A DNA stretch of 64,000 nt from Synechococcus sp. MW101C3 (GTDB taxonomy: Bacteria; Cyanobacteriota; Cyanobacteriia; PCC-6307; Cyanobiaceae). The translations under genes were made by a program, and so were the position numbers. How positions within the stretch are numbered: position 1 is the first letter of the stretch; every line of letters starts with the position of its first letter. This document shows, piece by piece, positions 1 to 64,000 of this stretch. The stretch is taken from contig NZ_NQKX01000009.1 in assembly GCF_002252635.1 (NCBI RefSeq), positions 124,001 to 188,000 on the forward strand, given 5' to 3'. A model generated the notes under the pieces. It was not told the origin of the DNA and did not search any database. It saw only the letters and a list, made by a program, of their open reading frames with translations.

Positions 1-44
1 ACACCGTGGCGTGAACCGGCCGGCTGGGGCAGGCGGCAAACCGG

Positions 45-518
45 ATGGGCCACTGGTGGGTACTGCCTTGGAGACCACCCTGGAGGGCTACCCCCCTGCT
101 CCCGCCTGTTCGAATCGTCATCCTCGCCAAAGCGCCCGTCCCGGGGCAGGTGAAGACCCGGCTGGAGCCGGCCCTGGGACCGGCCGGCGCCGCGCGGCTG
201 GCCGAACGGCTGCTGCGCCGGACCATCCGCACCGCCTGCGCCAGCGGCCTGGGCGTGGTGGAGTTGTGCACGACGCCTGCTCCCGACCATCCGGCCTGGC
301 GGCGGCTGAACCTGCCGGCGGAGCTGGCCTGGAGCGAGCAGAGCCCCCTGGCCGATATCGACGAGCCTGCCGATCTGGCTTTTCTGCCACTGGGACTGCG
401 CGCACACCTCGAGACCTGCCATGGCCATCGATTCATCCCAGAGCCGACCGGAGCCCCAGCCCCCGTTCGCCAAGGAACTGCTCGACAGCCTGCAGGTGGT
501 GATTCCGGTGCGCAATGA
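45..518 (+). pseudogene. DUF2064 (TIGR04282-like) glycosyltransferase, internally deleted
   Basis: The first 60 or so residues match the start of the DUF2064 nucleotide-diphospho-sugar transferase-like family: VILAKAPVPGQVKTRL followed by an alanine/arginine-rich helix. The text then jumps from HPAWRRLNLP straight to the family's C-terminal signature PLADIDEPADLAFLPLGL. The middle of the fold, roughly 90-100 residues in usual members of about 200 aa, is absent while the frame stays open. The reading frame also runs about 100 nt into the next gene instead of stopping near its start. I see an in-frame internal deletion; a working enzyme is unlikely. An assembly collapse is the alternative. The ATG at 45 is the only clear start and gives an atypical 21-residue leader. 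Confidence 0.6.
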
Positions 519-1170
519 ACGACTGACGATCGCCCATGTGATCGGCCAGCTGCAGCACCAGGGGCTGCGGCGCATCCGGGTGGTGGACAACGGCAGCAGC
601 GATGGCAGCGCCCTGATCGCCGCCGCGCAGGGGGCGGAGGTGCTGAGCGAACCGCGCCTCGGCTACGGCAGGGCCTGCTGGCGCGGCTGCCTTGAGCTCG
701 ACCCCGCGGTGCGCTGGCTGCTGTTCTGCGATGGCGACGGCAGCGATCCGATCGAGGAGCTGCCCCGCTTCCTGCCGCTGCTGCACGACCACGACCTGCT
801 GCTGGGCGATCGCACCGCCACGGCCGCGGGGCGGGCGGCACTCACCCCCCTGCAGCACTGGGGCAACCGTCTGGCGACGGGGCTGGTGGCCCTGGGCTGG
901 GGCTTCCGCTACCGCGACCTGGGGCCCCTGCGCCTGGTGCGCCGCTCTGCCTTCGAGGCGATGGGGATGCGCGACAGGGGCTACGGCTGGACGCTGGAGA
1001 TGCAGGTGCGGGCGATCGAGCTGGGCCTGCGCATCGGCGAGATTCCCATCTCCCACCGACCGCGCCTGGCCGGGGACTCAAAGATCTCCGGTCGCTGGCG
1101 CGCCAGTGTGCGGGCAGGGAGCGTGATCCTCCCCACCCTCGGCCGTCTGTGGCTGCGGCGATGGCACTGA
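421..1170 (+). CDS. Family 2 glycosyltransferase
   Basis: A 249-residue GT-A type glycosyltransferase of the dolichyl/polyprenyl-phosphate sugar transferase kind. VVIPVRNE (residues 26-33) opens the nucleotide-binding fold, DNGSSDGS (56-63) follows, and DGDGSDP (104-110) supplies the DxD-like metal site. No transmembrane segment is evident, so it probably acts at the cytoplasmic face. Its 3' end overlaps the start of the next gene, a polytopic glycosyltransferase, which suggests that the two work on the same lipid-linked sugar. Substrate unknown. Confidence 0.85.
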   Translation: MAIDSSQSRPEPQPPFAKELLDSLQVVIPVRNERLTIAHVIGQLQHQGLRRIRVVDNGSSDGSALIAAAQGAEVLSEPRLGYGRACWRGCLELDPAVRWLLFCDGDGSDPIEELPRFLPLLHDHDLLLGDRTATAAGRAALTPLQHWGNRLATGLVALGWGFRYRDLGPLRLVRRSAFEAMGMRDRGYGWTLEMQVRAIELGLRIGEIPISHRPRLAGDSKISGRWRASVRAGSVILPTLGRLWLRRWH

Positions 1171-2498
1171 GACTCCAGCTGCCGGCTGGGCTGCGGCTGA
1201 CAGGGCTTCGGAAGGCCTGGCTGCGCCAAGCGGCCAGCGCCCTGCTGCTGATCGGCGGGGCATTGATGATGCGCCCCCACGGCGATCTGTTCGACCCCGC
1301 CAACCTGCAGCCGTTCTGGCTGGCGGCAGCGGTGATGGGGGCGGGCTTTGCCCTGTCCTGGTCGCTGGCCGCGCTGCCCCGGGCGCTGTTCTGGGCGGTG
1401 GCCGTGCTCACGCGGCTGGCGCTGCTGGGCATGGAGCCCGGCGATGACATCTGGCGCTACCTCTGGGAGGGGAGGATCCAGCTGCAGGGCTTCAGCCCCT
1501 ACGACCTGCCGCCGGATGCCGCGGCGCTGGAGGGGCTGCGCACGCCCTGGTGGCCGCAGATCAACCATGCCGGCACCACCGCCATCTATCCGCCGCTGGC
1601 GCAGCTGCTGTTTCGGCTGCATGCCGCCGTGGCCCAGCAGGCGCTGCTGTTCAAGCTCTCCTTCACCGCCGCCGACCTGGCGATCTGCGGCCTGCTGGCG
1701 GCGCGTTTCGGGGCGGCACGCACGGCGCTCTACGCCTGGAATCCGCTGGTGATCTACGGCATCAGCGGCGGCGGCCATTACGACAGCTGGTTCCTGCTGC
1801 CGCTGGTGGCGGCCTGGCTGCTGAGCGAGCGCACGCCCGGGCCCCAGGGCGCCCGCGCCCAGGCCGGGGTCGACCTGCTGCTGGGCCTGAGCGTGGCGTT
1901 GAAGTGGATCACCGTGCCGCTGCTGATCCAGCGGGCCTGGAGCCGCTGGCGGCAGACACGGCGGCCCGGGCCGCCCTTGGCCACCGTCCTGGTGGGGCTG
2001 GCCCCCCTGCTGCTGGGGGCCTCCCTGTTCTGCGGCCTGCGCAGCTGCCCGCTGGTGCCCACCGGCTCCAGCTTCGTCCGCCACGGCCGCAGCGCCGAAT
2101 GGTTGCCCCACTGGATCGGCCGGCTCTGGCCCTGGACCCTGCAGACCAATGCCGTGCATGGGCTGCTGCTGCTCCTGGTGGTGGGGGTGCTGCTCGCCAG
2201 CCGGGCGCGGCTGGGGGTGTTCGCCTGGCGCTACCTGCTGGCCCTGCTGCTGCTCTCCCCGGTGGTGCACGCCTGGTATTTCATCTGGCTGATGCCCTTC
2301 GCGGTGCCCAGCCAGAACTGGGGGGCGCGGCTGGTGAGCCTGTCGGCGTTCGTGTATTTTGTGCTGCCCTCGCGGCTGCCCGACTGGCAGCTCACGACCC
2401 CGGAACGGCTGCTGCTGTGGCTGCCCTTGCTGCTGGGTCTGCTGCTGAGCCTGCGGGGGGAACACCATGACCGAACCGAATCGTCCGCTCAGCGGTAA
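1161..2498 (+). CDS. Polytopic membrane glycosyltransferase (GT87/DUF2029-like)
   Basis: A very hydrophobic protein of about 445 residues with some ten predicted membrane spans. An acidic pair in GDDIWRYLWEGR after the second span resembles the conserved Asp region of integral-membrane mannosyl- and arabinosyltransferases that use polyprenyl-phosphate sugars, and YPPLAQLLF is typical of the first periplasmic loop. The ATG at 1161 lies inside the end of the upstream GT2 gene; a GTG at 1149 is an alternative. Overlap with the GT2 gene supports one operon, with GT2 charging a lipid carrier and this protein transferring the sugar outside the membrane (inference). Confidence 0.7.
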   Translation: MALRLQLPAGLRLTGLRKAWLRQAASALLLIGGALMMRPHGDLFDPANLQPFWLAAAVMGAGFALSWSLAALPRALFWAVAVLTRLALLGMEPGDDIWRYLWEGRIQLQGFSPYDLPPDAAALEGLRTPWWPQINHAGTTAIYPPLAQLLFRLHAAVAQQALLFKLSFTAADLAICGLLAARFGAARTALYAWNPLVIYGISGGGHYDSWFLLPLVAAWLLSERTPGPQGARAQAGVDLLLGLSVALKWITVPLLIQRAWSRWRQTRRPGPPLATVLVGLAPLLLGASLFCGLRSCPLVPTGSSFVRHGRSAEWLPHWIGRLWPWTLQTNAVHGLLLLLVVGVLLASRARLGVFAWRYLLALLLLSPVVHAWYFIWLMPFAVPSQNWGARLVSLSAFVYFVLPSRLPDWQLTTPERLLLWLPLLLGLLLSLRGEHHDRTESSAQR

Positions 2499-2523
2499 AC
2501 CCCTGGTCTGCTTTCGCGCTTCC

Positions 2524-3387
2524 ATGGCTTCGCTTCGTTGGCGTGTCCCGTCGCTGGCGCTCTGCGGGGTGCTGCTGCTCAGCGCCGCAGGCTGCGGCGG
2601 CGGACCGGCCGCGCAGATCCTCCGCCAGAGCAGCGGCAGCGCAACAGCCAACGCTCCCCAGCCGCGCCTGGATCCAGCCCCCTTCAACGCCGTGTTGCAA
2701 GCGGTGGTGGACGCGCAGGGGCTGGTGGACTACGACACCCTGCAGCGCGATCCGGCCCAGCTGAATCGTTACCTCAAGGAACTGGCTGCGCTCACGCCGG
2801 AGCGCTTCGGCTCCTGGCCGGAAGCCGATCAGATCGCCCTGCTGATCAACGCCTACAACGCCCTCACCCTGCGCTCGGTCATTGATCACAAACCGATCCG
2901 GCCCAGCATCAAGGACATCCCCGGCGTGTGGAAGTTCCGCCGCCACGCGCTGATGGGCCAGCAGCTCACCCTCGATGGGATCGAGCACGAGATCCTGCGG
3001 CGCGAGTACAACGAGCCCCGCATCCACGCCGCCCTCGTCTGCGCCGCCATGAGCTGTCCGCCGCTGCGAGGCGAAGCCTTCACGGGCGCGGAGCTCGACC
3101 AGCAGCTGGACGATCAGAGCAAGCGCTGGCTGGCCAGCAACGTGGGGCTGCAGATCGACCGGGCCAACAAAACCGTGGGCATCTCAAAGATCTTTGAGTG
3201 GTTCGGAGACGACTGGTCGCGCGCCGATCCCAAGGCCGCCACGGTGCCCGGCCACAAGAAGCAGAGCGCAATTCTGCGCTTCATCGCCCGCTACCGGCCG
3301 GCCGAGGATCAGAAGCTGCTACTGGGGGGCGACTACCGCCTGACGCACCTGCCCTACGACTGGAGCCTGAATCGCTCACGGCGCTGA
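2524..3387 (+). CDS. DUF547 lipoprotein
   Basis: A 287-residue DUF547 protein. The N-terminus has a signal peptide and a lipobox ending LLLSAAGCGGG, so it is probably a lipid-anchored envelope protein. The family core is clear: DYDTL, the INAYNALTLRSV helix, LTLDGIEHEIL, and ALVCAAMSCPPLRGEAF with a conserved cysteine pair. The ATG at 2524 is preferred to one 57 nt upstream because it puts the signal peptide at the N-terminus. DUF547 proteins have no settled function. It ends just before GC falls at the cassette array. Confidence 0.85.
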   Translation: MASLRWRVPSLALCGVLLLSAAGCGGGPAAQILRQSSGSATANAPQPRLDPAPFNAVLQAVVDAQGLVDYDTLQRDPAQLNRYLKELAALTPERFGSWPEADQIALLINAYNALTLRSVIDHKPIRPSIKDIPGVWKFRRHALMGQQLTLDGIEHEILRREYNEPRIHAALVCAAMSCPPLRGEAFTGAELDQQLDDQSKRWLASNVGLQIDRANKTVGISKIFEWFGDDWSRADPKAATVPGHKKQSAILRFIARYRPAEDQKLLLGGDYRLTHLPYDWSLNRSRR

Positions 3388-3687
3388 ATTGGTCGCGGAG
3401 AGAATGCGTGTGCAGGTGATAGCGCTTATGAGTTGAAGAGCATTAGGCCTTGCGCAAAATGTCTCTTGCAGGTGGCAAAACGACCACAGGATATGTATCG
3501 TTGCGAACAGACGTTCTCTGACCTGCGAACCAATCGCGCCGCTCTCCCCTGGCCAACCAAAGCCCTTGAATCATCTGCTTGATGGGATGACCTTGGTGCG
3601 TTTCGCCCTACGGTTTGCAGAAGGGCAAGGCCAAGCCGGGGTGGTTTGCAGAACTGTCGAAGAACAAGTTAGCCGAAAGTTCTGGAG
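3388..3687. other. Intergenic boundary before the cassette array
   Basis: No gene I can support. Base composition shifts from GC-rich to mixed here. A short open stretch at about 3608-3715, containing KGKAKPGWFAEL in one frame, could be a gene remnant, but I do not recognise it. GTTAGCC at 3668-3674 resembles an attC right box, yet no paired left box lies within about 120 bases. Confidence 0.4.
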
Positions 3688-4002
3688 ATGGCAGGGGTCT
3701 TCTCCTATCTCGCCTTAATGAATAATTCTGGCGATCACCCAGCGGCAAAACCAAATCCTGCTATGATTCCGAAAATGGCGATTCCTATGGCAACTCAAAA
3801 CGAGCAAGGCGGTCAAACATTTACCCTCTATTTTGTTGAGAACATACGAAAAAATCTTACTCGACGCGGCATGGCAAGGCGCAGGCTGGCAAACAAGCGT
3901 CCAGCCGCAATCCAAGCTCTCATGACTATCAACAAGAGCAATTCGGAAATTCAACGCGATCTCCAAAGTGCATTCACTAAAATAGCTCATGAACATAAGT
4001 GA
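3688..4002 (+). CDS. Hypothetical small basic protein, cassette-borne
   Basis: An open frame of 104 codons with internal ATGs; starting at 3787 would leave a 71-residue protein that is strongly basic in the middle (LTRRGMARRRLANKRPAA) and helical at its end. I do not recognise the family. Its last 14 nt overlap the start of the next gene, which suggests translational coupling and is the main reason to believe it is real. The start is uncertain: GGAG lies only a few bases before the ATG at 3688. Confidence 0.4.
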   Translation: MAGVFSYLALMNNSGDHPAAKPNPAMIPKMAIPMATQNEQGGQTFTLYFVENIRKNLTRRGMARRRLANKRPAAIQALMTINKSNSEIQRDLQSAFTKIAHEHK

Positions 4003-4549
4003 CGTCGATGCCACTGCAGAGGAAAACTCTTATAATCCTATTTACGAAAAGCTTGTCGAGTCAGGAGACGACATTAATGGCATGATTGCCTATGCTCTTT
4101 ATAAACGTGAGAAGATCGAGTTTATTCGAGGTTCTCTTTCCAAGTACGGCAGGCCTCCGAACGAAGCAGAGCGAGAGTCTTTTCATCTATCTTCTAATAC
4201 TGATGCTAGGCTCAATGCCTACAGAATTCAAGCCGGCGTAATTGCAAGGGAGTTTCTAGAGATATCTCTTGAGGAGAAGGTCAAAGAGATTGAGGACAAA
4301 TGGCAAGAGGGTTATTTGCAAGGCCAGATTGGCTCCGACCTGAAAGAGCTTAAAAGATTTGGGCCTGGCGTTCTTCAAGGAGTTGTATCTTCGTGGATTT
4401 TTTCTTTCTCGGTTGCATTGGTATTGCTTGCGGCAGTGGTTATCCGTGTCGGCCCCGGTGATGTGTTTAATGAGGTATTACGCATGATAAAGAATGAGCC
4501 TAGTAAGCCTGAAAAGCAGTCTCAGGCCTTCAAAGAGCCCCGCAAGTAG
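3989..4549 (+). CDS. Unknown single-pass membrane protein with YALYK motif
   Basis: A 186-residue protein of unknown function. Residues 15-45 carry NPIYEKLVES, then IAYALYKREKIEF (33-45), a soluble helical module I recall from uncharacterised proteins in accessory islands (memory, not a search). A helical acidic stretch follows (90-125), then one membrane segment (about 131-153) preceded by GVLQGVVSS, and a short charged tail. The topology suggests a cytoplasmic N-terminal sensor or adaptor tethered to the inner membrane. It is coupled to the small gene upstream and followed by an attC site, so the two form one cassette. Confidence 0.65.
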   Translation: MNISDVDATAEENSYNPIYEKLVESGDDINGMIAYALYKREKIEFIRGSLSKYGRPPNEAERESFHLSSNTDARLNAYRIQAGVIAREFLEISLEEKVKEIEDKWQEGYLQGQIGSDLKELKRFGPGVLQGVVSSWIFSFSVALVLLAAVVIRVGPGDVFNEVLRMIKNEPSKPEKQSQAFKEPRK

Positions 4550-4565
4550 ACTCCTTGCGGATTAC

Positions 4566-4652
4566 GGCTAACATCAAGATACAGCGGGCGGGAACACTAA
4601 TCTGCCCACGAGCCCGTGGTCTTCAGCCCGCCGCTGATCTTGAGCGTTAGAG
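4566..4652 (+). other. attC site 1
   Basis: Left box GGCTAAC (4566-4572) and right box GTTAGAG (4646-4652) flank a long imperfect palindrome: ATCAAGATACAGCGGGCGGG near the left pairs with CCCGCCGCTGATCTTGAG near the right, with a one-base mismatch or bulge and a variable centre. It closes the cassette carrying the 186-residue membrane protein. The outer boxes are slightly degenerate. Confidence 0.75.
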
Positions 4653-4714
4653 AGATGGGGCACAGGCTGCCGTGCGAAGGAGTGGTATAGTCTGCGTATA
4701 GCCGCAGCTGGGGC

Positions 4715-4957
4715 ATGCAGACGAAGGTTCAGAAATGGGGTAACAGCCTGGGCGTGAGGATTCCACGCGGCTTGGCTGAGGAGGTTGGCCTAGGGGCTGG
4801 TACTGAGGTCAGCCTCACAGCGAAGGACGGTGAACTGGTGCTGAGGCCCGCCGTTCCAAGCCGGCTCAGGCTTGCGGATCTTCTGGCGGGCGTCACGCCC
4901 GAGAACATCCACGCCTCCATTGATACGGGGGATGCCGTAGGGACCGAAGCATTCTGA
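4715..4957 (+). CDS. mazE: MazE-family antitoxin
   Basis: An 80-residue AbrB/MazE-type DNA-binding antitoxin. The swapped-hairpin N-terminus is typical: VQKWGNSLGVRIPRGLAEEVGL, then TEVSLTAKDGELVLRP. The C-terminal part is acidic and flexible, as in antitoxins that wrap around the toxin. It overlaps mazF by one base (TGATG) and should be cotranslated with it. MazE with MazF normally represses its own promoter; a TATAGT at about 4686-4691 could be the -10 element. Stabilising toxin-antitoxin pairs are common in large cassette arrays. Confidence 0.92.
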   Translation: MQTKVQKWGNSLGVRIPRGLAEEVGLGAGTEVSLTAKDGELVLRPAVPSRLRLADLLAGVTPENIHASIDTGDAVGTEAF

Positions 4958-5313
4958 TGTCCTCCTACGTGCCCGATCGTGGTGATCTGGTGTGGCTGGA
5001 GTTCACACCACACGCCGGAAGTGAACAGCGTGGAAGAAGACCAGCACTTGTTCTATCTCCAAAGTCCTACAATGGAAAAGTCGGTCTGGCCTTGTTCTGT
5101 CCTGTGACGTCAAAGGTCAAGGGATACCCATTCGAAGTGAAGCTCCCTGATGGATATACCGTCAGTGGAGTTGTTCTGTCAGATCAGCTGAAGAGCCTTG
5201 ACTGGCGATCCAGGAATGTGAAGTTCATTGAGCGGACTTCCTCAGATGTAATGGAGATGGTAACTGCGAGGGTGTTACCGCTTCTTGAGCCTGACACTCC
5301 TGCCACTCTCTAA
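4957..5313 (+). CDS. mazF: MazF-family mRNA endoribonuclease toxin
   Basis: A 118-residue PemK/MazF toxin that would cut single-stranded mRNA at short sequence motifs. It follows E. coli MazF closely along its length: YVPDRGDLVW, GSEQRGRRPALVLSP (the conserved Arg and the strand region of the active site), a KGYPFEV strand, and LSDQLKSLDWRSR carrying the conserved Ser/Asp helix region. It is full length and intact, and is paired with mazE. Its TAA stop lies inside the left box of the next attC site, so the cassette has essentially no 3' untranslated spacer. Confidence 0.95.
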   Translation: MSSYVPDRGDLVWLEFTPHAGSEQRGRRPALVLSPKSYNGKVGLALFCPVTSKVKGYPFEVKLPDGYTVSGVVLSDQLKSLDWRSRNVKFIERTSSDVMEMVTARVLPLLEPDTPATL

Positions 5314-5397
5314 CACCGCCATGCACCTGAGCCGCCGCCGCAAGGTCATCTTCTTCGCCGAGCATTCTTTGCGGCCAGGTGATGGCGAGCGTTAGGC
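5308..5397 (+). other. attC site 2
   Basis: Left box CTCTAAC (5308-5314) and right box GTTAGGC (5391-5397). The inner arms ACCGCCATGCACCTG and CAGGTGATGGCGAGC pair almost perfectly, leaving an extrahelical base (G in ATGCACC), the usual strand-selection feature of attC sites. The arms are nearly identical to those of sites 3 and 5. It closes the mazEF cassette. Confidence 0.88.
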
Positions 5398-5499
5398 AGA
5401 TACGAGGCAGCAATCCCGTCTTGCAATCGCCAGGTCACTGCCATAGCCGGGTGACCTTGAGGACCCTACACTAGGGGCATATGGACTTTTGTTGAATCA

Positions 5500-6078
5500 A
5501 TGATTAAAGACAGGGCAAGGATAGGCGTCGCTATTGCTCTCTTCTTCACGTTGGTGGTATACCACATATTTTCCGTCGTTGGCCAGCTGGGCGAAGCCAA
5601 CCATTTGCCAACAAGTATAATGAAGCTGTATCAGATTGCTGCGCTCATGCCAACAGCTCTCTTCTTCGTATGGGCAATAGATGCTAATTTCTTGATTCGT
5701 GGCGTATTGCGAAATAACTATATTGGGGGCGTTTATAAGGGGAAGTCGGAAGACTATGGCAAATGCTCGGGCAGCGCTCCTCCGGACAGAAGCGACCACA
5801 TTGAGGAGTTTAGAATTTCACAGACACTCTTCTCTGTAACTCTTTCCGGTTGCTCGTATCTGGCCGACGGAGCCAAGAAACTCGTGGCAAGCTACAAAGG
5901 AGAGCAATTCAAGTGGGATCGCGGGAATGCCGTTTTTGCAATAGAAATGACAACTGACACAACTGAGTATGGAGTTCTTGAGATCAGCTTCCATAATGAA
6001 AGCGCAGATGGAGTGTACTGGTCTACAAATCCATCGACACGGATTCCAGCCAGATTTACTGTGACGAGAGTAAGCTAG
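5500..6078 (+). CDS. Cap15-like protein: two membrane helices plus beta-barrel domain
   Basis: A 192-residue protein with two N-terminal membrane helices (about 8-28 and 41-66), then a beta-rich domain (75-192). That domain opens with YIGGVYKG, continues with EEFRISQTLFSVTLSGCS, and ends with alternating strands through GVYWSTN to FTVTRV. Two helices plus a small barrel is the layout of Cap15, the CBASS effector that disrupts the inner membrane when its barrel binds a cyclic nucleotide, and the GxYxG ... IxQTxxxxxVxLxxxS pattern is similar. There is no CD-NTase gene in this cassette or anywhere in the window. The family assignment rests on architecture and motif resemblance, not a search. A stand-alone membrane-active defence protein or an unrelated lipocalin-like protein are both possible. 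Confidence 0.5.
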   Translation: MIKDRARIGVAIALFFTLVVYHIFSVVGQLGEANHLPTSIMKLYQIAALMPTALFFVWAIDANFLIRGVLRNNYIGGVYKGKSEDYGKCSGSAPPDRSDHIEEFRISQTLFSVTLSGCSYLADGAKKLVASYKGEQFKWDRGNAVFAIEMTTDTTEYGVLEISFHNESADGVYWSTNPSTRIPARFTVTRVS

Positions 6079-6121
6079 GTCTGCGAATGTATGAGTGATC
6101 TGAATGACCCCATTGATTCCT

Positions 6122-6208
6122 GCCTAACCATGCCATGCACCTGAGCCGCCGCCGGGGCTTAATCTCAAGGGCCAATCACTCTTTGCGGCCAGGTGATGGC
6201 AAACGGTA
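6122..6208 (+). other. attC site 3, right box degenerate
   Basis: Left box GCCTAAC (6122-6128) is perfect and the arms CCATGCACCTGAGCCGCC and GCGGCCAGGTGATGGC are almost the same as in site 2. Where GTTAGGC should follow, the sequence reads GGTATCC (about 6205-6211), three mismatches, so the cleavage triplet GTT is lost. The site is probably inactive for excision on that side. Confidence 0.75.
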
Positions 6209-6359
6209 TCCATATCTAGTATCCCTGCTCACCGAGTTCTTGGTCAATCAACGGAGACAGTTCTCTGCTTACGGAAAGCGGAGTTTCAGCCGGACACTCT
6301 GGAAATATTGGCATTTAAAGCAACTTCCTTGTCGTACGGCCATCTTTGCCATGGATTGG

Positions 6360-6830
6360 CTACCGAGTGAGGATGATCAACAGAAAGACAACAAAAGCGA
6401 GGATCGCAAACGAAGTAACGGGGTAAGCTCTAAACCCTTGAAGAATAAAGAACGGCCAGAAGAATGGGAAAAAGATCGCTAGACCGCCAAAGACCCCCCA
6501 GACGATCTTGTGTGTGTCCCTTTTTTCTTTTTCTTTCTTTTCATTGAGTCGGACTTTTTCTTCCTCCCACTTTGACTCTAGAATAATTCTTTCATCGGAG
6601 AGATCATGTGGCCATTGTCCTGCTGCGCGAGCCTCATTGAGGGACTCGCCGATGTCAGTCTCTTCAGTTTTAGTTACGGCCAATTCCTTTGCTGAAAGTT
6701 CCGCGATCTCTCTCCGAAGACGATCTATTTCATCACGCTTTCTTTGGGCTTCTAATAGCCTTTGTTTTTCACGCTTTAGAAAGTTTGCTTTATCCTTGAG
6801 TTCATCAAGGCTATGTGTTTCATTGTCCAT
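6360..6830 (-). CDS. Unknown coiled-coil protein with two C-terminal membrane helices
   Basis: A 156-residue protein of unknown function, encoded against the direction of the array. Residues 8-60 form a charged coiled coil (KREKQRLLEAQRKRDEIDRL), a second highly charged helix spans 85-107, and two membrane helices close the protein (about 108-133, rich in Phe, and 136-156). It may sit in the inner membrane with a cytoplasmic coiled-coil stalk. Reverse-oriented genes in cassettes usually carry their own promoter; none is obvious. No attC separates it from the genes downstream. Confidence 0.6.
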   Translation of the reverse strand: MDNETHSLDELKDKANFLKREKQRLLEAQRKRDEIDRLRREIAELSAKELAVTKTEETDIGESLNEARAAGQWPHDLSDERIILESKWEEEKVRLNEKKEKEKRDTHKIVWGVFGGLAIFFPFFWPFFILQGFRAYPVTSFAILAFVVFLLIILTR

Positions 6831-6954
6831 TCTTGAGCTGTCATGGGCAGTGACACATAATCTATGACCTCCCTCAGACTGTGCCCGCCCTGCCGGCTTC
6901 CGATCTTGGCATTCCGCATATCTAATAGGTTTGCTGACTCAGCCCTGCATCTAG

Positions 6955-7233
6955 TACCGGGGGCACTACCATCCAGAGACGCAGCGGAAGCACCAGCGCA
7001 CCCTTGAGCCGATCTTCTCCCGTCCCGTAAGCGGCAACTTGCCGTGGAGGGGCATTGAAGCCCTGTTTAAGGAGCTTGGTGGGGATGTCAGTGAGAGGGC
7101 GGGCAGCCCAGTCACGGCCGGTCTGTTTGGCGAAGTCAGGGTCTTCCACAGACCCCATCCATCGCCTGTTACAGACAAGGGTGCTGTTGCTTCAATCCGC
7201 AAATGGTTTGGAGAACACAGAGTGACACCATGA
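6955..7233 (+). pseudogene. HicA toxin remnant, start codon missing
   Basis: The frame from 6955 to the TGA at 7231-7233 encodes a HicA-like mRNA interferase: KHQRTLEPIFSRPVSGNLPW, IEALFKELGGDVSERAGS, then VRVFHRPHPSP with the family's conserved His, and VASIRKWFGEHRVTP. No ATG or GTG precedes KHQRTL before an in-frame TAG at 6952; the only start, TTG at 7039, would remove the first helix. I call it a decayed toxin whose start was lost. Its stop overlaps the start of the hicB remnant, as in intact hicAB pairs. Confidence 0.7.
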
Positions 7234-7545
7234 CTCTCATGACTGTGGATGGCTACCAAGCCAAAATTGAGTTCGACGAGGAAATGGATCGGTTTCGTGG
7301 GACATTCTCGGGCTATCTGGAGGAGCGGACTTTTATGGATCCAGTCCGGATGAGCTTCGTTGAGAATTCAAGAAGTCACTGGACGTCTTTCTTGAGGTCT
7401 GCAAGGAACAAGGAATTGAACCCCGGAGACACTTTTCAGAAAATTCAATCTTCGGATCCCTCCTGAGTTACACGAGAAGTTAGCGTTGACGGCGGAGGCG
7501 CAGGGCAAGAGCCTCAACACACTTGCTCAGGAAGCACTCCAGTGA
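7230..7545 (+). pseudogene. HicB antitoxin remnant, frameshifted
   Basis: The ATG at 7230 opens with MTVDGYQAKIEFDEEMDRFRG, a HicB partial RNase H-like start. After about residue 35 the family text moves to other frames: ADFYGSSPDELR in one, then FKKSLDVFLEVCKEQGIEP, and finally FNLRIPPELHEKLAL ... GKSLNTLAQEALQ in the last, ending at the TGA at 7543-7545. At least two to three small indels are needed to explain this. The ribbon-helix-helix C-terminus is still legible, so decay is fairly recent. With its toxin also broken, the module is presumably inert. Confidence 0.75.
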
Positions 7546-7827
7546 AGTGTCAAGGCATAGAGGAACGGATAACAAGCCCCTTGAGTGGACAGGCCACCAG
7601 CGGTTTACTGCTTACGCTCTAGAGTCCTTGCCTGCCACTCAGGGGCAGCGTTGGACTGCACGGACACGCCTTCATGTCACTCAGAGCCACAGCCACAGAG
7701 TAGAGTTTCTGCTAACTTCAACGATCAAGTTGAGCGAGCATCTTAAGGACACGACAATATGCCAAAAAGACGACAAGGTGGCGGTGAAGGCTTTAAGCCA
7801 ACGCATCAATCAAGCCATGGCAATCCA

Positions 7828-8730
7828 ATGAGCAAGGCAGAGACGATTCTGCATGCACTTCATTCGGCACCAGAAGTAGATCGGAGAAAGTTCCTGCGCA
7901 GCCAGAGCTTTCCGAGCATGCTGTATAAGTTCAAAGCAGTTGACATCAAGAAACCGCATATTCTTGAGGATATAGTTGTAGGCTCGAGACTTTATCTTAG
8001 CAGTCCAGAGTTGTTCAATGATCCATTTGACATGATGCCTCGCGTGACAGTTGAGGGGGATCTTTCAAGTCTGCTCACAAAGATCAAGTCACTGCCTGCG
8101 CCAAGTCCGCAGGCCAAGCAGGATGCAATAAGGAAAGCCCAATCAATTTGGCAAGAACACGGTTGGCCCGGAATTTCAAATGAGTTTAAAATTCAAGAAT
8201 CCGCTGAGGCACTCTTCAGGGAAACGGGTGTTTTTTGCTTCAGTACATCCTGTAAAGGATCAGAGAATGATTCGGCATCGAGAGAGAGCGGACCTCGCAA
8301 TAACCTTATGTGGAGCCATTATGGCGATAGTCACCGAGGTATCTGCCTGCAGTTTCAGGTGTTCAGGTATCCGCTGATACTGCGTCGCTTAGTCCGAGTC
8401 TCGTACTCGGACAGCTTTCCTGAAATTAACTGGATTTCACCCGCCTTTGAGCAAGAGTGCCTTTATGCAGCGACAAATAAGCACTCTCGCTGGTCTTACG
8501 AAAATGAATGGAGGCACGTTCAACCCAATTCTGCCGGTTCTTACTTACACTTTGAACCAGGCTTTCTCTCGGGCATTATCTTAGGTGCCAAGATTTCTGA
8601 AAGCTCTATTGGCGAGATTTCACGGATTTTGGGAAGGCGCGATCAGATGGGGCTGCCACCGCTGAAAAAATACCGAGCTGAAATGAAGCAGGGCTCATAT
8701 CAAATCAAGCTTTCTCGGTGGATCACATAG
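7828..8730 (+). CDS. DUF2971 domain protein
   Basis: A protein of about 300 residues with the DUF2971 signature: MLYKFKAVD (31-39), LYLSSPELFNDPFDMMP (56-71), CFSTSC (137-142) and LMWSHYGDSHRGICLQF (160-176), then a C-terminal WSYENEWR motif. These conserved Asn, Asp, His and Glu residues suggest an enzymatic fold, but the biochemical role is not established. DUF2971 genes are often found in accessory and defence-rich islands. The ATG at 7828 places the domain near the N-terminus; an earlier in-frame start at 7759 adds a low-complexity leader. It closes with attC site 4. Confidence 0.85.
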   Translation: MSKAETILHALHSAPEVDRRKFLRSQSFPSMLYKFKAVDIKKPHILEDIVVGSRLYLSSPELFNDPFDMMPRVTVEGDLSSLLTKIKSLPAPSPQAKQDAIRKAQSIWQEHGWPGISNEFKIQESAEALFRETGVFCFSTSCKGSENDSASRESGPRNNLMWSHYGDSHRGICLQFQVFRYPLILRRLVRVSYSDSFPEINWISPAFEQECLYAATNKHSRWSYENEWRHVQPNSAGSYLHFEPGFLSGIILGAKISESSIGEISRILGRRDQMGLPPLKKYRAEMKQGSYQIKLSRWIT

Positions 8731-8748
8731 CAATCATGAATCACGACA

Positions 8749-8834
8749 GTCCAACATCCAGGCGCAGAAGACGGGAGCGGAAGCTGTATTCTCGCCAGTT
8801 GCTTCCTGCCCGCTTCTGATCTGGGGCGTTAGGC
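8749..8834 (+). other. attC site 4
   Basis: Left box GTCCAAC (8749-8755) and right box GTTAGGC (8828-8834). Arm CATCCAGGCGCAGAAGACGG pairs with CGCTTCTGATCTGGGGC with mismatches. Its arms differ from those of sites 2, 3 and 5, so it belongs to another attC subtype. It closes the DUF2971 cassette. Confidence 0.82.
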
Positions 8835-8941
8835 GGGCTGCGCTTCTAGTCAGCGACTAGGATATATTTGCGAGAGCTGTCTGCCCAAGTTGTCAATAGG
8901 ATATTCTCAACCTCTTCAATCATAGCGATCTATTTAATGCC

Positions 8942-9847
8942 ATGAACAGAGAAGAGTTCGAGAACAGGATGCGGTCAGCTGATGCTGAGCTTAGACAGCA
9001 AGGATATTCTGTTGGCATGCGAGCCCATCTGGCTTTTGATAGGATTTCGCCCAACTCCTCATTCACTTTTCTTCCAGCATGGCAAAGAAAGATATTTCCA
9101 GATCGAGACCATGAAGGCCAGGATCTTCACGACAAAGTACAAGAATGGTACAGGGAGCATTACGGTGAACGATCTCAGTGGATTCTGCGCCTAGACTCGA
9201 TTCCAATCATCGCATTGGATGATATCTATTTCCTCCGAATACCAATCTGTTTTGGTGCTGGGCCTCACAGGGTAAGCTTCATGGAGCTGGTTGAGGGGTT
9301 TACCCCACATACGGGATCATTGCTTGCAGACGAAGAGATCAGATCAATAAGGCGAGACTTCGAAGAGGGGTATCCACTAATGCTTTCTATTCAGAATTTA
9401 TTAAACGCAGTGAGATCAACGTCATCATCACCTAGGCTTGCCGGCGATCCATTTCTCATTAGCGCAGATCGAGATCGTATAATTGCTGGAAGAAGTCTTA
9501 CGATTCCCTATGACACAAATAACTCGGCTTTCCACTCACAGCAATGGACCGAGAAGATGCTCAAGTCATTACTGTTCACTGTTGAAGGAATGGAAGAAAT
9601 CTCAATTAAGAAAGACTTCAGTCACGGAGTGCTCAAAATCTGGGATTTTTTGAAGACAAAACACGAAGGCTATGCGCATCTTGAGGGCAGCATTCAGGCG
9701 GTTTCCAGCATTACGATGGAAGTAAGATATTCAAAGGACGAGCTTTCACTTCGTGATGCAGTCAGTATCTTTTGGGAGTCCCTTAGGGTATCTGCTTACT
9801 GCGCAGAGATTCTTCATCGCGGATGCCAGAATCAAGAAGACGCTTAA
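8942..9847 (+). CDS. Hypothetical 301-residue protein, cassette-borne
   Basis: I do not recognise this protein. It is soluble, acidic and mixed alpha/beta, with no signal peptide or membrane span. Visible features are an aromatic N-terminal third (FTFLPAWQRKIFPD), a central LSIQNLLNAV helix, and a helical C-terminal third (from about residue 195) with FWESLRVSAYCAEIL near the end. It is the only gene between attC sites 4 and 5 and fills that cassette. Full open frame and cassette position support a real gene; base composition is well below that of the flanking core genes. No function can be assigned. Confidence 0.7.
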   Translation: MNREEFENRMRSADAELRQQGYSVGMRAHLAFDRISPNSSFTFLPAWQRKIFPDRDHEGQDLHDKVQEWYREHYGERSQWILRLDSIPIIALDDIYFLRIPICFGAGPHRVSFMELVEGFTPHTGSLLADEEIRSIRRDFEEGYPLMLSIQNLLNAVRSTSSSPRLAGDPFLISADRDRIIAGRSLTIPYDTNNSAFHSQQWTEKMLKSLLFTVEGMEEISIKKDFSHGVLKIWDFLKTKHEGYAHLEGSIQAVSSITMEVRYSKDELSLRDAVSIFWESLRVSAYCAEILHRGCQNQEDA

Positions 9848-9853
9848 ATTACA

Positions 9854-9943
9854 GCCTAACATCACCATACACCTGAGCCGCATCCGTATAGCTCTCTACT
9901 TCGCTGATCAAAGCTTGCGACCAGGTGATGGCAAGCGTTAGGC
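9854..9943 (+). other. attC site 5
   Basis: Perfect boxes GCCTAAC (9854-9860) and GTTAGGC (9937-9943). Inner arms CATCACCATACACCTG and CAGGTGATGGCAAGC pair, and match those of sites 2 and 3. It closes the cassette with the 301-residue protein, seven bases after that gene's stop codon. Confidence 0.92.
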
Positions 9944-10058
9944 CACAAAACACGCACCCGCAACAGCCCGCCGGCAGCTGAGCGACACTACCCAGTATCG
10001 ATGAGCTATCGAACCACCTTCACTCAGTGAAGAGCTTGCCTGCTTCACCACCTCAAAG

Positions 10059-10310
10059 ATGAACCCTCGCACACTGAAGCTCATGGCCATGGTGGGGTTG
10101 TCAATGTTCATCGGCGGCTTCTTTTTGGGGGTCCACTTCGTAGGTGTTCCCTATCAGGACCCAACGCCTGTACAGCGAGCCGATGAGGCATTGCATAGCA
10201 GCATCTCTGGCTGGCTCATGGGCGCAGGCATCTGAGTATTCCTATTCTCAGCAATCCTGGCATTCGCTCGCATCATCCTGATCCGGTCGCGCGGCGGCGC
10301 AACGAGCTGA
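10059..10310 (+). pseudogene. Two-helix membrane protein interrupted by in-frame TGA
   Basis: The ATG at 10059 encodes 58 residues with one membrane helix (about 8-28, MAMVGLSMFIGGFFLGVHFV) up to a TGA at 10233-10235. The same frame continues without a break as VFLFSAILAFARIILIRS, a second membrane helix followed by a basic end and a TGA at 10308. Readthrough would give an 83-residue two-helix protein. A single base change from a sense codon explains it best; the family is unknown. It lies just after attC site 5. Confidence 0.55.
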
Positions 10311-10471
10311 AGTTGCTGCCAAAAAGATCGCTCACCCGGAGATGCTCCAGGGCCTATGCGCTGATCAGAAAGGGATGCCTTCGCGATCGTGTTCCGCTAC
10401 TTCGTTCTTTCTGTGAGTGAGCACTCGTAAGGGTTCATGCCTGCCGATCCGCTACAGCGTCTGGCAATGAA

Positions 10472-11278
10472 TCAACTCATCTGCTGCTTGAGCACCGAGC
10501 GCGTGGCATCGTCCGCCGGGAACATATGCTCCACTCGCAGCGAAGCCAGCGTGATGTCATTCGGCGTTCCAAACGTCGAGAACATGCTGAAAAACGCAAG
10601 TTCCCCGTACGGTGAGGCGAACCGCGTGGTGAGTACGGGCGCTTGGGGGCGCGAGCTTGATCCCGATGGTGCCGCGCTGCCGAGACGCGAGACCAGGAAG
10701 GCCTCATAGGCGGCCATACGAGGCTGCAGCGAAGGATGGACTGCGGCTTCACGGCGAAGCATCGCCAGGAAGCGCGGACCCACGTCGTCGAGGTTGGTCA
10801 CGTGGCGAGCCAGACCTTCCGGATGCGTGAGCAGGTCGAGGAGGTTCACGGGCCCCTGGCCCATCAGGGCCGCGGCGGATGGCATGAGTGTTGTCGCCAA
10901 CCAGATGGTCCCGCTGTTCATGCGCAGCAGATTCCATTCGGCATCGAGGATCAGGGCCGGCGCGGGTTCATGGGCCTTCAGCAGCTGTTCGAGGGCCTGT
11001 CCTGCATCGGCCAGCCACGGATCGTCCAGCTGCCCCTCGGTGTAGGCGGGGGCGTACCCGGCCATGAGCAATGTCTCATTGCTGAGGGCCAGGGGTGCGT
11101 CGAGAACCCGCAGCCAGGCGATCAGCAGCTCGCGGCTCGGACGGGAGCGGCCGCTCTCGACAAAGCTGACATGGCGCTGGGAAACCCCCAGTTGCAGCGC
11201 CAGCTCAAGTTGGCTGACGCGTCGGGCCTTGCGGGCCCTCTGGAGGGCCTCTCTGAGGGATGGAGATGCAAGGGACAT
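10472..11278 (-). CDS. XRE-family regulator with MmyB-like ligand domain
   Basis: A protein of about 268 residues. The N-terminus holds a Cro/CI helix-turn-helix (SQLELALQLGVSQRHVSFVESGRSRPS), the rest a MmyB/PAS-like domain (WNLLRMNSGTIWL, then PVNLLDLLTHPEGL, ending FFSMFSTFGTPNDITLASLRVEHMFPAD). Regulators of this type usually sense a small molecule and repress a neighbouring metabolic gene and themselves. The ATG at 11278 is preferred to a TTG 15 bases upstream. It runs against the array and faces away from the DUF2834 gene, with a perfect palindrome between them. Confidence 0.88.
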   Translation of the reverse strand: MSLASPSLREALQRARKARRVSQLELALQLGVSQRHVSFVESGRSRPSRELLIAWLRVLDAPLALSNETLLMAGYAPAYTEGQLDDPWLADAGQALEQLLKAHEPAPALILDAEWNLLRMNSGTIWLATTLMPSAAALMGQGPVNLLDLLTHPEGLARHVTNLDDVGPRFLAMLRREAAVHPSLQPRMAAYEAFLVSRLGSAAPSGSSSRPQAPVLTTRFASPYGELAFFSMFSTFGTPNDITLASLRVEHMFPADDATRSVLKQQMS

Positions 11279-11310
11279 GCCGCGTTCAACCAAGGACCAT
11301 GGATCGAGCC

Positions 11311-11327
11311 ATTACCTCCGAGGTAAT
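11311..11327. promoter_or_regulatory. Perfect palindrome, probable operator
   Basis: ATTACCTC-C-GAGGTAAT is an exact 8-bp inverted repeat around one base, 33 bases upstream of the XRE gene and 56 upstream of the DUF2834 gene. Size and symmetry fit a dimeric helix-turn-helix regulator. Binding by the adjacent XRE protein is inferred from position. Confidence 0.6.
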
Positions 11328-11382
11328 TGCTCCCATTCCCAAATAATCAGAGAGTAAAGGCTCCACGGCTGATGCCCCCACC

Positions 11383-11685
11383 ATGCAACGCGCTCTGATC
11401 GTCATCGTCCTTGCCCTCTTTGCTGCCCTGAGTGGCGCAGCCCTCTGGTACCACGGCTACTGGGGCATCATCGAGCCGAATTTCCGCAGCTTCGCAGCAG
11501 CCCAGGTCTTCGCCGACCTGGTGATTGCGCTGACCCTCGTGTTGGTGTGGATGTGGCGCGATGCGAGGGCGCAGGGGCGGAACCCCTGGCCTTGGATCCT
11601 GGCCACGCTGGCTGTGGGTTCCTTCGGCCCCCTGGGTTACCTGCTCACCCGTCGGGAGGCTGATTCCTCGGCATCCAAGGCGTGA
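11383..11685 (+). CDS. DUF2834 membrane protein
   Basis: A 100-residue protein with three membrane helices (about 5-24, 38-60 and 70-88). GYWGIIEPNFRSFAAAQVFADL and WMWRDARAQGRNPWPW are the conserved DUF2834 stretches. The family is uncharacterised. It sits divergently from the XRE regulator across a palindrome, which is probably its control site, and is followed by attC site 6, so regulator and target may travel as one cassette. Confidence 0.82.
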   Translation: MQRALIVIVLALFAALSGAALWYHGYWGIIEPNFRSFAAAQVFADLVIALTLVLVWMWRDARAQGRNPWPWILATLAVGSFGPLGYLLTRREADSSASKA

Positions 11686-11755
11686 CTCGCCAGGCCACCT
11701 GCGAGCACGTAGCAACCATCAACGTGCGTGCCGGGCGCGTCTGCTTTGTGAAGGG

Positions 11756-11840
11756 GCCTAACCTCAAGATTCGGAAGACGGGAGCGAATGGTGCCGCCTA
11801 TGCCATCTCCATAATCTGCCTCTGAACTGAAGCGTTAGGC
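11756..11840 (+). other. attC site 6
   Basis: Boxes GCCTAAC (11756-11762) and GTTAGGC (11834-11840) are perfect. Arms CTCAAGATTCGGAAG and CTCTGAACTGAAGC pair imperfectly. The right arm resembles no other site here. It closes the DUF2834 unit and precedes the VOC gene. Confidence 0.82.
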
Positions 11841-11867
11841 GTCACATTCAGTCCTCAATCTACCGCC

Positions 11868-12257
11868 ATGTCCTTCAGCCGAATCCTCACGAACATCTGC
11901 GCCGACGATCTCGCCGCATGCCGTGACTTCTACGTTCAGCTGCTGGGCTTTGTGGTGAAGTACGACAGTGATTGGTACGTGCAGCTGGGAGCCCCGGGAC
12001 CCTTGGAGCTTGAGTTCGGCATCATCAAGCGGACGCATGACCTCGTCCCCAAGGCCTACCAGACCGCTCCGACGGGAATGTATGTGACCTTCGTTGTTCT
12101 GGATGTCGATGAGGTCTACAAGAAGGCACAGGAGATGGGCGTAACAGTGATCCAGGAACCGCGAAACGAGTTCTACGGTCAACGCCGGTTCCTGGTGATT
12201 GACCCAGCCGGTTGCCTCATTGATGTGTGCTCGCCATGGAGCGAGCAGGAGAAGTGA
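11868..12257 (+). CDS. VOC (glyoxalase/bleomycin resistance) family protein
   Basis: A 129-residue single-module VOC protein built of paired beta-alpha-beta-beta-beta units. DLAACRDFYVQLLGF (15-29) is the first unit, with the strand ELEFGI, and the second includes VLDVDEVYKKAQEMGV and RRFLVIDPAGCLIDV near the end. VOC proteins bind a divalent metal and act as lyases, dioxygenases or drug-binding proteins; the substrate is not predictable here. It directly follows attC site 6 and is the last intact gene of the array. Confidence 0.88.
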   Translation: MSFSRILTNICADDLAACRDFYVQLLGFVVKYDSDWYVQLGAPGPLELEFGIIKRTHDLVPKAYQTAPTGMYVTFVVLDVDEVYKKAQEMGVTVIQEPRNEFYGQRRFLVIDPAGCLIDVCSPWSEQEK

Positions 12258-12267
12258 GCCGCGGCGA

Positions 12268-12296
12268 CACCTAAGCTCTCGCGCAAGCGTTAGCGC
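12268..12296 (+). other. attC-like stump
   Basis: ACCTAAG ... GCAAGCGTTAGCG spans only about 29 bases, with a left-box-like and a right-box-like element and almost no stem between. It sits where the VOC cassette should end. I read it as an attC site that lost its centre; chance similarity cannot be excluded. Confidence 0.35.
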
Positions 12297-12299
12297 CAG

Positions 12300-12682
12300 A
12301 CGAAGCCCACAAGAGCCATCACATTCTTCCTGTTCCCTGCAGCGCTCGTCACCACCCCGATCAGCTCCTTCAGGTTGGCTTCAGCCGCACTGCCGGTTTA
12401 GGACCCAACACCTTTGATGTTGACCGAGCAGGCCACCGAAGCACAAAGCGTGCAGTGACTCATCTGCGGCAGTGCCATCGTTGCGCTTGCAGATGTAATC
12501 GGGCGATGGAAACCAAGACAACCACCCGGATAACGTCTGCCTGGTTCTGTGGGCGAATCCCGTTGGGCCCATCAGAGGCGAGAGATCAAGAGAAATCCGC
12601 CGCTTCCGCCGCTCAGCTAAGCCGCAGGACGCTTCACACCCATCAACGACCCTGGCGCCTTCGGAGGGGGGCCACGCTCTCT
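12300..12682. other. Intergenic region at the right end of the array
   Basis: No gene supported. A hydrophobic open stretch near 12303-12402 reads like a signal peptide (TFFLFPAALVTTPI) but has only an ACG in place of a start, so it is at best a remnant. Composition returns to that of core genes by about 12600. Confidence 0.4.
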
Positions 12683-13168
12683 TCAGGCCCGCTGCAGATC
12701 GCTGCCCAGCAGGTCGCCGATCCGTTGGGCCAGCACGTCAAAGCAGGCGGAGAAGGCTGTTCTCGCCTCTTCCATCTCTGTGTGCGCAGCAGGGTCGGGC
12801 AGTCCCCAATGCAGCCGCGTGGTGCCGGCTGGCAGCGGGTCGCAGTGACGGGTCGCGTGATCGCACACGGTGATCACCAGATCGAACGGGTCGGCCGACG
12901 CCTCCAGCACCGCCGCCAGGCTCTTGCTGGTGAACTGGCCGGGGTCGACGGGCAGGCGGCTGATCTGCTCCAGCGCCAGCGGATGGACCCGCCCGGTGGG
13001 GGCACTGCCGGCGCTGGCGACCTCGACGGCCCCCTGACCGAGGGCCTGAAACAGGGCTTCCGCCATGATGCTGCGCGCCGAATTGCCGGTGCACACCACC
13101 AGCACCCGCTGCCTGGCTCTCTTCGTCACAAGGTTGCTGCGCAATGGGTTGGTTGAGCGCGGCCCCAT
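12683..13168 (-). CDS. arsC: Arsenate reductase (low-molecular-weight phosphatase fold)
   Basis: A 161-residue protein of the low-molecular-weight tyrosine phosphatase fold. The P-loop CTGNSAR (C26-R32) supplies the nucleophile, and C102 and C109 in VCDHATRHC are the redox cysteines that shuttle the disulfide in arsenate reductases; HWGLPDPA follows. It should reduce arsenate to arsenite in the cytoplasm using thioredoxin or glutaredoxin. The ATG at 13168 is chosen because earlier in-frame starts would run into the tRNA gene; a GTG at 13129 would be closer to the usual family length. No arsR or arsenite pump lies next to it. Confidence 0.85.
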   Translation of the reverse strand: MGPRSTNPLRSNLVTKRARQRVLVVCTGNSARSIMAEALFQALGQGAVEVASAGSAPTGRVHPLALEQISRLPVDPGQFTSKSLAAVLEASADPFDLVITVCDHATRHCDPLPAGTTRLHWGLPDPAAHTEMEEARTAFSACFDVLAQRIGDLLGSDLQRA

Positions 13169-13299
13169 CCCCCGGCCCGTGCTGAACCGCTCAGGAACTA
13201 CCGGCGGCGGTCGGAATCGGATGGCCACGCCTGGCGCCCATGCGCTTCCCGGGTCGCAGGCAGCACACGAGCCCTTGCTTCGGCTGCGTTCAGGAGGCA

Positions 13300-13373
<74 letters not shown>

Positions 13374-13417
13374 TTGCGGCCCATTATGAGCTCCGCCCAC
13401 GCGGGCATGATGGACCA

Positions 13418-13831
13418 CGAAAGCAGGCGAGGTGGTCGCAATCGGGGCAGCGTTTCGGTCTTCGGGCCGGGCGCCGGGCCCGGTTGAGGAAAGTCCGGGC
13501 TCCCGAATGGCCAGGCTTGCTGGGTAACGCCCAGTGCGGGTGACCGTGAGGAGAGTGCCACAGAAACACACCGCCGATGGCTCAGGGGGGTTCGCCCACC
13601 GAGCACAGGCAAGGGTGCAAAGGTGCGGTAAGAGCGCACCAGCAGCATCGAGAGGTGCTGGCTCGGTAAACCCCGGCCGGGAGCAAGGCCGAGGGACAAG
13701 GGTTGGCCATGACACCCGTCCCGCTTCATGTGTGCCGCTCGAGGCCGTTGGTAACAACGGTCCCAGATAGATGACCGCCCCGGTCCGCTCCGGCGGAACG
13801 GAACAGAACCCGGCTTACGTCCTGCTTTCAC
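13418..13831 (+). ncRNA. rnpB: RNase P RNA, cyanobacterial type A
   Basis: The ribozyme that matures tRNA 5' ends. Diagnostic segments are GAGGAAAGTCCGGGCTCCC (from 13486), GGTAACGCCCAGTGCGGGTG, the CR II/III element with GAGAGTGCCACAGAAA, GGTAAACCCC, and CAGATAGATGACCG near the 3' end. The ends pair: GAAAGCAGG (13419-13427) with CCTGCTTTC (13821-13829), forming P1. CAGAACCCGGCTTA before the 3' end is typical of cyanobacteria. Ends are set by the P1 helix. Confidence 0.93.
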
Positions 13832-13840
13832 CCCCTGACG

Positions 13841-14617
13841 ATGACGCCCCCAGGCCCAACGCTGAGCCCCCGCCGGCAGCGCCAGCTGCTGGCCTTCCTG
13901 GCCAGCCTGGGGCTGGAGGAGCCCAGCACGGGCCTGTCGGGTCTGGCTTCGATCGATGAGGCCCTCACCCACACCTCCGCCGGCCTGGCGCGCAACCATG
14001 AGCGGCTGGAGTTTCTCGGCGATGCGGTGCTGCGGCTGGCCGCCTCCGAGCACCTGCAGCGCCTGCACCCGCAGCTGAGCGTGGGCGCGCGTTCGGAGCT
14101 GCGGGCCCAGATCGTCAGCGACCGCTGGCTGGCGGACCTGGGCGATCGCTGCGGGATCGATGCGGTGGTGCGGCTTGGCGCCATGGCGGCCGGGGATGCC
14201 GCAGCGCGGCGCACGATCCGCGCCGAGGCCTGTGAAGCCCTGATCGGCGCGCTCTACGAAACCTGGGGAACCCTGGAGCCGGTGCACCGCTGGCTCTCCC
14301 CCCACTGGTCGGAGAGCATCGCGGCGCTGCTGGCCGATCCGCACCGCCACAACTGGAAGCAGGCCCTGCAGGAATGGACCCAGGCGCGGGGGCTGGGTCT
14401 GCCCGCCTACAGCTGTGAAGAGTGCAGCCAGGGGCATGGCGATCCGCGCCGCTTCCGCAGCGCCGTGGTGGTGGCCAGCTACGCCGCCGCATCACCGCTG
14501 GGCGAAGGCTGGGGCCGTTCGCGCCGCGAGGCCGAACAGCAGGCGGCCAGCGCGGCGCTCAGGGTGCTGGAACTGGAGCAGGGCGCCGAAGCGCTCAGGC
14601 CTGCTCCAGGCTGCTGA
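13841..14617 (+). CDS. rnc: Ribonuclease III
   Basis: A 258-residue double-stranded RNA endonuclease for rRNA and mRNA processing. NHERLEFLGDAVL carries catalytic E54, E57 and D61. The second catalytic segment reads AEACEALIGALYE, with Glu129 where most family members have Asp and the usual Glu at 132; the change is conservative but worth noting. A C-terminal double-stranded RNA-binding domain spans about 165-250 (WKQALQEWTQARG ... GWGRSRREAEQQAASAAL). It follows rnpB directly and converges on ndhS with a 23-bp overlap. Confidence 0.93.
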   Translation: MTPPGPTLSPRRQRQLLAFLASLGLEEPSTGLSGLASIDEALTHTSAGLARNHERLEFLGDAVLRLAASEHLQRLHPQLSVGARSELRAQIVSDRWLADLGDRCGIDAVVRLGAMAAGDAAARRTIRAEACEALIGALYETWGTLEPVHRWLSPHWSESIAALLADPHRHNWKQALQEWTQARGLGLPAYSCEECSQGHGDPRRFRSAVVVASYAAASPLGEGWGRSRREAEQQAASAALRVLELEQGAEALRPAPGC

Positions 14618-14780
14618 GGGGCAGCGTCACCAGCTTGTCCCAGTTGCCGCCCTCGAACAGCACCGCCACCTGCTTGCCGCTGAGGCGCTGCACGAAGCCG
14701 CGGTAGCCGTTGTAGATCGAGCGTGGGTCGCGGACCACCACGGTGGACCCGGGCAGGATCGGCAGCGCGCTGACAGCCAT
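14595..14780 (-). CDS. ndhS: NDH-1 complex subunit NdhS
   Basis: A 61-residue protein with the SH3-like fold of NdhS, the ferredoxin-docking subunit of cyanobacterial and chloroplast NDH-1. Recognised from ILPGSTVVVRDP, the YRGFVQR turn and KQVAVLFEGGNWDKLVTLPLSELE-like C-terminus (here SSLEQA). It would help bring electrons from reduced ferredoxin into the photosynthetic complex I for cyclic flow. It is convergent with rnc and stands alone on its strand. Confidence 0.88.
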   Translation of the reverse strand: MAVSALPILPGSTVVVRDPRSIYNGYRGFVQRLSGKQVAVLFEGGNWDKLVTLPLSSLEQA

Positions 14781-14832
14781 CGGTGGTCTGAAGGGGTGGC
14801 GCCATTATCGAGGCTGATGCAGGCGAGCGGGG

Positions 14833-15417
14833 ATGGCAAAAGGGGCACCACCGCGCCGTGATGGGGCTGACCTGCCGCCGCAGGAGGCCCCTGCGGCCGA
14901 TCCCTGGCTGGTGGTGGGGCGGATCGTGGCCGCCCAGGGCCTGGAAGGGGAGCTGCGCGTGCTGCCGCGCACCGATTTCCCGGAGCGCTTCACCCGCCCG
15001 GGGCCCCGCTGGCTGCGGAAGCAGCAGGAGCCTCCCCGGCCTGTGCGCCTGCTCAGTGGCCGTCAGCTGCCGGGGCGGGAGCTGTTCGTGGTGCGGCTGG
15101 AGGGGATCGGCAACCGCTCAGCGGCGGAGGCGATCGTGCAGCACGACCTGCTGGTGGAGGCGAGTGACCGCCCGCCGCTGGCCGACGGGGAGTTTCACCT
15201 GTTCGATCTGCAGGGGCTGGAGGTGCGGCTGGCGCCCGGCGGCACGCCAATCGGCACCGTCGTCGACCTGATCCACGCCGGGAATGACCTGCTGGAGGTG
15301 AGGCTGAGCGAGGGGCGGCGGGTGCTGATCCCCTTCGTGACACCGATCGTGCCGCGGGTGGAGGTCAGCGAAGGGTGGCTGGAAATCACACCGCCGCCGG
15401 GTTTGCTGGATCCCTGA
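14833..15417 (+). CDS. rimM: Ribosome maturation factor RimM
   Basis: A 194-residue 30S assembly factor that binds the head of the small subunit and S19. N-terminal RimM barrel: [20 protein letters not shown] and [15 protein letters not shown]-terminal PRC barrel: [28 protein letters not shown], then [14 protein letters not shown] proline-rich 22-residue leader precedes the core, so a later start is possible. It stands next to rnc, another rRNA-processing gene. Confidence 0.93.
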
Positions 15418-15460
15418 CCACCTCCATAAACTGCGTGCCTATCCGGTCTCTTCTCCGACC

Positions 15461-16963
15461 ATGAGCTCAGAGATCGCGTTTCTCGTGCCGGTGATTCTCT
15501 GCGGAGGGACCGGCACGCGTCTCTGGCCGCTCTCGCGCGCCTCCTACCCGAAGCAGTACTGGGCGCTGGCCGGCAGCGACGACACCACCCTGCTGCAGCA
15601 GACCCAGCAACGGCTGGAGGGCCTGCCCCAGCTGGCGCCGCCCTTGCTGGTCTGCAACGAAGACCACCGCTTCATCGTGGCCGAGCAGATGCGCCAGATC
15701 GGCGTGGATCCAGCCGCGATCCTGCTGGAGCCGGTGGGGCGCAACACCGCGCCGGCGATCGCCGTGGCCGCCCTGCAGGCCACCGCCCGCGGTGAGGATC
15801 CGCTGCTGCTGGTGCTGGCCGCCGATCACGTGATCCGCGACGGCGCCGCCTTCCGCGCGGCGATCACGGCGGGTCGTCCCGCCGCCGCGGCCGGCCGCCT
15901 GGTGACCTTCGGCATCGTGCCCACCGCGCCGGAAACCGGCTACGGCTACATCGAGGCGGCCCTGCCCTTCGCCGCTGCGCCCACAAACGGTGCCGCCGCC
16001 GGCCCTCTGGAGCCGGTGCCGATCGCCCGCTTCGTGGAGAAGCCCGACCGGGCCACCGCCGAGCAGTTCTTCGCCTCGGGACGCTTCACCTGGAACAGCG
16101 GCATGTTCCTGTTCAAGGCCAGCGCCATCCTGGCCGAGCTGGAGCGGCTCACCCCCGAACTCGTGAGCGCCTGCCGCGCCGCCCTGGAGCAGGATTCCGC
16201 CGACCTGGATTTCCTGCGTCTGGAGCAGGAATCCTTTGCCAGCTGCCCCAGCCTGGCCATCGACGTGGCCGTGATGGAGCGCACGGCGCTCGGTTCGGTG
16301 CTGCCGCTGGAGGCGGGCTGGAGCGATGTGGGTAGCTGGAGCGCCCTGTGGGACACCGGCGAGCGGGATGCTTCGGGCAACGTGCTGCGCGGCCGGGTGA
16401 TCAGCGAGGGGTCGCGCAACTGCTATCTGCGCAGCGAGCACCGGCTGGTGGTGGGCCTCGGCGTCGATGATCTGGTGGTGGTCGAAACCGACGATGCGGT
16501 GCTGGTGGCCCACCGCGACCGGGCCCAGGACGTCAAGATGATCGTCAACCAGCTGGAAGCGGCGGGCGCCTCGGAAGGCAAGGCCCATCGCCGCATCTAC
16601 CGCCCATGGGGCCACTACGACGGCGTTGTGGAGGGAGAGCGCTGGCAGGTGAAGAAGATCCTGGTGAAACCGGGCGCTTCGCTGTCGCTGCAGATGCACC
16701 ACCACCGCGCCGAGCACTGGGTGGTGGTGAAAGGCACCGCCGTGGTGGAGAAAGACGGCCTCCAGGAGATGGTGGGCGAGAACCAGAGCACCTACATCCC
16801 GCTCGGCTCGAAGCACCGGCTGTCGAACCCCGGCAAGATCGCCGTGGAGATGATCGAGGTGCAGAGCGGCCCCTATCTCGGCGAAGACGACATCGTGCGC
16901 TTCGATGACGTCTACGGCCGCACCGACGCCCCCCACCGCGGCATCGCCCAGGCGGCCAGCTGA
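15461..16963 (+). CDS. manC: Mannose-1-phosphate guanylyltransferase / mannose-6-phosphate isomerase
   Basis: A 500-residue two-domain enzyme making GDP-mannose. The N-terminal nucleotidyltransferase starts VPVILCGGTGTRLWPLSRASYPKQ (nucleotide-binding signature), with FVEKPDR and WNSGMFLFK further on. The C-terminal cupin is the type II phosphomannose isomerase domain: YRPWGHYDGV, LSLQMHHHRAEHWVVVKGTA, with metal-binding His residues, and ENQSTYIP. GDP-mannose would feed surface polysaccharide or lipid-linked sugars; galE follows in convergent orientation. Confidence 0.95.
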   Translation: MSSEIAFLVPVILCGGTGTRLWPLSRASYPKQYWALAGSDDTTLLQQTQQRLEGLPQLAPPLLVCNEDHRFIVAEQMRQIGVDPAAILLEPVGRNTAPAIAVAALQATARGEDPLLLVLAADHVIRDGAAFRAAITAGRPAAAAGRLVTFGIVPTAPETGYGYIEAALPFAAAPTNGAAAGPLEPVPIARFVEKPDRATAEQFFASGRFTWNSGMFLFKASAILAELERLTPELVSACRAALEQDSADLDFLRLEQESFASCPSLAIDVAVMERTALGSVLPLEAGWSDVGSWSALWDTGERDASGNVLRGRVISEGSRNCYLRSEHRLVVGLGVDDLVVVETDDAVLVAHRDRAQDVKMIVNQLEAAGASEGKAHRRIYRPWGHYDGVVEGERWQVKKILVKPGASLSLQMHHHRAEHWVVVKGTAVVEKDGLQEMVGENQSTYIPLGSKHRLSNPGKIAVEMIEVQSGPYLGEDDIVRFDDVYGRTDAPHRGIAQAAS

Positions 16964-16966
16964 CGC

Positions 16967-17989
16967 TTACCCGGGGCCATACCCCGCCGGATTGGCCGAC
17001 TGCCAGGCCCAGCCGTCCCGGCAGATAACGTCCAGGCCACGCTCAGTGCGCCAGCCCAGCCGCTCGGCCGCCAGGGCGGGATCCGCCACCGACACCGCCA
17101 CATCCCCAGGCCGACGCTCTTCGATGCGGTAGGCGATCGGCCGTCCGCTGGCCCGCTCATAGGCGCGCACCACCTCCAGCACCGAATGCCCCGCACCGCT
17201 GCCGAGGTTGAGGGTAAGGCGCTGGGGAGCTTCTGCCAGCAGCACCTCAAGGGCCGCGCGATGGCCGTCGGCCAGGTCCATGACGTGGATGTAGTCGCGC
17301 ACGCCGGTGCCATCGGCCGTGGGCCAGTCACCGCCGAAGACGCGCAGGAAGGGCCGCCGGCCGATCGCCACCTGGCTCACGAAGGGGAAGAGGTTGTTGG
17401 GCAGGCCGCCGGGATCTTCGCCGATGCGGCCGCTGGGATGGGCGCCACAGGGGTTGAAGTAGCGCAGCAGGGCCACCCGCCAGCCGGGTTCGCTGGCCGC
17501 CACATCGGCCAGCAGGCGCTCCACCGCGGCCTTGGTTTCGCCGTAAGGGTTCACCGGTGCCACCGGCGCGGATTCGGGGATCGGCACCACGCTGGTGAAG
17601 CCATAGAGCGTGGCGCTGCTGCTGAACACGATCGTGCGGCAACCGGCCTGGCGCATGGCCGCCAGTAACCGCACGCTGCCGCCCACGTTCACATCCCAGT
17701 AGCGCAGGGGGTCGGCTACCGACTCGCCCACCGCCTTGCAACCCGCCAGATGGATCACGGCCTCGATCGCTGCAGCGGCGAACGCCCGTTCCAGGGCGGC
17801 CGGATCACGGATGTCGCCCTGGATCAGATGCAGCGGCGCCCCCGCCAGTTCCTCGACCCGGCGCAGGGCTTCCGGGGAGCTGTTGGAGAAGTCGTCGAGC
17901 ACCACCAGGCGATGGCCCAGCTGCAGCAGCAGCACACAGAGGTGACTGCCGATGAAGCCTGCCCCACCGGTGATCAGAAGCGCGGCCAT
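16967..17989 (-). CDS. galE: UDP-glucose 4-epimerase
   Basis: A 340-residue short-chain dehydrogenase-type epimerase interconverting UDP-glucose and UDP-galactose with bound NAD. The Rossmann motif TGGAGFIGSHL is at the N-terminus, the catalytic SSSATLYG Ser/Thr lies in the middle, and NPYGETKAAVE holds the YxxxK pair. RYFNPCGAHPSG and RDYIHVMDLADGH are GalE-specific. It converges on the mannose-1-phosphate gene with three bases between the stops. Confidence 0.95.
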   Translation of the reverse strand: MAALLITGGAGFIGSHLCVLLLQLGHRLVVLDDFSNSSPEALRRVEELAGAPLHLIQGDIRDPAALERAFAAAAIEAVIHLAGCKAVGESVADPLRYWDVNVGGSVRLLAAMRQAGCRTIVFSSSATLYGFTSVVPIPESAPVAPVNPYGETKAAVERLLADVAASEPGWRVALLRYFNPCGAHPSGRIGEDPGGLPNNLFPFVSQVAIGRRPFLRVFGGDWPTADGTGVRDYIHVMDLADGHRAALEVLLAEAPQRLTLNLGSGAGHSVLEVVRAYERASGRPIAYRIEERRPGDVAVSVADPALAAERLGWRTERGLDVICRDGWAWQSANPAGYGPG

Positions 17990-18063
17990 TGCAAAGGCTG
18001 GGTGTGCTTTCGGACCCTACTGATCGGCAGCGATGGCCAGCCGCCTCGCCCCTCGGGGGCGCT

Positions 18064-20190
18064 TCAACCCAGGCGGAGGTCGATGGTGCGCAGGCCGGGC
18101 TCCGGCAATGGCCAGGCCGGCGCCGCCAGCGGCTCGAGGGGCTCAGGATCGGGCACGAAGTGATGCGGCTCACCATCGCGGCGGAAGCAGACCAGCCGCT
18201 CCCCGCTGCCTGCCGCGAGGATCTCCAGCTGCAGGGGCAACTGGTTCGGGATGCAGGGATGCAGGGAAGGGAACAGGCTGCTGTGGCGGTAGCGGATCCC
18301 CAGCCAGCCGTCCGCGAGCGGCAGGTCACGGCCGCAGAGGCGCAGCCGGTAGGCGGCCAGGAACGCCTCGTTCGCCCGCAGTTCCAGGCGCTGCAGGGAG
18401 CTGTCGACGAAGCGGCTGGTGGTGCCGCCCTCCGCCGGGGTGTCGCACAGCAGCGGCCAGGGCTCCAGGGCACGGCGGATCTCCAGCCGGGCGCCCTGCT
18501 GCTCCCAGGAGAGCAGCAACGGGAAGCGCCAGTTCCAGATCTGCCGGTAGGGCTCGGGCTGCATGTCGAGGCCGTCGGCATCCAGCTGCTGCAGCACCTC
18601 CTGCAGATCGCTCCAGAGCGCATGGGGCAGTAGCGCCTCATCGTGAAGGCGCTCGTTGAAGGTGATCAGCTCGGTGGGGCGGTGGATCGGATCCAGCAGG
18701 TGCGCCGCCAGCGCGCTCCAGAGCAGGGCGATCGCCGCGGCCCACTCCGCCCTGGGCAGGGCCTCGATCGCCCGGAATTCGATCAGGCCCTGGCAGCCGC
18801 TGGGCCAGGCGGGGTTCCAGAACTTGTCGAAGCTGATTTCGCTGCGGTGGGTGTTGCCGCTGCGGTCGGCATGGAGGTGGCGCAGGGTTTCACTGATCAG
18901 CACCCGCTGATCGCCCTCGGGCAACTGCTCCAGGGCGCTGTGGGCCAGTCGGAGATCGAGGGGGCTGGCACTGCCCTCATCGAGGCGCGGCGCCTGGGAG
19001 GACGGGCCCACCGAGCTGTTGCTGAAGAGATAGGAGAGGCTGGGATGGTGCTGCCAGAAGCGCAGGATCCCCACCAGCCAGGCTGGCCGGCTGAAGAACG
19101 GGTTGGCCTCAAGGCTGGCGCCGCCCCAGAGCAGGTGGTTGCCGCCGCCGGTGCCCTGCTGCTCCAGGCCCTCACCCTTCGAGCTGCAGAGGCCCACCGC
19201 CACGCCCGCCTCGGCCAGGGTCTGCATCCAGCCGGCGTAGTCGGCCCAGCCGTGGCACACCGGCAGGTTGACCTCCAGCACGCCGGGGTCGGCGGTGAGG
19301 CCCAGCACCTGCCACTGGCCGTCCACATCAACAGGCAGCATGCCGCTGAGTTCGGGCTGGCTCCAGCCCGCGCTGGCGGCGGCGATCACCGTCAGCAGCT
19401 CGAGCAGGGGCTCGCGCGCCAGCGGCGGCAGAAAGAGGTTCCAGCTGTCATCGCGGATCTCCAGCGTCAGCACCTGACGCAGCACCCCCTCGGGGAAATG
19501 CACAAGCGGCAGGCGCAGCCCGGCCGGACCGGGGGCCGGCAGCAGGCGGCAGAGCCGCTTGGCGAGGCTCCACTCGGCCGCCTGCCAACCCGCGGGCTCG
19601 CCGTCCTCGCTGGCCTCGGCGTGGTGGCAGAGCGGCACCGCCCAGACGCGGTTGTCGGGGGCGAGGGGATCCTTGAGCTTGAGTGGCTTGAAGGCGCAGC
19701 CCAGGGCCGAGCCGACGGCCTCCAGAAAGGCCTTGGCGCGTTTGCGCGGCAGGGGAGGCAGGCAGAAGGGCGCACCGAACTCCGGTGGGCGCCCCGCCGC
19801 AGCGTCCTGGGGCCAGCGCACCAGGGGCAGGCCATCGAGGCCGGTGATCAACCGCAGCGCCCAGCGCGGGTTCACCTCGCCGTCGTAGCGCTTGCCCGGG
19901 CAGTACATCAAGGTGCTGCCGGGCCAGGTGCGGCGCTGAATCTCCGCCGCCAGGCCATGGGCGTAGGCCAGCTTGGTGGGCCCATCGGCGGTGACCGACC
20001 ATTCGGCCCCTTCGGGCTTGAGCGGCACGTAGGTGGGTTCACCGCCCAGGGTGAGGTGGAGGCCCGCGGCCTGCAGCCGGTGCTCCGCTTCAACGGCCGT
20101 GGCCGCCATCCAGCCGGGGGTGGAAGTCAGGGGAGGGGGCGCGGGCCGTTGCAGGGAGTCGGCGGGCGCAGACGCGGGGGTGAAGGGCAT
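18064..20190 (-). CDS. DUF2126 domain protein
   Basis: A 708-residue protein consisting mainly of the DUF2126 region: LTLGGEPTYVPL near residue 45, YCPGKRYDGEVNPRWAL, RLPLVHFPEG, NLPVCHGWADYAGWMQTLAEAGV, GTGGGNHLLWGGA, and RAIEALPRAEWA. In many bacteria DUF2126 is fused behind an N-terminal transglutaminase-like domain in a protein of about 1100 residues; here that domain is a separate gene at 22.8-23.7 kb. The fold resembles carboxylate-amine ligases, and the cluster is thought to make or modify a peptide (known proposal, not proven). The start is 3 bases after the glgP stop. Confidence 0.88.
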   Translation of the reverse strand: MPFTPASAPADSLQRPAPPPLTSTPGWMAATAVEAEHRLQAAGLHLTLGGEPTYVPLKPEGAEWSVTADGPTKLAYAHGLAAEIQRRTWPGSTLMYCPGKRYDGEVNPRWALRLITGLDGLPLVRWPQDAAAGRPPEFGAPFCLPPLPRKRAKAFLEAVGSALGCAFKPLKLKDPLAPDNRVWAVPLCHHAEASEDGEPAGWQAAEWSLAKRLCRLLPAPGPAGLRLPLVHFPEGVLRQVLTLEIRDDSWNLFLPPLAREPLLELLTVIAAASAGWSQPELSGMLPVDVDGQWQVLGLTADPGVLEVNLPVCHGWADYAGWMQTLAEAGVAVGLCSSKGEGLEQQGTGGGNHLLWGGASLEANPFFSRPAWLVGILRFWQHHPSLSYLFSNSSVGPSSQAPRLDEGSASPLDLRLAHSALEQLPEGDQRVLISETLRHLHADRSGNTHRSEISFDKFWNPAWPSGCQGLIEFRAIEALPRAEWAAAIALLWSALAAHLLDPIHRPTELITFNERLHDEALLPHALWSDLQEVLQQLDADGLDMQPEPYRQIWNWRFPLLLSWEQQGARLEIRRALEPWPLLCDTPAEGGTTSRFVDSSLQRLELRANEAFLAAYRLRLCGRDLPLADGWLGIRYRHSSLFPSLHPCIPNQLPLQLEILAAGSGERLVCFRRDGEPHHFVPDPEPLEPLAAPAWPLPEPGLRTIDLRLG

Positions 20191-20192
20191 GG

Positions 20193-22649
20193 TCAGTGAG
20201 GGGTAGTCCGCAGGCTGGCAGGAATCACGGTGCAGGCATTGATCGGCACCGGCGCCACCTTCCAGATGCGTTCGGCGTACTCGGCGATCGAGCGGTCGGA
20301 AGAGAAGAAGCCGCAGCGGGCTGTGTTCAGCACCGACATGCGGCTCCAGCTGGCGGGGTTCTGCCAGGCCTGATCGACGGCGTTATGGGCGCGGCGGTAG
20401 TCGCCCATGTCGGCCATCACCCGGAACGGATCGCTGCCGCAGAGGTTGGCCAGCAGTGGGTGGAAGAGGTCGCGGTCGCCTTCGCTGAAGTGGCCCGAGC
20501 CGATCAGCTCGATCGCTTCGCGGGCGATCGGATCGTTCTCCAGCCAGGGCATCGGGTGGTAGCCGTTGCGGTTGAGCGATTCGATCTGCTCGGCGGTGTG
20601 GCCGAACAGGAAGAAGTTCTCGTGGCCCACCAGCTCGCGGATTTCCACGTTGGCGCCATCGAGGGTGCCGATCGTGACGGCGCCGTTGAGCGCCATCTTC
20701 ATGTTGCCGGTGCCGGAGGCCTCCTTGCCGGCGGTGGAGATCTGCTCGGAGAGGTCCACAGCGGGATAGACCTTCTGGCCGAGGCTGACACTGAAGTTGG
20801 GCAGGAAGACCACCCGCATGCGGCCGTCCATGGCCGGGTCCATGTTGACGATCTCGGCGATACCGCCGATCAGCCGGATGATCAGCTTGGCCATGTGGTA
20901 GCCCGGCGCCGCCTTGCCCCCGAAGATGAAGGTGCGGGGCGGCAGGTCCTCACCGTTGCGCAGCCGCAGGTAGCGCTCCACGATCTGCAGCGCGGCCAGG
21001 TGCTGGCGCTTGTACTCGTGGATCCGCTTCACCTGGACGTCGAACAGCGACGAGGGGTCCACCAGCACGCCAAGGTCGTGGTGGATGGTGGCGGCCAGCC
21101 GCTGCTTGGCCTGATCGCGCACGCTGCGCCAGCGCTCCAGGAAGGCACCGTCATCGGCATGGGCCTCGAGGCCCTTGAGCTCGGCCAGATCCCGCCGCCA
21201 GCCGCGGCCGATCGTCTCGTCGAGCAGGCCGGAGAGGAACGGATTGGCCACCGCGATCCAGCGGCGGGGTGTGACGCCGTTGGTGACGTTGGTGAAGCGA
21301 TCGGGCCAGAGATCGGCGAACTCGGGGAACAGCTGAGACTGCACCAGGTCGCTGTGCAGCTCCGCCACCCCGTTCACCTTCTGGCTGCCCACCACCGCCA
21401 GGTTCGCCATCCGCACCTTGCGCTGGGGCCCCTCCTGGATCAGCGACAGCCGCTCCAGCAGCTCGGGCTGGCCCGGGTAGCGGATGCGCACCATGCGCAG
21501 GAAGCGGGCGTTGATCTCGTAGATGATCTCGAGCTGGCGGGGCAGCAGCTGGGCGAACAGCTCCAGCCCCCAGGTCTCGAGCGCCTCAGGCAGCAGTGTG
21601 TGGTTCGTGTAGTTCACGCTGGCGGTGGTGATCGACCAGGCGGTGTCCCAGTCGGCGCCGTGCTCATCGATCAGCAGCCGCATCAGCTCGGCCACGGCGA
21701 TGGCCGGGTGGGTGTCGTTGAGCTGCACCGCGAACTTGTGGTGGAACTCGGTGACCGGCAGACCCTGCCCCTTGAGGATGCGGAACATGTCCTGCAGGGA
21801 GCAGCTCACGAAGAAGATCTGCTGGCTGAGCCGCAGGCGCTTGCCCTGTTCAAGCTCGTCGTTGGGATACAGCACCTTGGAGAGCGTTTCCGACTCCACC
21901 TTCTGCAGCACCGCGCGGGTGTAGTCACCGGCGTTGAAGGAAGCGAAATCGAAGGCCTCCGGGGCCTGCGCCGACCACAGCCGCAGCGTGTTGGTGGTCT
22001 TGACGCCATAGCCAAGGATCGGCGTGTCGTAGGCGACGCCCAGCACCACATGCTGGCCGATCTGCACCGGGTAGGTCCACTCGGGGCGAATCACCTCCCA
22101 GGGGTTGCTCTGCGCCAGCCAGGGATCGGTGCTCTCCACCTGCCAGCCGTTGCTGATCTGCTGGCGGAAAATGCCGAACTCGTAGCGGATGCCGTAACCG
22201 ATCGCAGGCAGCTCCAGGCTGGCCAACGATTCCTGGAAGCAGGCCGCCAGGCGGCCGAGGCCGCCGTTGCCCAGGCCCGGTTCGGGCTCCTCGGCGATTA
22301 GCTCCTCAAGGTCGACACCAAGTTCGTCGCAGGCATCCTTGGCCGCCTCGCGCAACCCCAGGTTCACCAGGTTGTTGTCGAGGTGTGGGCCAAGCAGATA
22401 CTCGGCGGAGAGGTAGCTGACGGTACGCACCCCTTCCTGGGTGTAGGCCTCGGCGGTGTCGACCCAGTTGTGCAGCAGCTGGTCACGCACCGCCAGCGCC
22501 AGGGCGCGGTAGTAGTCGTGGCGGGTGGCCAACGATGGCGACTTGGCCAGGCTGGAGAACAGGTGGCGGCGGATGCCCTCCGCCAGCGCCCGACCATCCG
22601 CAGAAGAGAAGTAGTCGCGGTCAGCGGGGGGTGCTGTGGTGGCGGCCAT
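20193..22649 (-). CDS. glgP: Glycogen phosphorylase
   Basis: A GT35 enzyme of 818 residues releasing glucose-1-phosphate from glycogen. Recognised from YLSAEYLLGPHLDNNL, EEPEPGLGNGGLGRLAACF, QLNDTHPAIAVAELMR, FTNVTNGVTPRRW, and the pyridoxal-phosphate site GTGNMKMALNGA. The ATG at 22649 gives the usual family length; a start 60 bases upstream is open but adds a nonconserved leader. It splits the transglutaminase gene from the DUF2126 gene, placement that is unusual for this cluster. Confidence 0.95.
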   Translation of the reverse strand: MAATTAPPADRDYFSSADGRALAEGIRRHLFSSLAKSPSLATRHDYYRALALAVRDQLLHNWVDTAEAYTQEGVRTVSYLSAEYLLGPHLDNNLVNLGLREAAKDACDELGVDLEELIAEEPEPGLGNGGLGRLAACFQESLASLELPAIGYGIRYEFGIFRQQISNGWQVESTDPWLAQSNPWEVIRPEWTYPVQIGQHVVLGVAYDTPILGYGVKTTNTLRLWSAQAPEAFDFASFNAGDYTRAVLQKVESETLSKVLYPNDELEQGKRLRLSQQIFFVSCSLQDMFRILKGQGLPVTEFHHKFAVQLNDTHPAIAVAELMRLLIDEHGADWDTAWSITTASVNYTNHTLLPEALETWGLELFAQLLPRQLEIIYEINARFLRMVRIRYPGQPELLERLSLIQEGPQRKVRMANLAVVGSQKVNGVAELHSDLVQSQLFPEFADLWPDRFTNVTNGVTPRRWIAVANPFLSGLLDETIGRGWRRDLAELKGLEAHADDGAFLERWRSVRDQAKQRLAATIHHDLGVLVDPSSLFDVQVKRIHEYKRQHLAALQIVERYLRLRNGEDLPPRTFIFGGKAAPGYHMAKLIIRLIGGIAEIVNMDPAMDGRMRVVFLPNFSVSLGQKVYPAVDLSEQISTAGKEASGTGNMKMALNGAVTIGTLDGANVEIRELVGHENFFLFGHTAEQIESLNRNGYHPMPWLENDPIAREAIELIGSGHFSEGDRDLFHPLLANLCGSDPFRVMADMGDYRRAHNAVDQAWQNPASWSRMSVLNTARCGFFSSDRSIAEYAERIWKVAPVPINACTVIPASLRTTPH

Positions 22650-22788
22650 GGGGTGCTTATCAGCAATCGGACCTTCATGCTGCGGACTGTGGCCCTGATG
22701 CTGCGCCAACGGTTACCAATTCAGGTTCATTTTCCGTTTGCCGCGCCAGGGACACCTGGCCGTGACTGCGGCCGGAATCAAGGCGGGA

Positions 22789-23679
22789 TCAGAGTTGCAG
22801 CAGGTTCGGCACGGTGTGTTCCTCGCTCAGCACATCGGCGCTGATCGCCCAACTGAGTTCGCTTTTCACACCGGGTGGTCCGGAGAAGCTTCCCGACACC
22901 GCCGCGGTAAGGCCGGACTTGGAGGAGGTGGCCAGGGGGATGTAGCGGTCGTCGATGGCCCCCTGGCCGCTGGGATCGAAGCCCCGCCAACCGGCACCGG
23001 GCAGATACACCTCCGCCCAGGCATGCAGGTCGTAGCGCTGCGGCCTTGGCTCCACCAGGTGATAGCCGCTAACAAAACGGGCGGGCAGGCCCACGCAGCG
23101 ACAGGCCTCGATCATCAGCACGGCCAGATCACGGCAGGAGCCCACCCGCTCCTTGAGCGTGCGGCCGGCGGGCCAGGCCGGCCCGACATGCCTCTGGGTG
23201 TACTTGACCCGGTCCTGGATCATCTCCACCAGCTGCTGCAGGAACATCAGCGCCCGCTGGTCGCTGCCCATCAACGCCTCCTGGGCCAGCTCCACCGCCG
23301 CCGGCTCGTGCTGGCCATTGGGCAGCCAGCCATCGAGGGAGCCCTTGAGGTCGCTGTTCAGCAGGCCCACCGGATAGGGCAGCAGGGGCTCGTTCTCCTC
23401 CAGGCAGGCCTGCAGCAGGGGCGGCATCTGGGTGTCCACCTCACTGGTGGCGCGGATCTCGAAGCTGTCCGTGCTGCCCGCGAAGCGGGCCCGCAGCACG
23501 TCATCACCGCTGGCGGCCACCAGCAGATGCAGCCGGTGGGGATCGGGCGAGAAGAACAGCTCGAAACTCACCAGACGCTGGAACCCGTGGGCCCGGGGCC
23601 GCAGGCAGAGGCGATGGGGACCCAGCTGGACCGGCGCGCTGTAGCGATACGAAAGGGTATGGGTTACGCGGGCGCGCAT
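22789..23679 (-). CDS. Transglutaminase-like cysteine protease-fold protein
   Basis: A 296-residue protein with the bacterial transglutaminase N-terminal domain (VTHTLSYRYSAPVQLGPHRLCLRPR) and a transglutaminase-like core. The catalytic triad is visible as Cys in GSCRDLAVLMIEACR, His in DLHAWAEVYLPGAGW and Asp in GFDPSGQ. It would cleave or form amide bonds in the cytoplasm. Together with alpha-E, ATP-grasp and DUF2126 genes it forms a widely conserved cluster proposed to make or recycle an unknown peptide. Its start overlaps the end of the alpha-E gene by 16 bases. Confidence 0.9.
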   Translation of the reverse strand: MRARVTHTLSYRYSAPVQLGPHRLCLRPRAHGFQRLVSFELFFSPDPHRLHLLVAASGDDVLRARFAGSTDSFEIRATSEVDTQMPPLLQACLEENEPLLPYPVGLLNSDLKGSLDGWLPNGQHEPAAVELAQEALMGSDQRALMFLQQLVEMIQDRVKYTQRHVGPAWPAGRTLKERVGSCRDLAVLMIEACRCVGLPARFVSGYHLVEPRPQRYDLHAWAEVYLPGAGWRGFDPSGQGAIDDRYIPLATSSKSGLTAAVSGSFSGPPGVKSELSWAISADVLSEEHTVPNLLQL

Positions 23680-24737
23680 GCCGGGGAGGAGGCGGTGGGC
23701 AGGGGTGGCGGGGGCACAGCCGAGGCGCTGGAGGAGGCCATCGACTGGGCCTCGACAGCGCCCGACTGCACGCAGGCCGGCGACGGGGAGGCGTGGGTGA
23801 CGGTGACGAAGTAGCGGTCGCTGATCAGACCATGCAGGTGGTTGAGATCACTCTGGAACTGGTCGATCGCTTCATGCAGGCCACGCCCGATCAGCTCGTC
23901 GATGCGCACGTAGCTCCAGTTGGCCAGCATCAGACCGGAGAGGCATTCCAGGTCGTCGGGCGGGCCGGGCACCGGGTTGCCGCGGATCACCCGCAGCGAC
24001 TTGCTGAGGCCTTCGAGGCAATACCGCACCGAGCGGGGGAAGATCGGATCGAGCAGCAGGAAGGCCGCCACCGCCTTGGGCTCGATCGCCCGCTGCTGCG
24101 ACTGGCGGAACATCTGATAGGCCCCGGCCGAGCGCAGCAGGGAGATCCACTGCAGTTCATCGAGCACGCCGCCCACCTCTTCCGGGCTCGGCAGCAGCAG
24201 GAAGTACTTCACATCAAGGATGCGGCTGGTCTTGTCGGCGCGCTCCACCAGGCGCCCCAGCTTGCTGAACTGCCAGGAGAGATCGCGGCTGAGCGTGGCA
24301 TCGGTGACGCCATAGAACAGCTGGCAGGCCCGGCGCACCTCGTGCAGCTGCTCCTGGGCCGGCAGGCGCCAGAAATGGTCGCTTTCCTTGAGTGTGAGAT
24401 AGAGGTCGTTGATCTGCTCCCACATCTCCGTGGTGATCACCTCGCGGATCTGGCGGGCGTTCTCGCGGGCGGTGGCGATGCAGTTGACGATGCTGCTCGG
24501 GTTGTCCGGCTCGCGCACCAGGAAGCGCACCACATCGGTGGGCCCACCATCGGGGTAGAGGCGGTCGAACAGCTCGCGGTCGCCGCTGGCATCGATCAAC
24601 GGCAGCCAGGGTTCGGCGCTGCCCGGCGGGCAGTCGAGCGCCATCGCCTCGCTCACTTCAAGGAAGCGGGAGATGTTCTCGGCCCGCTCGACGTACCGGT
24701 TGATCCAGTAGAGGGAATCGGCGACGCGGCTCAGCAT
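23664..24737 (-). CDS. Alpha-E domain protein (DUF403)
   Basis: A 357-residue all-helical alpha-E protein. The N-terminus MLSRVADSLYWINRYVERAENISRFLE-like start is diagnostic, followed by FLVREPDNPSSIVNCI, RENARQIREVITTEMWEQIN and FYGVTDATLSRDLSW. The last 40 residues are an alanine/serine/proline tail outside the domain. Alpha-E proteins are nearly always next to the circularly permuted ATP-grasp gene, as here, with a 7-base overlap. The biochemical role is not established. Confidence 0.92.
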   Translation of the reverse strand: MLSRVADSLYWINRYVERAENISRFLEVSEAMALDCPPGSAEPWLPLIDASGDRELFDRLYPDGGPTDVVRFLVREPDNPSSIVNCIATARENARQIREVITTEMWEQINDLYLTLKESDHFWRLPAQEQLHEVRRACQLFYGVTDATLSRDLSWQFSKLGRLVERADKTSRILDVKYFLLLPSPEEVGGVLDELQWISLLRSAGAYQMFRQSQQRAIEPKAVAAFLLLDPIFPRSVRYCLEGLSKSLRVIRGNPVPGPPDDLECLSGLMLANWSYVRIDELIGRGLHEAIDQFQSDLNHLHGLISDRYFVTVTHASPSPACVQSGAVEAQSMASSSASAVPPPPLPTASSPACAPA

Positions 24738-26182
24738 GAGGTCTCATCCACGATCCAGGTGTCCTTGCATCCTCCGCCCTGCGACGAGTTGACCACCAGC
24801 GAGCCGCGGCGCAGCGCCACCCGGGTGAGGCCGCCCGGGCTCACCCAGGCCCCCTTGCCCCGCAGCACGTAGGGCCGCAGATCGACGTGGCAGGGGTAGA
24901 GCTCGCCTTCGCTGAGCGAGGGCACGGTGGAGAGCTCCAGGGTGGGCTGGGCGATGAAGTTGCGGGGATCGGCCTTGATCTTGTCGGCGAAGGAGAGGAT
25001 CTCGGCCGGATCGGCGTGCGGGCCGATCAGCATGCCGTAGCCCCCGGCTTCTCCCACCGCTTTCACCACCAGGTCCTTGAGGTGGGCCAGCACGTAGGCC
25101 TGGTCCTCGGGCCGGGCGCAGATATAGGTGGGAACGTTCTCGATGATCGGCTCCTCCGCCAGGTAGTAGCGGATCATGTCTGGTACGTAGGCGTAGATCA
25201 GCTTGTCGTCGGCAACGCCGGTGCCCGGCGCGTTGGCGATCGCCACCCGGCCGGCGGCATAGGCCTCCATCAGCCCACGCACGCCCAGCATCGAATCACT
25301 GCGGAACACGGCCGGATCGAGGAAGTCGTCGTCGATGCGGCGGTAGATCACATCCACCGGCTCGAGCCCGGCGGTGCTGCGCATCCACACCCGGTTGCCC
25401 TCGCAGACCAGATCGCGGCCCTCCACCAGCTGGATGCCCATCTGCTGGGCCAGGTAGCTGTGCTCGAAATAGGCGCTGTTGAACACGCCCGGGGTGAGCA
25501 GCACCACCGAGGGAGTGTCGGTCCATGGGGCCAGTTCCCGCAGGGTCTGGAGCAGATGGGAGGGGTAATCGTCGATCGGCTGCACCGTGGGCCCGGAGAA
25601 CAGGCTGGGGAACATCCGCTTCATCACGCGGCGGTTTTCCAGGAAGTAGGCCACGCCCGAGGGGCAGCGGAGGTTGTCTTCCAGCACGCGCCAGGTGCCC
25701 TTGCCGTCACGGATCAGATCGAGGCCGGACACGTGGCACCAGCGATCCAGCGGCGGCTTGAACCCCGCCATCTGCGGGCGCCAGCCATGGGAGCTGATCA
25801 CGTCGGCGCGGGGGATGACGCCGTCGTTGAGGATCTTCTGGTCGCTGTAAACGTCGGCGAGGAAGCAGTCGATCGCTTCGAGGCGCTGAATCAGGCCCTT
25901 CTCCAGCCGCTGCCATTCGCCCGCGCGGATCAGCCGCGGCAGGGGGTCGAAGGGCAGGATCCGCTCGCCGCCCTGCTCACCGGAGCCATTGAGACGAAAG
26001 GTGGCCCCGAGGCGCTTGAGCAGCATGCCGGCGGCCGCGTGGTTGCGGTTGATCTCTTCGATGCCCAGCTGGCCCAGGGACGAGAGCAGGGGCCGCAGGG
26101 CGGAGCGGGGCTGGGAAGAGGCGCTGAAATATTCGTCGTAGCCCTTTGCGGGCTTGTAGTCGGTGAACATGGGCAGCCGCAT
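24731..26182 (-). CDS. Circularly permuted ATP-grasp protein
   Basis: A protein of about 483 residues from the type 2 circularly permuted ATP-grasp family (DUF404/DUF407). Diagnostic stretches are the N-terminal YDEYF, LNDGVIPRADVISSH, LDLIRDGKGTWRVLEDNLRCPSG and MLIGPHADPAEI. It probably activates a carboxylate with ATP and ligates it to an amine or amino acid. It is the promoter-proximal gene of the minus-strand cluster ATP-grasp, alpha-E, transglutaminase, glgP, DUF2126. The start is uncertain between 26182, 26170 and a TTG at 26191. Confidence 0.9.
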   Translation of the reverse strand: MRLPMFTDYKPAKGYDEYFSASSQPRSALRPLLSSLGQLGIEEINRNHAAAGMLLKRLGATFRLNGSGEQGGERILPFDPLPRLIRAGEWQRLEKGLIQRLEAIDCFLADVYSDQKILNDGVIPRADVISSHGWRPQMAGFKPPLDRWCHVSGLDLIRDGKGTWRVLEDNLRCPSGVAYFLENRRVMKRMFPSLFSGPTVQPIDDYPSHLLQTLRELAPWTDTPSVVLLTPGVFNSAYFEHSYLAQQMGIQLVEGRDLVCEGNRVWMRSTAGLEPVDVIYRRIDDDFLDPAVFRSDSMLGVRGLMEAYAAGRVAIANAPGTGVADDKLIYAYVPDMIRYYLAEEPIIENVPTYICARPEDQAYVLAHLKDLVVKAVGEAGGYGMLIGPHADPAEILSFADKIKADPRNFIAQPTLELSTVPSLSEGELYPCHVDLRPYVLRGKGAWVSPGGLTRVALRRGSLVVNSSQGGGCKDTWIVDETSC

Positions 26183-26296
26183 CGGGCTCAATCATGAACA
26201 GCGGCGCGGGGCCGACCCGTCATGGTTGCTACCGATCAGGCCCGGCCGGCCTAGGCTCCGGCCCGCCCTGATCGGCCCTGGCAGTGAATCCGACCC

Positions 26297-28006
<1,710 letters not shown>

Positions 28007-28089
28007 GGCTGAGGAAAGTCGAGGAGGACGGTGGGGGGGGCCGAGGTGGCCGTCGCAGGGCAGGGGCAGCGCGCGCTGGTGGCGCCGCT

Positions 28090-28407
28090 TCAGTCGAGCG
28101 GGCCGTTGACCAGGCCGTTGAAGCCGAAGACCCGGCGCGCGCCGGCCAGGGGGATCAGCTGCACCTCCCGCTGATCACCGGGCTCGAAGCGGATTGCCGT
28201 GCCGGCCGGGATGTCGAGCCGCTGGCCGCGGGCACTGTCGCGGTCGAACACCAGCGCGTCGTTGGCTTCATAGAAATGGAAGTGGGAGCCCACCTGCACC
28301 GGGCGGTCGCCGCGGTTGGCCACATTGAGCGTGGTGACGGGCCGGCCGGCGTTGAGTTCGTGGCTGCCGGGCTCCGGCAGCAGTTCGCCAGGGATCAGAG
28401 GAGACAT
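28090..28407 (-). CDS. ureB: Urease subunit beta
   Basis: A 105-residue structural urease subunit of the usual length. It begins [14 protein letters not shown] and contains [22 protein letters not shown] and [14 protein letters not shown], both strongly conserved. It lies between ureA and ureC, 83 bases upstream of ureC, in the standard A-B-C order. Confidence 0.96.
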
Positions 28408-28430
28408 GCAGGCGGAGCGATCAGGGGGGA

Positions 28431-28733
28431 TCAGCGGATCGGGTCGTGGAGGGTGACGAGCTTGGTGCCGTCGGGGAAGGTGGCCTCCATCTGCACCTCG
28501 GGGATCAGTTCGGGAACGCCCTCCATCACCTGGTCACGCCGGAGCCAGGTGCTGCCTTCCTCCATCAGCGCGGCCACGCTCTTGCCATCACGGGCGCCTT
28601 CCAGCACCTGAAAGCTGAGCCAGGCCACGGCTTCGGGGTGGTTGAGCTTGAGACCGCGACCCAGGCGCCGTTCCGCCAGCAGGGCCGCGGTGACGATCAG
28701 GAGCTTGTCCTTCTCCTGGGGGGTGAGATGCAT
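28431..28733 (-). CDS. ureA: Urease subunit gamma
   Basis: A 100-residue small urease subunit. [27 protein letters not shown] is the normal family start, chosen over an upstream open start that adds eight residues. [21 protein letters not shown] and [27 protein letters not shown] complete it. First gene of ureABC; the neighbouring gene on its upstream side is an unrelated permease. Confidence 0.96.
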
Positions 28734-28823
28734 GGGGGACGCAATTGCCGGCCACACTCTTGCAGCGGCGCGGGGCTGGAGCAGGTTCAGCAGGAACGTT
28801 CGCAGCGCCGGCAGCGGCGTCGG

Positions 28824-29981
28824 TCATGGCCTCACCGGCGTTGCCTGCGCAGGCGGCCCCGGCACAGGGGGCAAGGCGGGAGGCACCTGCCCCGTCCAGC
28901 GGGCCTCCTCCAGCGCCGCCGGATACAGCCGCCGGGCAGCGTCCTGCGCAACCGGGCTGCGGCGCAGCAGGGCGCGGTATTGCTGCAGTGCGGAGGTGGG
29001 CCGGAACAGCAGGCCTGCCACCACAGCCAAAGCGGAGCCCAGCAGGTAATCCAGCCAGCGGTGAGGGATGTACCAGGCCACCAGCGGTCCGTATCCGACA
29101 AAGGCCACCCCGCTGGAGATCAGCGCGGTGCGCAGGTACGCCTCGCCCTGCAGCGCCACCACCAGCGCCGCGGTTCCGCCCATGACCACGGCGGTGCTGA
29201 GCGGGCTGAGGCCAAAGCTGTCAAACACCAGCAGCGGCATCAGCACACCGAGGCTGACTCCCACCATGCGATCGCGCACCCGCGCCAGGGTGGCGCCGAG
29301 GCTGTCGTTGAGCAGCAGCACCACGCCGAAATAGAGGTATTTGGGGGCGACGGCGCCCAGGCCTTCGCCGATCGGCAACGCCAGTACGGCCACCACCAGC
29401 TTGCGCCAGAAGAACGGCGAGGCCAGACCCGCCGCCAGGCGCGCGGCCAGCGGCGGGTCGGCGGCAGCCGGCTCAGGCTCCTCCGCTGGCGCCTGGTGCC
29501 CGGCCGGACTCCACACCACCTGCACGACACTGCCGACCACGAGCCCGAGCGCGATGGCGGCCAGTTCGTTGCCCAGGCTCAGCCAGCTGCTGGTGGCGTT
29601 CAGCAGCGGCAGCACACCGGTGATGGCGAGCACGTTGCCGAGCGGCCGCAACGCGCCGGGCAACAGCAGCATCAGCACCTGCATGAGCGCGGCCACCAGG
29701 CCGAACACGAACACCTCCGGCGCTCCGGCGAAGGCCTCACCGATCAGCAGCCCGATCGCCATCGAAAGGCCGCTCAGCCCCACCAGCACCGGGTACACGG
29801 GCAGGGGCCAGCGGCTGAAATCCGGGCGCACCACCAGCGCCGCCACGATCACCCCGTAGGCGGCCGCGCCGCTGTCGAGGCCCAGGCCGGCCGCCAGCGC
29901 CGCGGTGAAGCCGCTGGCCTGGGCGATCACCAGGGCGGCACGCAGGCCCCGCGAGGGCAGCGGGGCTGCGGCGCCGGTCAC
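28824..29981 (-). CDS. FUSC-like membrane transporter
   Basis: A protein of about 385 residues with two hydrophobic blocks of several membrane helices each (about 10-150 and 210-330), joined by a cytoplasmic loop rich in Ala, Pro and Glu. The duplicated six-helix layout and LVVAVLALPIGEGLGAVAPKYLYFGVVLLL-like second half suggest the FUSC/aromatic acid exporter superfamily. The GTG at 29981 overlaps the stop of the gene upstream (GTGA), so it is translationally coupled. The HlyD-like gene upstream and TolC-like gene beside it suggest a tripartite efflux unit; substrate unknown. Confidence 0.7.
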   Translation of the reverse strand: MTGAAAPLPSRGLRAALVIAQASGFTAALAAGLGLDSGAAAYGVIVAALVVRPDFSRWPLPVYPVLVGLSGLSMAIGLLIGEAFAGAPEVFVFGLVAALMQVLMLLLPGALRPLGNVLAITGVLPLLNATSSWLSLGNELAAIALGLVVGSVVQVVWSPAGHQAPAEEPEPAAADPPLAARLAAGLASPFFWRKLVVAVLALPIGEGLGAVAPKYLYFGVVLLLNDSLGATLARVRDRMVGVSLGVLMPLLVFDSFGLSPLSTAVVMGGTAALVVALQGEAYLRTALISSGVAFVGYGPLVAWYIPHRWLDYLLGSALAVVAGLLFRPTSALQQYRALLRRSPVAQDAARRLYPAALEEARWTGQVPPALPPVPGPPAQATPVRP

Positions 29982-30208
29982 CGAGGCCGGCCGCCGAGGG
30001 CCTGGATCCAACCCACCAGCAGCACCACCCCCAGCAGAGCCACCCAGAACCACAGCCGGGGCGGGCTGCTGGCGGCCGCCAGCGCCAGCAACAGCAGGGC
30101 CAGCCACGGGGCCGGGGCCGCCCAGGGCGCCAGCCAGGGGACCAACGACTGCCGCAACGGGCGGCGGCGGGCGCGGGCGGCGACGGCCTCAACGCGGGGG
30201 TTGCTCAT
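29978..30208 (-). CDS. Small two-helix membrane protein in efflux operon
   Basis: A 76-residue protein with a basic N-terminus (VAARARRRPLRQSLVPW) and two membrane helices (about 33-47 and 51-68), ending IQALGGRPR. It overlaps both neighbours by 4 bases (ATGA at 30205-30208 and GTGA at 29978-29981), so it must be translated with them. Its place between a HlyD-like adaptor and a FUSC-like permease mirrors the small AaeX (DUF1656) protein of aaeXAB operons, though the sequence is not clearly DUF1656. Confidence 0.7.
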   Translation of the reverse strand: MSNPRVEAVAARARRRPLRQSLVPWLAPWAAPAPWLALLLLALAAASSPPRLWFWVALLGVVLLVGWIQALGGRPR

Positions 30209-31392
30209 CGCTCGGTCCCCCCCAGCCAGCGCAGAAACGGCAGCACGAAGCTGACCAGCGGACGCCGCTCCAGTTCAACCCGGGCCAGGGCCGGCGTGCC
30301 GTTCTCAAGCTCAAGATCGGGGCCGTTGCCACCGCTCCAGCGCAGGCCGCTGGGGGTGGCCGCCGGCTCCAGATCCACCAGCACCAGCATCACCGGCGCG
30401 GTGACCTTGTTGCCCAGGGTGGCGAGCGGATCGCCGCCTTCCCCGAAGGCCTCCTGGCGGCTGCGAGCCGCCAGGCTGGCCGCCAGATCGCTGTCGCCCA
30501 GCACATGGGTGAGCGCTTCGGCATCCAGGGAGATCGGTGACAACGAACGGATGCGGCCCGTCAGCGCGCCGTAGCGCTGCGCGGTGCCGCCGTAGCGGTC
30601 ACGGCTCTGAAGCTGGGGTTCCACTTGGACCCGGGCTCCGGGCCGCAGGCGGCTGGTGTCGGCCTCGGTGAACAGGGTGATGGCGGTGCGGTGGCGTGAC
30701 ACCGCCTGCGGAGGGGCTCCGACAACCGCGATCCGCTGGCCCGGAACCACCGCCTGCCCCGGGGCCACCAGCAGCGACAACAGCGTGCCGGCGCGGGGGG
30801 AGAACACCTGCTGGCTGACCAGCTGGGCCTGCAGTTCGGCGCGGCCGGCCTCCAGCTGGGCGATCTGACCTTCCAGGGCACGGATCTGGCTCCGGTTGCG
30901 CAGGTAGAGGTCCTGAGCGCCCACCCAGAGCGGGCTGTAGCGCGGAATCACCTCGTCGCGCCGCAGCGATTCGAGGGCGGCGAGCTGTTGGCCGATCGGC
31001 TGATTGCTTGTGCGCAGGGTGTCGATCTGGCTGCGCATCGCCTGCTGCTGGAGATCGATCGCCTGGTTCTGGCGCCGGATCGCCTCAGGGTTGGCCGCCA
31101 CCCAGCCGCCCCCCGGTGCCGCCTGATCAACCCGATTGATCGTGGCCAGCAGCTGGCCCTGACGCAGCGGCGCCCCCACCTCCGCCGCCAGGCGCTGAAT
31201 CTGGCCGGCGGAGCGGGCATAGACGCCGGCGCGGCTGTCCGGCTCCATCAGCAGGGCGCCGCCATGCACCAGCACAGGCACCCCGGGGGCGAAGGCCCAG
31301 GTCAGCGCCAGGGCACTCACGGCCGCGATCGGCAGCAGTCGGGGCAACAGCGGCGCTGGCGCCGTGGTGGTGCTGGCCGGCGCTTCGGGCAT
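30205..31392 (-). CDS. HlyD-family membrane fusion protein (NHLM-type)
   Basis: A 395-residue periplasmic adaptor with one N-terminal membrane helix (about 18-40). A biotinyl-lipoyl half (AGQIQRLAAEVGAPLRQGQLLATI) precedes a helical hairpin (from AIDLQQQAMRSQIDTL to LEAGRAELQAQL), then VFSPRAGTLLSLLVAPGQAVVPGQ and a C-terminal barrel. The long C-terminal part with HRTAITLFTEADTSRLRPGARVQV resembles adaptors of NHLM-type peptide export systems. No NHLM peptide or peptidase-ABC gene is nearby; it is coupled instead to a FUSC-like permease. The ATG at 31392 is chosen since earlier codons have no signal or homology. Confidence 0.85.
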   Translation of the reverse strand: MPEAPASTTTAPAPLLPRLLPIAAVSALALTWAFAPGVPVLVHGGALLMEPDSRAGVYARSAGQIQRLAAEVGAPLRQGQLLATINRVDQAAPGGGWVAANPEAIRRQNQAIDLQQQAMRSQIDTLRTSNQPIGQQLAALESLRRDEVIPRYSPLWVGAQDLYLRNRSQIRALEGQIAQLEAGRAELQAQLVSQQVFSPRAGTLLSLLVAPGQAVVPGQRIAVVGAPPQAVSRHRTAITLFTEADTSRLRPGARVQVEPQLQSRDRYGGTAQRYGALTGRIRSLSPISLDAEALTHVLGDSDLAASLAARSRQEAFGEGGDPLATLGNKVTAPVMLVLVDLEPAATPSGLRWSGGNGPDLELENGTPALARVELERRPLVSFVLPFLRWLGGTER

Positions 31393-31460
31393 TCGCCACA
31401 GGCCCGAAGGGCACCACCGAAAGGAGCACGTAGGGTACGCGCCACGTCCGGTGGTGTCGA

Positions 31461-32969
31461 TTGGTTGGCCGCAGCTGCCGAGGCCAGATCGCCTGGTGGG
31501 CCATCGCCTGGCCGCTGCTGACGGCCACCGTGGCCATGCCAGCCACAGCGGCCACACCAGGCCCGCCTCCGGCCGTGCTGCGCCTCAGCCTCGAGCAGGC
31601 GCTGGCCCTGGGGCTGGAGCGTTCGCTGCCGCTGCAGAGCGCCGCGGTGGCCATCGAGCAGAACCGCTCGCTCGTGGCACTGGCCAGCAGCGCCTTCCTG
31701 CCGAAGCTGGATCTGCTGGGCCTGGGCACCTACGCCCAGGTGGGCACCGACATCAACTTCATCAGCAATGTCTCCACCATCGGCGACCTCAACCTCAACC
31801 TGGGCAGCCAGGGGTATGCGGTGGTGCAGAACGCCTTCGGCAATCTCGGTCTGGCGCTCAGTTATCCGCTGATCGATTTTCGCCGTGGCCCGCTCAGGGA
31901 TGCCGCCAGGGCCAACCTTGCGGCCGCACGGTCGCAGCAAATGGAGCAGCAGCGGATCAGTCGCTTCGCCATCACCGCCGCCTACCTCCATCTGCAGCTC
32001 GCCGATGCATTGATCCCGGTGTGGCAGCGGTCGCTGGACGTGTCCACGCGGCTGCGCCGGGACGTGAACGCCATCCGGGCCCGCGGCCTGGCCAGCCGCA
32101 GCGACAGCGCCCAGGCCGAGGCCTTGCTCGAGAACGACCGGCGCGGCCTGGCAGAGGCCGAAGCCCAGGTGGAAATCAGCCGCAGCGGGCTGGCGCGGCT
32201 GCTTGCCCTACCCGCGGATCAGGCCGTGGCCGCCACAGATCGCCTGCAGCCCGGACCGGCCTGGGGACAGGACCTGCCCAGCACGATCCGCCGCTCACTG
32301 CTAGATCGCCCCAGCCTCGCCGCGCTGGAGCAGCAGCGCCAGGCCCAGCTGGCCCAGGTGCAGCTGGCCAGGGCCGCGCGGCTGCCGTCGGTGGGGCTGT
32401 TGCTCGGGGGCGGCATCAATGCCAACCGGATCAACCTGCCGGTGCTGTCGACCAGCACCACCGTGGGGCTTTCCTCGGGCCCCAGCGCCGCCTTGCCGCA
32501 ACAGAGCGCCGGCGCCAGCCAGTCGGGCAGCTTCTACGACTGGGGCGCCCTGATCAGCCTGCGCCAGCCCTTGTTCGACGGGGGCAGCGCCCGGGCCGCC
32601 ACCGCCGTGGCGCAACGGCAGGTGGAGCAGCAGCAAATCGCCATCGCCAGCGCCGAGCAGGCAATCATTCAGAACGTGGAAACCTGGTGGCAGACCCACC
32701 GCGCCACCGCCGCTCAGATCACCGCTGCCGCCGCCGCCGCCCGTGCCGGTGAGCTGGCGGTTCGCGATGCCGAGTTGCGCTATCGCGCCGGCATCAGCCC
32801 GATCCTGGAGGTGATGATCACCCAGCGGGATCTGCAGCTGGCCCGCACTGCCCTGGCGGTGTCCGTCCACCGCTGGAACCTCAGCCGCGCCGGCCTGGAG
32901 CTGGAAACCGGCGCCGCAGCGCCCCAGCCCAGCACCGCAATGCCAGCGTCCAGCCCCACAGCGCCCTGA
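31461..32969 (+). CDS. TolC-like outer membrane efflux protein
   Basis: A 502-residue outer membrane factor. The N-terminus is a signal peptide (WAIAWPLLTATVAMPATAA), followed by LSLEQALALGLERSLPLQSAAVAI and two internally similar halves of long alpha-helices and short beta strands, e.g. YPLIDFRRGPLRDAARANL and RQPLFDGGSARAATAVAQ. It would form the trimeric exit duct. TTG at 31461 is the start that preserves the signal peptide. It is transcribed divergently from the HlyD-like gene, 68 bases apart, and probably partners with it. Confidence 0.88.
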   Translation: MVGRSCRGQIAWWAIAWPLLTATVAMPATAATPGPPPAVLRLSLEQALALGLERSLPLQSAAVAIEQNRSLVALASSAFLPKLDLLGLGTYAQVGTDINFISNVSTIGDLNLNLGSQGYAVVQNAFGNLGLALSYPLIDFRRGPLRDAARANLAAARSQQMEQQRISRFAITAAYLHLQLADALIPVWQRSLDVSTRLRRDVNAIRARGLASRSDSAQAEALLENDRRGLAEAEAQVEISRSGLARLLALPADQAVAATDRLQPGPAWGQDLPSTIRRSLLDRPSLAALEQQRQAQLAQVQLARAARLPSVGLLLGGGINANRINLPVLSTSTTVGLSSGPSAALPQQSAGASQSGSFYDWGALISLRQPLFDGGSARAATAVAQRQVEQQQIAIASAEQAIIQNVETWWQTHRATAAQITAAAAAARAGELAVRDAELRYRAGISPILEVMITQRDLQLARTALAVSVHRWNLSRAGLELETGAAAPQPSTAMPASSPTAP

Positions 32970-32979
32970 CACCGCCGGC

Positions 32980-33942
32980 TCAGCCGAACGGCGACTCCTG
33001 GAACGGCCACACCCGCGGCAGCTGGGGCGGCGCCAGCCCCCGTTCGGCGCGAATGCGCGCCCAGAGGCGCGTGAACCAGTAGCGGGCCGCCTGGGTGGAA
33101 GGGCCCCGGTAGCGGGCCACCAGGCCCTGATCGAGGCGGCCGCAGGCCATCTCCCCCACCAGACCCTGGCGGTCGTCGCGGCAGCGCAGCAGCAGCTCCT
33201 CGCTCACCGGCGCCGGCGCCGCCCACACGAGGCTGCCGAAGACCGGAGCACCGCCCAGCCCGTGGGCGTGATCGAGGCTCCCGCCGCCCAGCTCCAGCCG
33301 ATCGACCACGCTCCAGCGCCCTTCGCGGCGGATCGCCAACGAGGAGCGCCAGCGACCGGCGCCGAGGGATTCACCATCGGCGCTGCGGCCGAGCCGCACC
33401 ACTTCGGCGCCCAGCCAGCTGGCTCCAGCCGCCAGCTCCACCCGGCTGTCCTGCTCGTAGAGCGCGCCGGCGTACAGCACCAGCTCCTGGGGCAGCCATT
33501 CGAGATCGGCACCGTCTTCCAGGCGGAACGCCAGCAACTGCCGCGCCCACTGGCCCTCAGGCGCCAGGCGGGAGCGGCCGATCGAGCCATAGACCTTCTG
33601 CGCCGCCACGCTGGTGACCAGGGCCCGGCTGCCGGCCTCCAGCCGGGTGTCGATCGCCAGCTGATCGCCGCCCACCAGGCCGCCGGCGGTGTGCAGCAAG
33701 GGCAACTCACAGCGGCCATCGGCGCGGGTGAAGGCGCGTTGGATCTTCAGCGGCGAGGTGGCTCCCCCCTGGTGCAGGGTGAGCGGCGCCGAGGGCGAGA
33801 GGGCGAAGCGAAGACTGGCCTCACCACGCCAGCTGCTGGTGGATGGGGGCGGATCCGCAACGATGACGTGGGCCAGGAGGGGAAGGGGCAGTGAGGCGAT
33901 GCTGCGAGCGAAGCGGCGGCCGTCAGGTAGCGGTCGCCACAT
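32980..33942 (-). CDS. ureD: Urease accessory protein UreD
   Basis: A protein of about 320 residues, a urease chaperone that with UreF and UreG delivers nickel to the apoenzyme. Conserved UreD stretches are TLHQGGATSPLKIQRAF, PLLHTAGGLVGGDQLAIDTRLE, TSVAAQKVYGS and WLPQELVLYAGA. The ATG at 33942 has a purine-rich GGGGCGAG upstream and gives a slightly long N-terminus. It is divergent from ureE, whose start lies 33 bases away, so both share a promoter region. Confidence 0.95.
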   Translation of the reverse strand: MWRPLPDGRRFARSIASLPLPLLAHVIVADPPPSTSSWRGEASLRFALSPSAPLTLHQGGATSPLKIQRAFTRADGRCELPLLHTAGGLVGGDQLAIDTRLEAGSRALVTSVAAQKVYGSIGRSRLAPEGQWARQLLAFRLEDGADLEWLPQELVLYAGALYEQDSRVELAAGASWLGAEVVRLGRSADGESLGAGRWRSSLAIRREGRWSVVDRLELGGGSLDHAHGLGGAPVFGSLVWAAPAPVSEELLLRCRDDRQGLVGEMACGRLDQGLVARYRGPSTQAARYWFTRLWARIRAERGLAPPQLPRVWPFQESPFG

Positions 33943-33975
33943 TTCTCGCCCCTGCCCGTGGCCATGGTGGCGCGC

Positions 33976-34425
33976 ATGATCGTCCTTGACCGGCGCCTGA
34001 GCGCCCCGCCCGACGCCCCCTCCAGCCTGCGGCTGCCGCTCAGCGCCCAGCAGCGCGAGGGGCTGCGCGGCCATCGCCGCACCACCTGCGGCCAGGATCT
34101 GCTGCTGCAGCTGCCGCGCGGTGAAGCGCTCGAACCCGGCGAGTGGCTGAATAGCAGTGAGAGCGGCGTGGTGGTGCAGGTGGAAGCGGCTCCGGAGCCG
34201 TTGCTGCTGGCCCGCAGCGCCGACTCCCTCCAGCTGCTGCAGGCCGCTTATCACCTCGGCAACCGCCATGTGGCGCTGGAGCTGCACCCGGGCGAGCTGC
34301 GCCTGCTGGAAGATCCGGTGCTGGAGGAGCTGCTGCGCCACCGCGGTTTGGCCGTTCTCCACCTCGACGCACCGTTCCGGCCGGAACCGGGCGCCTATGC
34401 CGGCAAGGGCGGGCATGCGCACTGA
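33976..34425 (+). CDS. ureE: Urease accessory protein UreE
   Basis: A 149-residue nickel metallochaperone. It begins MIVLDRRL as usual and includes LPLSAQQREGLRGHRRTTCGQDLLLQLPRG (N-terminal peptide-binding domain) and YHLGNRHVALEL, with the conserved nickel-binding His. The tail ends GGHAH, only a short His-containing end rather than a His-rich tail. Earlier in-frame starts at 33958 and 33964 are possible. It overlaps ureF by 11 bases. Confidence 0.94.
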   Translation: MIVLDRRLSAPPDAPSSLRLPLSAQQREGLRGHRRTTCGQDLLLQLPRGEALEPGEWLNSSESGVVVQVEAAPEPLLLARSADSLQLLQAAYHLGNRHVALELHPGELRLLEDPVLEELLRHRGLAVLHLDAPFRPEPGAYAGKGGHAH

Positions 34426-35146
34426 GCCCCCAGCCCAGACCGGCGCGGCGCCGACCCGGTTGCTGTTGTTCCAGCTGATCAGTCCGGCGCTGCCGGTGGG
34501 GGCGTTCAGCTATTCGGAGGGTCTGGAAGTGCTGGTGCAGCAAGGCCGGATCAACTCCGCCGAGGCGCTGCACGGCTGGCTGGCGGCGGAACTGCAGCGG
34601 GGGACGCTGGGCGTGGAGGCAGCGGCCCTGGCGCCGCTGCTGCAGGCCATGGCGGCAGGGCAATGGAGCGCCGTGCACGATCTCGACGGCTGGCTGCTGG
34701 CCCTGCGGGAAGCCCCGGAGGTGCGTGCCCAGCAGCGCCAGATGGGCCGTTCCCTCACCCAGTTGCTGGGCGAACTGGGTTGGCGGCTACCGGCCGACGC
34801 GGGCCAGGGGGCGGCCACCACCTCTGCGGCACCCGCATCGGCGCAGGGGCTGGCCTGGCCGGCGGCCTGGGCCTGGGCCGGCCACTGCCTGGGTGTTCCC
34901 AGCACCGACCTGGTGGAGGCCTACCTCTATGCCTGGGTGGCCAGTCAGATCAGCGCGGCGGTGCGGCTGGTGCCGATCGGCCCCACCCAGGGGCAGGGGC
35001 TGCAGCTGCGCCTGGCACCGCTGCTGGCGCAGCGGGCCGCAGAGCTGGCCCACACCGACCCGCACACGATGTGGTCAGGCGGTGTGGGCGCGGGGCTGGC
35101 CCAGCTGGGGCACGCCGAGCTCTACTCACGGCTGTTCAGAAGTTGA
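34415..35146 (+). CDS. ureF: Urease accessory protein UreF
   Basis: A 243-residue all-helical urease chaperone acting as the GTPase-activity gate of UreG. LLFQLISPALPVGAFSYSEGLE is the family signature, followed by LQRGTLGVEAAALAPL, YLYAWVASQISAAVRLVPIGPTQGQ and AHTDPHTMWS. The ATG at 34415 is chosen because it falls at the end of ureE and gives the usual length. Confidence 0.95.
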   Translation: MRTEPPAQTGAAPTRLLLFQLISPALPVGAFSYSEGLEVLVQQGRINSAEALHGWLAAELQRGTLGVEAAALAPLLQAMAAGQWSAVHDLDGWLLALREAPEVRAQQRQMGRSLTQLLGELGWRLPADAGQGAATTSAAPASAQGLAWPAAWAWAGHCLGVPSTDLVEAYLYAWVASQISAAVRLVPIGPTQGQGLQLRLAPLLAQRAAELAHTDPHTMWSGGVGAGLAQLGHAELYSRLFRS

Positions 35147-35204
35147 GGCGAGGCGTAGCTGGGCACCGGTGGCAGGATTGCGCCCACTCGTCTGAAGCAA
35201 CGCC

Positions 35205-35819
35205 ATGAGCAAGCTGCGTGTCGGCGTGGCCGGACCGGTGGGCTCGGGCAAGACAGCCCTGGTGGAAGCCCTGTGCCGGCGGCTGCGCGAACGGCTGCAG
35301 TTGGCCGTGGTGACCAACGACATCTATACCCAGGAAGACGCCCAGTTCCTGACCCGTGCCGGTGCGCTCGAGCCGGAACGGATCCGCGGGGTGGAAACCG
35401 GTGGCTGCCCCCACACCGCCATCCGCGAAGACTGCTCGATCAACCGGGCGGCGGTGGAAGACCTGGAGGAGAGGTTTCCGGATCTCGACCTGGTGCTGGT
35501 GGAGAGCGGTGGCGACAATCTGGCGGCCAGCTTCAGCCCCGAACTGGTGGACCTCTGCATCTATGTGATCGATGTGGCGGCCGGCGACAAAATCCCCCGC
35601 AAAGGCGGGCCGGGCATCACCCGTTCTGATCTGCTCGTGATCAACAAGATCGACCTGGCGCCGATGGTAGGAGCGAGCCTCGAAGTGATGGAGGCGGACA
35701 CCCGCCGCATGCGCGGTGATCGCCCCTGGTGCTTCACAAATCTGCGCAGTGGCGAAGGCCTTGATGCGGTGGAACGTTTTCTTTGCCGGCAACTTCCCGC
35801 TCCAGGGTCTTCGCTCTGA
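35205..35819 (+). CDS. ureG: Urease accessory GTPase UreG
   Basis: A 204-residue SIMIBI GTPase that powers nickel insertion into urease. P-loop [28 protein letters not shown], the nickel-binding [19 protein letters not shown] with the Cys-Pro-His motif, and [15 protein letters not shown] are all intact. Last gene of the ureEFG operon. Confidence 0.97.
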
Positions 35820-35979
35820 TCGTTGCCATCGGAGCCGGCACTCGGCAGCGGCTGCGGCGTGCAAAGACATAAGACGGCGAACCGCCCCTGGAGGCTGAAC
35901 AGGGAATCAACACAGTGGCGGCGCCAAAGGGGGAAGCAATACCCAAAACGCCCGTGCACAGGGGCTCTTCAGCCGTTTC

Positions 35980-35995
35980 TGTGCCTTTGGCGACA
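35980..35995 (+). promoter_or_regulatory. Candidate NtcA box upstream of urtA
   Basis: TGT-N10-ACA (TGTGCCTTTGGCGACA) fits the relaxed core of the nitrogen regulator NtcA, whose consensus is GTA-N8-TAC. TATGTT at 36017-36022 lies at the distance expected for a -10 element of an NtcA-activated promoter. The core is imperfect, so this is a candidate only; NtcA control of urt genes is known in other cyanobacteria. Confidence 0.3.
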
Positions 35996-36071
35996 GGACT
36001 GACAAGACCGGCTCCGTATGTTCCGCAATGCCGTCAGCACTGCGGCAATTTCTTCACCTTGAACAGGCCCA

Positions 36072-37373
36072 ATGGTTCCGTATTTCTCGAGGCGGCTGGT
36101 TGCCGGTCTTGCTGCAACTGCGATCACGGTATCCCTCGTCGCCTGCGGGGGCGGTGGCGGTGGGGATAGCGCTGGTTCTTTCGACGGAGAAGTGAAGGTT
36201 GGCATTCTTCACTCTCTGAGTGGAACGATGGCAATTTCTGAGACGACCCTGAAAGAGGTCGAAGAAATGGCTATCAAGGAAATCAATGATGCCGGCGGCG
36301 TCAAGGTTGGCGGCAAGTCCTACAAGATCGTCTCCGTCGTTGAGGACGGAGCATCTGACTGGCCCACCTTTGCTGAGAAATCCCAGAAGCTGATCGACTC
36401 CGACAAGGTCGCCGTGGTGTTCGGCGGCTGGACCTCCGCCAGCCGCAAAGCCATGCTGCCGGTGTATGAGTCCAAGAACCACATGCTCTTCTACCCCATT
36501 CAATATGAGGGTCAGGAGTGCTCCCGCAACATCTTCTACACCGGCGCCGTTCCCAACCAGCAGGCCGAGCCTGCGGTGGATTGGCTGATGAAAACGTACG
36601 GCGAAAAGCTGGGCAAGAAGGTCTACCTGGTCGGTTCTGACTACGTCTACCCCCGCACCGCCAACACCATCATCAAGGAGCAGATGAAGGCGCTCGGCGG
36701 CGAAACCGTCGGCGAGGATTACATCCCCCTCGGCAACACCGAGGTGGCGCCGATCATCGCCAAGATCAAGAAAGCCTTCCCTGATGGTGGCATCATCATC
36801 AACACCTTGAACGGTGACTCCAACGTCGCCCTGTTCAAGCAGTTCAAGGCTGCAGGCATTGATCCGGCCAAGTACCCGATCATGTCCTTCTCGATCGCAG
36901 AAGAGGAAATCCGCCAGATCGGCCCTGAGTACACCACCGGCACCTTCGCCGCGTGGAACTACTTCATGAGCCTGGATACACCGGCTTCGAAGAAGTTCGT
37001 TGCCGACTTCCAAGCGGCCTATGGGGCTGACCGTGTGGTGGGTGACCCCGCAGAGTCCGCCTACAACATGGTGTACCTGTGGAAGAACGCCGTTGAGAAG
37101 GCTGGCACCTTCGAAGATCTTGACAAGGTCCGGAAGACCATGATCGGCATCACCTTTGAGGCCCCTCAAGGTGAGATCAAGATGTTCCCGAACCATCACA
37201 CCTCTGAGCGTGTGATGATCGGCGAAGCCCTGCCCGATGGCCAGTTCAAGATCCTCTCTGACAGCGAGAAGGCCATTCCGCCCATCCCCTGGAACCAGTT
37301 CGTTCCTGAAACCAAGGGCTACACCTGCGACTGGACGCAGGACCGGCCGGATGCCGGCAAGTTCAAGATGTGA
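36072..37373 (+). CDS. urtA: Urea ABC transporter substrate-binding protein UrtA
   Basis: A 433-residue lipoprotein binding urea in the periplasm. The signal peptide ends in a lipobox (VSLVACGGGG). The mature protein is a type 1 leucine/isoleucine/valine-type binding fold: VKVGILHSLSGTMAISETTLKE, VFGGWTSASRKAMLPVYE, LFYPIQYEGQECSRNIFYTGAVPNQQ, all typical of UrtA. First of urtABCDE. A strong terminator-like hairpin follows it, which would let the binding protein outnumber the membrane parts. Confidence 0.97.
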   Translation: MVPYFSRRLVAGLAATAITVSLVACGGGGGGDSAGSFDGEVKVGILHSLSGTMAISETTLKEVEEMAIKEINDAGGVKVGGKSYKIVSVVEDGASDWPTFAEKSQKLIDSDKVAVVFGGWTSASRKAMLPVYESKNHMLFYPIQYEGQECSRNIFYTGAVPNQQAEPAVDWLMKTYGEKLGKKVYLVGSDYVYPRTANTIIKEQMKALGGETVGEDYIPLGNTEVAPIIAKIKKAFPDGGIIINTLNGDSNVALFKQFKAAGIDPAKYPIMSFSIAEEEIRQIGPEYTTGTFAAWNYFMSLDTPASKKFVADFQAAYGADRVVGDPAESAYNMVYLWKNAVEKAGTFEDLDKVRKTMIGITFEAPQGEIKMFPNHHTSERVMIGEALPDGQFKILSDSEKAIPPIPWNQFVPETKGYTCDWTQDRPDAGKFKM

Positions 37374-37381
37374 TCGTGCCT

Positions 37382-37413
37382 GGGTGGCTTCTTCGGAAGC
37401 CACCCTTTCCTTT
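37382..37413 (+). terminator. Intrinsic terminator or attenuator after urtA
   Basis: GGGTGGCTTC-TTCG-GAAGCCACCC is a perfect 10-bp stem with a TTCG tetraloop, followed by TTTCCTTT. It lies 8 bases after the urtA stop. Partial readthrough into urtB, or a separate urtB promoter, is needed for the rest of the transporter. Confidence 0.85.
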
Positions 37414-37825
37414 CACTTCTCCATTTCCTTTCTGGCCTGAGATTATCTTCGGCGTTGAAGCCTGCCTATCACTTTCGATAGCGCCTTCAATCGCCCCAGC
37501 TCTCAGGACATCATGTTCACGAGACTTGCAGACAACACCAGAGAGATCAGCCAGTAACGGATTGTTCTCTCTGGATTTATCATTTTTCAGACGATTCAAG
37601 CCATTGCTTCGCGTATTGAAGCGGCCTACACGGAGGTGGCACCATCTTGGCGTCTGCCCATGCACCTGCTGATGGGCTCAGGCCAATCTGTCGCTGCGCC
37701 CCTGACGCTCTGCAGAAGGCCCCGATCAAGCTTCACGCACAAAAACAGTTCGCAATATCACTTGATACAGCCGCAAGGCTCCTGTTGGTCCAAGGTTAAT
37801 CCCACTCGCACGGAACAGCCCCCCA
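37414..37825. other. Intergenic region urtA-urtB
   Basis: About 410 bases without a gene I can support. It is more AT-rich than its surroundings, suggesting a promoter for urtBCDE, but I found no clear NtcA box or -35/-10 pair by eye. Confidence 0.4.
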
Positions 37826-38983
37826 GTGGAACTTTTCTTCTCGCAGATTCTTGATGGCTTGAGCATCGGCTCGGTGCTGCTGCTCGCCGCCACGGGTCTC
37901 GCCATCGTGTTTGGCCTCATGGGGGTCATCAACCTGGCTCATGGTGAGTTCATGATGCTGGGTGCCTACATCACCTTTGTGGTCCAGAACCTGTTTCGGC
38001 CCATGGGCGGTGTGGTGTTTGAGCTCTACTACCCCGTGGCACTCGTGGCCGCTTTCTTCGTCACCGCCATCTTCGGCGTGGTGCTGGAGCGAACGCTGAT
38101 CCGCAAGCTGTATGGAAGACCACTGGAAACCCTGCTGGCCACCTGGGGGGTGAGCCTGATCCTGATCCAGCTGATTCGCAGCATCTCCACCTCCATGGTG
38201 ATCGGCATCGCCGCAGCTGTGCTCATCGGCTTCTTCGGTGGGCAGTTTCTCAGCAAAAAAATCGGTGATCGTCCCGCATTCCCCTATCTCAACGGGGTGC
38301 TTTGGGCCGTGGCAGTAGGGATCGGCCTTGTGGTGGTGAATTCCTTCTCGTCCGTGCGTGCCATCGCCAGCCCCTGGTTCGGGCCGCGCAACATTGACGT
38401 GACCGCACCGAAGTGGCTGCAAGGCAGCTGGGGCGAGATCGGCGGAATTGAACTGCCTGGCCTGAGGATTTTCATCATTCTCTTGTCGGCAGTGCTGCTG
38501 CTGTTCGTGATGTGGTTCCTCACCAAGAGCGTGTGGGGCCTCCGCATCCGGGCTGTCACCCAGAACCGGCAGATGAGCAACTGCCTGGGCATTCCCACCG
38601 ACAGCGTCGACAGCATCACGTTCGGACTCGGTTCAGGTCTGGCAGGAGTCGCAGGCTGCGCCATCACCTTGCTGGGATCCGTGGGCCCGAACCTGGGAGC
38701 GGCCTACATCGTGTCCTGCTTCATGGTGATCGTGCTGGGGGGCGTGGGAAACCTGCTGGGCACGGTGCTGGCTTCTCTGATCCTCGGCATCATTCAATCG
38801 GTGGTGGGTTCCGGATCGCTGTTGATCGTGTTCCCCGATATGCCGCCTGCGGCCAAAGGGGTGGTGGAATTCTTCGCCACCACAAGCATGTCGCTGGTGC
38901 TTGTATTCATCTTCATCATTGCCTTCCTGCAGTTCCGTCCCAACGGCATGTTCCCTCAGAAGGGGAGATCGGTAGATGCTTGA
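37826..38983 (+). CDS. urtB: Urea ABC transporter permease UrtB
   Basis: A 385-residue inner-membrane permease of the LivH type. GSVLLLAATGLAIVFGLMGVINLAHGEFMMLGAY is the family start, and LGGVGNLLGTVLASLILGI with its conserved glycines lies near the end. Some nine membrane helices are visible. GTG is the start codon. With UrtC it forms the urea channel fed by UrtA. UrtC begins 60 bases downstream. Confidence 0.95.
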   Translation: MELFFSQILDGLSIGSVLLLAATGLAIVFGLMGVINLAHGEFMMLGAYITFVVQNLFRPMGGVVFELYYPVALVAAFFVTAIFGVVLERTLIRKLYGRPLETLLATWGVSLILIQLIRSISTSMVIGIAAAVLIGFFGGQFLSKKIGDRPAFPYLNGVLWAVAVGIGLVVVNSFSSVRAIASPWFGPRNIDVTAPKWLQGSWGEIGGIELPGLRIFIILLSAVLLLFVMWFLTKSVWGLRIRAVTQNRQMSNCLGIPTDSVDSITFGLGSGLAGVAGCAITLLGSVGPNLGAAYIVSCFMVIVLGGVGNLLGTVLASLILGIIQSVVGSGSLLIVFPDMPPAAKGVVEFFATTSMSLVLVFIFIIAFLQFRPNGMFPQKGRSVDA

Positions 38984-39043
38984 TGCGCCGCTGCCAACAA
39001 CCAAGCTCCTTCCATCTGCTCCCTCTCCACTGAGGCCCCAGCC

Positions 39044-40183
39044 ATGAAACTTCTCAAGCGACTCGTTCCCTGGATTCTCCTCGCCATCGCGCTGTTCATC
39101 CTTCCAGCGGTCCTCAGTGATTTCCGCATCAACTTGTTTGGCCGCTATTTCTCACTGGCGATCACAGCGCTTGCTATCGACCTGATCTGGGGCTACACGG
39201 GGCTTCTGAGCCTTGGGCAAGGCATCTTCTTCGCCCTGGGTGGCTATGGGGTAGCGATGTACCTCACCCTCAACACCCCCAGTGAAGCGGGCGGCAACGG
39301 CATCCCCAAATTCTTTGAGAACTACGGTGTAGAACAACTGCCCTTCTTCTGGCAGCCCTTCTGGTCGCCCGCCTTCACTCTGATCGCCATCTGGGTGCTG
39401 CCCGCAATCGTGGCAGGGTTGGTTGGCTACCTGATCTTCAGAAACCGTATCAAGGGAGTGTACTTCTCGATCATCACCCAGGCGGCGTTGATGGTCTTCT
39501 TTCACTTCTTCAACGGCCAACAGAAGCTGATCAATGGCACCAACGGCCTGAAAACCAGCACCACCGAGCTGTTCGGCATGCTGGTGGGCTCCAGCGAGAT
39601 GCAGATCTGGCTGTACCGACTCACGGTTGTTCTCATTCCTGTCGCCTTTCTGATCTGCCGCTATTTCACCTCCGGCCGCTTCGGCGATGCCTTGATTGCC
39701 ATCCGAGATGATGAGCAGCGCTTCCGTTTCGCTGGCTTCAATCCCGTTCCATTCAAAACGATCGTCTTCCTCGTTGCCGGCGCGCTCTGCGGTATCTCAG
39801 GCGCTCTTTACACCGTTCAGAGCGGTATTGTGTCGCCGCAGTACATGTCGATCTCCTTTTCGATTGAGATGGTGATCTGGGTGGCTGTGGGGGGCCGAGG
39901 CACCTTGGTAGGCCCGATCATCGGCGCCGTTCTGGTGAACTATCTGCGCAGCTTGGTGAGCGAAGCGCTTCCCGAGTTCTGGCTGTTCGTGCAGGGAGCG
40001 CTGTTCATCTTCGTGGTGGTACTGATGCCGGATGGAATCTACGGCTGGGTGTCCAAAGGAGGACTGCGCACCTTGCTGGCCGCCTTCGGCATCGCTCCCA
40101 AAGCTCGTACCTATCCCCAAATCGACCAGGAGGGCCCTGGCATGGAAATGAAGAGCCCCGCCCCCACCGATTCCTCGGCCTGA
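39044..40183 (+). CDS. urtC: Urea ABC transporter permease UrtC
   Basis: A 379-residue LivM-type permease. Typical stretches are LIWGYTGLLSLGQGIFFALGGYG in the first helices, YFSIITQAALMVFFHFFNGQQ, DALIAIRDDEQRFRFAGFNP on the cytoplasmic coupling loop, and VAVGGRGTLVGPIIGAVLVNY. It partners with UrtB in the urea channel. About 210 bases without an evident gene separate it from urtD. Confidence 0.95.
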   Translation: MKLLKRLVPWILLAIALFILPAVLSDFRINLFGRYFSLAITALAIDLIWGYTGLLSLGQGIFFALGGYGVAMYLTLNTPSEAGGNGIPKFFENYGVEQLPFFWQPFWSPAFTLIAIWVLPAIVAGLVGYLIFRNRIKGVYFSIITQAALMVFFHFFNGQQKLINGTNGLKTSTTELFGMLVGSSEMQIWLYRLTVVLIPVAFLICRYFTSGRFGDALIAIRDDEQRFRFAGFNPVPFKTIVFLVAGALCGISGALYTVQSGIVSPQYMSISFSIEMVIWVAVGGRGTLVGPIIGAVLVNYLRSLVSEALPEFWLFVQGALFIFVVVLMPDGIYGWVSKGGLRTLLAAFGIAPKARTYPQIDQEGPGMEMKSPAPTDSSA

Positions 40184-40395
40184 GGCCTAGGCCGCTGGCT
40201 GCCCGGAGGAAGCCCGACGACATCAAGGCCAGACATCAAGGCAGAAAGTCAATGATCCTGGGCTACCACCCTCACGGCTCCATCAGATCCATCCACTCCA
40301 TCCTCATCCCATCGGGCCCTTCAGCTCACACGTCCACCAGGCAAACCCGCTGCCCAGCCCCCCTTCCACAGACCCCCTGAAACACCCTGGCGATC

Positions 40396-41142
40396 ATGTC
40401 TGAAACACTCCTTGAACTTCACGACGTCAGCGTCAGCTTTGATGGTTTCTTCGCCCTGACCGATCTTTCACTCACCCTGCAGAAAGGCGAACTGAAGTCG
40501 ATCATCGGGCCCAATGGCGCCGGCAAGACCACCTTCCTTGATGTGATCACAGGCAAGGTGCGCCCCACCAAGGGCACTGTCACCTTCAAAGGAAAGTCGT
40601 TGGTGGGGCTCTCCGAGCAGAAGATCTCAAGGCAGGGAATCGGCAGGAAGTTCCAGACGCCACGGGTGTTCGACAACCTCACGGTGCTGCGCAACCTGGA
40701 ACTGGCCGCCTCGCCGAACAAGAACCCCCTCAGCCTTCTCTCCGACAAGCTGCCGAAGGCCGCCAAGGATGAGGTGCATCGTCTAATGAGCTACGTGGGC
40801 CTTACCCCCTTCGCCACCACTCAGGCGGGTTCACTCTCCCACGGGCAGAAGCAATGGCTGGCGATTGCTTCCCTCGTGGCTCAGTCGCCGGAGGTGCTGC
40901 TGCTCGACGAGCCCGTGGCCGGGCTCACCGATGAAGAAACGGTTCGTACCGCTGAATTGATCAAGTCACTGGCGGGCGATCACACCGTTGTGGTGATCGA
41001 ACACGACATGGAATTCATCCGGGACCTCAATGCCCCCGTCACCGTGCTGCACCAAGGGCAACTGCTCACCCAGGGCCTGCTGGAGGATGTGAAGAAAGAT
41101 CCCCGCGTGATTGAGGTCTACCTGGGCCCAGCCGAGGAATAA
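40396..41142 (+). CDS. urtD: Urea ABC transporter ATPase UrtD
   Basis: A 248-residue LivG-type ATPase. Walker A is GPNGAGKTT, the signature reads LSHGQKQWLAIA (SHGQK in place of SGGQQ, usual for UrtD), Walker B is EVLLLDEPVAGL, and the H-loop is VVVIEHDMEFI. It drives urea import with UrtE. The starting MSETLLELHDVSVSFDGFFAL is typical. Confidence 0.96.
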   Translation: MSETLLELHDVSVSFDGFFALTDLSLTLQKGELKSIIGPNGAGKTTFLDVITGKVRPTKGTVTFKGKSLVGLSEQKISRQGIGRKFQTPRVFDNLTVLRNLELAASPNKNPLSLLSDKLPKAAKDEVHRLMSYVGLTPFATTQAGSLSHGQKQWLAIASLVAQSPEVLLLDEPVAGLTDEETVRTAELIKSLAGDHTVVVIEHDMEFIRDLNAPVTVLHQGQLLTQGLLEDVKKDPRVIEVYLGPAEE

Positions 41143-41182
41143 GCGGTTTCCACCACTCGCCTGACACCAACCCACAGCTGCC

Positions 41183-41899
41183 ATGACAACCGACAACCTC
41201 CTTTCCGTCTCTAACCTCAACGTTTACTACGGCGAAAGCCACATTCTTCGCAATGTGGATCTCTCCATCCCTAAAGGGCAGATGGTGTGCCTGATCGGTC
41301 GCAACGGCGTGGGCAAAACCACGTTCCTCAAAACGATCATCGGTCTGCTCAAGCAACGCTCCGGCAGCGTCCAGTACGACGACCAGGCCCTGAGCGATCA
41401 GCCCCCCTACCAACGGGCCCGCTCCGGCATCGGCTATGTGTCCCAGGGGCGTGACATCATTCCGCAGGTGACGGTGAAGGAAAACCTTCTGCTGGGAATG
41501 GAAGCGCTCCCGGGTGGCATGGCGAAGAACCGGCACATCGACCCGATCGTGTTTGATCTGTTTCCAATTCTCGAGAAGTTTTTGTCCCGCAAAGGCGGTG
41601 ATCTCAGCGGCGGACAACAGCAACAGCTAGCCATCGCTCGCGCTCTGCTGGGCAAGCCGAAATTGCTGCTGCTGGATGAGCCCACCGAAGGCATTCAGCC
41701 GTCCATCATCCACGACATCGAAGTGGCGGTGAAACGGATCATGAAGGAAACCGGAATCAGCGTGCTGCTGGTGGAGCAACACCTTCACTTCGTGCGCCAG
41801 TCCAACTACTACTACGCCATGCAACGCGGCGGCATCGTTTCAAGTGGCCCCACCGAGAGCCTCTCCGATGATGTGGTCCAGGAGTTCCTCACGGTGTGA
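41183..41899 (+). CDS. urtE: Urea ABC transporter ATPase UrtE
   Basis: A 238-residue LivF-type ATPase. Walker A GRNGVGKTT, signature LSGGQQQQLAIAR, Walker B KLLLLDEPTEGIQPS and H-loop VLLVEQHLHFV are all intact. Last gene of urtABCDE, 40 bases after urtD. No terminator is clear in the 285 bases before the convergent fmdB gene. Confidence 0.96.
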   Translation: MTTDNLLSVSNLNVYYGESHILRNVDLSIPKGQMVCLIGRNGVGKTTFLKTIIGLLKQRSGSVQYDDQALSDQPPYQRARSGIGYVSQGRDIIPQVTVKENLLLGMEALPGGMAKNRHIDPIVFDLFPILEKFLSRKGGDLSGGQQQQLAIARALLGKPKLLLLDEPTEGIQPSIIHDIEVAVKRIMKETGISVLLVEQHLHFVRQSNYYYAMQRGGIVSSGPTESLSDDVVQEFLTV

Positions 41900-42010
41900 G
41901 GGCACTCCAAGGGAGCGCCATGTAACGCGATGCAGCCTGGATGACACATCTTTGCAGTCAACTGTGTAATCACAGGTGTCAACTCTCCCATGCAGCTGTT
42001 TGGATGCCAG

Positions 42011-42037
42011 CCGTTTACGTGCAACCCGTTTACGTGC
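42011..42037. repeat. Short tandem direct repeat
   Basis: CCGTTTACGTGC occurs at 42011-42022 and again at 42026-42037, three bases apart. It lies between the ends of urtE and fmdB. No function evident. Confidence 0.5.
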
Positions 42038-42184
42038 CAGCTTCTTTCCGATCAGCTCCTTGGATGAGGTGGTCTGAGCCGCCAGAGTTGGAGGCCACGA
42101 ACGACCATGGTTCGAGCTGCACGAGTTGCAGCCTTTCTGCCTGCTGACTCCTGTGACTCCTGCCTCCTGACTGCTGCCCGCGGC

Positions 42185-42457
42185 TCAGCAACCGCGGGTG
42201 ACCATCCAGGGGCGAGCCGCACTTTCCCTGAGCCGGGGCTTGGGGCTTTCTTCGCGCACTTCCTTGCGGACCAGCCGGGGCTCACTGGCTTCCTGCTTGA
42301 GGCGGAAGCCACCGGACAGTGTCATGGGCGGGCTGAACACTCTGTTACCGGGATTGCCACAACTCGGACAGTCCGTATCGTTCTGGCGGGCGTCGATGCT
42401 GCGCCACACCTCGTAGTTGTCGCAGCCGGAGGTGCAGCTGAATTCGTAGACAGGCAT
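42185..42457 (-). CDS. fmdB: FmdB-family zinc ribbon protein
   Basis: A 90-residue protein starting MPVYEFSC with two cysteine pairs, C8/C13 region (SCTSGC) and CPSCG, forming the FmdB/CxxC zinc ribbon, then a basic tail. FmdB was named as a likely regulator of formamidase in methylotrophs. It lies downstream of the formamidase gene on the same strand, 259 bases away, which supports that role. A GC hairpin overlaps its stop codon. Confidence 0.85.
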   Translation of the reverse strand: MPVYEFSCTSGCDNYEVWRSIDARQNDTDCPSCGNPGNRVFSPPMTLSGGFRLKQEASEPRLVRKEVREESPKPRLRESAARPWMVTRGC

Positions 42458-42716
42458 GGAGAAGAGGAGAAAAACAGGGAGCACCAGCTGGCGGGTCGTT
42501 TTCAAAGAACCGAGTGATTCCCGCAACAACCCTGCTGCGCTGATGGGAGTTGGAGCCGACAGCGACAGGGGAGGCGGCGGCCCGCAGGGATGGCCGTAGC
42601 CGTCACCAACAACGTTGGCGACAACCACGGCCAGCAGAGGGGGAGGGAGCCATGGCGTGGAGCCACCGAACACCCACCTTGCCGAGGCAGAGGCGGCGGT
42701 GGCCCCTTGCGGGCCA

Positions 42717-43922
42717 TCAACAGGGAAGAATGTCCTGGTCAAAGATGGAGGTGGGAATCGCCAGGGTGCAGCAGGCATTGGGAATGTCCACGATGCCGCT
42801 GATCCTGCCCTCCACCGGCGCACAGCTCAGCAGCAGGTAGGCCTGCTCACCGGTGTAGCCGAAGCGCTTGAGATACTCAATGGCGTTCAGGCAGGCGCGT
42901 CGGTAGGCGATGTGCACGTCCATGTAGTGCTGCTTGCCTTCGAATTCATCCACGGAGATGCCTTCGAACACCAGATAGTCGGTGAAGTGGGGCTCCACCG
43001 GGCTGGTCTTGAACATGGGATTGACCATCCCATACTTCTCGACGCCACCTTTGATGATCTCCACATGCAGATCGAGGTAGCCCGACATTTCAATCGCGCC
43101 ACAGAAGGAGATTTCCCCATCGCCCTGGGAGAAGTGGATATCGCCCATCGAGAGCTTGGCGCCTTCCACATACACGGGGAAGTAAATGCGGGTGCCCTTG
43201 GTGAGGTTCTTGATGTCGCAGTTGCCTCCGTGCTCACGGGGCGGCACGGTGCGGGCCGCTTCGTTGGCCACACGCTCGAAATCGGCGCTGGGCAGCGTGC
43301 CGAGGATGGCGCTGTTGGGGTTGGGCAGGGCCGCCAGCACGGGCTCGCTGCCGGAGAGGCCGGCGCCATAGGTGCGCCGATCCGGGGCCGTGTTCACCAG
43401 CTCGGTTTCGCGGCGGTTCCATTCCCGCAGCAGCTCGTGGGAGGGCGCACAACCGATCAGGCCGGGGTGGGTGATGCCGGCGAAACGCACACCGGGGATA
43501 TGGCGCGATGAGGTGTAGATGCCTTCGAAATCCCAGATCGCTTTGGCTGCCTTGGGGAAGTGATCGGTGAGGAAGCCGCCGCCATTCTCTTTGGCAAAAA
43601 TCCCGGTGAAGCCCCACTCATCTCCCTGCAGCGCACCCACATCAAGGATGTCAACCACAAGAATATCGCCAGGTTGAGCTCCATTCACCCAGATCGGGCC
43701 GCTGAGCACGTGCACCACTTCCAGGTTCACATCAGCGATATCCTGGGGGTCGTCATTGTCCTTGATCTGGCCATCCGTCCAGTCCTTGCATTCGATCCGG
43801 AAAACCTCACCGGGGTTGACAGAAACGACGGCGGGGATATCGGGATGCCAGCGGTTGTGGCCCGGCATGTCCTGTTGATCCATCGGCTTGGTGAGATCAA
43901 CCTTGAACAGCGTTTTTGGCAT
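42717..43922 (-). CDS. fmdA: Formamidase
   Basis: A 401-residue FmdA/AmdA acetamidase-formamidase that splits formamide into formate and ammonia. MPKTLFKVDLTKPMDQQ, HNRWHPDIP, GDILVVDILDVGALQ, GVRFAGITHPGLIGCAPSHELL, GGNCDIKNLTKGTRIYFPVYVEGAKLSMGDIHFSQGDGE-like core (metal and substrate region) are all diagnostic of the family. Its position beyond the urea transporter adds a second simple-amide nitrogen source to this block. Confidence 0.95.
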   Translation of the reverse strand: MPKTLFKVDLTKPMDQQDMPGHNRWHPDIPAVVSVNPGEVFRIECKDWTDGQIKDNDDPQDIADVNLEVVHVLSGPIWVNGAQPGDILVVDILDVGALQGDEWGFTGIFAKENGGGFLTDHFPKAAKAIWDFEGIYTSSRHIPGVRFAGITHPGLIGCAPSHELLREWNRRETELVNTAPDRRTYGAGLSGSEPVLAALPNPNSAILGTLPSADFERVANEAARTVPPREHGGNCDIKNLTKGTRIYFPVYVEGAKLSMGDIHFSQGDGEISFCGAIEMSGYLDLHVEIIKGGVEKYGMVNPMFKTSPVEPHFTDYLVFEGISVDEFEGKQHYMDVHIAYRRACLNAIEYLKRFGYTGEQAYLLLSCAPVEGRISGIVDIPNACCTLAIPTSIFDQDILPC

Positions 43923-44080
43923 CGCAAACGAGGCGTGGTTTCATCTCCATCGAAATCCACAGGTTGATTCGCGGAAGTGTCATCGGCTACCAGACCCACC
44001 CAGTTTGGCTGCGGCAACACAGGCGTGCATGCCGCAGCAGCACAGCACACAGCGGCGGCAGGATCTGCAGAGCCGATCCG

Positions 44081-44605
44081 TTATGTCGCTGGCCGCGCCG
44101 TGCTGTCGTTGAAGGTGCCGCGGCGGCAGAGATTGTCCTTGAGGCGATCGGTCCAGGCTTGACGCGAGAGCACTCCCGTGCTGTCAACACCACCATCGAA
44201 ATGATAAAGAATCTGCCAACGCGTAGCAGTGGAAAACTTTCCGGCGTCGGCGAGATCTTTCAGTTCATTGCCATAAATGTTGTCATACGTTGGCCAGTTC
44301 GGCTCGTTCTCGAGGCTGCAGACCGCATTGACCTGATACAGCCTGGCGCTGCTGTCGGGCTGCCCCTCCGTCTGCACGCGCACGACGCCTTTGTAGAGGC
44401 CGTTGGGCAGCCCTGGCACGAAGGCCTTGGCCAGGGTCACATTGGCGGTGCCCGCCCGCACCAGCAGATCGCCGATCTCGGCCTGCTGAGCGGGTGTTTC
44501 GACGGGAGCCGTGCGGCAGGCACTCAGGCTCAAAGCCGCCACCACCATCGCTGCCGCTGCGCTCCAGGCCCGTCCGGACGCCAACCCCATCACCCAGCTC
44601 TGCAC
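44081..44605 (-). CDS. Hypothetical lipoprotein
   Basis: A 174-residue protein of unknown function. The N-terminus is a signal peptide with a lipobox (ALSLSACRTAP). The mature part has one disulfide candidate (VCSLENEPNWPTYDNIYG and DNLCRRGTF). It lacks membrane spans after the signal. No family recognised. Isolated between fmdA and the pabC operon. Confidence 0.6.
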   Translation of the reverse strand: MQSWVMGLASGRAWSAAAAMVVAALSLSACRTAPVETPAQQAEIGDLLVRAGTANVTLAKAFVPGLPNGLYKGVVRVQTEGQPDSSARLYQVNAVCSLENEPNWPTYDNIYGNELKDLADAGKFSTATRWQILYHFDGGVDSTGVLSRQAWTDRLKDNLCRRGTFNDSTARPAT

Positions 44606-44665
44606 CGTGAAGCCTCAGAACATAGGCTCGCCGCCCATGGCGGCGGTGGCCGGCGGCGGCGAAGG

Positions 44666-45535
44666 TCACCCAGCTGCCAGCAGCCAGCGCCAGAACGCTT
44701 CAGGCTCCGGCTCCAGCGGCTGCGGAGAACCGTTCACACTCAAGACCGGACGGCAGCCGAGGCTGTTAATCAGCAGCACGGCACTGCCTGGGCCCAGAGG
44801 ACAGGGACCTTCGCGGACCAGGCCCAGCGCCAGGGCGCGGCCCCGCATCACCCCCGGCAGGCAGCCGCTGGCCAGGGGCGGTGTGAACCACTGGCCGTCA
44901 CGCCGCACCAGCAGGTTGGCCGTGGTAGCGCAGCAGAGGCCGCCGGCCGTGCTCTCCAGCAAGGCATCGGCGGCGCCGGCGGCCCGGGCCTCACGCCGCG
45001 CCTCGATGGCGGGCCCGTAGGCGAAGGTTTTGCAGCGGCTCAGCAGGCTGGAGGCATTGCGCCGCTCCCTGCGGCTGACAATCACCGGCACGGGGTCGAA
45101 CTGCGGCGCCGCGGCCGTGAGCTGCAGCCAGAAGCGGGGCTGCAGTGATGGGGCACCGGGTGCCGGCAGCTCCACACCCCGCGGCCCCGTCGCCCCACCA
45201 GCGCCAGCCTCCACCGCCGGCGCGCCGCGGCTCCAGTTCAGGCGCAGCGCGCCGGTGTGGATGCCGCTGCGGGACACCGCCTCCGCCAGCAGGGCGCGCA
45301 CCCGCTCATCGCCGGGGGGTGGCTCCATGCCCAGCAGGGCGGCGCTCTGCGACCAGCGCTGCAGGTGGGCACTCAGCAGCAGCGGCTGCCCCGCTTCCAC
45401 CAGCAGGGTTTCGAACAGGCCGTCGGCCAGTTGCAGGCCCCGATCGGCCAGGGGCAGGGCCAGCTCGGCCGGTGCTCCCCAGAGCCCCGCCGCCCCCGGA
45501 GCGCCGCTGGGCTCGATCCAGGCGATCGCCTGCAT
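44666..45535 (-). CDS. pabC: Aminodeoxychorismate lyase (class IV aminotransferase fold)
   Basis: A 289-residue pyridoxal-phosphate protein producing p-aminobenzoate for folate. LADRGLQLADGLFETLLVEAG is the fold start, RCKTFAYGPAI carries the cofactor lysine, and LLESTAGGLCCATTANLLV and GCLPGVMRG are the phosphate-binding and substrate regions. It overlaps pabB by one base (TGATG). A branched-chain or D-amino-acid aminotransferase of the same fold is excluded mainly by context. Confidence 0.88.
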   Translation of the reverse strand: MQAIAWIEPSGAPGAAGLWGAPAELALPLADRGLQLADGLFETLLVEAGQPLLLSAHLQRWSQSAALLGMEPPPGDERVRALLAEAVSRSGIHTGALRLNWSRGAPAVEAGAGGATGPRGVELPAPGAPSLQPRFWLQLTAAAPQFDPVPVIVSRRERRNASSLLSRCKTFAYGPAIEARREARAAGAADALLESTAGGLCCATTANLLVRRDGQWFTPPLASGCLPGVMRGRALALGLVREGPCPLGPGSAVLLINSLGCRPVLSVNGSPQPLEPEPEAFWRWLLAAG

Positions 45536-46926
45536 CAGCACCCTCCAGCTGCGGGGCCTGGCGCGACGGCCGCCAGCAGCGGGCCCAGCTTCCAGAGCAG
45601 CTCCTCGGCCTCCGCCGCCGGGTCGGAGTCGGCCACGATGCCGCAGCCTGCATGGGCGCGCAGGCGCCGCCCCCGCAGCATCAGGCTGCGGATCAGGATG
45701 TTGCTGTCGAAGCTGCCATCGGCGCCGAAGCGGAACAGGGCGCCGCAGTAGGGGCCTCTGGGCACGGGCTCCCGTTCGCTCAGGCGCTGGCAGGCCCGCA
45801 CCTTGGGGGCGCCGCTGATCGAGCCACCCGGCCAGGAGGCGCGCAGCAGCTCCACCACGCTGCAGTCGGCGCGCAGCTGCCCCTCCACCACCGAGGTGAG
45901 GTGGTGCACGTGCGGGTAGCTTTCCAGCCCCACCAACTGGGGCACCTGAATCGAGCCCGGCACGCACACCCGGCCGAGATCGTTGCGGAGCAGATCCACG
46001 ATCATCACGTTCTCGGCGCGGTCCTTGGGGCTGGTGATCAGCTCGGCGGCGGCGGCGGCATCGGCTTCCGGATCGCCATGGCGCGGGCGGGTGCCCTTGA
46101 TCGGCCGGGTTTCCACCCAGCCGGTGGCGCTCACCCGCAGAAAGCGTTCCGGGGACGCCGAGAGCACCGCCTCGTCGCCAGCCACCAGGAGGCCGGCAAA
46201 GGGCGCCGGGCAGGAGCGGCGCAGCCGGCCGTACAGGGCCAGCGGGTCGGGGGGCGCAGCCAGGCTGGCCTCACAGCAGGCGGTGAGGTTGGCCTGGAAC
46301 AGATCCCCGGCAGCGATCCAGCGGCGCAGGTCCGTCACCTGGCGGGCGAAGGTGGCGGGATCGGTGTGCCAGTGCCAGTGTTCTGCGGCCACACCGGCCC
46401 CGCTGCCGGGCGCAGGGCCTTCAGCCGGGTCAGCAGCTGAGCCAGCAGGCGTGTCGGCCGCCGGCACCAGGGCCGCGAGCCGCTCTGCCATTGCCGTCAG
46501 CCGGGCGGGATCCAACCCTTCCAGCTCCAGACGACGCTCCTGCAGATCGAAGCGCAGCACGGGGTCGTAGCGGCCTGCCCAGAGCAGGGCCGTATCGGGC
46601 GAGCGCCAGTGGGCGGCCGGCTCCACCCACGCCCCGGCCTCGTAGGCGAGCCAGCCGAACCAGCTGCCGGGCCGTTCCCGCAGGCGCGCGAGGGCCACGA
46701 ACGGATCGGCGGCTTCCGGCTCACCCGGCAGCCCCCGGCACACCACCTGCTCCAGAGGAGCCACGCCCAGGAAGCCCCAACGCCCCAGCGCACTGCCATC
46801 GCCATCGAGCCAGGCGAGGCCATCGCCGCCGTCCGCGGCGGCCAGGGCGAGGGCCACCTCCCAGGGGTCGCGCCACGGCAGTGAGCGGCGCAGCAGCGGC
46901 GGCTGCGCCCCGGAACCCGGCGTCAT
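45535..46926 (-). CDS. pabB: Aminodeoxychorismate synthase component I
   Basis: A 463-residue chorismate-binding enzyme making aminodeoxychorismate. The diagnostic PIKGTRPR motif holds the active-site lysine that separates PabB from anthranilate synthase, which has [33 protein letters not shown] and [15 protein letters not shown] complete the site. The ATG at 46926 overlaps the queC stop (ATGA). The glutamine amidotransferase partner (pabA) is not in the window. Confidence 0.93.
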
Positions 46927-47633
46927 GCCGACGGCCCGCCCCAGCTGCCGCCTCCATCGCTGGCCAGGTCCGGGCGGCCCGCCTCCCGCAGGGCGGCATC
47001 GCGAATGCGGCAGCTGTCGCAGCGCCCGCAGGGCCGGGCGCCGCCGGCGTAGCAACTCCAGGTGCGGGCGATCGGCACGCCCAGACGCAGCGCCTCCTGC
47101 ACGATCCGGGTCTTGCTCCAGGTCACCAGGGGCGCCCACAGCCGGGCGCCGTGGCCCTCGCGGCCGCTCTTGCTGGCCAGATCAGCCAGCTGCTGGAAGG
47201 CGGCGAGGTAATCGGGGCGGCAATCGGGATAGCCGGAGTAGTCGATGGCGTTCACCCCCAGCACCAGCCGCTCGGCCCCGCGCGCTTCAGCCAGGCTCAG
47301 GCCGAGGGCGATGAACACGGTGTTGCGGCCTGGCACGTAGGTGGTGGGAATCACCCCCTCCTCCACACCCGCCACCGGCAGCGCCATGGCGGCATCGGTG
47401 AGGGCTGAGCCGCCCCAGGCCGCCAGGTTCACCGCCAGGGTGTGGTGCTCCGCCAGGGCCAGGCCGGTCGCCAGGGCGGCGGCCGCGGCCAGCTCCTGAC
47501 GGTGACGCTGGCCGTAGTCGAGCGAGAGGCCGATCACGTGGTAGCCCGCTTCGATCGCCAGGGCCGCAGCGGTGGCCGAATCGAGGCCGCCGGAGAGCAG
47601 GGCGATCGCGACGGGTGGGGCGGCGGCGCTCAC
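46923..47633 (-). CDS. queC: 7-cyano-7-deazaguanine synthase
   Basis: A 236-residue adenine-nucleotide alpha-hydrolase that turns carboxy-deazaguanine into preQ0 for queuosine in tRNA. The PP-loop [13 protein letters not shown] is at the N-terminus with [13 protein letters not shown], and the zinc-binding [15 protein letters not shown] lies near the C-terminus. It overlaps both neighbours by 4 bases. Other queuosine genes are not in the window. Confidence 0.96.
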
Positions 47634-49738
47634 GGCGAAGCAGGCGTGTCAGGCGTCACGGGCGGCGGCGTCGTGGGTGCGGAGGGCGCCACAGGGGGCT
47701 GGGTTGGGATGGCGGGTGGCGTCACCGGCTCAGCGGGCGGCGGCGCCGTGGTGTCGCCGGGGTCGGTGGGCGGCGGCTGGGGCGGCTCCGGCGGCGGCGC
47801 ATCGGCGCGCAACGACAGGGTGATCATCGCCGGGGCCACACCGTCGTTGGTGACCAGCAGCTGCACTTCGGTCCCCGGCACCGGCGGCAGGGTCACCACC
47901 CGCAGCGGGCCCTTCGGCTCCAGCAGGCTGCCGGCAGCGTTGTAGACGCTCATCTGCATCAACGGCGAGCCGTTGACACCGAGCACCAGCCGGTATCCCG
48001 CCGGCAGCCGGATCGGGAACAACCGCGCCCCACCGGCGCCGAGCGAAGCGGAGAGGGCCTTCACCTCGCCCGCTGTGGCCTGGATCGGTTCGATCTGCAG
48101 GGTTTCCAGCGTCTGCTCGCCGGCGGCATACCAGAGCTGGCGGAAGGGCTCGGCGGGGATGTCGGCGCCGGCACGGCCGGGCAGCAACGCCTGGGCATTG
48201 CCGGAAATCAGTTGGCGCAGCACCGGCGAACTCACCCCCTGGGCGGCGAGCTGACGCTGGCGGGCCTCCCAGTCGGCGGTGGAAAAAGAGCCCAACCTGC
48301 GGCGGAGCGGCGGCGGCAGCTGCTCCACCCGGGCCAGCCATTCCTCCGCCAGGGCGTTCCACACCTTGCGCAGGGGGGCGTCCTCGATCGAGTCGTTGGG
48401 CAGACGGCCGCCACGCTCGGGGAACTGGGCCAGCAGGTTGGCGTCCACCAACCGCAGGAACCAGCTGCGGTTGATCTGCAGCGCCCGCAGGCGGTTCAGC
48501 AACTGCTGGCGCTGATCGACCTCACCGGGGGGGAGGCTGGCGGTGAGCTCGCGGGGCTGTTCAGCCGGGCGATTGGCGGGGGCATCACCGCGGCCCAGCA
48601 GCCACCAGCCCGCGGTGATGCCCACCACAGCCGACACCACCAGGGCCACCACCACCGGCAAGAGCCGCCCTTCCACCGCCTCCTCCTTCTGCTGCTGCCG
48701 GCTGAGCGGCGGCATGGGCGGTGGCGGTGGCCGCCGCTCCACGACCCGGGGCTCGGGAGCCGGAGCTGCAGCCGCAGGGGCCGGCGCGGCCGTGAGGGGG
48801 GCGGCTGCAGAGTTGGTGGTGGAGGCAGCGGCCTGCTCGGCAGGCGCAGGGTCCGCAGCGTCGATGCCGGCCAGTCCCGGCGAAACGGCGGCGGGGGGCA
48901 CGAGCATCAGGGTGCGATCGGCGCGGGCCACCGGGCCCGTGCTTTCCGGCATCGGCAGCGCCTGGAAGGCAACGAGGGCCTGCGGCGTGCTGGCAAAGCG
49001 GGCGGTGGGATCGGCACTGATCAGCCGCTCCAGGGCGGCGCGGAACGGTGGGTCGAGGCTGAGGCCGTCGGGCCAGCGCCAGGCCAGGCTCACCGGATCG
49101 AGCAGGGCGGCGGGATCCTCACCGCTGAGCAGCACCAGCGCCACCACCCCCAGGCCGTGCAGGTCCATCCAGGGCAGCAGCGGAGCGCCGGCCACCTGCT
49201 CCGGCGGCGCATAGCCCGGGGTGGCGCCGGCGGCGGCCTGGCCGGGGCCGGTCCAGCCGATGTCGAGCAGTACCGGCAGACCGTCGCGGTCGCGGCGCAG
49301 CAGGTTGGCGGGGGTGAGATCGCCGTGGCAGATCTCCTGGCCGTGCAGCACCGCCAGCACCGGCAGCAGCTGGCGCAGCAGCAGCAGCACCTCACCGGGG
49401 CCGAACACCAGCTGGCGACCCCGCCGCGCCTCCAGCAGCTCCTGGTAGGTGCGCCCGTCCTGCCACTCGCGCACCAGCCAGAGCTGGCCGTCCCGCTGGA
49501 TCGTTTCCCCGAAGCGGGGCACCTGGGGGTGGAGCAGGGCCTGCAGGCGGCTCCAGCCCGCCCGCGCCCCGGCCTGATCGAAGCCGGGCCCCAGCTGTCG
49601 CAGGGCCACGGGCGCCTCGCCGGCCAGCAGATCACTGGCGCGCCACAGCACCCCCTGAGGACCGCTGGCCACCTCCATCTCCAGGCGGTAGCGATCGGCG
49701 ATCACCGCACCGGCGGCCGCCCCGGGCTGGTCAGCCAT
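47630..49738 (-). CDS. Divergent serine/threonine protein kinase-like protein
   Basis: A 702-residue membrane protein. Residues 14-270 follow the eukaryotic-type kinase fold, but key motifs are altered: the VAIK lysine is Arg (VALR, 44-47), HRD is HGD with the Asp kept (138-140) and LTPAN in place of LKPEN, and DFG is DIG (159-161). A low-complexity Ala/Pro linker, one membrane helix (about 372-395) and an extracytoplasmic part of about 300 residues ending in a Pro/Thr-rich tail follow. It may be a weak kinase or pseudokinase sensing an envelope signal. ATG at 49738 overlaps cysK; the stop overlaps queC. Confidence 0.78.
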
Positions 49739-50807
49739 GGGTGGGCCGGTCCTGCGGAACGCCATCCAGCAAGCCCCGTTCGGGCTGGCGCAGGCCGCGG
49801 CCGGCCAGCCAGTCGGCGTCGTAGAGGCGGGAGCGGTAGCGGTCGCCGCCGTCGCAGAGCACGGTCACGATCGTGTGGCCCGGACCGAGGCGCCGGGCGG
49901 TTTCTACCGCCGCGGCCACGTTGATGCCCACCGAGCCGCCCATGAACAAGCCTTCACGCCAAAGCAGCTGGTAGATGGTGTCGAGCGCGGCCTGGTCGTC
50001 GATGCGCACGGCGTCATCGATCGGGGCACCCTCCAGATTGGCGGTGACGCGGCTGTTGCCGATCCCCTCGGTGATGGAGGTGCCTTCGGCCTGCAGCGCC
50101 CCGGCGGTGGCCCAGCTGTAGAGGGCACTGCCGTGGGGATCGGCCAGCACGCAGCGCACCTGGGAGGAGCGCTCCTTGAGGAAGAGGGCCACGCCGGCGT
50201 AGGTGCCGCCGGTGCCCGTGGCCGACACCCAGGCGTCGATGCGGCCGCCCGTCTGCTCCCAGATCTCCGGACCGGTGCTGGCGTAGTGGGCGCGGCGGTT
50301 GGCCAGGTTGTCGAACTGATTGGCCCAGACGGCACCGGGCGTTTCGGCGGCGATGCGTCCCGAGAGCTTCACGTAGTTGTTGGGATCGCGGTAGGGCACC
50401 GCCGGCACCGTGCGCACCTCGGCGCCGAGACTGCGCAGCAGGCCGATCTTCTCGGCCGACTGGGTGTCCGGGATGACGATCAGAGCCTTGTAGCCGCGGG
50501 CATTGCAGAGGTGGGTGAGGCCGATGCCGGTGTTGCCGGCGGTGCCCTCCACCACGGTGCCGCCCGGGTCGAGGGCGCCGCTGGCTTCCGCCTCCAGCAG
50601 GATGCCCAGGGCAGCGCGGTCCTTCACCGATCCGCCGGGGTTCATGAACTCGGCCTTGCCGAGGATCTCGCAGCCGGTGAGCTCGCTGAGCAGCCCCAGC
50701 CGGATCAGCGGGGTGTTGCCCACCGCACCGACGAAGCCCTGGGTGGTTCCCGCCCGGGCGACGGCCATGGCCCTGCCGCTGCTGATCGAACCGGCGGTGC
50801 TGCCCAT
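49731..50807 (-). CDS. cysK: Cysteine synthase A (O-acetylserine sulfhydrylase)
   Basis: A pyridoxal-phosphate enzyme of about 345-358 residues forming cysteine from O-acetylserine and sulfide. GNTPLIRL opens the domain, NPGGSVKDRAAL bears the cofactor lysine, GTAGNTGIGL binds the substrate carboxylate, and SATGTGGTYAG the phosphate. A C-terminal tail after CDGGDRYRSRLYD is somewhat longer than usual. The start may be internal (MAVARAGTTQGFVG, 39 bases in). First gene of the operon running to pabC; divergent from egtB, whose product uses cysteine-type sulfur. Confidence 0.93.
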   Translation of the reverse strand: MGSTAGSISSGRAMAVARAGTTQGFVGAVGNTPLIRLGLLSELTGCEILGKAEFMNPGGSVKDRAALGILLEAEASGALDPGGTVVEGTAGNTGIGLTHLCNARGYKALIVIPDTQSAEKIGLLRSLGAEVRTVPAVPYRDPNNYVKLSGRIAAETPGAVWANQFDNLANRRAHYASTGPEIWEQTGGRIDAWVSATGTGGTYAGVALFLKERSSQVRCVLADPHGSALYSWATAGALQAEGTSITEGIGNSRVTANLEGAPIDDAVRIDDQAALDTIYQLLWREGLFMGGSVGINVAAAVETARRLGPGHTIVTVLCDGGDRYRSRLYDADWLAGRGLRQPERGLLDGVPQDRPTHG

Positions 50808-50904
50808 CGCGCCTGTGGGAGAAGAAATCGCTCTGGCGATGATCGTAGGGGCGGCAGCCCTGACGGCCGATTCCTTCTAGCCTCAGGCGAGCAGCCCTCT
50901 GGCC

Positions 50905-52221
50905 ATGGCCTCCGCCGCCCCCACCGAGGCCCTGCTGCGGCGGCTTCATGCCGTGCGCGCCCACAGCGAGGCGCTGATCGCGGAGCTGGAGCCGGAAGAT
51001 CTGTGCCTGCAGGGCATGGCGGACGCCAGCCCGCCCAAGTGGCACCTGGGGCACACCACCTGGTTCTTCGACACTTTCCTGCTCACGCCCCACCTGCCGG
51101 GTCATGAGCCGGCGGAGAGCCGCTGGAGCTTCCTGTTCAATTCCTATTACGACGCGATCGGGGCGCGCCACCCCCGGCCGCAGCGGGGACTGCTGAGCCG
51201 GCCACCTCTGGCGGCGGTGCTCGCCTGGCGGCGGCGCGTCGATGCGGGGCTGGCGGCCCTGGTGGAGCAGCTGAGCGCCGGGCCCGCCACGGCGGCGGCG
51301 CCGCTGTGGGAGCTGCTGGAGCTGGGTCTGCAGCACGAGCAGCAGCACCAGGAGCTGCTGCTGATGGATCTGCTCGACGGCTTCAGCCGCAACCCGCTGG
51401 AGCCGGCGGTGGAGCCCTCGGGCCGGGGTGCCGAAGCCACCTACGAAACGCTGGTGGCCGCCGCCGACGCCGCCCCCGCCAGCACCCCCAACCCGCCCGC
51501 GTCCGCCTGGCTGCACTGGCCGGGAGGGCTGGTGGAGATCGGTCACGCCGAGGCTGGCGCCGGCCCCGAGGGCCCGTCCGGCGCCTTCCATTTCGACAAC
51601 GAAAGCCCCCGTCACCGCCAGTGGCTCGAGCCCTTCGCGCTGGCCCCCCGGCTGGTGTCGAACGGGGAGTACGCCGCCTTCATCGCCGCGGGCGGCTACC
51701 GCCGGCCGGAGCTGTGGATGAGCGAGGGCTGGCAGGTCTGTCAGCAGCGCGGCTGGCAGGCGCCCCGCTACTGGCGCGGCAGCGGCGCCCCCAAGGGCTG
51801 GTCGTGGGAGTTCACGCTGGCGGGACGGCGCCCCCTGCACCCGGCCGCACCCGTGCGGCACCTCAGCTGGTTCGAAGCCGACGCCTATGCCCGCTGGGCC
51901 GAGGCCCGCCTGCCGAGTGAAGCGGAGTGGGAAGTGGCCGCCGCCACGCCACCCCCGGCGGGCGGCAGCGGCGGGCTGGAAGCCCTGCAGGGGGTGCTGT
52001 GGCAGTGGACGTCCAGCCCCTACCGTCCGTATCCGGGCTTCCGGCCCGCCGCCGGAGCGGTGGGCGAATACAACGGCAAATTCATGAGTTCCCAGATGGT
52101 CCTGCGCGGCAGCAGTTTCCTCACACCGCCGGGCCACGGCCGCCTCACTTACCGCAACTTCTTTCCGCCCGCGAGCCGCTGGCTGGCCGGCGGCCTGCGC
52201 CTCGCCCGGGACGGCCGATGA
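50905..52221 (+). CDS. egtB: Ergothioneine biosynthesis sulfoxide synthase EgtB
   Basis: A 438-residue non-heme iron enzyme joining a thiol to hercynine. The N-terminal DinB-like domain supplies iron-binding histidines in WHLGHTTWFFDTF and QHEQQHQELLLMD. The C-terminal half is a formylglycine-generating-like domain (FHFDNESPRHRQWLEPFAL, LSWFEADAYARWAEARLPSEAEWE, MVLRGSSFLTP). It overlaps egtD by 4 bases. With only egtB and egtD present, cysteine rather than gamma-glutamylcysteine may be the donor (inference). Confidence 0.93.
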   Translation: MASAAPTEALLRRLHAVRAHSEALIAELEPEDLCLQGMADASPPKWHLGHTTWFFDTFLLTPHLPGHEPAESRWSFLFNSYYDAIGARHPRPQRGLLSRPPLAAVLAWRRRVDAGLAALVEQLSAGPATAAAPLWELLELGLQHEQQHQELLLMDLLDGFSRNPLEPAVEPSGRGAEATYETLVAAADAAPASTPNPPASAWLHWPGGLVEIGHAEAGAGPEGPSGAFHFDNESPRHRQWLEPFALAPRLVSNGEYAAFIAAGGYRRPELWMSEGWQVCQQRGWQAPRYWRGSGAPKGWSWEFTLAGRRPLHPAAPVRHLSWFEADAYARWAEARLPSEAEWEVAAATPPPAGGSGGLEALQGVLWQWTSSPYRPYPGFRPAAGAVGEYNGKFMSSQMVLRGSSFLTPPGHGRLTYRNFFPPASRWLAGGLRLARDGR

Positions 52222-53243
52222 GCGCCCCCTCCGCCGCTCTGCAGCGCGGGACGGCCGCTGTCGACCTGCTCGACCTGCATCCCGTCGCCGCCGACATGCG
52301 GCGGCTGGTGGTGGAGGGCCTGTCGCGCAGCCCCCGCCAGCTGCCCGCCTGGTTCCTCTACGACGCCGAGGGCTCGCGTCTGTTCGACCGCATCTGCGAG
52401 CAGCCGGAATACGCACTCACCGCCACCGAAACCGCCCTGCTGGAGCGGGAGGCGCCGGCGATGGCGGCGGCGCTCGGCGCCGGCGTGCCGGTGGAATTCG
52501 GCGCCGGCAGCGCCCGCAAGGTGTCGCCGCTGCTGGAGGCCCTGGCACCCCCGGCCTATGTGGCGCTCGACATCAGCTCCGAGCACCTCGCCGGTGCCTG
52601 CCGGGCACTGCAGGCCCGCCATCCGGCCATTCCCGTGCTCGGCATCTGCTGCGATTACAGCCAGCTGCTCACCCTGCCGGCCCACCCCCTGCTCGATGGC
52701 CAGCGGCTGCTGGGCTTCTACCCGGGCAGCTCGCTCGGCAACTTCGCCCCCAGCGAAGCGGTGGCCCTGCTGCGTCAGTTCGCCCGGCTGCTGGGGCCCG
52801 AGGGTCGTCTGTTGATCGGCATCGACCAACCCCGCGCCGCGGCCCAGCTGGAGGCCGCCTACGACGATGCCGCGGGCTGGTCGGCCGCCTTTGCCCGCAA
52901 CCTGCTGGTGCGACTCAACCGGGAGCTGGGGGGCAACTTCGTGCCGGAGCGCTTCCGCTACCGCGCCCGCTGGCAGCCGCAGCAGAGCCGCATCGAGATG
53001 GCGCTGGTGAGCACCTGCCACCAGGTGGTGGACGTGGCGGGCCGGCGCTGGCCGTTCGCCGCCGGCGAGGCACTGGTCACCGAGCACAGCCACAAGTACG
53101 ACCCCGCGGCCTTCACCGCCCTGGCGGCCGCGGCCGGCTGGCGGGCCCAGGCGCGCTGGGCCGATCCCGGCGAGAGCTTCAGCCTGCACCTGCTCGCTCC
53201 GCAGGCGCCAGGCAGACTTGAACCAGTCGAGGCCAGCCGATGA
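52218..53243 (+). CDS. egtD: L-histidine N-alpha-methyltransferase EgtD
   Basis: A 341-residue SAM-dependent enzyme that trimethylates histidine to hercynine, the first ergothioneine step. PAWFLYDAEGSRLFDRICEQPEYALTATE-like start is typical, with VEFGAGSARKVSPLLEAL as the SAM loop, LGFYPGSSLGNF and FVPERFRYRARW in the histidine-binding region. The ATG at 52218 lies on the egtB stop. The methyl donor links it to the ahcY gene at the right edge, which clears S-adenosylhomocysteine. Confidence 0.94.
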   Translation: MSAPSAALQRGTAAVDLLDLHPVAADMRRLVVEGLSRSPRQLPAWFLYDAEGSRLFDRICEQPEYALTATETALLEREAPAMAAALGAGVPVEFGAGSARKVSPLLEALAPPAYVALDISSEHLAGACRALQARHPAIPVLGICCDYSQLLTLPAHPLLDGQRLLGFYPGSSLGNFAPSEAVALLRQFARLLGPEGRLLIGIDQPRAAAQLEAAYDDAAGWSAAFARNLLVRLNRELGGNFVPERFRYRARWQPQQSRIEMALVSTCHQVVDVAGRRWPFAAGEALVTEHSHKYDPAAFTALAAAAGWRAQARWADPGESFSLHLLAPQAPGRLEPVEASR

Positions 53244-53464
53244 GCCGGGAAGACCAACGCAAGGCGATGCGCACCACGCGCGAGCAGTTGATCGCCGAGC
53301 TCGAGGAGCTCTACCGCCAGGCCTTCGATCGCATCGGCAGCGAAGACCTGGGCGAAGGGGCGATCGCCCGCCTCACCCAGCTGCTGCTGCGCTCCCGCGA
53401 TGGCGCGATCACGCCGCTGCAGGAAGAGATCGAGGCGCCGCTGATCACGCGGGCACCGGAATGA
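53240..53464 (+). CDS. Hercynine metabolism small protein (conserved hypothetical)
   Basis: A 74-residue acidic helical protein starting MSREDQRKAMRTTREQLIAEL. It overlaps egtD by 4 bases and is followed 28 bases later by the next operon gene. I recall small proteins in this position in marine picocyanobacteria annotated from genomic context as hercynine metabolism small protein; no activity is known. Confidence 0.7.
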   Translation: MSREDQRKAMRTTREQLIAELEELYRQAFDRIGSEDLGEGAIARLTQLLLRSRDGAITPLQEEIEAPLITRAPE

Positions 53465-53492
53465 AGGGTGGGTCGTGGCGGGGGCAGCGGCC

Positions 53493-54125
53493 ATGAGCGG
53501 CAGCTGGTTCGAGCAGCTGGAGGCGCAGCTGGAGCAACAACTGGAGGCGTTCCTCAGCAGCCGCCCGGAGCAGCGCCAGCTGCTGGTGGAGGAGGAGCAG
53601 CGGGAACGGCAGCAGCGGCTGAAGCGGCGGCAGCTGGAGGTGCAGGCGGAGGCGGAACGGCTGCGGCGCGCCCTGCTGGAGCTGGCCACCGAGATCACCC
53701 AGTGGCAGGGGCGGGTGGAGCGGGCCCGGGCCGCCGGCGCCAGCGCGCTGGCCGACCAGGCCGAAGCCCGGCTGCGGCAGCTGATGGCTCTGGGCCGCGA
53801 CCGCTGGCAGGCCCTCAGCAGCCTGGGCGATGAGTTCCGCCGCCTGGACGCCGACCTGGCGGCCCTGCAACGGGAGCAGGAGCAACAGGCGGCTACCGCC
53901 GCAGCCTCAGGCGCGCCTGCGCAAGCTGGGTCGGGGGAACGCGGGCCGGGCCCAGCTGGAGCGACCCAGGGCAGCCAGGCAGAGGCGGCAGGAGCAGCAG
54001 CGGCGGCAGCTTCCTCCCCCGCCACGCCGCTCGATCCGATCGAGCTGGAAGCCGCCTGGTCGGCGTTTGTGGCGCAGCAGGAACTGGAGGAGCTGCGCCG
54101 CCGCCACGGCACCCCGCCGGTCTGA
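53493..54125 (+). CDS. Coiled-coil hercynine metabolism protein (TIGR04376-like)
   Basis: A 210-residue protein. Residues 1-135 form a long, charged coiled coil (WFEQLEAQLEQQLEAFL, RERQQRLKRRQLEVQAEAERL), then a low-complexity Ala/Gly/Gln linker and a final helix ending RRRHGTPPV. The pattern recalls PspA/IM30-type helices. Placement after egtBD suggests the family annotated as hercynine metabolism protein (TIGR04376, from memory). ATG at 53493 is preferred to GTG at 53475. Confidence 0.7.
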   Translation: MSGSWFEQLEAQLEQQLEAFLSSRPEQRQLLVEEEQRERQQRLKRRQLEVQAEAERLRRALLELATEITQWQGRVERARAAGASALADQAEARLRQLMALGRDRWQALSSLGDEFRRLDADLAALQREQEQQAATAAASGAPAQAGSGERGPGPAGATQGSQAEAAGAAAAAASSPATPLDPIELEAAWSAFVAQQELEELRRRHGTPPV

Positions 54126-54135
54126 GCCGGCCGCC

Positions 54136-54933
54136 ATGGGATTCCTGCTCTCCAAGCTGCTGCCGCTGCTGCTCTACCCGCTGGGGCTGGCCATCGGCCT
54201 GCAGACGATCGCCCTGGCGGGGCGGCGCCGCCGCTGGAGCCCCTGGCTGAGTGGCGGCAGCCTGGCGTTGCTGTGGATCAGTGCCCTGCCGTTCACGGCC
54301 CGGCAGCTGGTCTGGGGCCTGGAGGAGCGCAGCGCCGCCCTCACCCCCAGCCCGCTTCCCACCGCCGACGCCGTGATCGTGCTGGGCGGCGGCCTGCAGC
54401 CCCAGCTGGCGCCCCGCACCAGCGTGGAGGTGAACGAGGCGGGCGACCGCCTGCTCACCGGCGTGCGGCTGCTGCAGGCCGGCAAGGCGCCGCTGCTGCT
54501 GCTGAGCGGCGGCAGGGTGACCTTCCGCAGCGCCAACCCGGCGCCGGCGGAGGCTGAAACGGCGCGGCGGCTGGCACTGGAGCTCGGCGTGCCGGAGGGG
54601 CGCCTGCTGCTCAGCGATCAGGCCCGCACCACCGCGGAAGAGGCCCTGGCGCTGCGTGCGATCGGCCGGGCCCGGGGCTGGCGTTCAGTGCTGCTGGTCA
54701 CCAGCGCGATGCACATGCCCCGCTCGCTGGCCACGTTTCAGCGCCGCTCAGGGCTCCAGGTGGTGCCGGTGGCCTGCGACTACCTGCTGCCGGCCCGCAG
54801 CGCAACCGGAAGCCCGACCGCCGCCTCGCTGCTGATCGAGCTGCTGCCCGAAGCGGGCGCCCTGCAGCTCACCACCCAGGCGCTCAAGGAGCACCTGGGG
54901 CTGCTGGTGTACCGGCTGCGCGGCTGGAGTTGA
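54136..54933 (+). CDS. YdcF family (DUF218) membrane protein
   Basis: A 265-residue protein with two N-terminal membrane helices (about 1-25 and 37-55) and a DUF218 domain. ADAVIVLGGG, AGDRLLTGVRLLQAGKAPLLLLSGG, LLLSDQARTTAEEALAL and LLVTSAMHMPRSLATF are the family's conserved stretches. Members such as SanA/YdcF are linked to envelope integrity. It starts 10 bases after the coiled-coil gene and may be in the egt operon. Confidence 0.9.
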   Translation: MGFLLSKLLPLLLYPLGLAIGLQTIALAGRRRRWSPWLSGGSLALLWISALPFTARQLVWGLEERSAALTPSPLPTADAVIVLGGGLQPQLAPRTSVEVNEAGDRLLTGVRLLQAGKAPLLLLSGGRVTFRSANPAPAEAETARRLALELGVPEGRLLLSDQARTTAEEALALRAIGRARGWRSVLLVTSAMHMPRSLATFQRRSGLQVVPVACDYLLPARSATGSPTAASLLIELLPEAGALQLTTQALKEHLGLLVYRLRGWS

Positions 54934-54983
54934 TGGCCGGGATGGGGCGCAGACGGGCTTGCGGCGGCCAACCAGGGCGGCAG

Positions 54984-55247
54984 CTACTTCTTTGGCGCCG
55001 GTGGCACCAGGCTCACACCTTCGGGCGGCGGGGTGGGATCGGGATCGGCGATCAGCATGTGCTGGAGCACGATCTCCGGGCGTTCACTGTCGCGCCAACG
55101 GATCCTGTAAGCCGGCATCTTGGTGCCACGGCTGGTGGTCTGCTCCACCGGCTCCATCACCCAACCGCGACGGGAGCGGCCCTGAGGGTTGCGCTTGACC
55201 ACCGCATCTGCGTGCTTGAAGCGGAATCCAACGCGCTCACCGCTCAT
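54984..55247 (-). CDS. Conserved hypothetical cyanobacterial small protein
   Basis: An 87-residue basic protein. VGFRFKHADAVVKRNPQGRSRRGWVME opens a probable SH3-like barrel, continuing as MPAYRIRWRDSERPEIVLQHML, and it ends in a proline-rich tail. It looks like a small cyanobacterial family of unknown function. It converges on the YdcF gene and is downstream of lysS on the same strand, 46 bases from its stop. Confidence 0.65.
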   Translation of the reverse strand: MSGERVGFRFKHADAVVKRNPQGRSRRGWVMEPVEQTTSRGTKMPAYRIRWRDSERPEIVLQHMLIADPDPTPPPEGVSLVPPAPKK

Positions 55248-55292
55248 GGGCCAAGGTCAGTGCCAACGTGACCCCATTATCCACTTTGCCCT

Positions 55293-56813
55293 TCAAGCTC
55301 CAGTGGAACCGGCCTCTGGACGCAAGAGCGGGAAGGCGATCACATCACGGATGCTGGGGCTGTCGGTGAGCAGCATGGCCAACCGGTCGATGCCGATGCC
55401 CAGCCCGCCGGTGGGAGGCATGCCCACCTCAAGAGCTTGGAGGAAATCCTCATCCACCCCCTGCGCCTCCAGGTCGCCGGCGAGGCGACGCTCCTGCTGG
55501 GCCTCCAGGCGCCGGCGCTGATCGACGGGATCGATCAGCTCGCTGAAGGCGTTGGCGGTTTCACGGCCCACGATGAACAGCTCGAAACGCTCCACCAAGC
55601 CGGGCTTGCTGCGGTGCGTGCGCGCCAGCGGTGAGATCTCCACCGGGTAATCGAGCACGAAGGTGGGCTGGATCAGGCTGGCTTCCACCCGCTGTTCGAA
55701 GGCCTCGTTGAGCAGACGACCCACGCTGTCAGCGGCGGCGGGCACCTCCAGCCCAGCGGCGACCATGGCGGCGGCGGCCTGCTCACGGCTGGCGAAGCCG
55801 TTGAAATCGAGCCCGGTGGCCTGCTCCACCAGCTCGTGCATGGTGGCCCGGCGCCAGGGGGGCGTGAGATCGATCGCCACGCCCTGATACGTGAGGGCGG
55901 TGGTGCCGCACACCTGCTCGGTGACGTCCGCGATCATCTGCTCGGTGAGCGCCATCATGTCGGTGTAATCGGCATAGGCCTGATACACCTCCACCGAAGT
56001 GAATTCGGGGTTGTGGCGTGTGCTGATGCCTTCGTTGCGGAAGATGCGGCCCAGTTCGTAGACCCGCTCGAAGCCACCCACCACCAGCCGCTTGAGATGC
56101 AGCTCGGTGGCGATGCGCAGGAACAGCGGCAGATCGAGGGCGTTGTGGTGGGTGCAGAAGGGGCGGGCGTCGGCGCCACCGGCCTCCAGATTCAGCACCG
56201 GCGTCTCGATCTCGAGGAAGTCGCGGGCATCGAGCCAGCGGCGGATGCCGCTCACCAGACGGGCACGGCGGCGGAAGGTTTCGCGGGTGTGCGGCGAAAC
56301 GATCAGATCGAGATAGCGCTGGCGGTAGCGCTTCTCCACATCCGCCAGGCCATGCCATTTATCGGGCAGGGGCTGCAGCGACTTGCAGAGCATGTCCCAG
56401 GCCGTCACCTTCACCGACAGCTCACCCCGGTCGGTGCGCCGCAGTGTGCCGTGCACACCGATCAGATCGCCGGCATCCACCAGCGAGGTGATCTGGGCAA
56501 AGGCCTCGGGCTGCTCGGGCAAGGCCGCCAGCAGGTGGGCCTTCTCGATGAACAGCTGAATCGGGCCGCTTTCATCCACCAGGGTGAAGAAAGCGAGCTT
56601 GCCCATCACCCGGCGGGTCATCACCCGGCCGGCCACGGCCACGGCCACGGCACGCTCCTCGCCGTTGGGCAGGTCGGCGTGCTCCTGCTGCAGGGCAGCG
56701 GTGCGGTGGCTGGGCTCGAAGCGCAGGGCATAGGGGCCCTGACCGAGGGCCGCCAGGGCCTGGCCCTTCTCGAAGCGCGCCTGCTCCAGGCGGTTGACGG
56801 GGTGCTCCGGCAA
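55293..56813 (-). CDS. lysS: Lysyl-tRNA synthetase (class II)
   Basis: An enzyme of about 506 residues charging tRNA-Lys. An N-terminal OB fold ([31 protein letters not shown]) precedes the class II core: motif 1 around [14 protein letters not shown], motif 2 at [28 protein letters not shown], motif 3 at [14 protein letters not shown]. Start codon unclear: TTG at 56813 gives normal length; no ATG or GTG is well placed. rpaB lies just upstream on the same strand. Confidence 0.93.
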
Positions 56814-56866
56814 GGCGACGAACAGGGGACGGAAGGAACCATCCTGCAGGAGCGCAGGCGGCGGGC

Positions 56867-57676
56867 CTAAGCGGTGACGGCGACCAGGGGGTCGATCATC
56901 CGTTGCGAGGCGTAGCCGGTGCCGCGCACGGTGAGGATCAGCTCGGGGTTGCGGGGGTCGGGTTCGAGCTTGCCGCGCAGGCGGGCCACATACACATCCA
57001 CAACGCGCAGATCCGCGGCGCGGCGCGGCGGGTAGCCCCACAGCTGCTCAAGGATCTCGGCGCGCGGCACCACCCGGCCGGGCTCGCGGAACAGCAGCTC
57101 CAGCAAGCTGAATTCGGTGTAGGTGAGGCCGATGCGCTCACCGGCGCGGGTCACCTGACGGCGGTTGGTGTCCACCACCAGGTCTCCGATGCGCATCACA
57201 CCCTGGCCGGCGGGGATGTCGCGGGGTTCGCTGTTGGCGGATCCACGCCCCACCCGCCGCAGGATCGTGGAGATGCGGGTTTCGAGTTCCTTGGGGCTGA
57301 ACGGCTTGGGCAGGTAGTCGTCGGCGCCGAGATCAAGGCCGGCCACCCGCTCGGCGATCGCATCAAGAGCCGAGAGGAAGATGATCGGCACGCAGGATTC
57401 GGCCCGCAGGCGCCGGCATACCGCAAAGCCGTCCAGCTTCGGCAGCATCACGTCGAGCACGACGAGGTCGGGCTGCTCCTGATGGAACAGGGTGAGGGCC
57501 TCCTCCCCATCCTCGGCGCAGAGGACGCGGTAGCCCGCGAGCTGCAGGCGCATCACCAGCACGCGGCGCACGGCGGCCTCGTCGTCGACGACGAGCAGGG
57601 TGGCCTTGGGTGCTGTCCGCGTGTCCTGAACCACCGCCTCCGCCTTGGCTTGCCGAGGCTGCGTGTCCAGTGGCAT
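56867..57676 (-). CDS. rpaB: Response regulator RpaB (OmpR family)
   Basis: A 269-residue essential cyanobacterial regulator controlling photosystem and high-light genes. Receiver: [14 protein letters not shown] with the acidic pair, phosphorylated Asp in [14 protein letters not shown], and [13 protein letters not shown] with the conserved Lys. The C-terminal winged helix contains [42 protein letters not shown], and ends GTGYASQRM. Its kinase is not nearby. About 160 bases upstream are free for a promoter. Confidence 0.92.
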
Positions 57677-57840
57677 CACAGAAACAGTCGTGAAGAAAAA
57701 TCACCCTACCTGTCAGCTTGTACGCATGGAGAGCACAAGGCGCACGTCAGGGAGTAGCAGCGCCAAGACTTAATGATTTTTCAATAGTTGCAGCGGCGCC
57801 GGCAGCCACCGGTCAGCACCATTCTCACCAAGCCCATCGG

Positions 57841-57885
57841 TGGCCTCGCCGTGCGGCGCGGTCGCCACGCCGCACGGCGAGGCCA
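57841..57885. terminator. Long GC-rich hairpin, possible terminator
   Basis: A perfect 18-bp inverted repeat (TGGCCTCGCCGTGCGGCG at 57841-57858 and its complement at 57868-57885) around a 9-base loop. It begins 4 bases after the stop of the minus-strand binding-protein gene. No T-run follows on either strand, so it may act as a 3' stabiliser or a Rho-aided terminator rather than a classic intrinsic terminator. Confidence 0.6.
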
Positions 57886-57889
57886 GGGC

Positions 57890-59200
57890 TCAGGGCCAGC
57901 GACCTTCCGCGTAGAGGTTCCATTCCCGCTCCGCCGCCAGCACGGCCGCATCGCTGCTGATCTGGCCAAGCATGGCGCGCTGGAGCTGGCGGTAGATGAT
58001 CGCCTGCAGCCGCTTCACGCCGGGGTTGGCGGGCACCAGCACCCGTGCCCGCCCCAGCGTTTCAGCTGATTCCAGGCGTGCCGCATGCACCAGCGCCTGC
58101 TGGGGATCGGCAGGCGTGTCCCGCCGCAGCTGTTGCTCGATCGTGGTGAGCGCCTGCCGGGCCGAGGGGAGCACCCGCGCCTGCTCAGCGAAGCGGGCCT
58201 GATTGCTGGCGTTGGTCAGGAACAGGGCAAAGCTCATCGCTTCCTTGGGCATGGCGCTCTGGCGCGGAACCGCCAGGTTCATGACCGCCACGTTGGCGGT
58301 GCCGTCGGGGCCGGTGAGCGGCGGGTGGGGTTCGGTGACGGCAGCGATCCCCGGGGCGTTGGTCTGGATGCTGCGCAGGAACTCAGCGCCGCTGGCCAGC
58401 ATCGCCAGCTCACCGCCCTGGTAGAGCTCGATCGCACGCCGGTAGCCCTGGCTCACCACTTCACGCGGCAGCAGGCCACGGCGGTAGAGATCGGTCCAGA
58501 AGGCGAAGGCCCGCCGACCCGCCGGGCTGTTGAAGGCGGCCCGTTGGCGGTCATCGGTGAGGGTCACACCCATCTGCACCATCGACTCCAGCAGCTCGGC
58601 CGAGTCATCCGGCACCACCGTGACGAACAGCGCATGGCGGCCGGTGCGCCGTTTCACCGCTTCCGCGAAAGCCGGCACCTCCTCCCAGCGGCGCGGTGGG
58701 TCGGCGTATCCGGCCCGCTTCAGCAGGTCGCGGTTGGCGAGCGTGATGCGCGCCGTGAGATACCAGGGGATCGCGAACTGTCCATCCGCGTTGCGGCTGG
58801 CTGCCCAGATGCGCTGCAGATAGATCTCTGAGGCCCCAGGCGGCAGCAGTGGATCGAGGTCGAGCAGCCCCCCCTTGCTGGCCAGGTTGGCGGCGAACAG
58901 CGGGTTGAGGTTCACGACGTCGGGGGCGGTGCGGGCGTAGACCGCCGCCAGCAGCTTGCGCTCCACCGATCCCCAGGGGATGTCGGTCCAACGCACCGTG
59001 ATGCCCGGGTTCTCCTTCTCCCAGGCGGCGATCACCTCGGTGAGGTAGGCGTCGAACTTGGGGGAGAGATCGAGCGTCCAGACGTTCAGCTGGCGCCCCT
59101 GGCTGCGCGGACCGCCGCAGCCCGCCAGCACCGCCGCCAGCAGGGTCAGCACGGCACGCCGCCGCCAGCGCCCCCGGATCCCCTCGGTCAGCCCCCGCAT
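57890..59200 (-). CDS. Sugar ABC transporter substrate-binding lipoprotein
   Basis: A 436-residue family 1 extracellular solute-binding protein. The signal peptide ends in a lipobox (LLAAVLAGCGGP). LNVWTLDLSPKFDAYLTEVIAAWEKENPGITVRWTDIPWG opens the mature fold, and PDVVNLNPLFAANLASKGGLLDL, AIPWYL and GELAMLASGAEFLRSI are typical of maltose- or glucosylglycerol-type binding proteins. No permease or ATPase gene is next to it, so partners are elsewhere. The ligand cannot be read from sequence. Confidence 0.88.
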   Translation of the reverse strand: MRGLTEGIRGRWRRRAVLTLLAAVLAGCGGPRSQGRQLNVWTLDLSPKFDAYLTEVIAAWEKENPGITVRWTDIPWGSVERKLLAAVYARTAPDVVNLNPLFAANLASKGGLLDLDPLLPPGASEIYLQRIWAASRNADGQFAIPWYLTARITLANRDLLKRAGYADPPRRWEEVPAFAEAVKRRTGRHALFVTVVPDDSAELLESMVQMGVTLTDDRQRAAFNSPAGRRAFAFWTDLYRRGLLPREVVSQGYRRAIELYQGGELAMLASGAEFLRSIQTNAPGIAAVTEPHPPLTGPDGTANVAVMNLAVPRQSAMPKEAMSFALFLTNASNQARFAEQARVLPSARQALTTIEQQLRRDTPADPQQALVHAARLESAETLGRARVLVPANPGVKRLQAIIYRQLQRAMLGQISSDAAVLAAEREWNLYAEGRWP

Positions 59201-59204
59201 CGCT

Positions 59205-59714
59205 TCAGCCCCTCGATGGTGCGTTCTGCTGCCGCCAGAGCAACAGCAGCAGCGAACAGATCATCGGCGCCAGCAGACCGGTGAGCAGGGTCTGGGTCAG
59301 CAGGGTGCGCAGGCTGCCGGCGAGAGGCAGCTGGGGGGGTAGGCCCAGCCGCTGAAGGATCAAGCTGAGCCCCAGCAGAAAGGTGCCGATCAGGGCCAGC
59401 AGCCCGAGGCTGAAGCTGCGCTCAAGCGGCGGTCCCTTGCGGCCGAGCCTCCCCCACCACCAGCCCAGCAGCACCAGCGCCGGAATCTGGGTGGCGCCAT
59501 CGAGGGTGAGGGCGTCGAGCAACAGCCCCAGCCCCAGCCCAGCCAGGGCACCGGAGACCGGCCCATCGCTGATCGCCCAGGGCAGAAGCCACAGCACCGC
59601 CCAGCTGGGTGGTGCCCCCGAGAGGCGCAGCAGCGCGGGAGAGGCCAGCGTGAGCCATGGCACGAGCAGAGCGCTGGCCACAAACCAGGGGTGGCGGTGC
59701 AGCTTGCCCACCAT
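59205..59714 (-). CDS. mreD: Rod shape-determining protein MreD
   Basis: A 169-residue membrane protein with about five helices. PWAISDGPVSGALAGLGLGLLLDAL contains the MreD-type Gly/Asp helix. It follows mreC without a gap on the same strand, completing mreBCD, which positions cell-wall synthesis during elongation. Sequence identity alone would be weak; order makes the call. Confidence 0.85.
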   Translation of the reverse strand: MVGKLHRHPWFVASALLVPWLTLASPALLRLSGAPPSWAVLWLLPWAISDGPVSGALAGLGLGLLLDALTLDGATQIPALVLLGWWWGRLGRKGPPLERSFSLGLLALIGTFLLGLSLILQRLGLPPQLPLAGSLRTLLTQTLLTGLLAPMICSLLLLLWRQQNAPSRG

Positions 59715-60473
59715 TCAGGGCGCCGCCTGCCGGGGCTGCACCAGCACCTGCACCCAGTCGATCGCTTCCACCGGCGCACTGAGCTGCACCACCGCCGTGG
59801 GCGCCGGCACGGCCTTTTCATCCACCGACTGGATCACGCCAACGCTCATCCCCGGCGGCACCAGCGTGCTGGCCGGCGAGGTGACCACGACATCCCCTGG
59901 GCGCACCTGCGGATCCTTCACCAGAAAACGCAGCTCGGGCCGGCTGCCGTTCACGCCGGTGAGCAGGCCCATGCTCTGGGTGCGCCCCACCCACACGCCG
60001 ATGCGGCTGGAGGAATCGGTAAGCAGGGCCACCCGCGCGGTGGTGGGGGTGACGCTGGCCACCCGGCCCACCAGGCCGCCCGGGCCCACCACCGCATCAC
60101 CGCGGCGAATACCCTGAAGCTCACCGGCGCCGAGCACCAACTGCTTCCACCAGCCCTCGGGCTCGCGCGAGATCACCGCCGCCGTGACCTCCTGGGGGTT
60201 GGCCCGCTGCAGACCCAGCAGGGTGCGCAGGCGCCGGTTGTCCTGCTCCAACTGGGCCAGTCGGCTGCGCTGGTCGAGCTGCTGGGCTGACTGCAACCAC
60301 TCGCGCTGGGCCGTGCCGGGCCAGAACGGACGGCTGACCAGCGCGTAGGCATCCGTGAGGAAGGCCCCCTTGCTGAAGCGGACCCCCACCAGCGCCAGCA
60401 GCAGCAGCCACCAGGGCCAAGCCTGGATCACCCGTTGCAGCGAGGGGACGCGCGGCAGGCGCCCGAACGGCAT
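59715..60473 (-). CDS. mreC: Rod shape-determining protein MreC
   Basis: A 252-residue periplasmic scaffold with one N-terminal membrane helix (about 14-33), a coiled coil (QLDQRSRLAQLEQDNRRLRTLLGL) and the beta domain (AAVISREPEGWWKQLVLGAGELQGIRRGDAVVGPGGLVGRV). Links MreB to wall synthases. It begins 5 bases after the mreB stop. Confidence 0.94.
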   Translation of the reverse strand: MPFGRLPRVPSLQRVIQAWPWWLLLLALVGVRFSKGAFLTDAYALVSRPFWPGTAQREWLQSAQQLDQRSRLAQLEQDNRRLRTLLGLQRANPQEVTAAVISREPEGWWKQLVLGAGELQGIRRGDAVVGPGGLVGRVASVTPTTARVALLTDSSSRIGVWVGRTQSMGLLTGVNGSRPELRFLVKDPQVRPGDVVVTSPASTLVPPGMSVGVIQSVDEKAVPAPTAVVQLSAPVEAIDWVQVLVQPRQAAP

Positions 60474-60478
60474 GGATT

Positions 60479-61525
60479 TCAGGAGGACAGACGGGAGAAG
60501 TCAGGCGTGTCGAGCACGCGCTCCAGGCGCTTGTAGTCCTCCAGCACCTGGCCGCAGCCACTGACCACGCACAGGAGCGGATCCTGGGCCACGTGGGTGA
60601 GGATCCCGGTTTCGTGGCTGATCAGCTCGCTGATGCCGCGCACCAGGGCACCACCGCCGGCCAGCATGATGCCGCGATCGACGATGTCGGCGGCGAGCTC
60701 GGGCGGGGTGCGCTCAAGGGTGCGCTTCACCGCCTCCACGATCACGTTGAGCGGTTCGGCCATCGCTTCACGGATGTCACCGGAGCGCACGTTGATGGTG
60801 CGGGGCAGGCCGGAGAGCAGGTGCAGCCCGCGCACGTCCATCGAGGTCTCGTCGTGGGCGTCGTCGGGGAAAGCGGAGCCGATGCGGATCTTGATGTCTT
60901 CGGCGGTGCGCTCGCCCACCACCAGGTTGTGGACCTTCTTGAGGTACACCCCGATGGCCTCGCTGATCTCATCGCCGGCCACCCGCACCGACTCGCTGAG
61001 CACGGTGCCACCGAGACTGAGCACCGCCACCTCGGTGGTGCCGCCCCCGATGTCGACAATCATGGTGCCCACCGGCTCCGTGACCGGCAGGCCGGCGCCG
61101 ATCGCGGCCGCCACCGGCTCATCGATCAGGTGCACTTCGCGGGCACCGGCCAGGCCGGCCTCACGCACCGCGCGGCGTTCCACGCCGGTGACGCCGCTGG
61201 GAATGCCGATCACCAGACGGGGCGCCACGATGCCGCGGCCCTCGTTCCCCTTCTGGATGAAGGTCTTGATCATCTGCTCGGCGGCGTCGAAGTCGGCGAT
61301 GACTCCGTCGCGCAGGGGGCGCACGGCGCGGATGTTGCCCGGGGTGCGGCCGAGCATGAGCTTCGCTTCATCCCCCACGGCCAGGGGCACACCCCGCTCA
61401 AGATCGAGCGCCACTACGGAAGGCTCCTGAAGCACGATGCCCTTGCCGGACACGTACATCAGTGTGTTGGCCGTTCCCAGGTCGATGCCGATGTCGCGTG
61501 AGAGCTGGAAACGTCGAAAGAACAC
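60479..61525 (-). CDS. mreB: Rod shape-determining actin MreB
   Basis: A 348-residue actin homologue forming membrane filaments that guide elongation. IGIDLGTANTLMYVSGKGIVLQEPSVVA is phosphate loop 1, VDIGGGTTEVAVLSLGG phosphate loop 2, IMLAGGGALVRGISELI the adenosine motif. Start of the mreBCD operon; the region between it and ssb holds divergent promoters. Confidence 0.96.
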   Translation of the reverse strand: MFFRRFQLSRDIGIDLGTANTLMYVSGKGIVLQEPSVVALDLERGVPLAVGDEAKLMLGRTPGNIRAVRPLRDGVIADFDAAEQMIKTFIQKGNEGRGIVAPRLVIGIPSGVTGVERRAVREAGLAGAREVHLIDEPVAAAIGAGLPVTEPVGTMIVDIGGGTTEVAVLSLGGTVLSESVRVAGDEISEAIGVYLKKVHNLVVGERTAEDIKIRIGSAFPDDAHDETSMDVRGLHLLSGLPRTINVRSGDIREAMAEPLNVIVEAVKRTLERTPPELAADIVDRGIMLAGGGALVRGISELISHETGILTHVAQDPLLCVVSGCGQVLEDYKRLERVLDTPDFSRLSS

Positions 61526-61708
61526 GTAGGAGCACCTGAGCGGTTGCGATCATAGGAGCGGGATCTGGCAGCAACCCCCCCGACGGTGGCGGTGGTACAT
61601 CCGGGTGGAACGGGGGAACCTTCAGGGAGAAGCGGCCTGCGGCACCTTGAGGCAACGGGGCGCATCATTGATTCAACAACTCCACTTTTTTCAACGACAG
61701 GACAATCC

Positions 61709-62137
61709 ATGGGTGTGAATTCCGTGACGCTGGTGGGCCGTGCCGGCCGTGATCCCGAGGTGCGCTACTTCGAATCCGGCAGCGTGGTCGCCAACCTGAC
61801 CCTCGCGGTCAACCGCCGCAGCCGCGACGACGAACCGGACTGGTTCAACCTCGAGATCTGGGGCAAGCAGGCCCAGGTGGCCGCCGACTACGTCAAGAAG
61901 GGGTCGTTGCTGGGGATCATCGGCAGCTTCAAGCTCGACCGCTGGACCGACCGCACCACCGGTGAGGAGCGCACCAAGCCGGTGGTGCGGGTCGACCGAC
62001 TCGAACTGCTGGGCTCCAAACGTGACGCCGACCAGGGCGCCTACGACGACGGCGGCGCTGGCGGCGGTTTCGGGGGCGGCGGCTATGGCGGCGGCTTCGG
62101 TGGTGGCGAGCCGAGCAGCGAGGAAGTTCCGTTCTGA
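61709..62137 (+). CDS. ssb: Single-stranded DNA-binding protein
   Basis: A 142-residue SSB with one OB fold: MGVNSVTLVGRAGRDPEVRYFESGS, VANLTLAVNRRSRDDEPDWFNLEIWGKQAQVAADYVKKG, then RTTGEERTKPVVRVDRLELLGSK. A glycine-rich tail ends in the acidic SSEEVPF tip that recruits partner proteins. The ATG at 61709 is the family start. Confidence 0.96.
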   Translation: MGVNSVTLVGRAGRDPEVRYFESGSVVANLTLAVNRRSRDDEPDWFNLEIWGKQAQVAADYVKKGSLLGIIGSFKLDRWTDRTTGEERTKPVVRVDRLELLGSKRDADQGAYDDGGAGGGFGGGGYGGGFGGGEPSSEEVPF

Positions 62138-62220
62138 GCCGCCTGCAAGGGCGTTGCCTTCAGCCGGAAGGTGGTCTTGGGCGGCTGGGCGGCCTGCGTG
62201 GCTTCCCCAGGGACTGAGCC

Positions 62221-62877
62221 TCAGTGGCTGTCCTGGCGCTTCTTCCAGATGCGCAGCCCCAGCCAGGCGCCGGCGGCCAGCACGGCAAGCACCAGCACCA
62301 CCTTGATCACCCGGGCCACCGGTTCGATCCACAGCTCCACGTTGCTGTAGCCCTCGCCCAGCAGCATGCCCGCCACTGTCAGCAGCAGGGTCCAGATCAG
62401 GCTGCCGGCCGTGGTCCAGATCAGGAAGGGCACCATCGGCATCATCTCGATGCCGGCGGGCACGGAGATCAAGGTGCGGATGCCGGGCACCAGCCGGCCC
62501 CAGAACACCAGGGCGGTGCCATGGCGGCTGAACCAGGTGCGGCTGCGGTGCAGCTCCTGCGGGCTGATGCCGATCCAGCGCCCATGGCGCGAGAGCCAGT
62601 GCTCGATGCGTTCCTCGTTCACCAGCCGCCCCACCCCATACCAGGGCAGGGCGCCGAGCACGGTGCCGAGCAATCCGGCCAGCACCACCGGAATCAGGCT
62701 GAGCTGCCCCTGCTGCACATAGAAGCCCCCCAGGGGCATGATCAGCTCGGAGGGGATCGGCGGAAAGAGGTTCTCGAGGAACATCGCCGCAAAGATCGCC
62801 GCATAACCGGCCATCGGGTTGGCCTCCACCGCCGAGCCGATCAGCTCGGGCAGTTGCTGAACCAGTTCGATGGCCAT
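62221..62877 (-). CDS. DedA family membrane protein
   Basis: A protein of 218 residues with five or six helices. FLENLFPPIPSELIMPLGGFYVQQG is the DedA signature with the conserved glutamate and proline pair, and FSRHGTALVFWGRLVPGIRTLISVPAGI holds the conserved Arg. DedA proteins are implicated in polyprenyl-phosphate or phospholipid flipping. Start ATG at 62877 chosen over 62910 to drop a charged leader. Confidence 0.92.
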   Translation of the reverse strand: MAIELVQQLPELIGSAVEANPMAGYAAIFAAMFLENLFPPIPSELIMPLGGFYVQQGQLSLIPVVLAGLLGTVLGALPWYGVGRLVNEERIEHWLSRHGRWIGISPQELHRSRTWFSRHGTALVFWGRLVPGIRTLISVPAGIEMMPMVPFLIWTTAGSLIWTLLLTVAGMLLGEGYSNVELWIEPVARVIKVVLVLAVLAAGAWLGLRIWKKRQDSH

Positions 62878-63015
62878 GCCGGCGGGCTCGTGATCGGGAA
62901 AGTCTTCCACGCTGACGTGAAGGTTGCCCGATGCTCAGGGGAGCGCCTTGCCGGCGAGGCCATCAGGCCTGCCGGCGAAGCAGCAACGCTGGGCGCGGAA
63001 CTGTGGGGCGCGGGA

Positions 63016-64000
<985 letters not shown>

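Follow-up and report, generated by a model that had tools for sequence, protein, structure and literature searches.

Deviating motifs in marine picocyanobacterial Ser/Thr kinases are already known. Zhang et al. (2007; PMC2176072) assigned four marine picocyanobacterial proteins to a group termed cbSTKI-other, treated these as Ser/Thr kinases with tolerable motif deviations, and recorded none from WH8102 or from four strains of Prochlorococcus. The group combines a kinase domain with a long, unidentified C-terminal part, and its four marine members cluster near Slr1443 (SpkE), which was reported to lack kinase activity in work cited there; a 2025 review (PMC11863333) calls SpkE active. We infer that these four marine genes belong to the family described here, in which a kinase-like domain, a transmembrane (TM) helix and an extracytoplasmic domain (ECD) follow one another. 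Neither the ECD nor its survival without a kinase domain is named in the sections of PMC2176072 drawn on here, and among open-licence papers we found no report of repeated kinase loss with ECD retention.

Two pseudokinase groups, as presented in the sections of PMC12599244 used here, also invite comparison. DYD pseudokinases, described from actinobacteria and firmicutes, are like the present protein membrane-associated, carry Arg for the β3 Lys, lack the αC Glu and keep the catalytic-loop Asn. However, no DYD motif occurs among 61 orthologues, which mostly have DFG (DIG in our protein). CP1 pseudokinases occur in cyanobacteria and show similarly variable motif loss, but they lack a TM helix and are fused to COG3899, whereas a TM helix is predicted for our protein and its Pfam scan showed no ATPase domain (Pkinase and a sub-cut-off APH match only). 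Similar in layout are the cyanobacterial kinases of loci L137-L142, which share the order kinase, TM helix, extracytoplasmic part and have the catalytic loop HRDISPDN or HRDIAPDN. Their C-terminal part, with PPC-like repeats named by eye, differs in giving no ECD-profile match (best sequence E-value 0.03, in L138). With a probability of roughly 0.6, we read the protein studied here as a conserved membrane pseudokinase whose cytosolic module is dispensable and whose conserved ECD is the working part.

The locus and its kinase-like protein

The window, meaning the whole 64,000-nucleotide stretch of Synechococcus sp. MW101C3 DNA that was analysed, holds five overlapping genes at 44666-50807 (see table). 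The genes, coordinates and overlaps of 1-8 bases given in the first-pass annotation are exact when read from the sequence at all four junctions: 8 bases for cysK/kinase (ATG 49738; TGA 49733-49731), 4 for kinase/queC (GTGA), 4 for queC/pabB (ATGA), and 1 for pabB/pabC (ATG 45535), or 7 with GTG 45541 as the start. The gene names hold in kind, since cysteine synthase A and QueC exceed their NCBIfam cut-offs. The PabB-like (PF00425) and PabC-like (PF01063) proteins exceed the Pfam cut-offs; among the NCBIfam PabB/PabC models listed, all scored below their own cut-off, the best for pabB being TIGR01824.

Features of the locus in window coordinates
Feature	Coordinates	Strand	Basis
pabC-like class IV aminotransferase	44666..45535	-	PF01063 160.3 bits; start ATG 45535 or GTG 45541
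pabB-like chorismate-binding enzyme	45535..46926	-	PF00425 273.7 bits
queC	46923..47633	-	TIGR00364 200 bits, cut-off 150.3
Kinase-like membrane protein gene	47630..49738	-	702 aa
ECD C-terminal beta-sandwich, about residues 547-646	47801..48100	-	AF2; GOLD/PPC-like folds
ECD helical part, about residues 404-546	48101..48529	-	AF2 model m1422e629bec6, pLDDT 76-94 in blocks of ten
Single TM helix, about residues 359-381	48596..48664	-	Hydropathy peak; low-confidence helix in AF2 model
Divergent Hanks-type kinase domain, residues 9-265	48944..49714	-	PF00069; orthologue alignment A1
DIG for DFG, residues 159-161	49256..49264	-	DFG 50, DIG 2, other 9 of 61
HGD for HRD, residues 138-140	49319..49327	-	HGD 59, CGD 1, HTD 1 of 61; catalytic Asp kept
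Arg47 at β3 (VAIK) Lys position	49598..49600	-	R 59, L 1, H 1, K 0 of 61
cysK (cysteine synthase A)	49731..50807	-	NF007989 518.7 bits, cut-off 387
egtB	50905..52221	+	Divergent from cysK; TIGR03440 495.3 bits, cut-off 360
egtD	52218..53243	+	TIGR03438 368.4 bits, cut-off 290.9

The kinase-like protein consists of a kinase-like domain, a linker, the TM helix, the ECD and a Pro-rich tail. PF00069 matches residues 65-211 with 52.2 bits (cut-off 31.7); AF2 gave a kinase-domain model too unreliable to use (pLDDT 51.6). One hydropathy peak stands out, scoring 2.46 from residue 359 against 1.69 for the next best elsewhere, and the approximately 320 residues that follow it bear out the large extracytoplasmic part proposed earlier. 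No PASTA repeats were matched by Pfam in this protein or in 37 ECD rows, and the PASTA-type PknB/StkP model NF033483 gave 30.7 bits against a cut-off of 450. The ECD of the window protein matched no Pfam family at E up to 1, and Pfam and PDB sequence searches with it returned nothing convincing. In a fold search with the ECD model, beta-sandwich matches filled the list and the helical half was barely covered. The best match was the GOLD domain of TMED1, with Z 13.1 and 92 residues superposed at an rmsd of 1.8; the PPC domain of a collagenase reached Z 10.5, a likeness of fold only.

Motif changes and their origin

The window protein shows Arg for the VAIK Lys, HGD and DIG, just as first described [17 protein letters not shown]. 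Beyond these changes it also lacks the αC Glu, and it keeps the catalytic Asp, the Asn and the DFG Asp. Whether the motif changes are fixed was examined in 61 non-redundant picocyanobacterial orthologues. The β3 Arg and HGD are each common to 59 of them and thus mark a lineage-wide pseudokinase-like protein rather than local damage. DIG had been listed as a defining change but occurs in only two, so its Ile is a local feature. When three family rows are aligned with 39 relatives, all three are gapped at the αC Glu position, and no conserved acid appears in the αC columns of the orthologue alignment. The GxGxxG loop reads ASGPQG in the window and is variable across the family.

It is possible but unlikely that the protein is still an active, atypical kinase, with Arg replacing the β3 Lys and another residue making the αC Glu contact, as modelled for the DYD family. 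The catalytic Asp is kept in 61/61 orthologues, the Asn in 54/61 and the DFG Asp in 59/61, and since retention of the two Asp residues exceeds what a dead scaffold would need, some phosphotransfer may remain. Purifying selection on the kinase domain points the same way, as do the DYD kinases, which pair the Lys-to-Arg change with a lost αC Glu and have been modelled with ATP (PMC12599244, in the part used here). Against this, the Gly-loop, β3 Lys and αC Glu are all gone, no family-wide replacement Lys or acid was seen by eye in alignment A1, a search for the PP2C_2 phosphatase family found no match in the window's genome, and the entire domain was lost repeatedly while the ECD stayed. The only Pkinase match above the cut-off in that genome is the gene described here. 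The findings also suggest that a genome credited with a single Ser/Thr kinase may in fact lack a functional Hanks kinase.

In other cyanobacteria, kinases fused to the same ECD retain the β3 Lys (37/39), the αC Glu (36/39) and the HRD Arg (37/39). These 39 frames, of 434-749 aa, match both the kinase and the ECD profile; they come from 33 of the 36 outgroup loci that were opened, and the remaining three loci are kinase-less. Because the same architecture is canonical there, it is probably the picocyanobacterial branch that degenerated. Orthology of the outgroup members rests on the ECD: the best kinase-profile match was the ECD-bearing gene in three of eight outgroup genomes (G338, G361, G236), and another kinase scored best in the other five (G205, G211, G227, G251, G431). 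The family would be one of cyanobacterial membrane Ser/Thr kinases in which a kinase, a TM helix and a helical plus beta-sandwich ECD follow one another, with the window in its picocyanobacterial branch. The ancestor of that branch would have become a pseudokinase by losing the β3 Lys, αC Glu, Gly-loop and HRD Arg. This pseudokinase probably still holds Mg-nucleotide via the kept Asp, Asn and DFG Asp.

Neutral decay of the gene in the window or its genus is ruled out by a kinase-domain dN/dS of 0.11 (against L004). More generally, it is unlikely that the kinase domain is a functionless remnant on its way to being lost. Its dN/dS was below 0.5 in 14/14 pairs and 0.05-0.27 in all except L058-L083, and in the window's genus conservation is higher for the kinase domain (97%) than for the ECD (94%). 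In favour of a relic are the L058-L083 pair (kinase 0.48 vs ECD 0.22) and the graded decay in five loci: in L047, L048, L051 and L052 the APE segment is gapped, DFG has become DGG or EGG and Asn has become His, and in L053 DFG is deleted. Kinase dN/dS exceeded ECD dN/dS in 11/14 pairs, a point against the conserved-pseudokinase reading.

Loss of the kinase domain with retention of the ECD

Six related genomes (G028, 77% complete; the others, 95-100%) keep the ECD gene and have no match to the kinase profile anywhere. The kinase-less frames span 323-358 aa in five loci, with one strongly diverged frame of 327 aa. A six-frame search of the five loci found no kinase remnant beside the ECD. With none elsewhere in the six genomes either, frameshift, assembly error and kinase relocation were rejected as explanations. 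On a 101-row ECD tree, kinase absence corresponds to six changes, at least four of them forced by well-supported branches. In a second cyanobacterial family, kinase-less loci L104, L115 and L132 were opened, of the four genomes G214, G441, G372 and G342. These genomes do hold other kinases, and the one that was opened (G441, L143) has HRDIKPDN and no ECD.

Some relatives have lost the kinase domain but kept the outer part, which is therefore the part that the cell probably still needs. The same relatives, having no kinase domain at all, make the label of sensor given to the protein at first pass a tentative one. In the conserved-pseudokinase reading, the TM-anchored ECD would do the work by binding a partner or ligand in the periplasm or lumen, and the cytosolic pseudokinase may serve as a docking or allosteric module. 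In the window's genus that module evolves under purifying selection, yet it would be dispensable; its repeated deletion elsewhere is seen directly. More tentatively, we can envisage a receptor-kinase family whose ECD has turned into a protein of the envelope or lumen that works on its own: its kinase would have become a pseudokinase and then been deleted several times independently, in picocyanobacteria and in the second family, leaving a ligand-binding anchor with a cytosolic output that is no longer phosphorylation and possibly concerns thiol/ergothioneine homeostasis. The family offers a natural series, mostly at one syntenic locus, of canonical kinase, pseudokinase, partial decay and complete kinase loss, and with it a way to ask what the outer domain of a bacterial receptor kinase does alone.

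The ECD itself is not indispensable: among eight g9 genomes that carry egtD, seven gave no ECD match. Genome G161 has only remnants, of both kinase domain and ECD. Searching two opened loci of ECD-less genomes (L097 of G008, L100 of G007) for a diverged ECD next to egtB gave nothing. A weak match is present in genome G049.

Gene neighbourhood and ergothioneine genes

A tie to queuosine and folate genes had also been proposed. Only the window's own clade shows it, with queC next to the gene in 4/40 loci against 34/40 for smpB, and queC-pabB-pabC linkage was rejected as a general feature. The pseudokinase-like protein of the original reading stands, as a lineage-wide one, whereas DIG as a defining change and the queuosine/folate tie do not. 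cysK is adjacent in 20/40 loci. The commonest neighbours, absent from the first-pass annotation, are the divergent egtB-egtD on the other strand (35/40 loci).

A dedicated role in ergothioneine (or cysteine/thiol) metabolism, such as gating EgtB/EgtD or sensing an extracytoplasmic oxidant, would be compatible with the other readings, but we give it little probability. In its favour, the fetched upstream flank holds a divergent egtB in those 35 loci, including three of five kinase-less ones (L049, L056, L057), and among 201 genomes the ECD and egtD are both present in 102 and both absent from 80, with ECD only in 7 and egtD only in 12 (raw counts, phylogeny ignored). However, the egtDB-(cysK)-kinase-smpB-ruvB block is conserved as a whole, so the egt synteny may be historical. 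The link is missing outside the family, since 36 ECD loci from other cyanobacteria showed neither egtB nor egtD next to the ECD gene, except for a 33% egtD-like match in L104. Also against such a role, egtB lies 1.5-3 kb away in L058 and L083, the g9 genomes mostly have egtD without the ECD, and egtD is lacking from G053, G130 and G188 (99% complete), which retain the ECD. Of the 12 genomes counted as egtD only, G118 and G149 do possess the kinase half.

The kinase-like protein and its relatives

The product of the kinase-like gene matches Pkinase at 52.2 bits and alone exceeds the cut-off in the window's genome (3.03 Mb, 99.99% complete); the second of the two Pkinase matches scores 21 bits, below the cut-off, in a frame that by eye presumably belongs to ABC1/UbiB. 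A search of this genome with the PP2C_2 profile only gave no match, Synechococcus elongatus, one of the controls, being positive. Within Cyanobiaceae, the protein was matched in 111 of 201 genomes and its extracytoplasmic domain (ECD) in 109; the closest named relative of the window's genome is Synechococcus sp. ATX 2A4 (L033), which suggests a picocyanobacterium of Cyanobium/Synechococcus type.

We aligned 61 non-redundant kinase-bearing proteins, excluding kinase-less forms, fragments, and duplicates. The first-pass annotation had reported three departures from canonical motifs, two of which proved common to the orthologues: the beta3 Lys is replaced by Arg in 59 proteins (Leu and His once each, Lys never), and HRD reads HGD in 59 (CGD and HTD once each). 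The third, DIG, is not lineage-wide, as this position holds DFG in 50 proteins, DYG in 3, DGG in 3, DIG in 2, and EGG, DVG, or a gap in one each. These counts indicate that Arg and HGD are fixed and that DIG is local. The catalytic-loop Lys position is occupied by Ser (26), Asn (15), Cys (11), or Thr (9), the catalytic-loop Asn is kept in 54 orthologues, the Gly-loop is unconserved, and no counterpart of the alpha-C Glu was found in this alignment.

Searched for across the phylum, the ECD had matches in 80 of 292 genomes, 20 inside the family and 60 outside. Thirty-six loci opened from the latter formed our outgroup sample; in 33 of them the ECD is fused to a kinase domain, with 39 such domains in total, and the other three are kinase-less. 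The 39 domains carry Lys (37) or Gln (2) at beta3 and Glu (36), Lys (2), or Gln (1) at alpha-C, with the HRD Arg present in 37, the HRD Asp in 38, and the DFG Asp in 37. Because all 39 have Ser, Ala, Thr, or Cys in place of the catalytic-loop Lys, this change is ancestral; the other motif losses fall on the picocyanobacterial branch. Orthology between the two sets rests on the ECD: by kinase profile alone, the ECD-bearing gene ranks best in three of eight outgroup genomes holding one, and the better-scoring kinases that we opened have C-terminal parts different from the ECD.

A second cyanobacterial family (f6) shows a parallel course, with motif changes and kinase-less ECD proteins (L104, L115, L132). 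In two of its members, from L112 and L114, Gln takes the place of the beta3 Lys and Lys that of the alpha-C Glu, an alternative route to a likely pseudokinase. Another member of the ECD-kinase family, from L110, has HGN for HRD and HFG for DFG and is a possible further pseudokinase. Kinases of this ECD-bearing kind also occur in tandem, 568-629 residues adjoining 652-749, in other cyanobacteria (L101, L105, L128, L129, L130, L135).

The gene represents a real, ancient, divergent kinase lineage that is known in part. Zhang 2007 (PMC2176072) gives one STK each for MIT 9313, CC9902, CC9605, and CC9311, judges the motif deviations of these four marine STKs tolerable, and lists WH8102 without one. 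Seven pseudokinase families are named in a 2025 review (PMC12599244), and the window protein differs from both CP1 and DYD pseudokinases in a defining feature of each. What appears new is a fixed pseudokinase signature alongside canonical relatives.

Features of the window and of related loci
Feature	Location	Remark
Low-G+C stretch	window 4001-12000	
tRNA-Arg	window 13300-13373	near the low-G+C stretch
Five-gene cluster	window 36072-41899	
Amidase-like gene	window 42717-43922	
Kinase-like gene	window 47630-49738	minus strand, 702 residues
Transmembrane (TM) helix	near residues 359-381 of the 702-residue product	single; ~320 residues follow
Kinase-ECD remnant	L099, 5144-5583	genome G161
f6 member	L112, 3752-5767	
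f6 member	L114, 4275-6275	
ECD-kinase family member	L110, 4732-6957	

Constraint, decay, and loss of the kinase domain

The kinase-like domain is held less tightly than the ECD in most of 14 close pairs (two pairs have one row in common): its dN/dS was higher in 11, equal in one, and lower in two, with both values at 0.11 in the window's pair. Kinase-domain dN/dS was 0.05-0.27 in 13 pairs and 0.48 in L058-L083, and the linker had the top value in 13. From these pairwise values, we conclude that the kinase-like domain is maintained in the window's genus.

Other orthologues show decay. DFG has become DGG or EGG and Asn has become His in L047, L048, L051, and L052, where the APE segment is gapped, and DFG is deleted in L053. 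Frames of just 323-358 residues, comprising the TM helix and ECD, are found in L049, L050, L056, L057, and L059 (that of L050 is without an ATG ahead of the TM helix, making its start ambiguous), and L098 holds a much diverged kinase-less form of 327 residues. No kinase remnant was found beside the ECD genes of the former five loci, and the kinase profile had zero matches anywhere in the genomes of these six loci (five 95-100% complete, G028 77%). In the L099 remnant, roughly the first 100 kinase-domain positions adjoin 31 ECD positions, as if the bulk of the gene had been deleted.

Kinase absence requires six changes, at least four of them forced by starred branches, on a 101-row tree of the ECD; this tree includes f6, was made by a quick method, and has L057, L059, L098, and L104 among its long branches. 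Repeated, complete kinase loss with retention of the ECD appears to be a second new observation; our search of open-licence papers found no account of the ECD, or of its persistence without the kinase. The ECD is also lost at times, as seven of eight egtD-bearing genomes of genus g9 have no ECD match. Modeled from 11 sequences (mean pLDDT 78.8), the ECD runs from a low-confidence start including the TM helix through a helical part to a beta-sandwich, which resembles GOLD and pre-peptidase C-terminal domains in fold likeness only (highest Z 13.1, at an rmsd of 1.8 across 92 residues).

Gene neighborhood

Five minus-strand genes, cysK, the kinase-like gene, queC, pabB, and pabC, lie in the window as first described, with successive overlaps of 8, 4, 4, and 1 base, the last being 7 bases if GTG 45541 is the pabC start. 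By family models, cysK and queC are ordinary members; the pabB-like and pabC-like genes match Pfam and fall short of NCBIfam cut-offs. The suggested tie to queuosine and folate genes did not hold across 40 loci with ~5 kb flanks where contigs were long enough: queC is downstream in only four and smpB in 34, contig ends making this neighbor unreadable in two (L046, L075). All eight window relatives in the nine-row ECD clade have queC. The five-gene operon is thus a rearrangement at the level of the window's clade, to which queC is confined; smpB occurs elsewhere.

The egtB gene is divergent and upstream in 35 of the 40 loci (1.5-3 kb distant at L058 and L083) and cysK is upstream in 20, the commoner order being egtDB / (cysK) - kinase / smpB - ruvB. 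The neighborhood is thereby newly corrected, as gene context only, from queuosine and folate to ergothioneine genes. Among 201 genomes, 102 have both ECD and egtD, 80 neither, 7 the ECD only, and 12 egtD only. Part of these exceptions come from draft assemblies or broken contigs, and G118 and G149 carry the kinase half; G053, G130, and G188 (99% complete) keep the ECD and have no egtD. Outside the family, neither egtB nor egtD was found beside ECD genes in 36 loci, except for a 33% egtD-like hit in L104.

Three further features of the window were observed. The amidase-like gene, which we take to be formamidase/acetamidase-like, shares 97% identity with its counterparts in L068 and L073, where pabB reaches just 66-68%; either unusually strong conservation or recent transfer could account for this. 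The five-gene cluster lies in a stretch with a reduced G+C content of 0.58-0.60, against mostly 0.67-0.73, and by eye reads like an ABC transporter of the urea/branched-chain amino acid type. The low-G+C stretch (0.51-0.54 against the same background) has few long frames, with no family evident by eye, and looks like an island.
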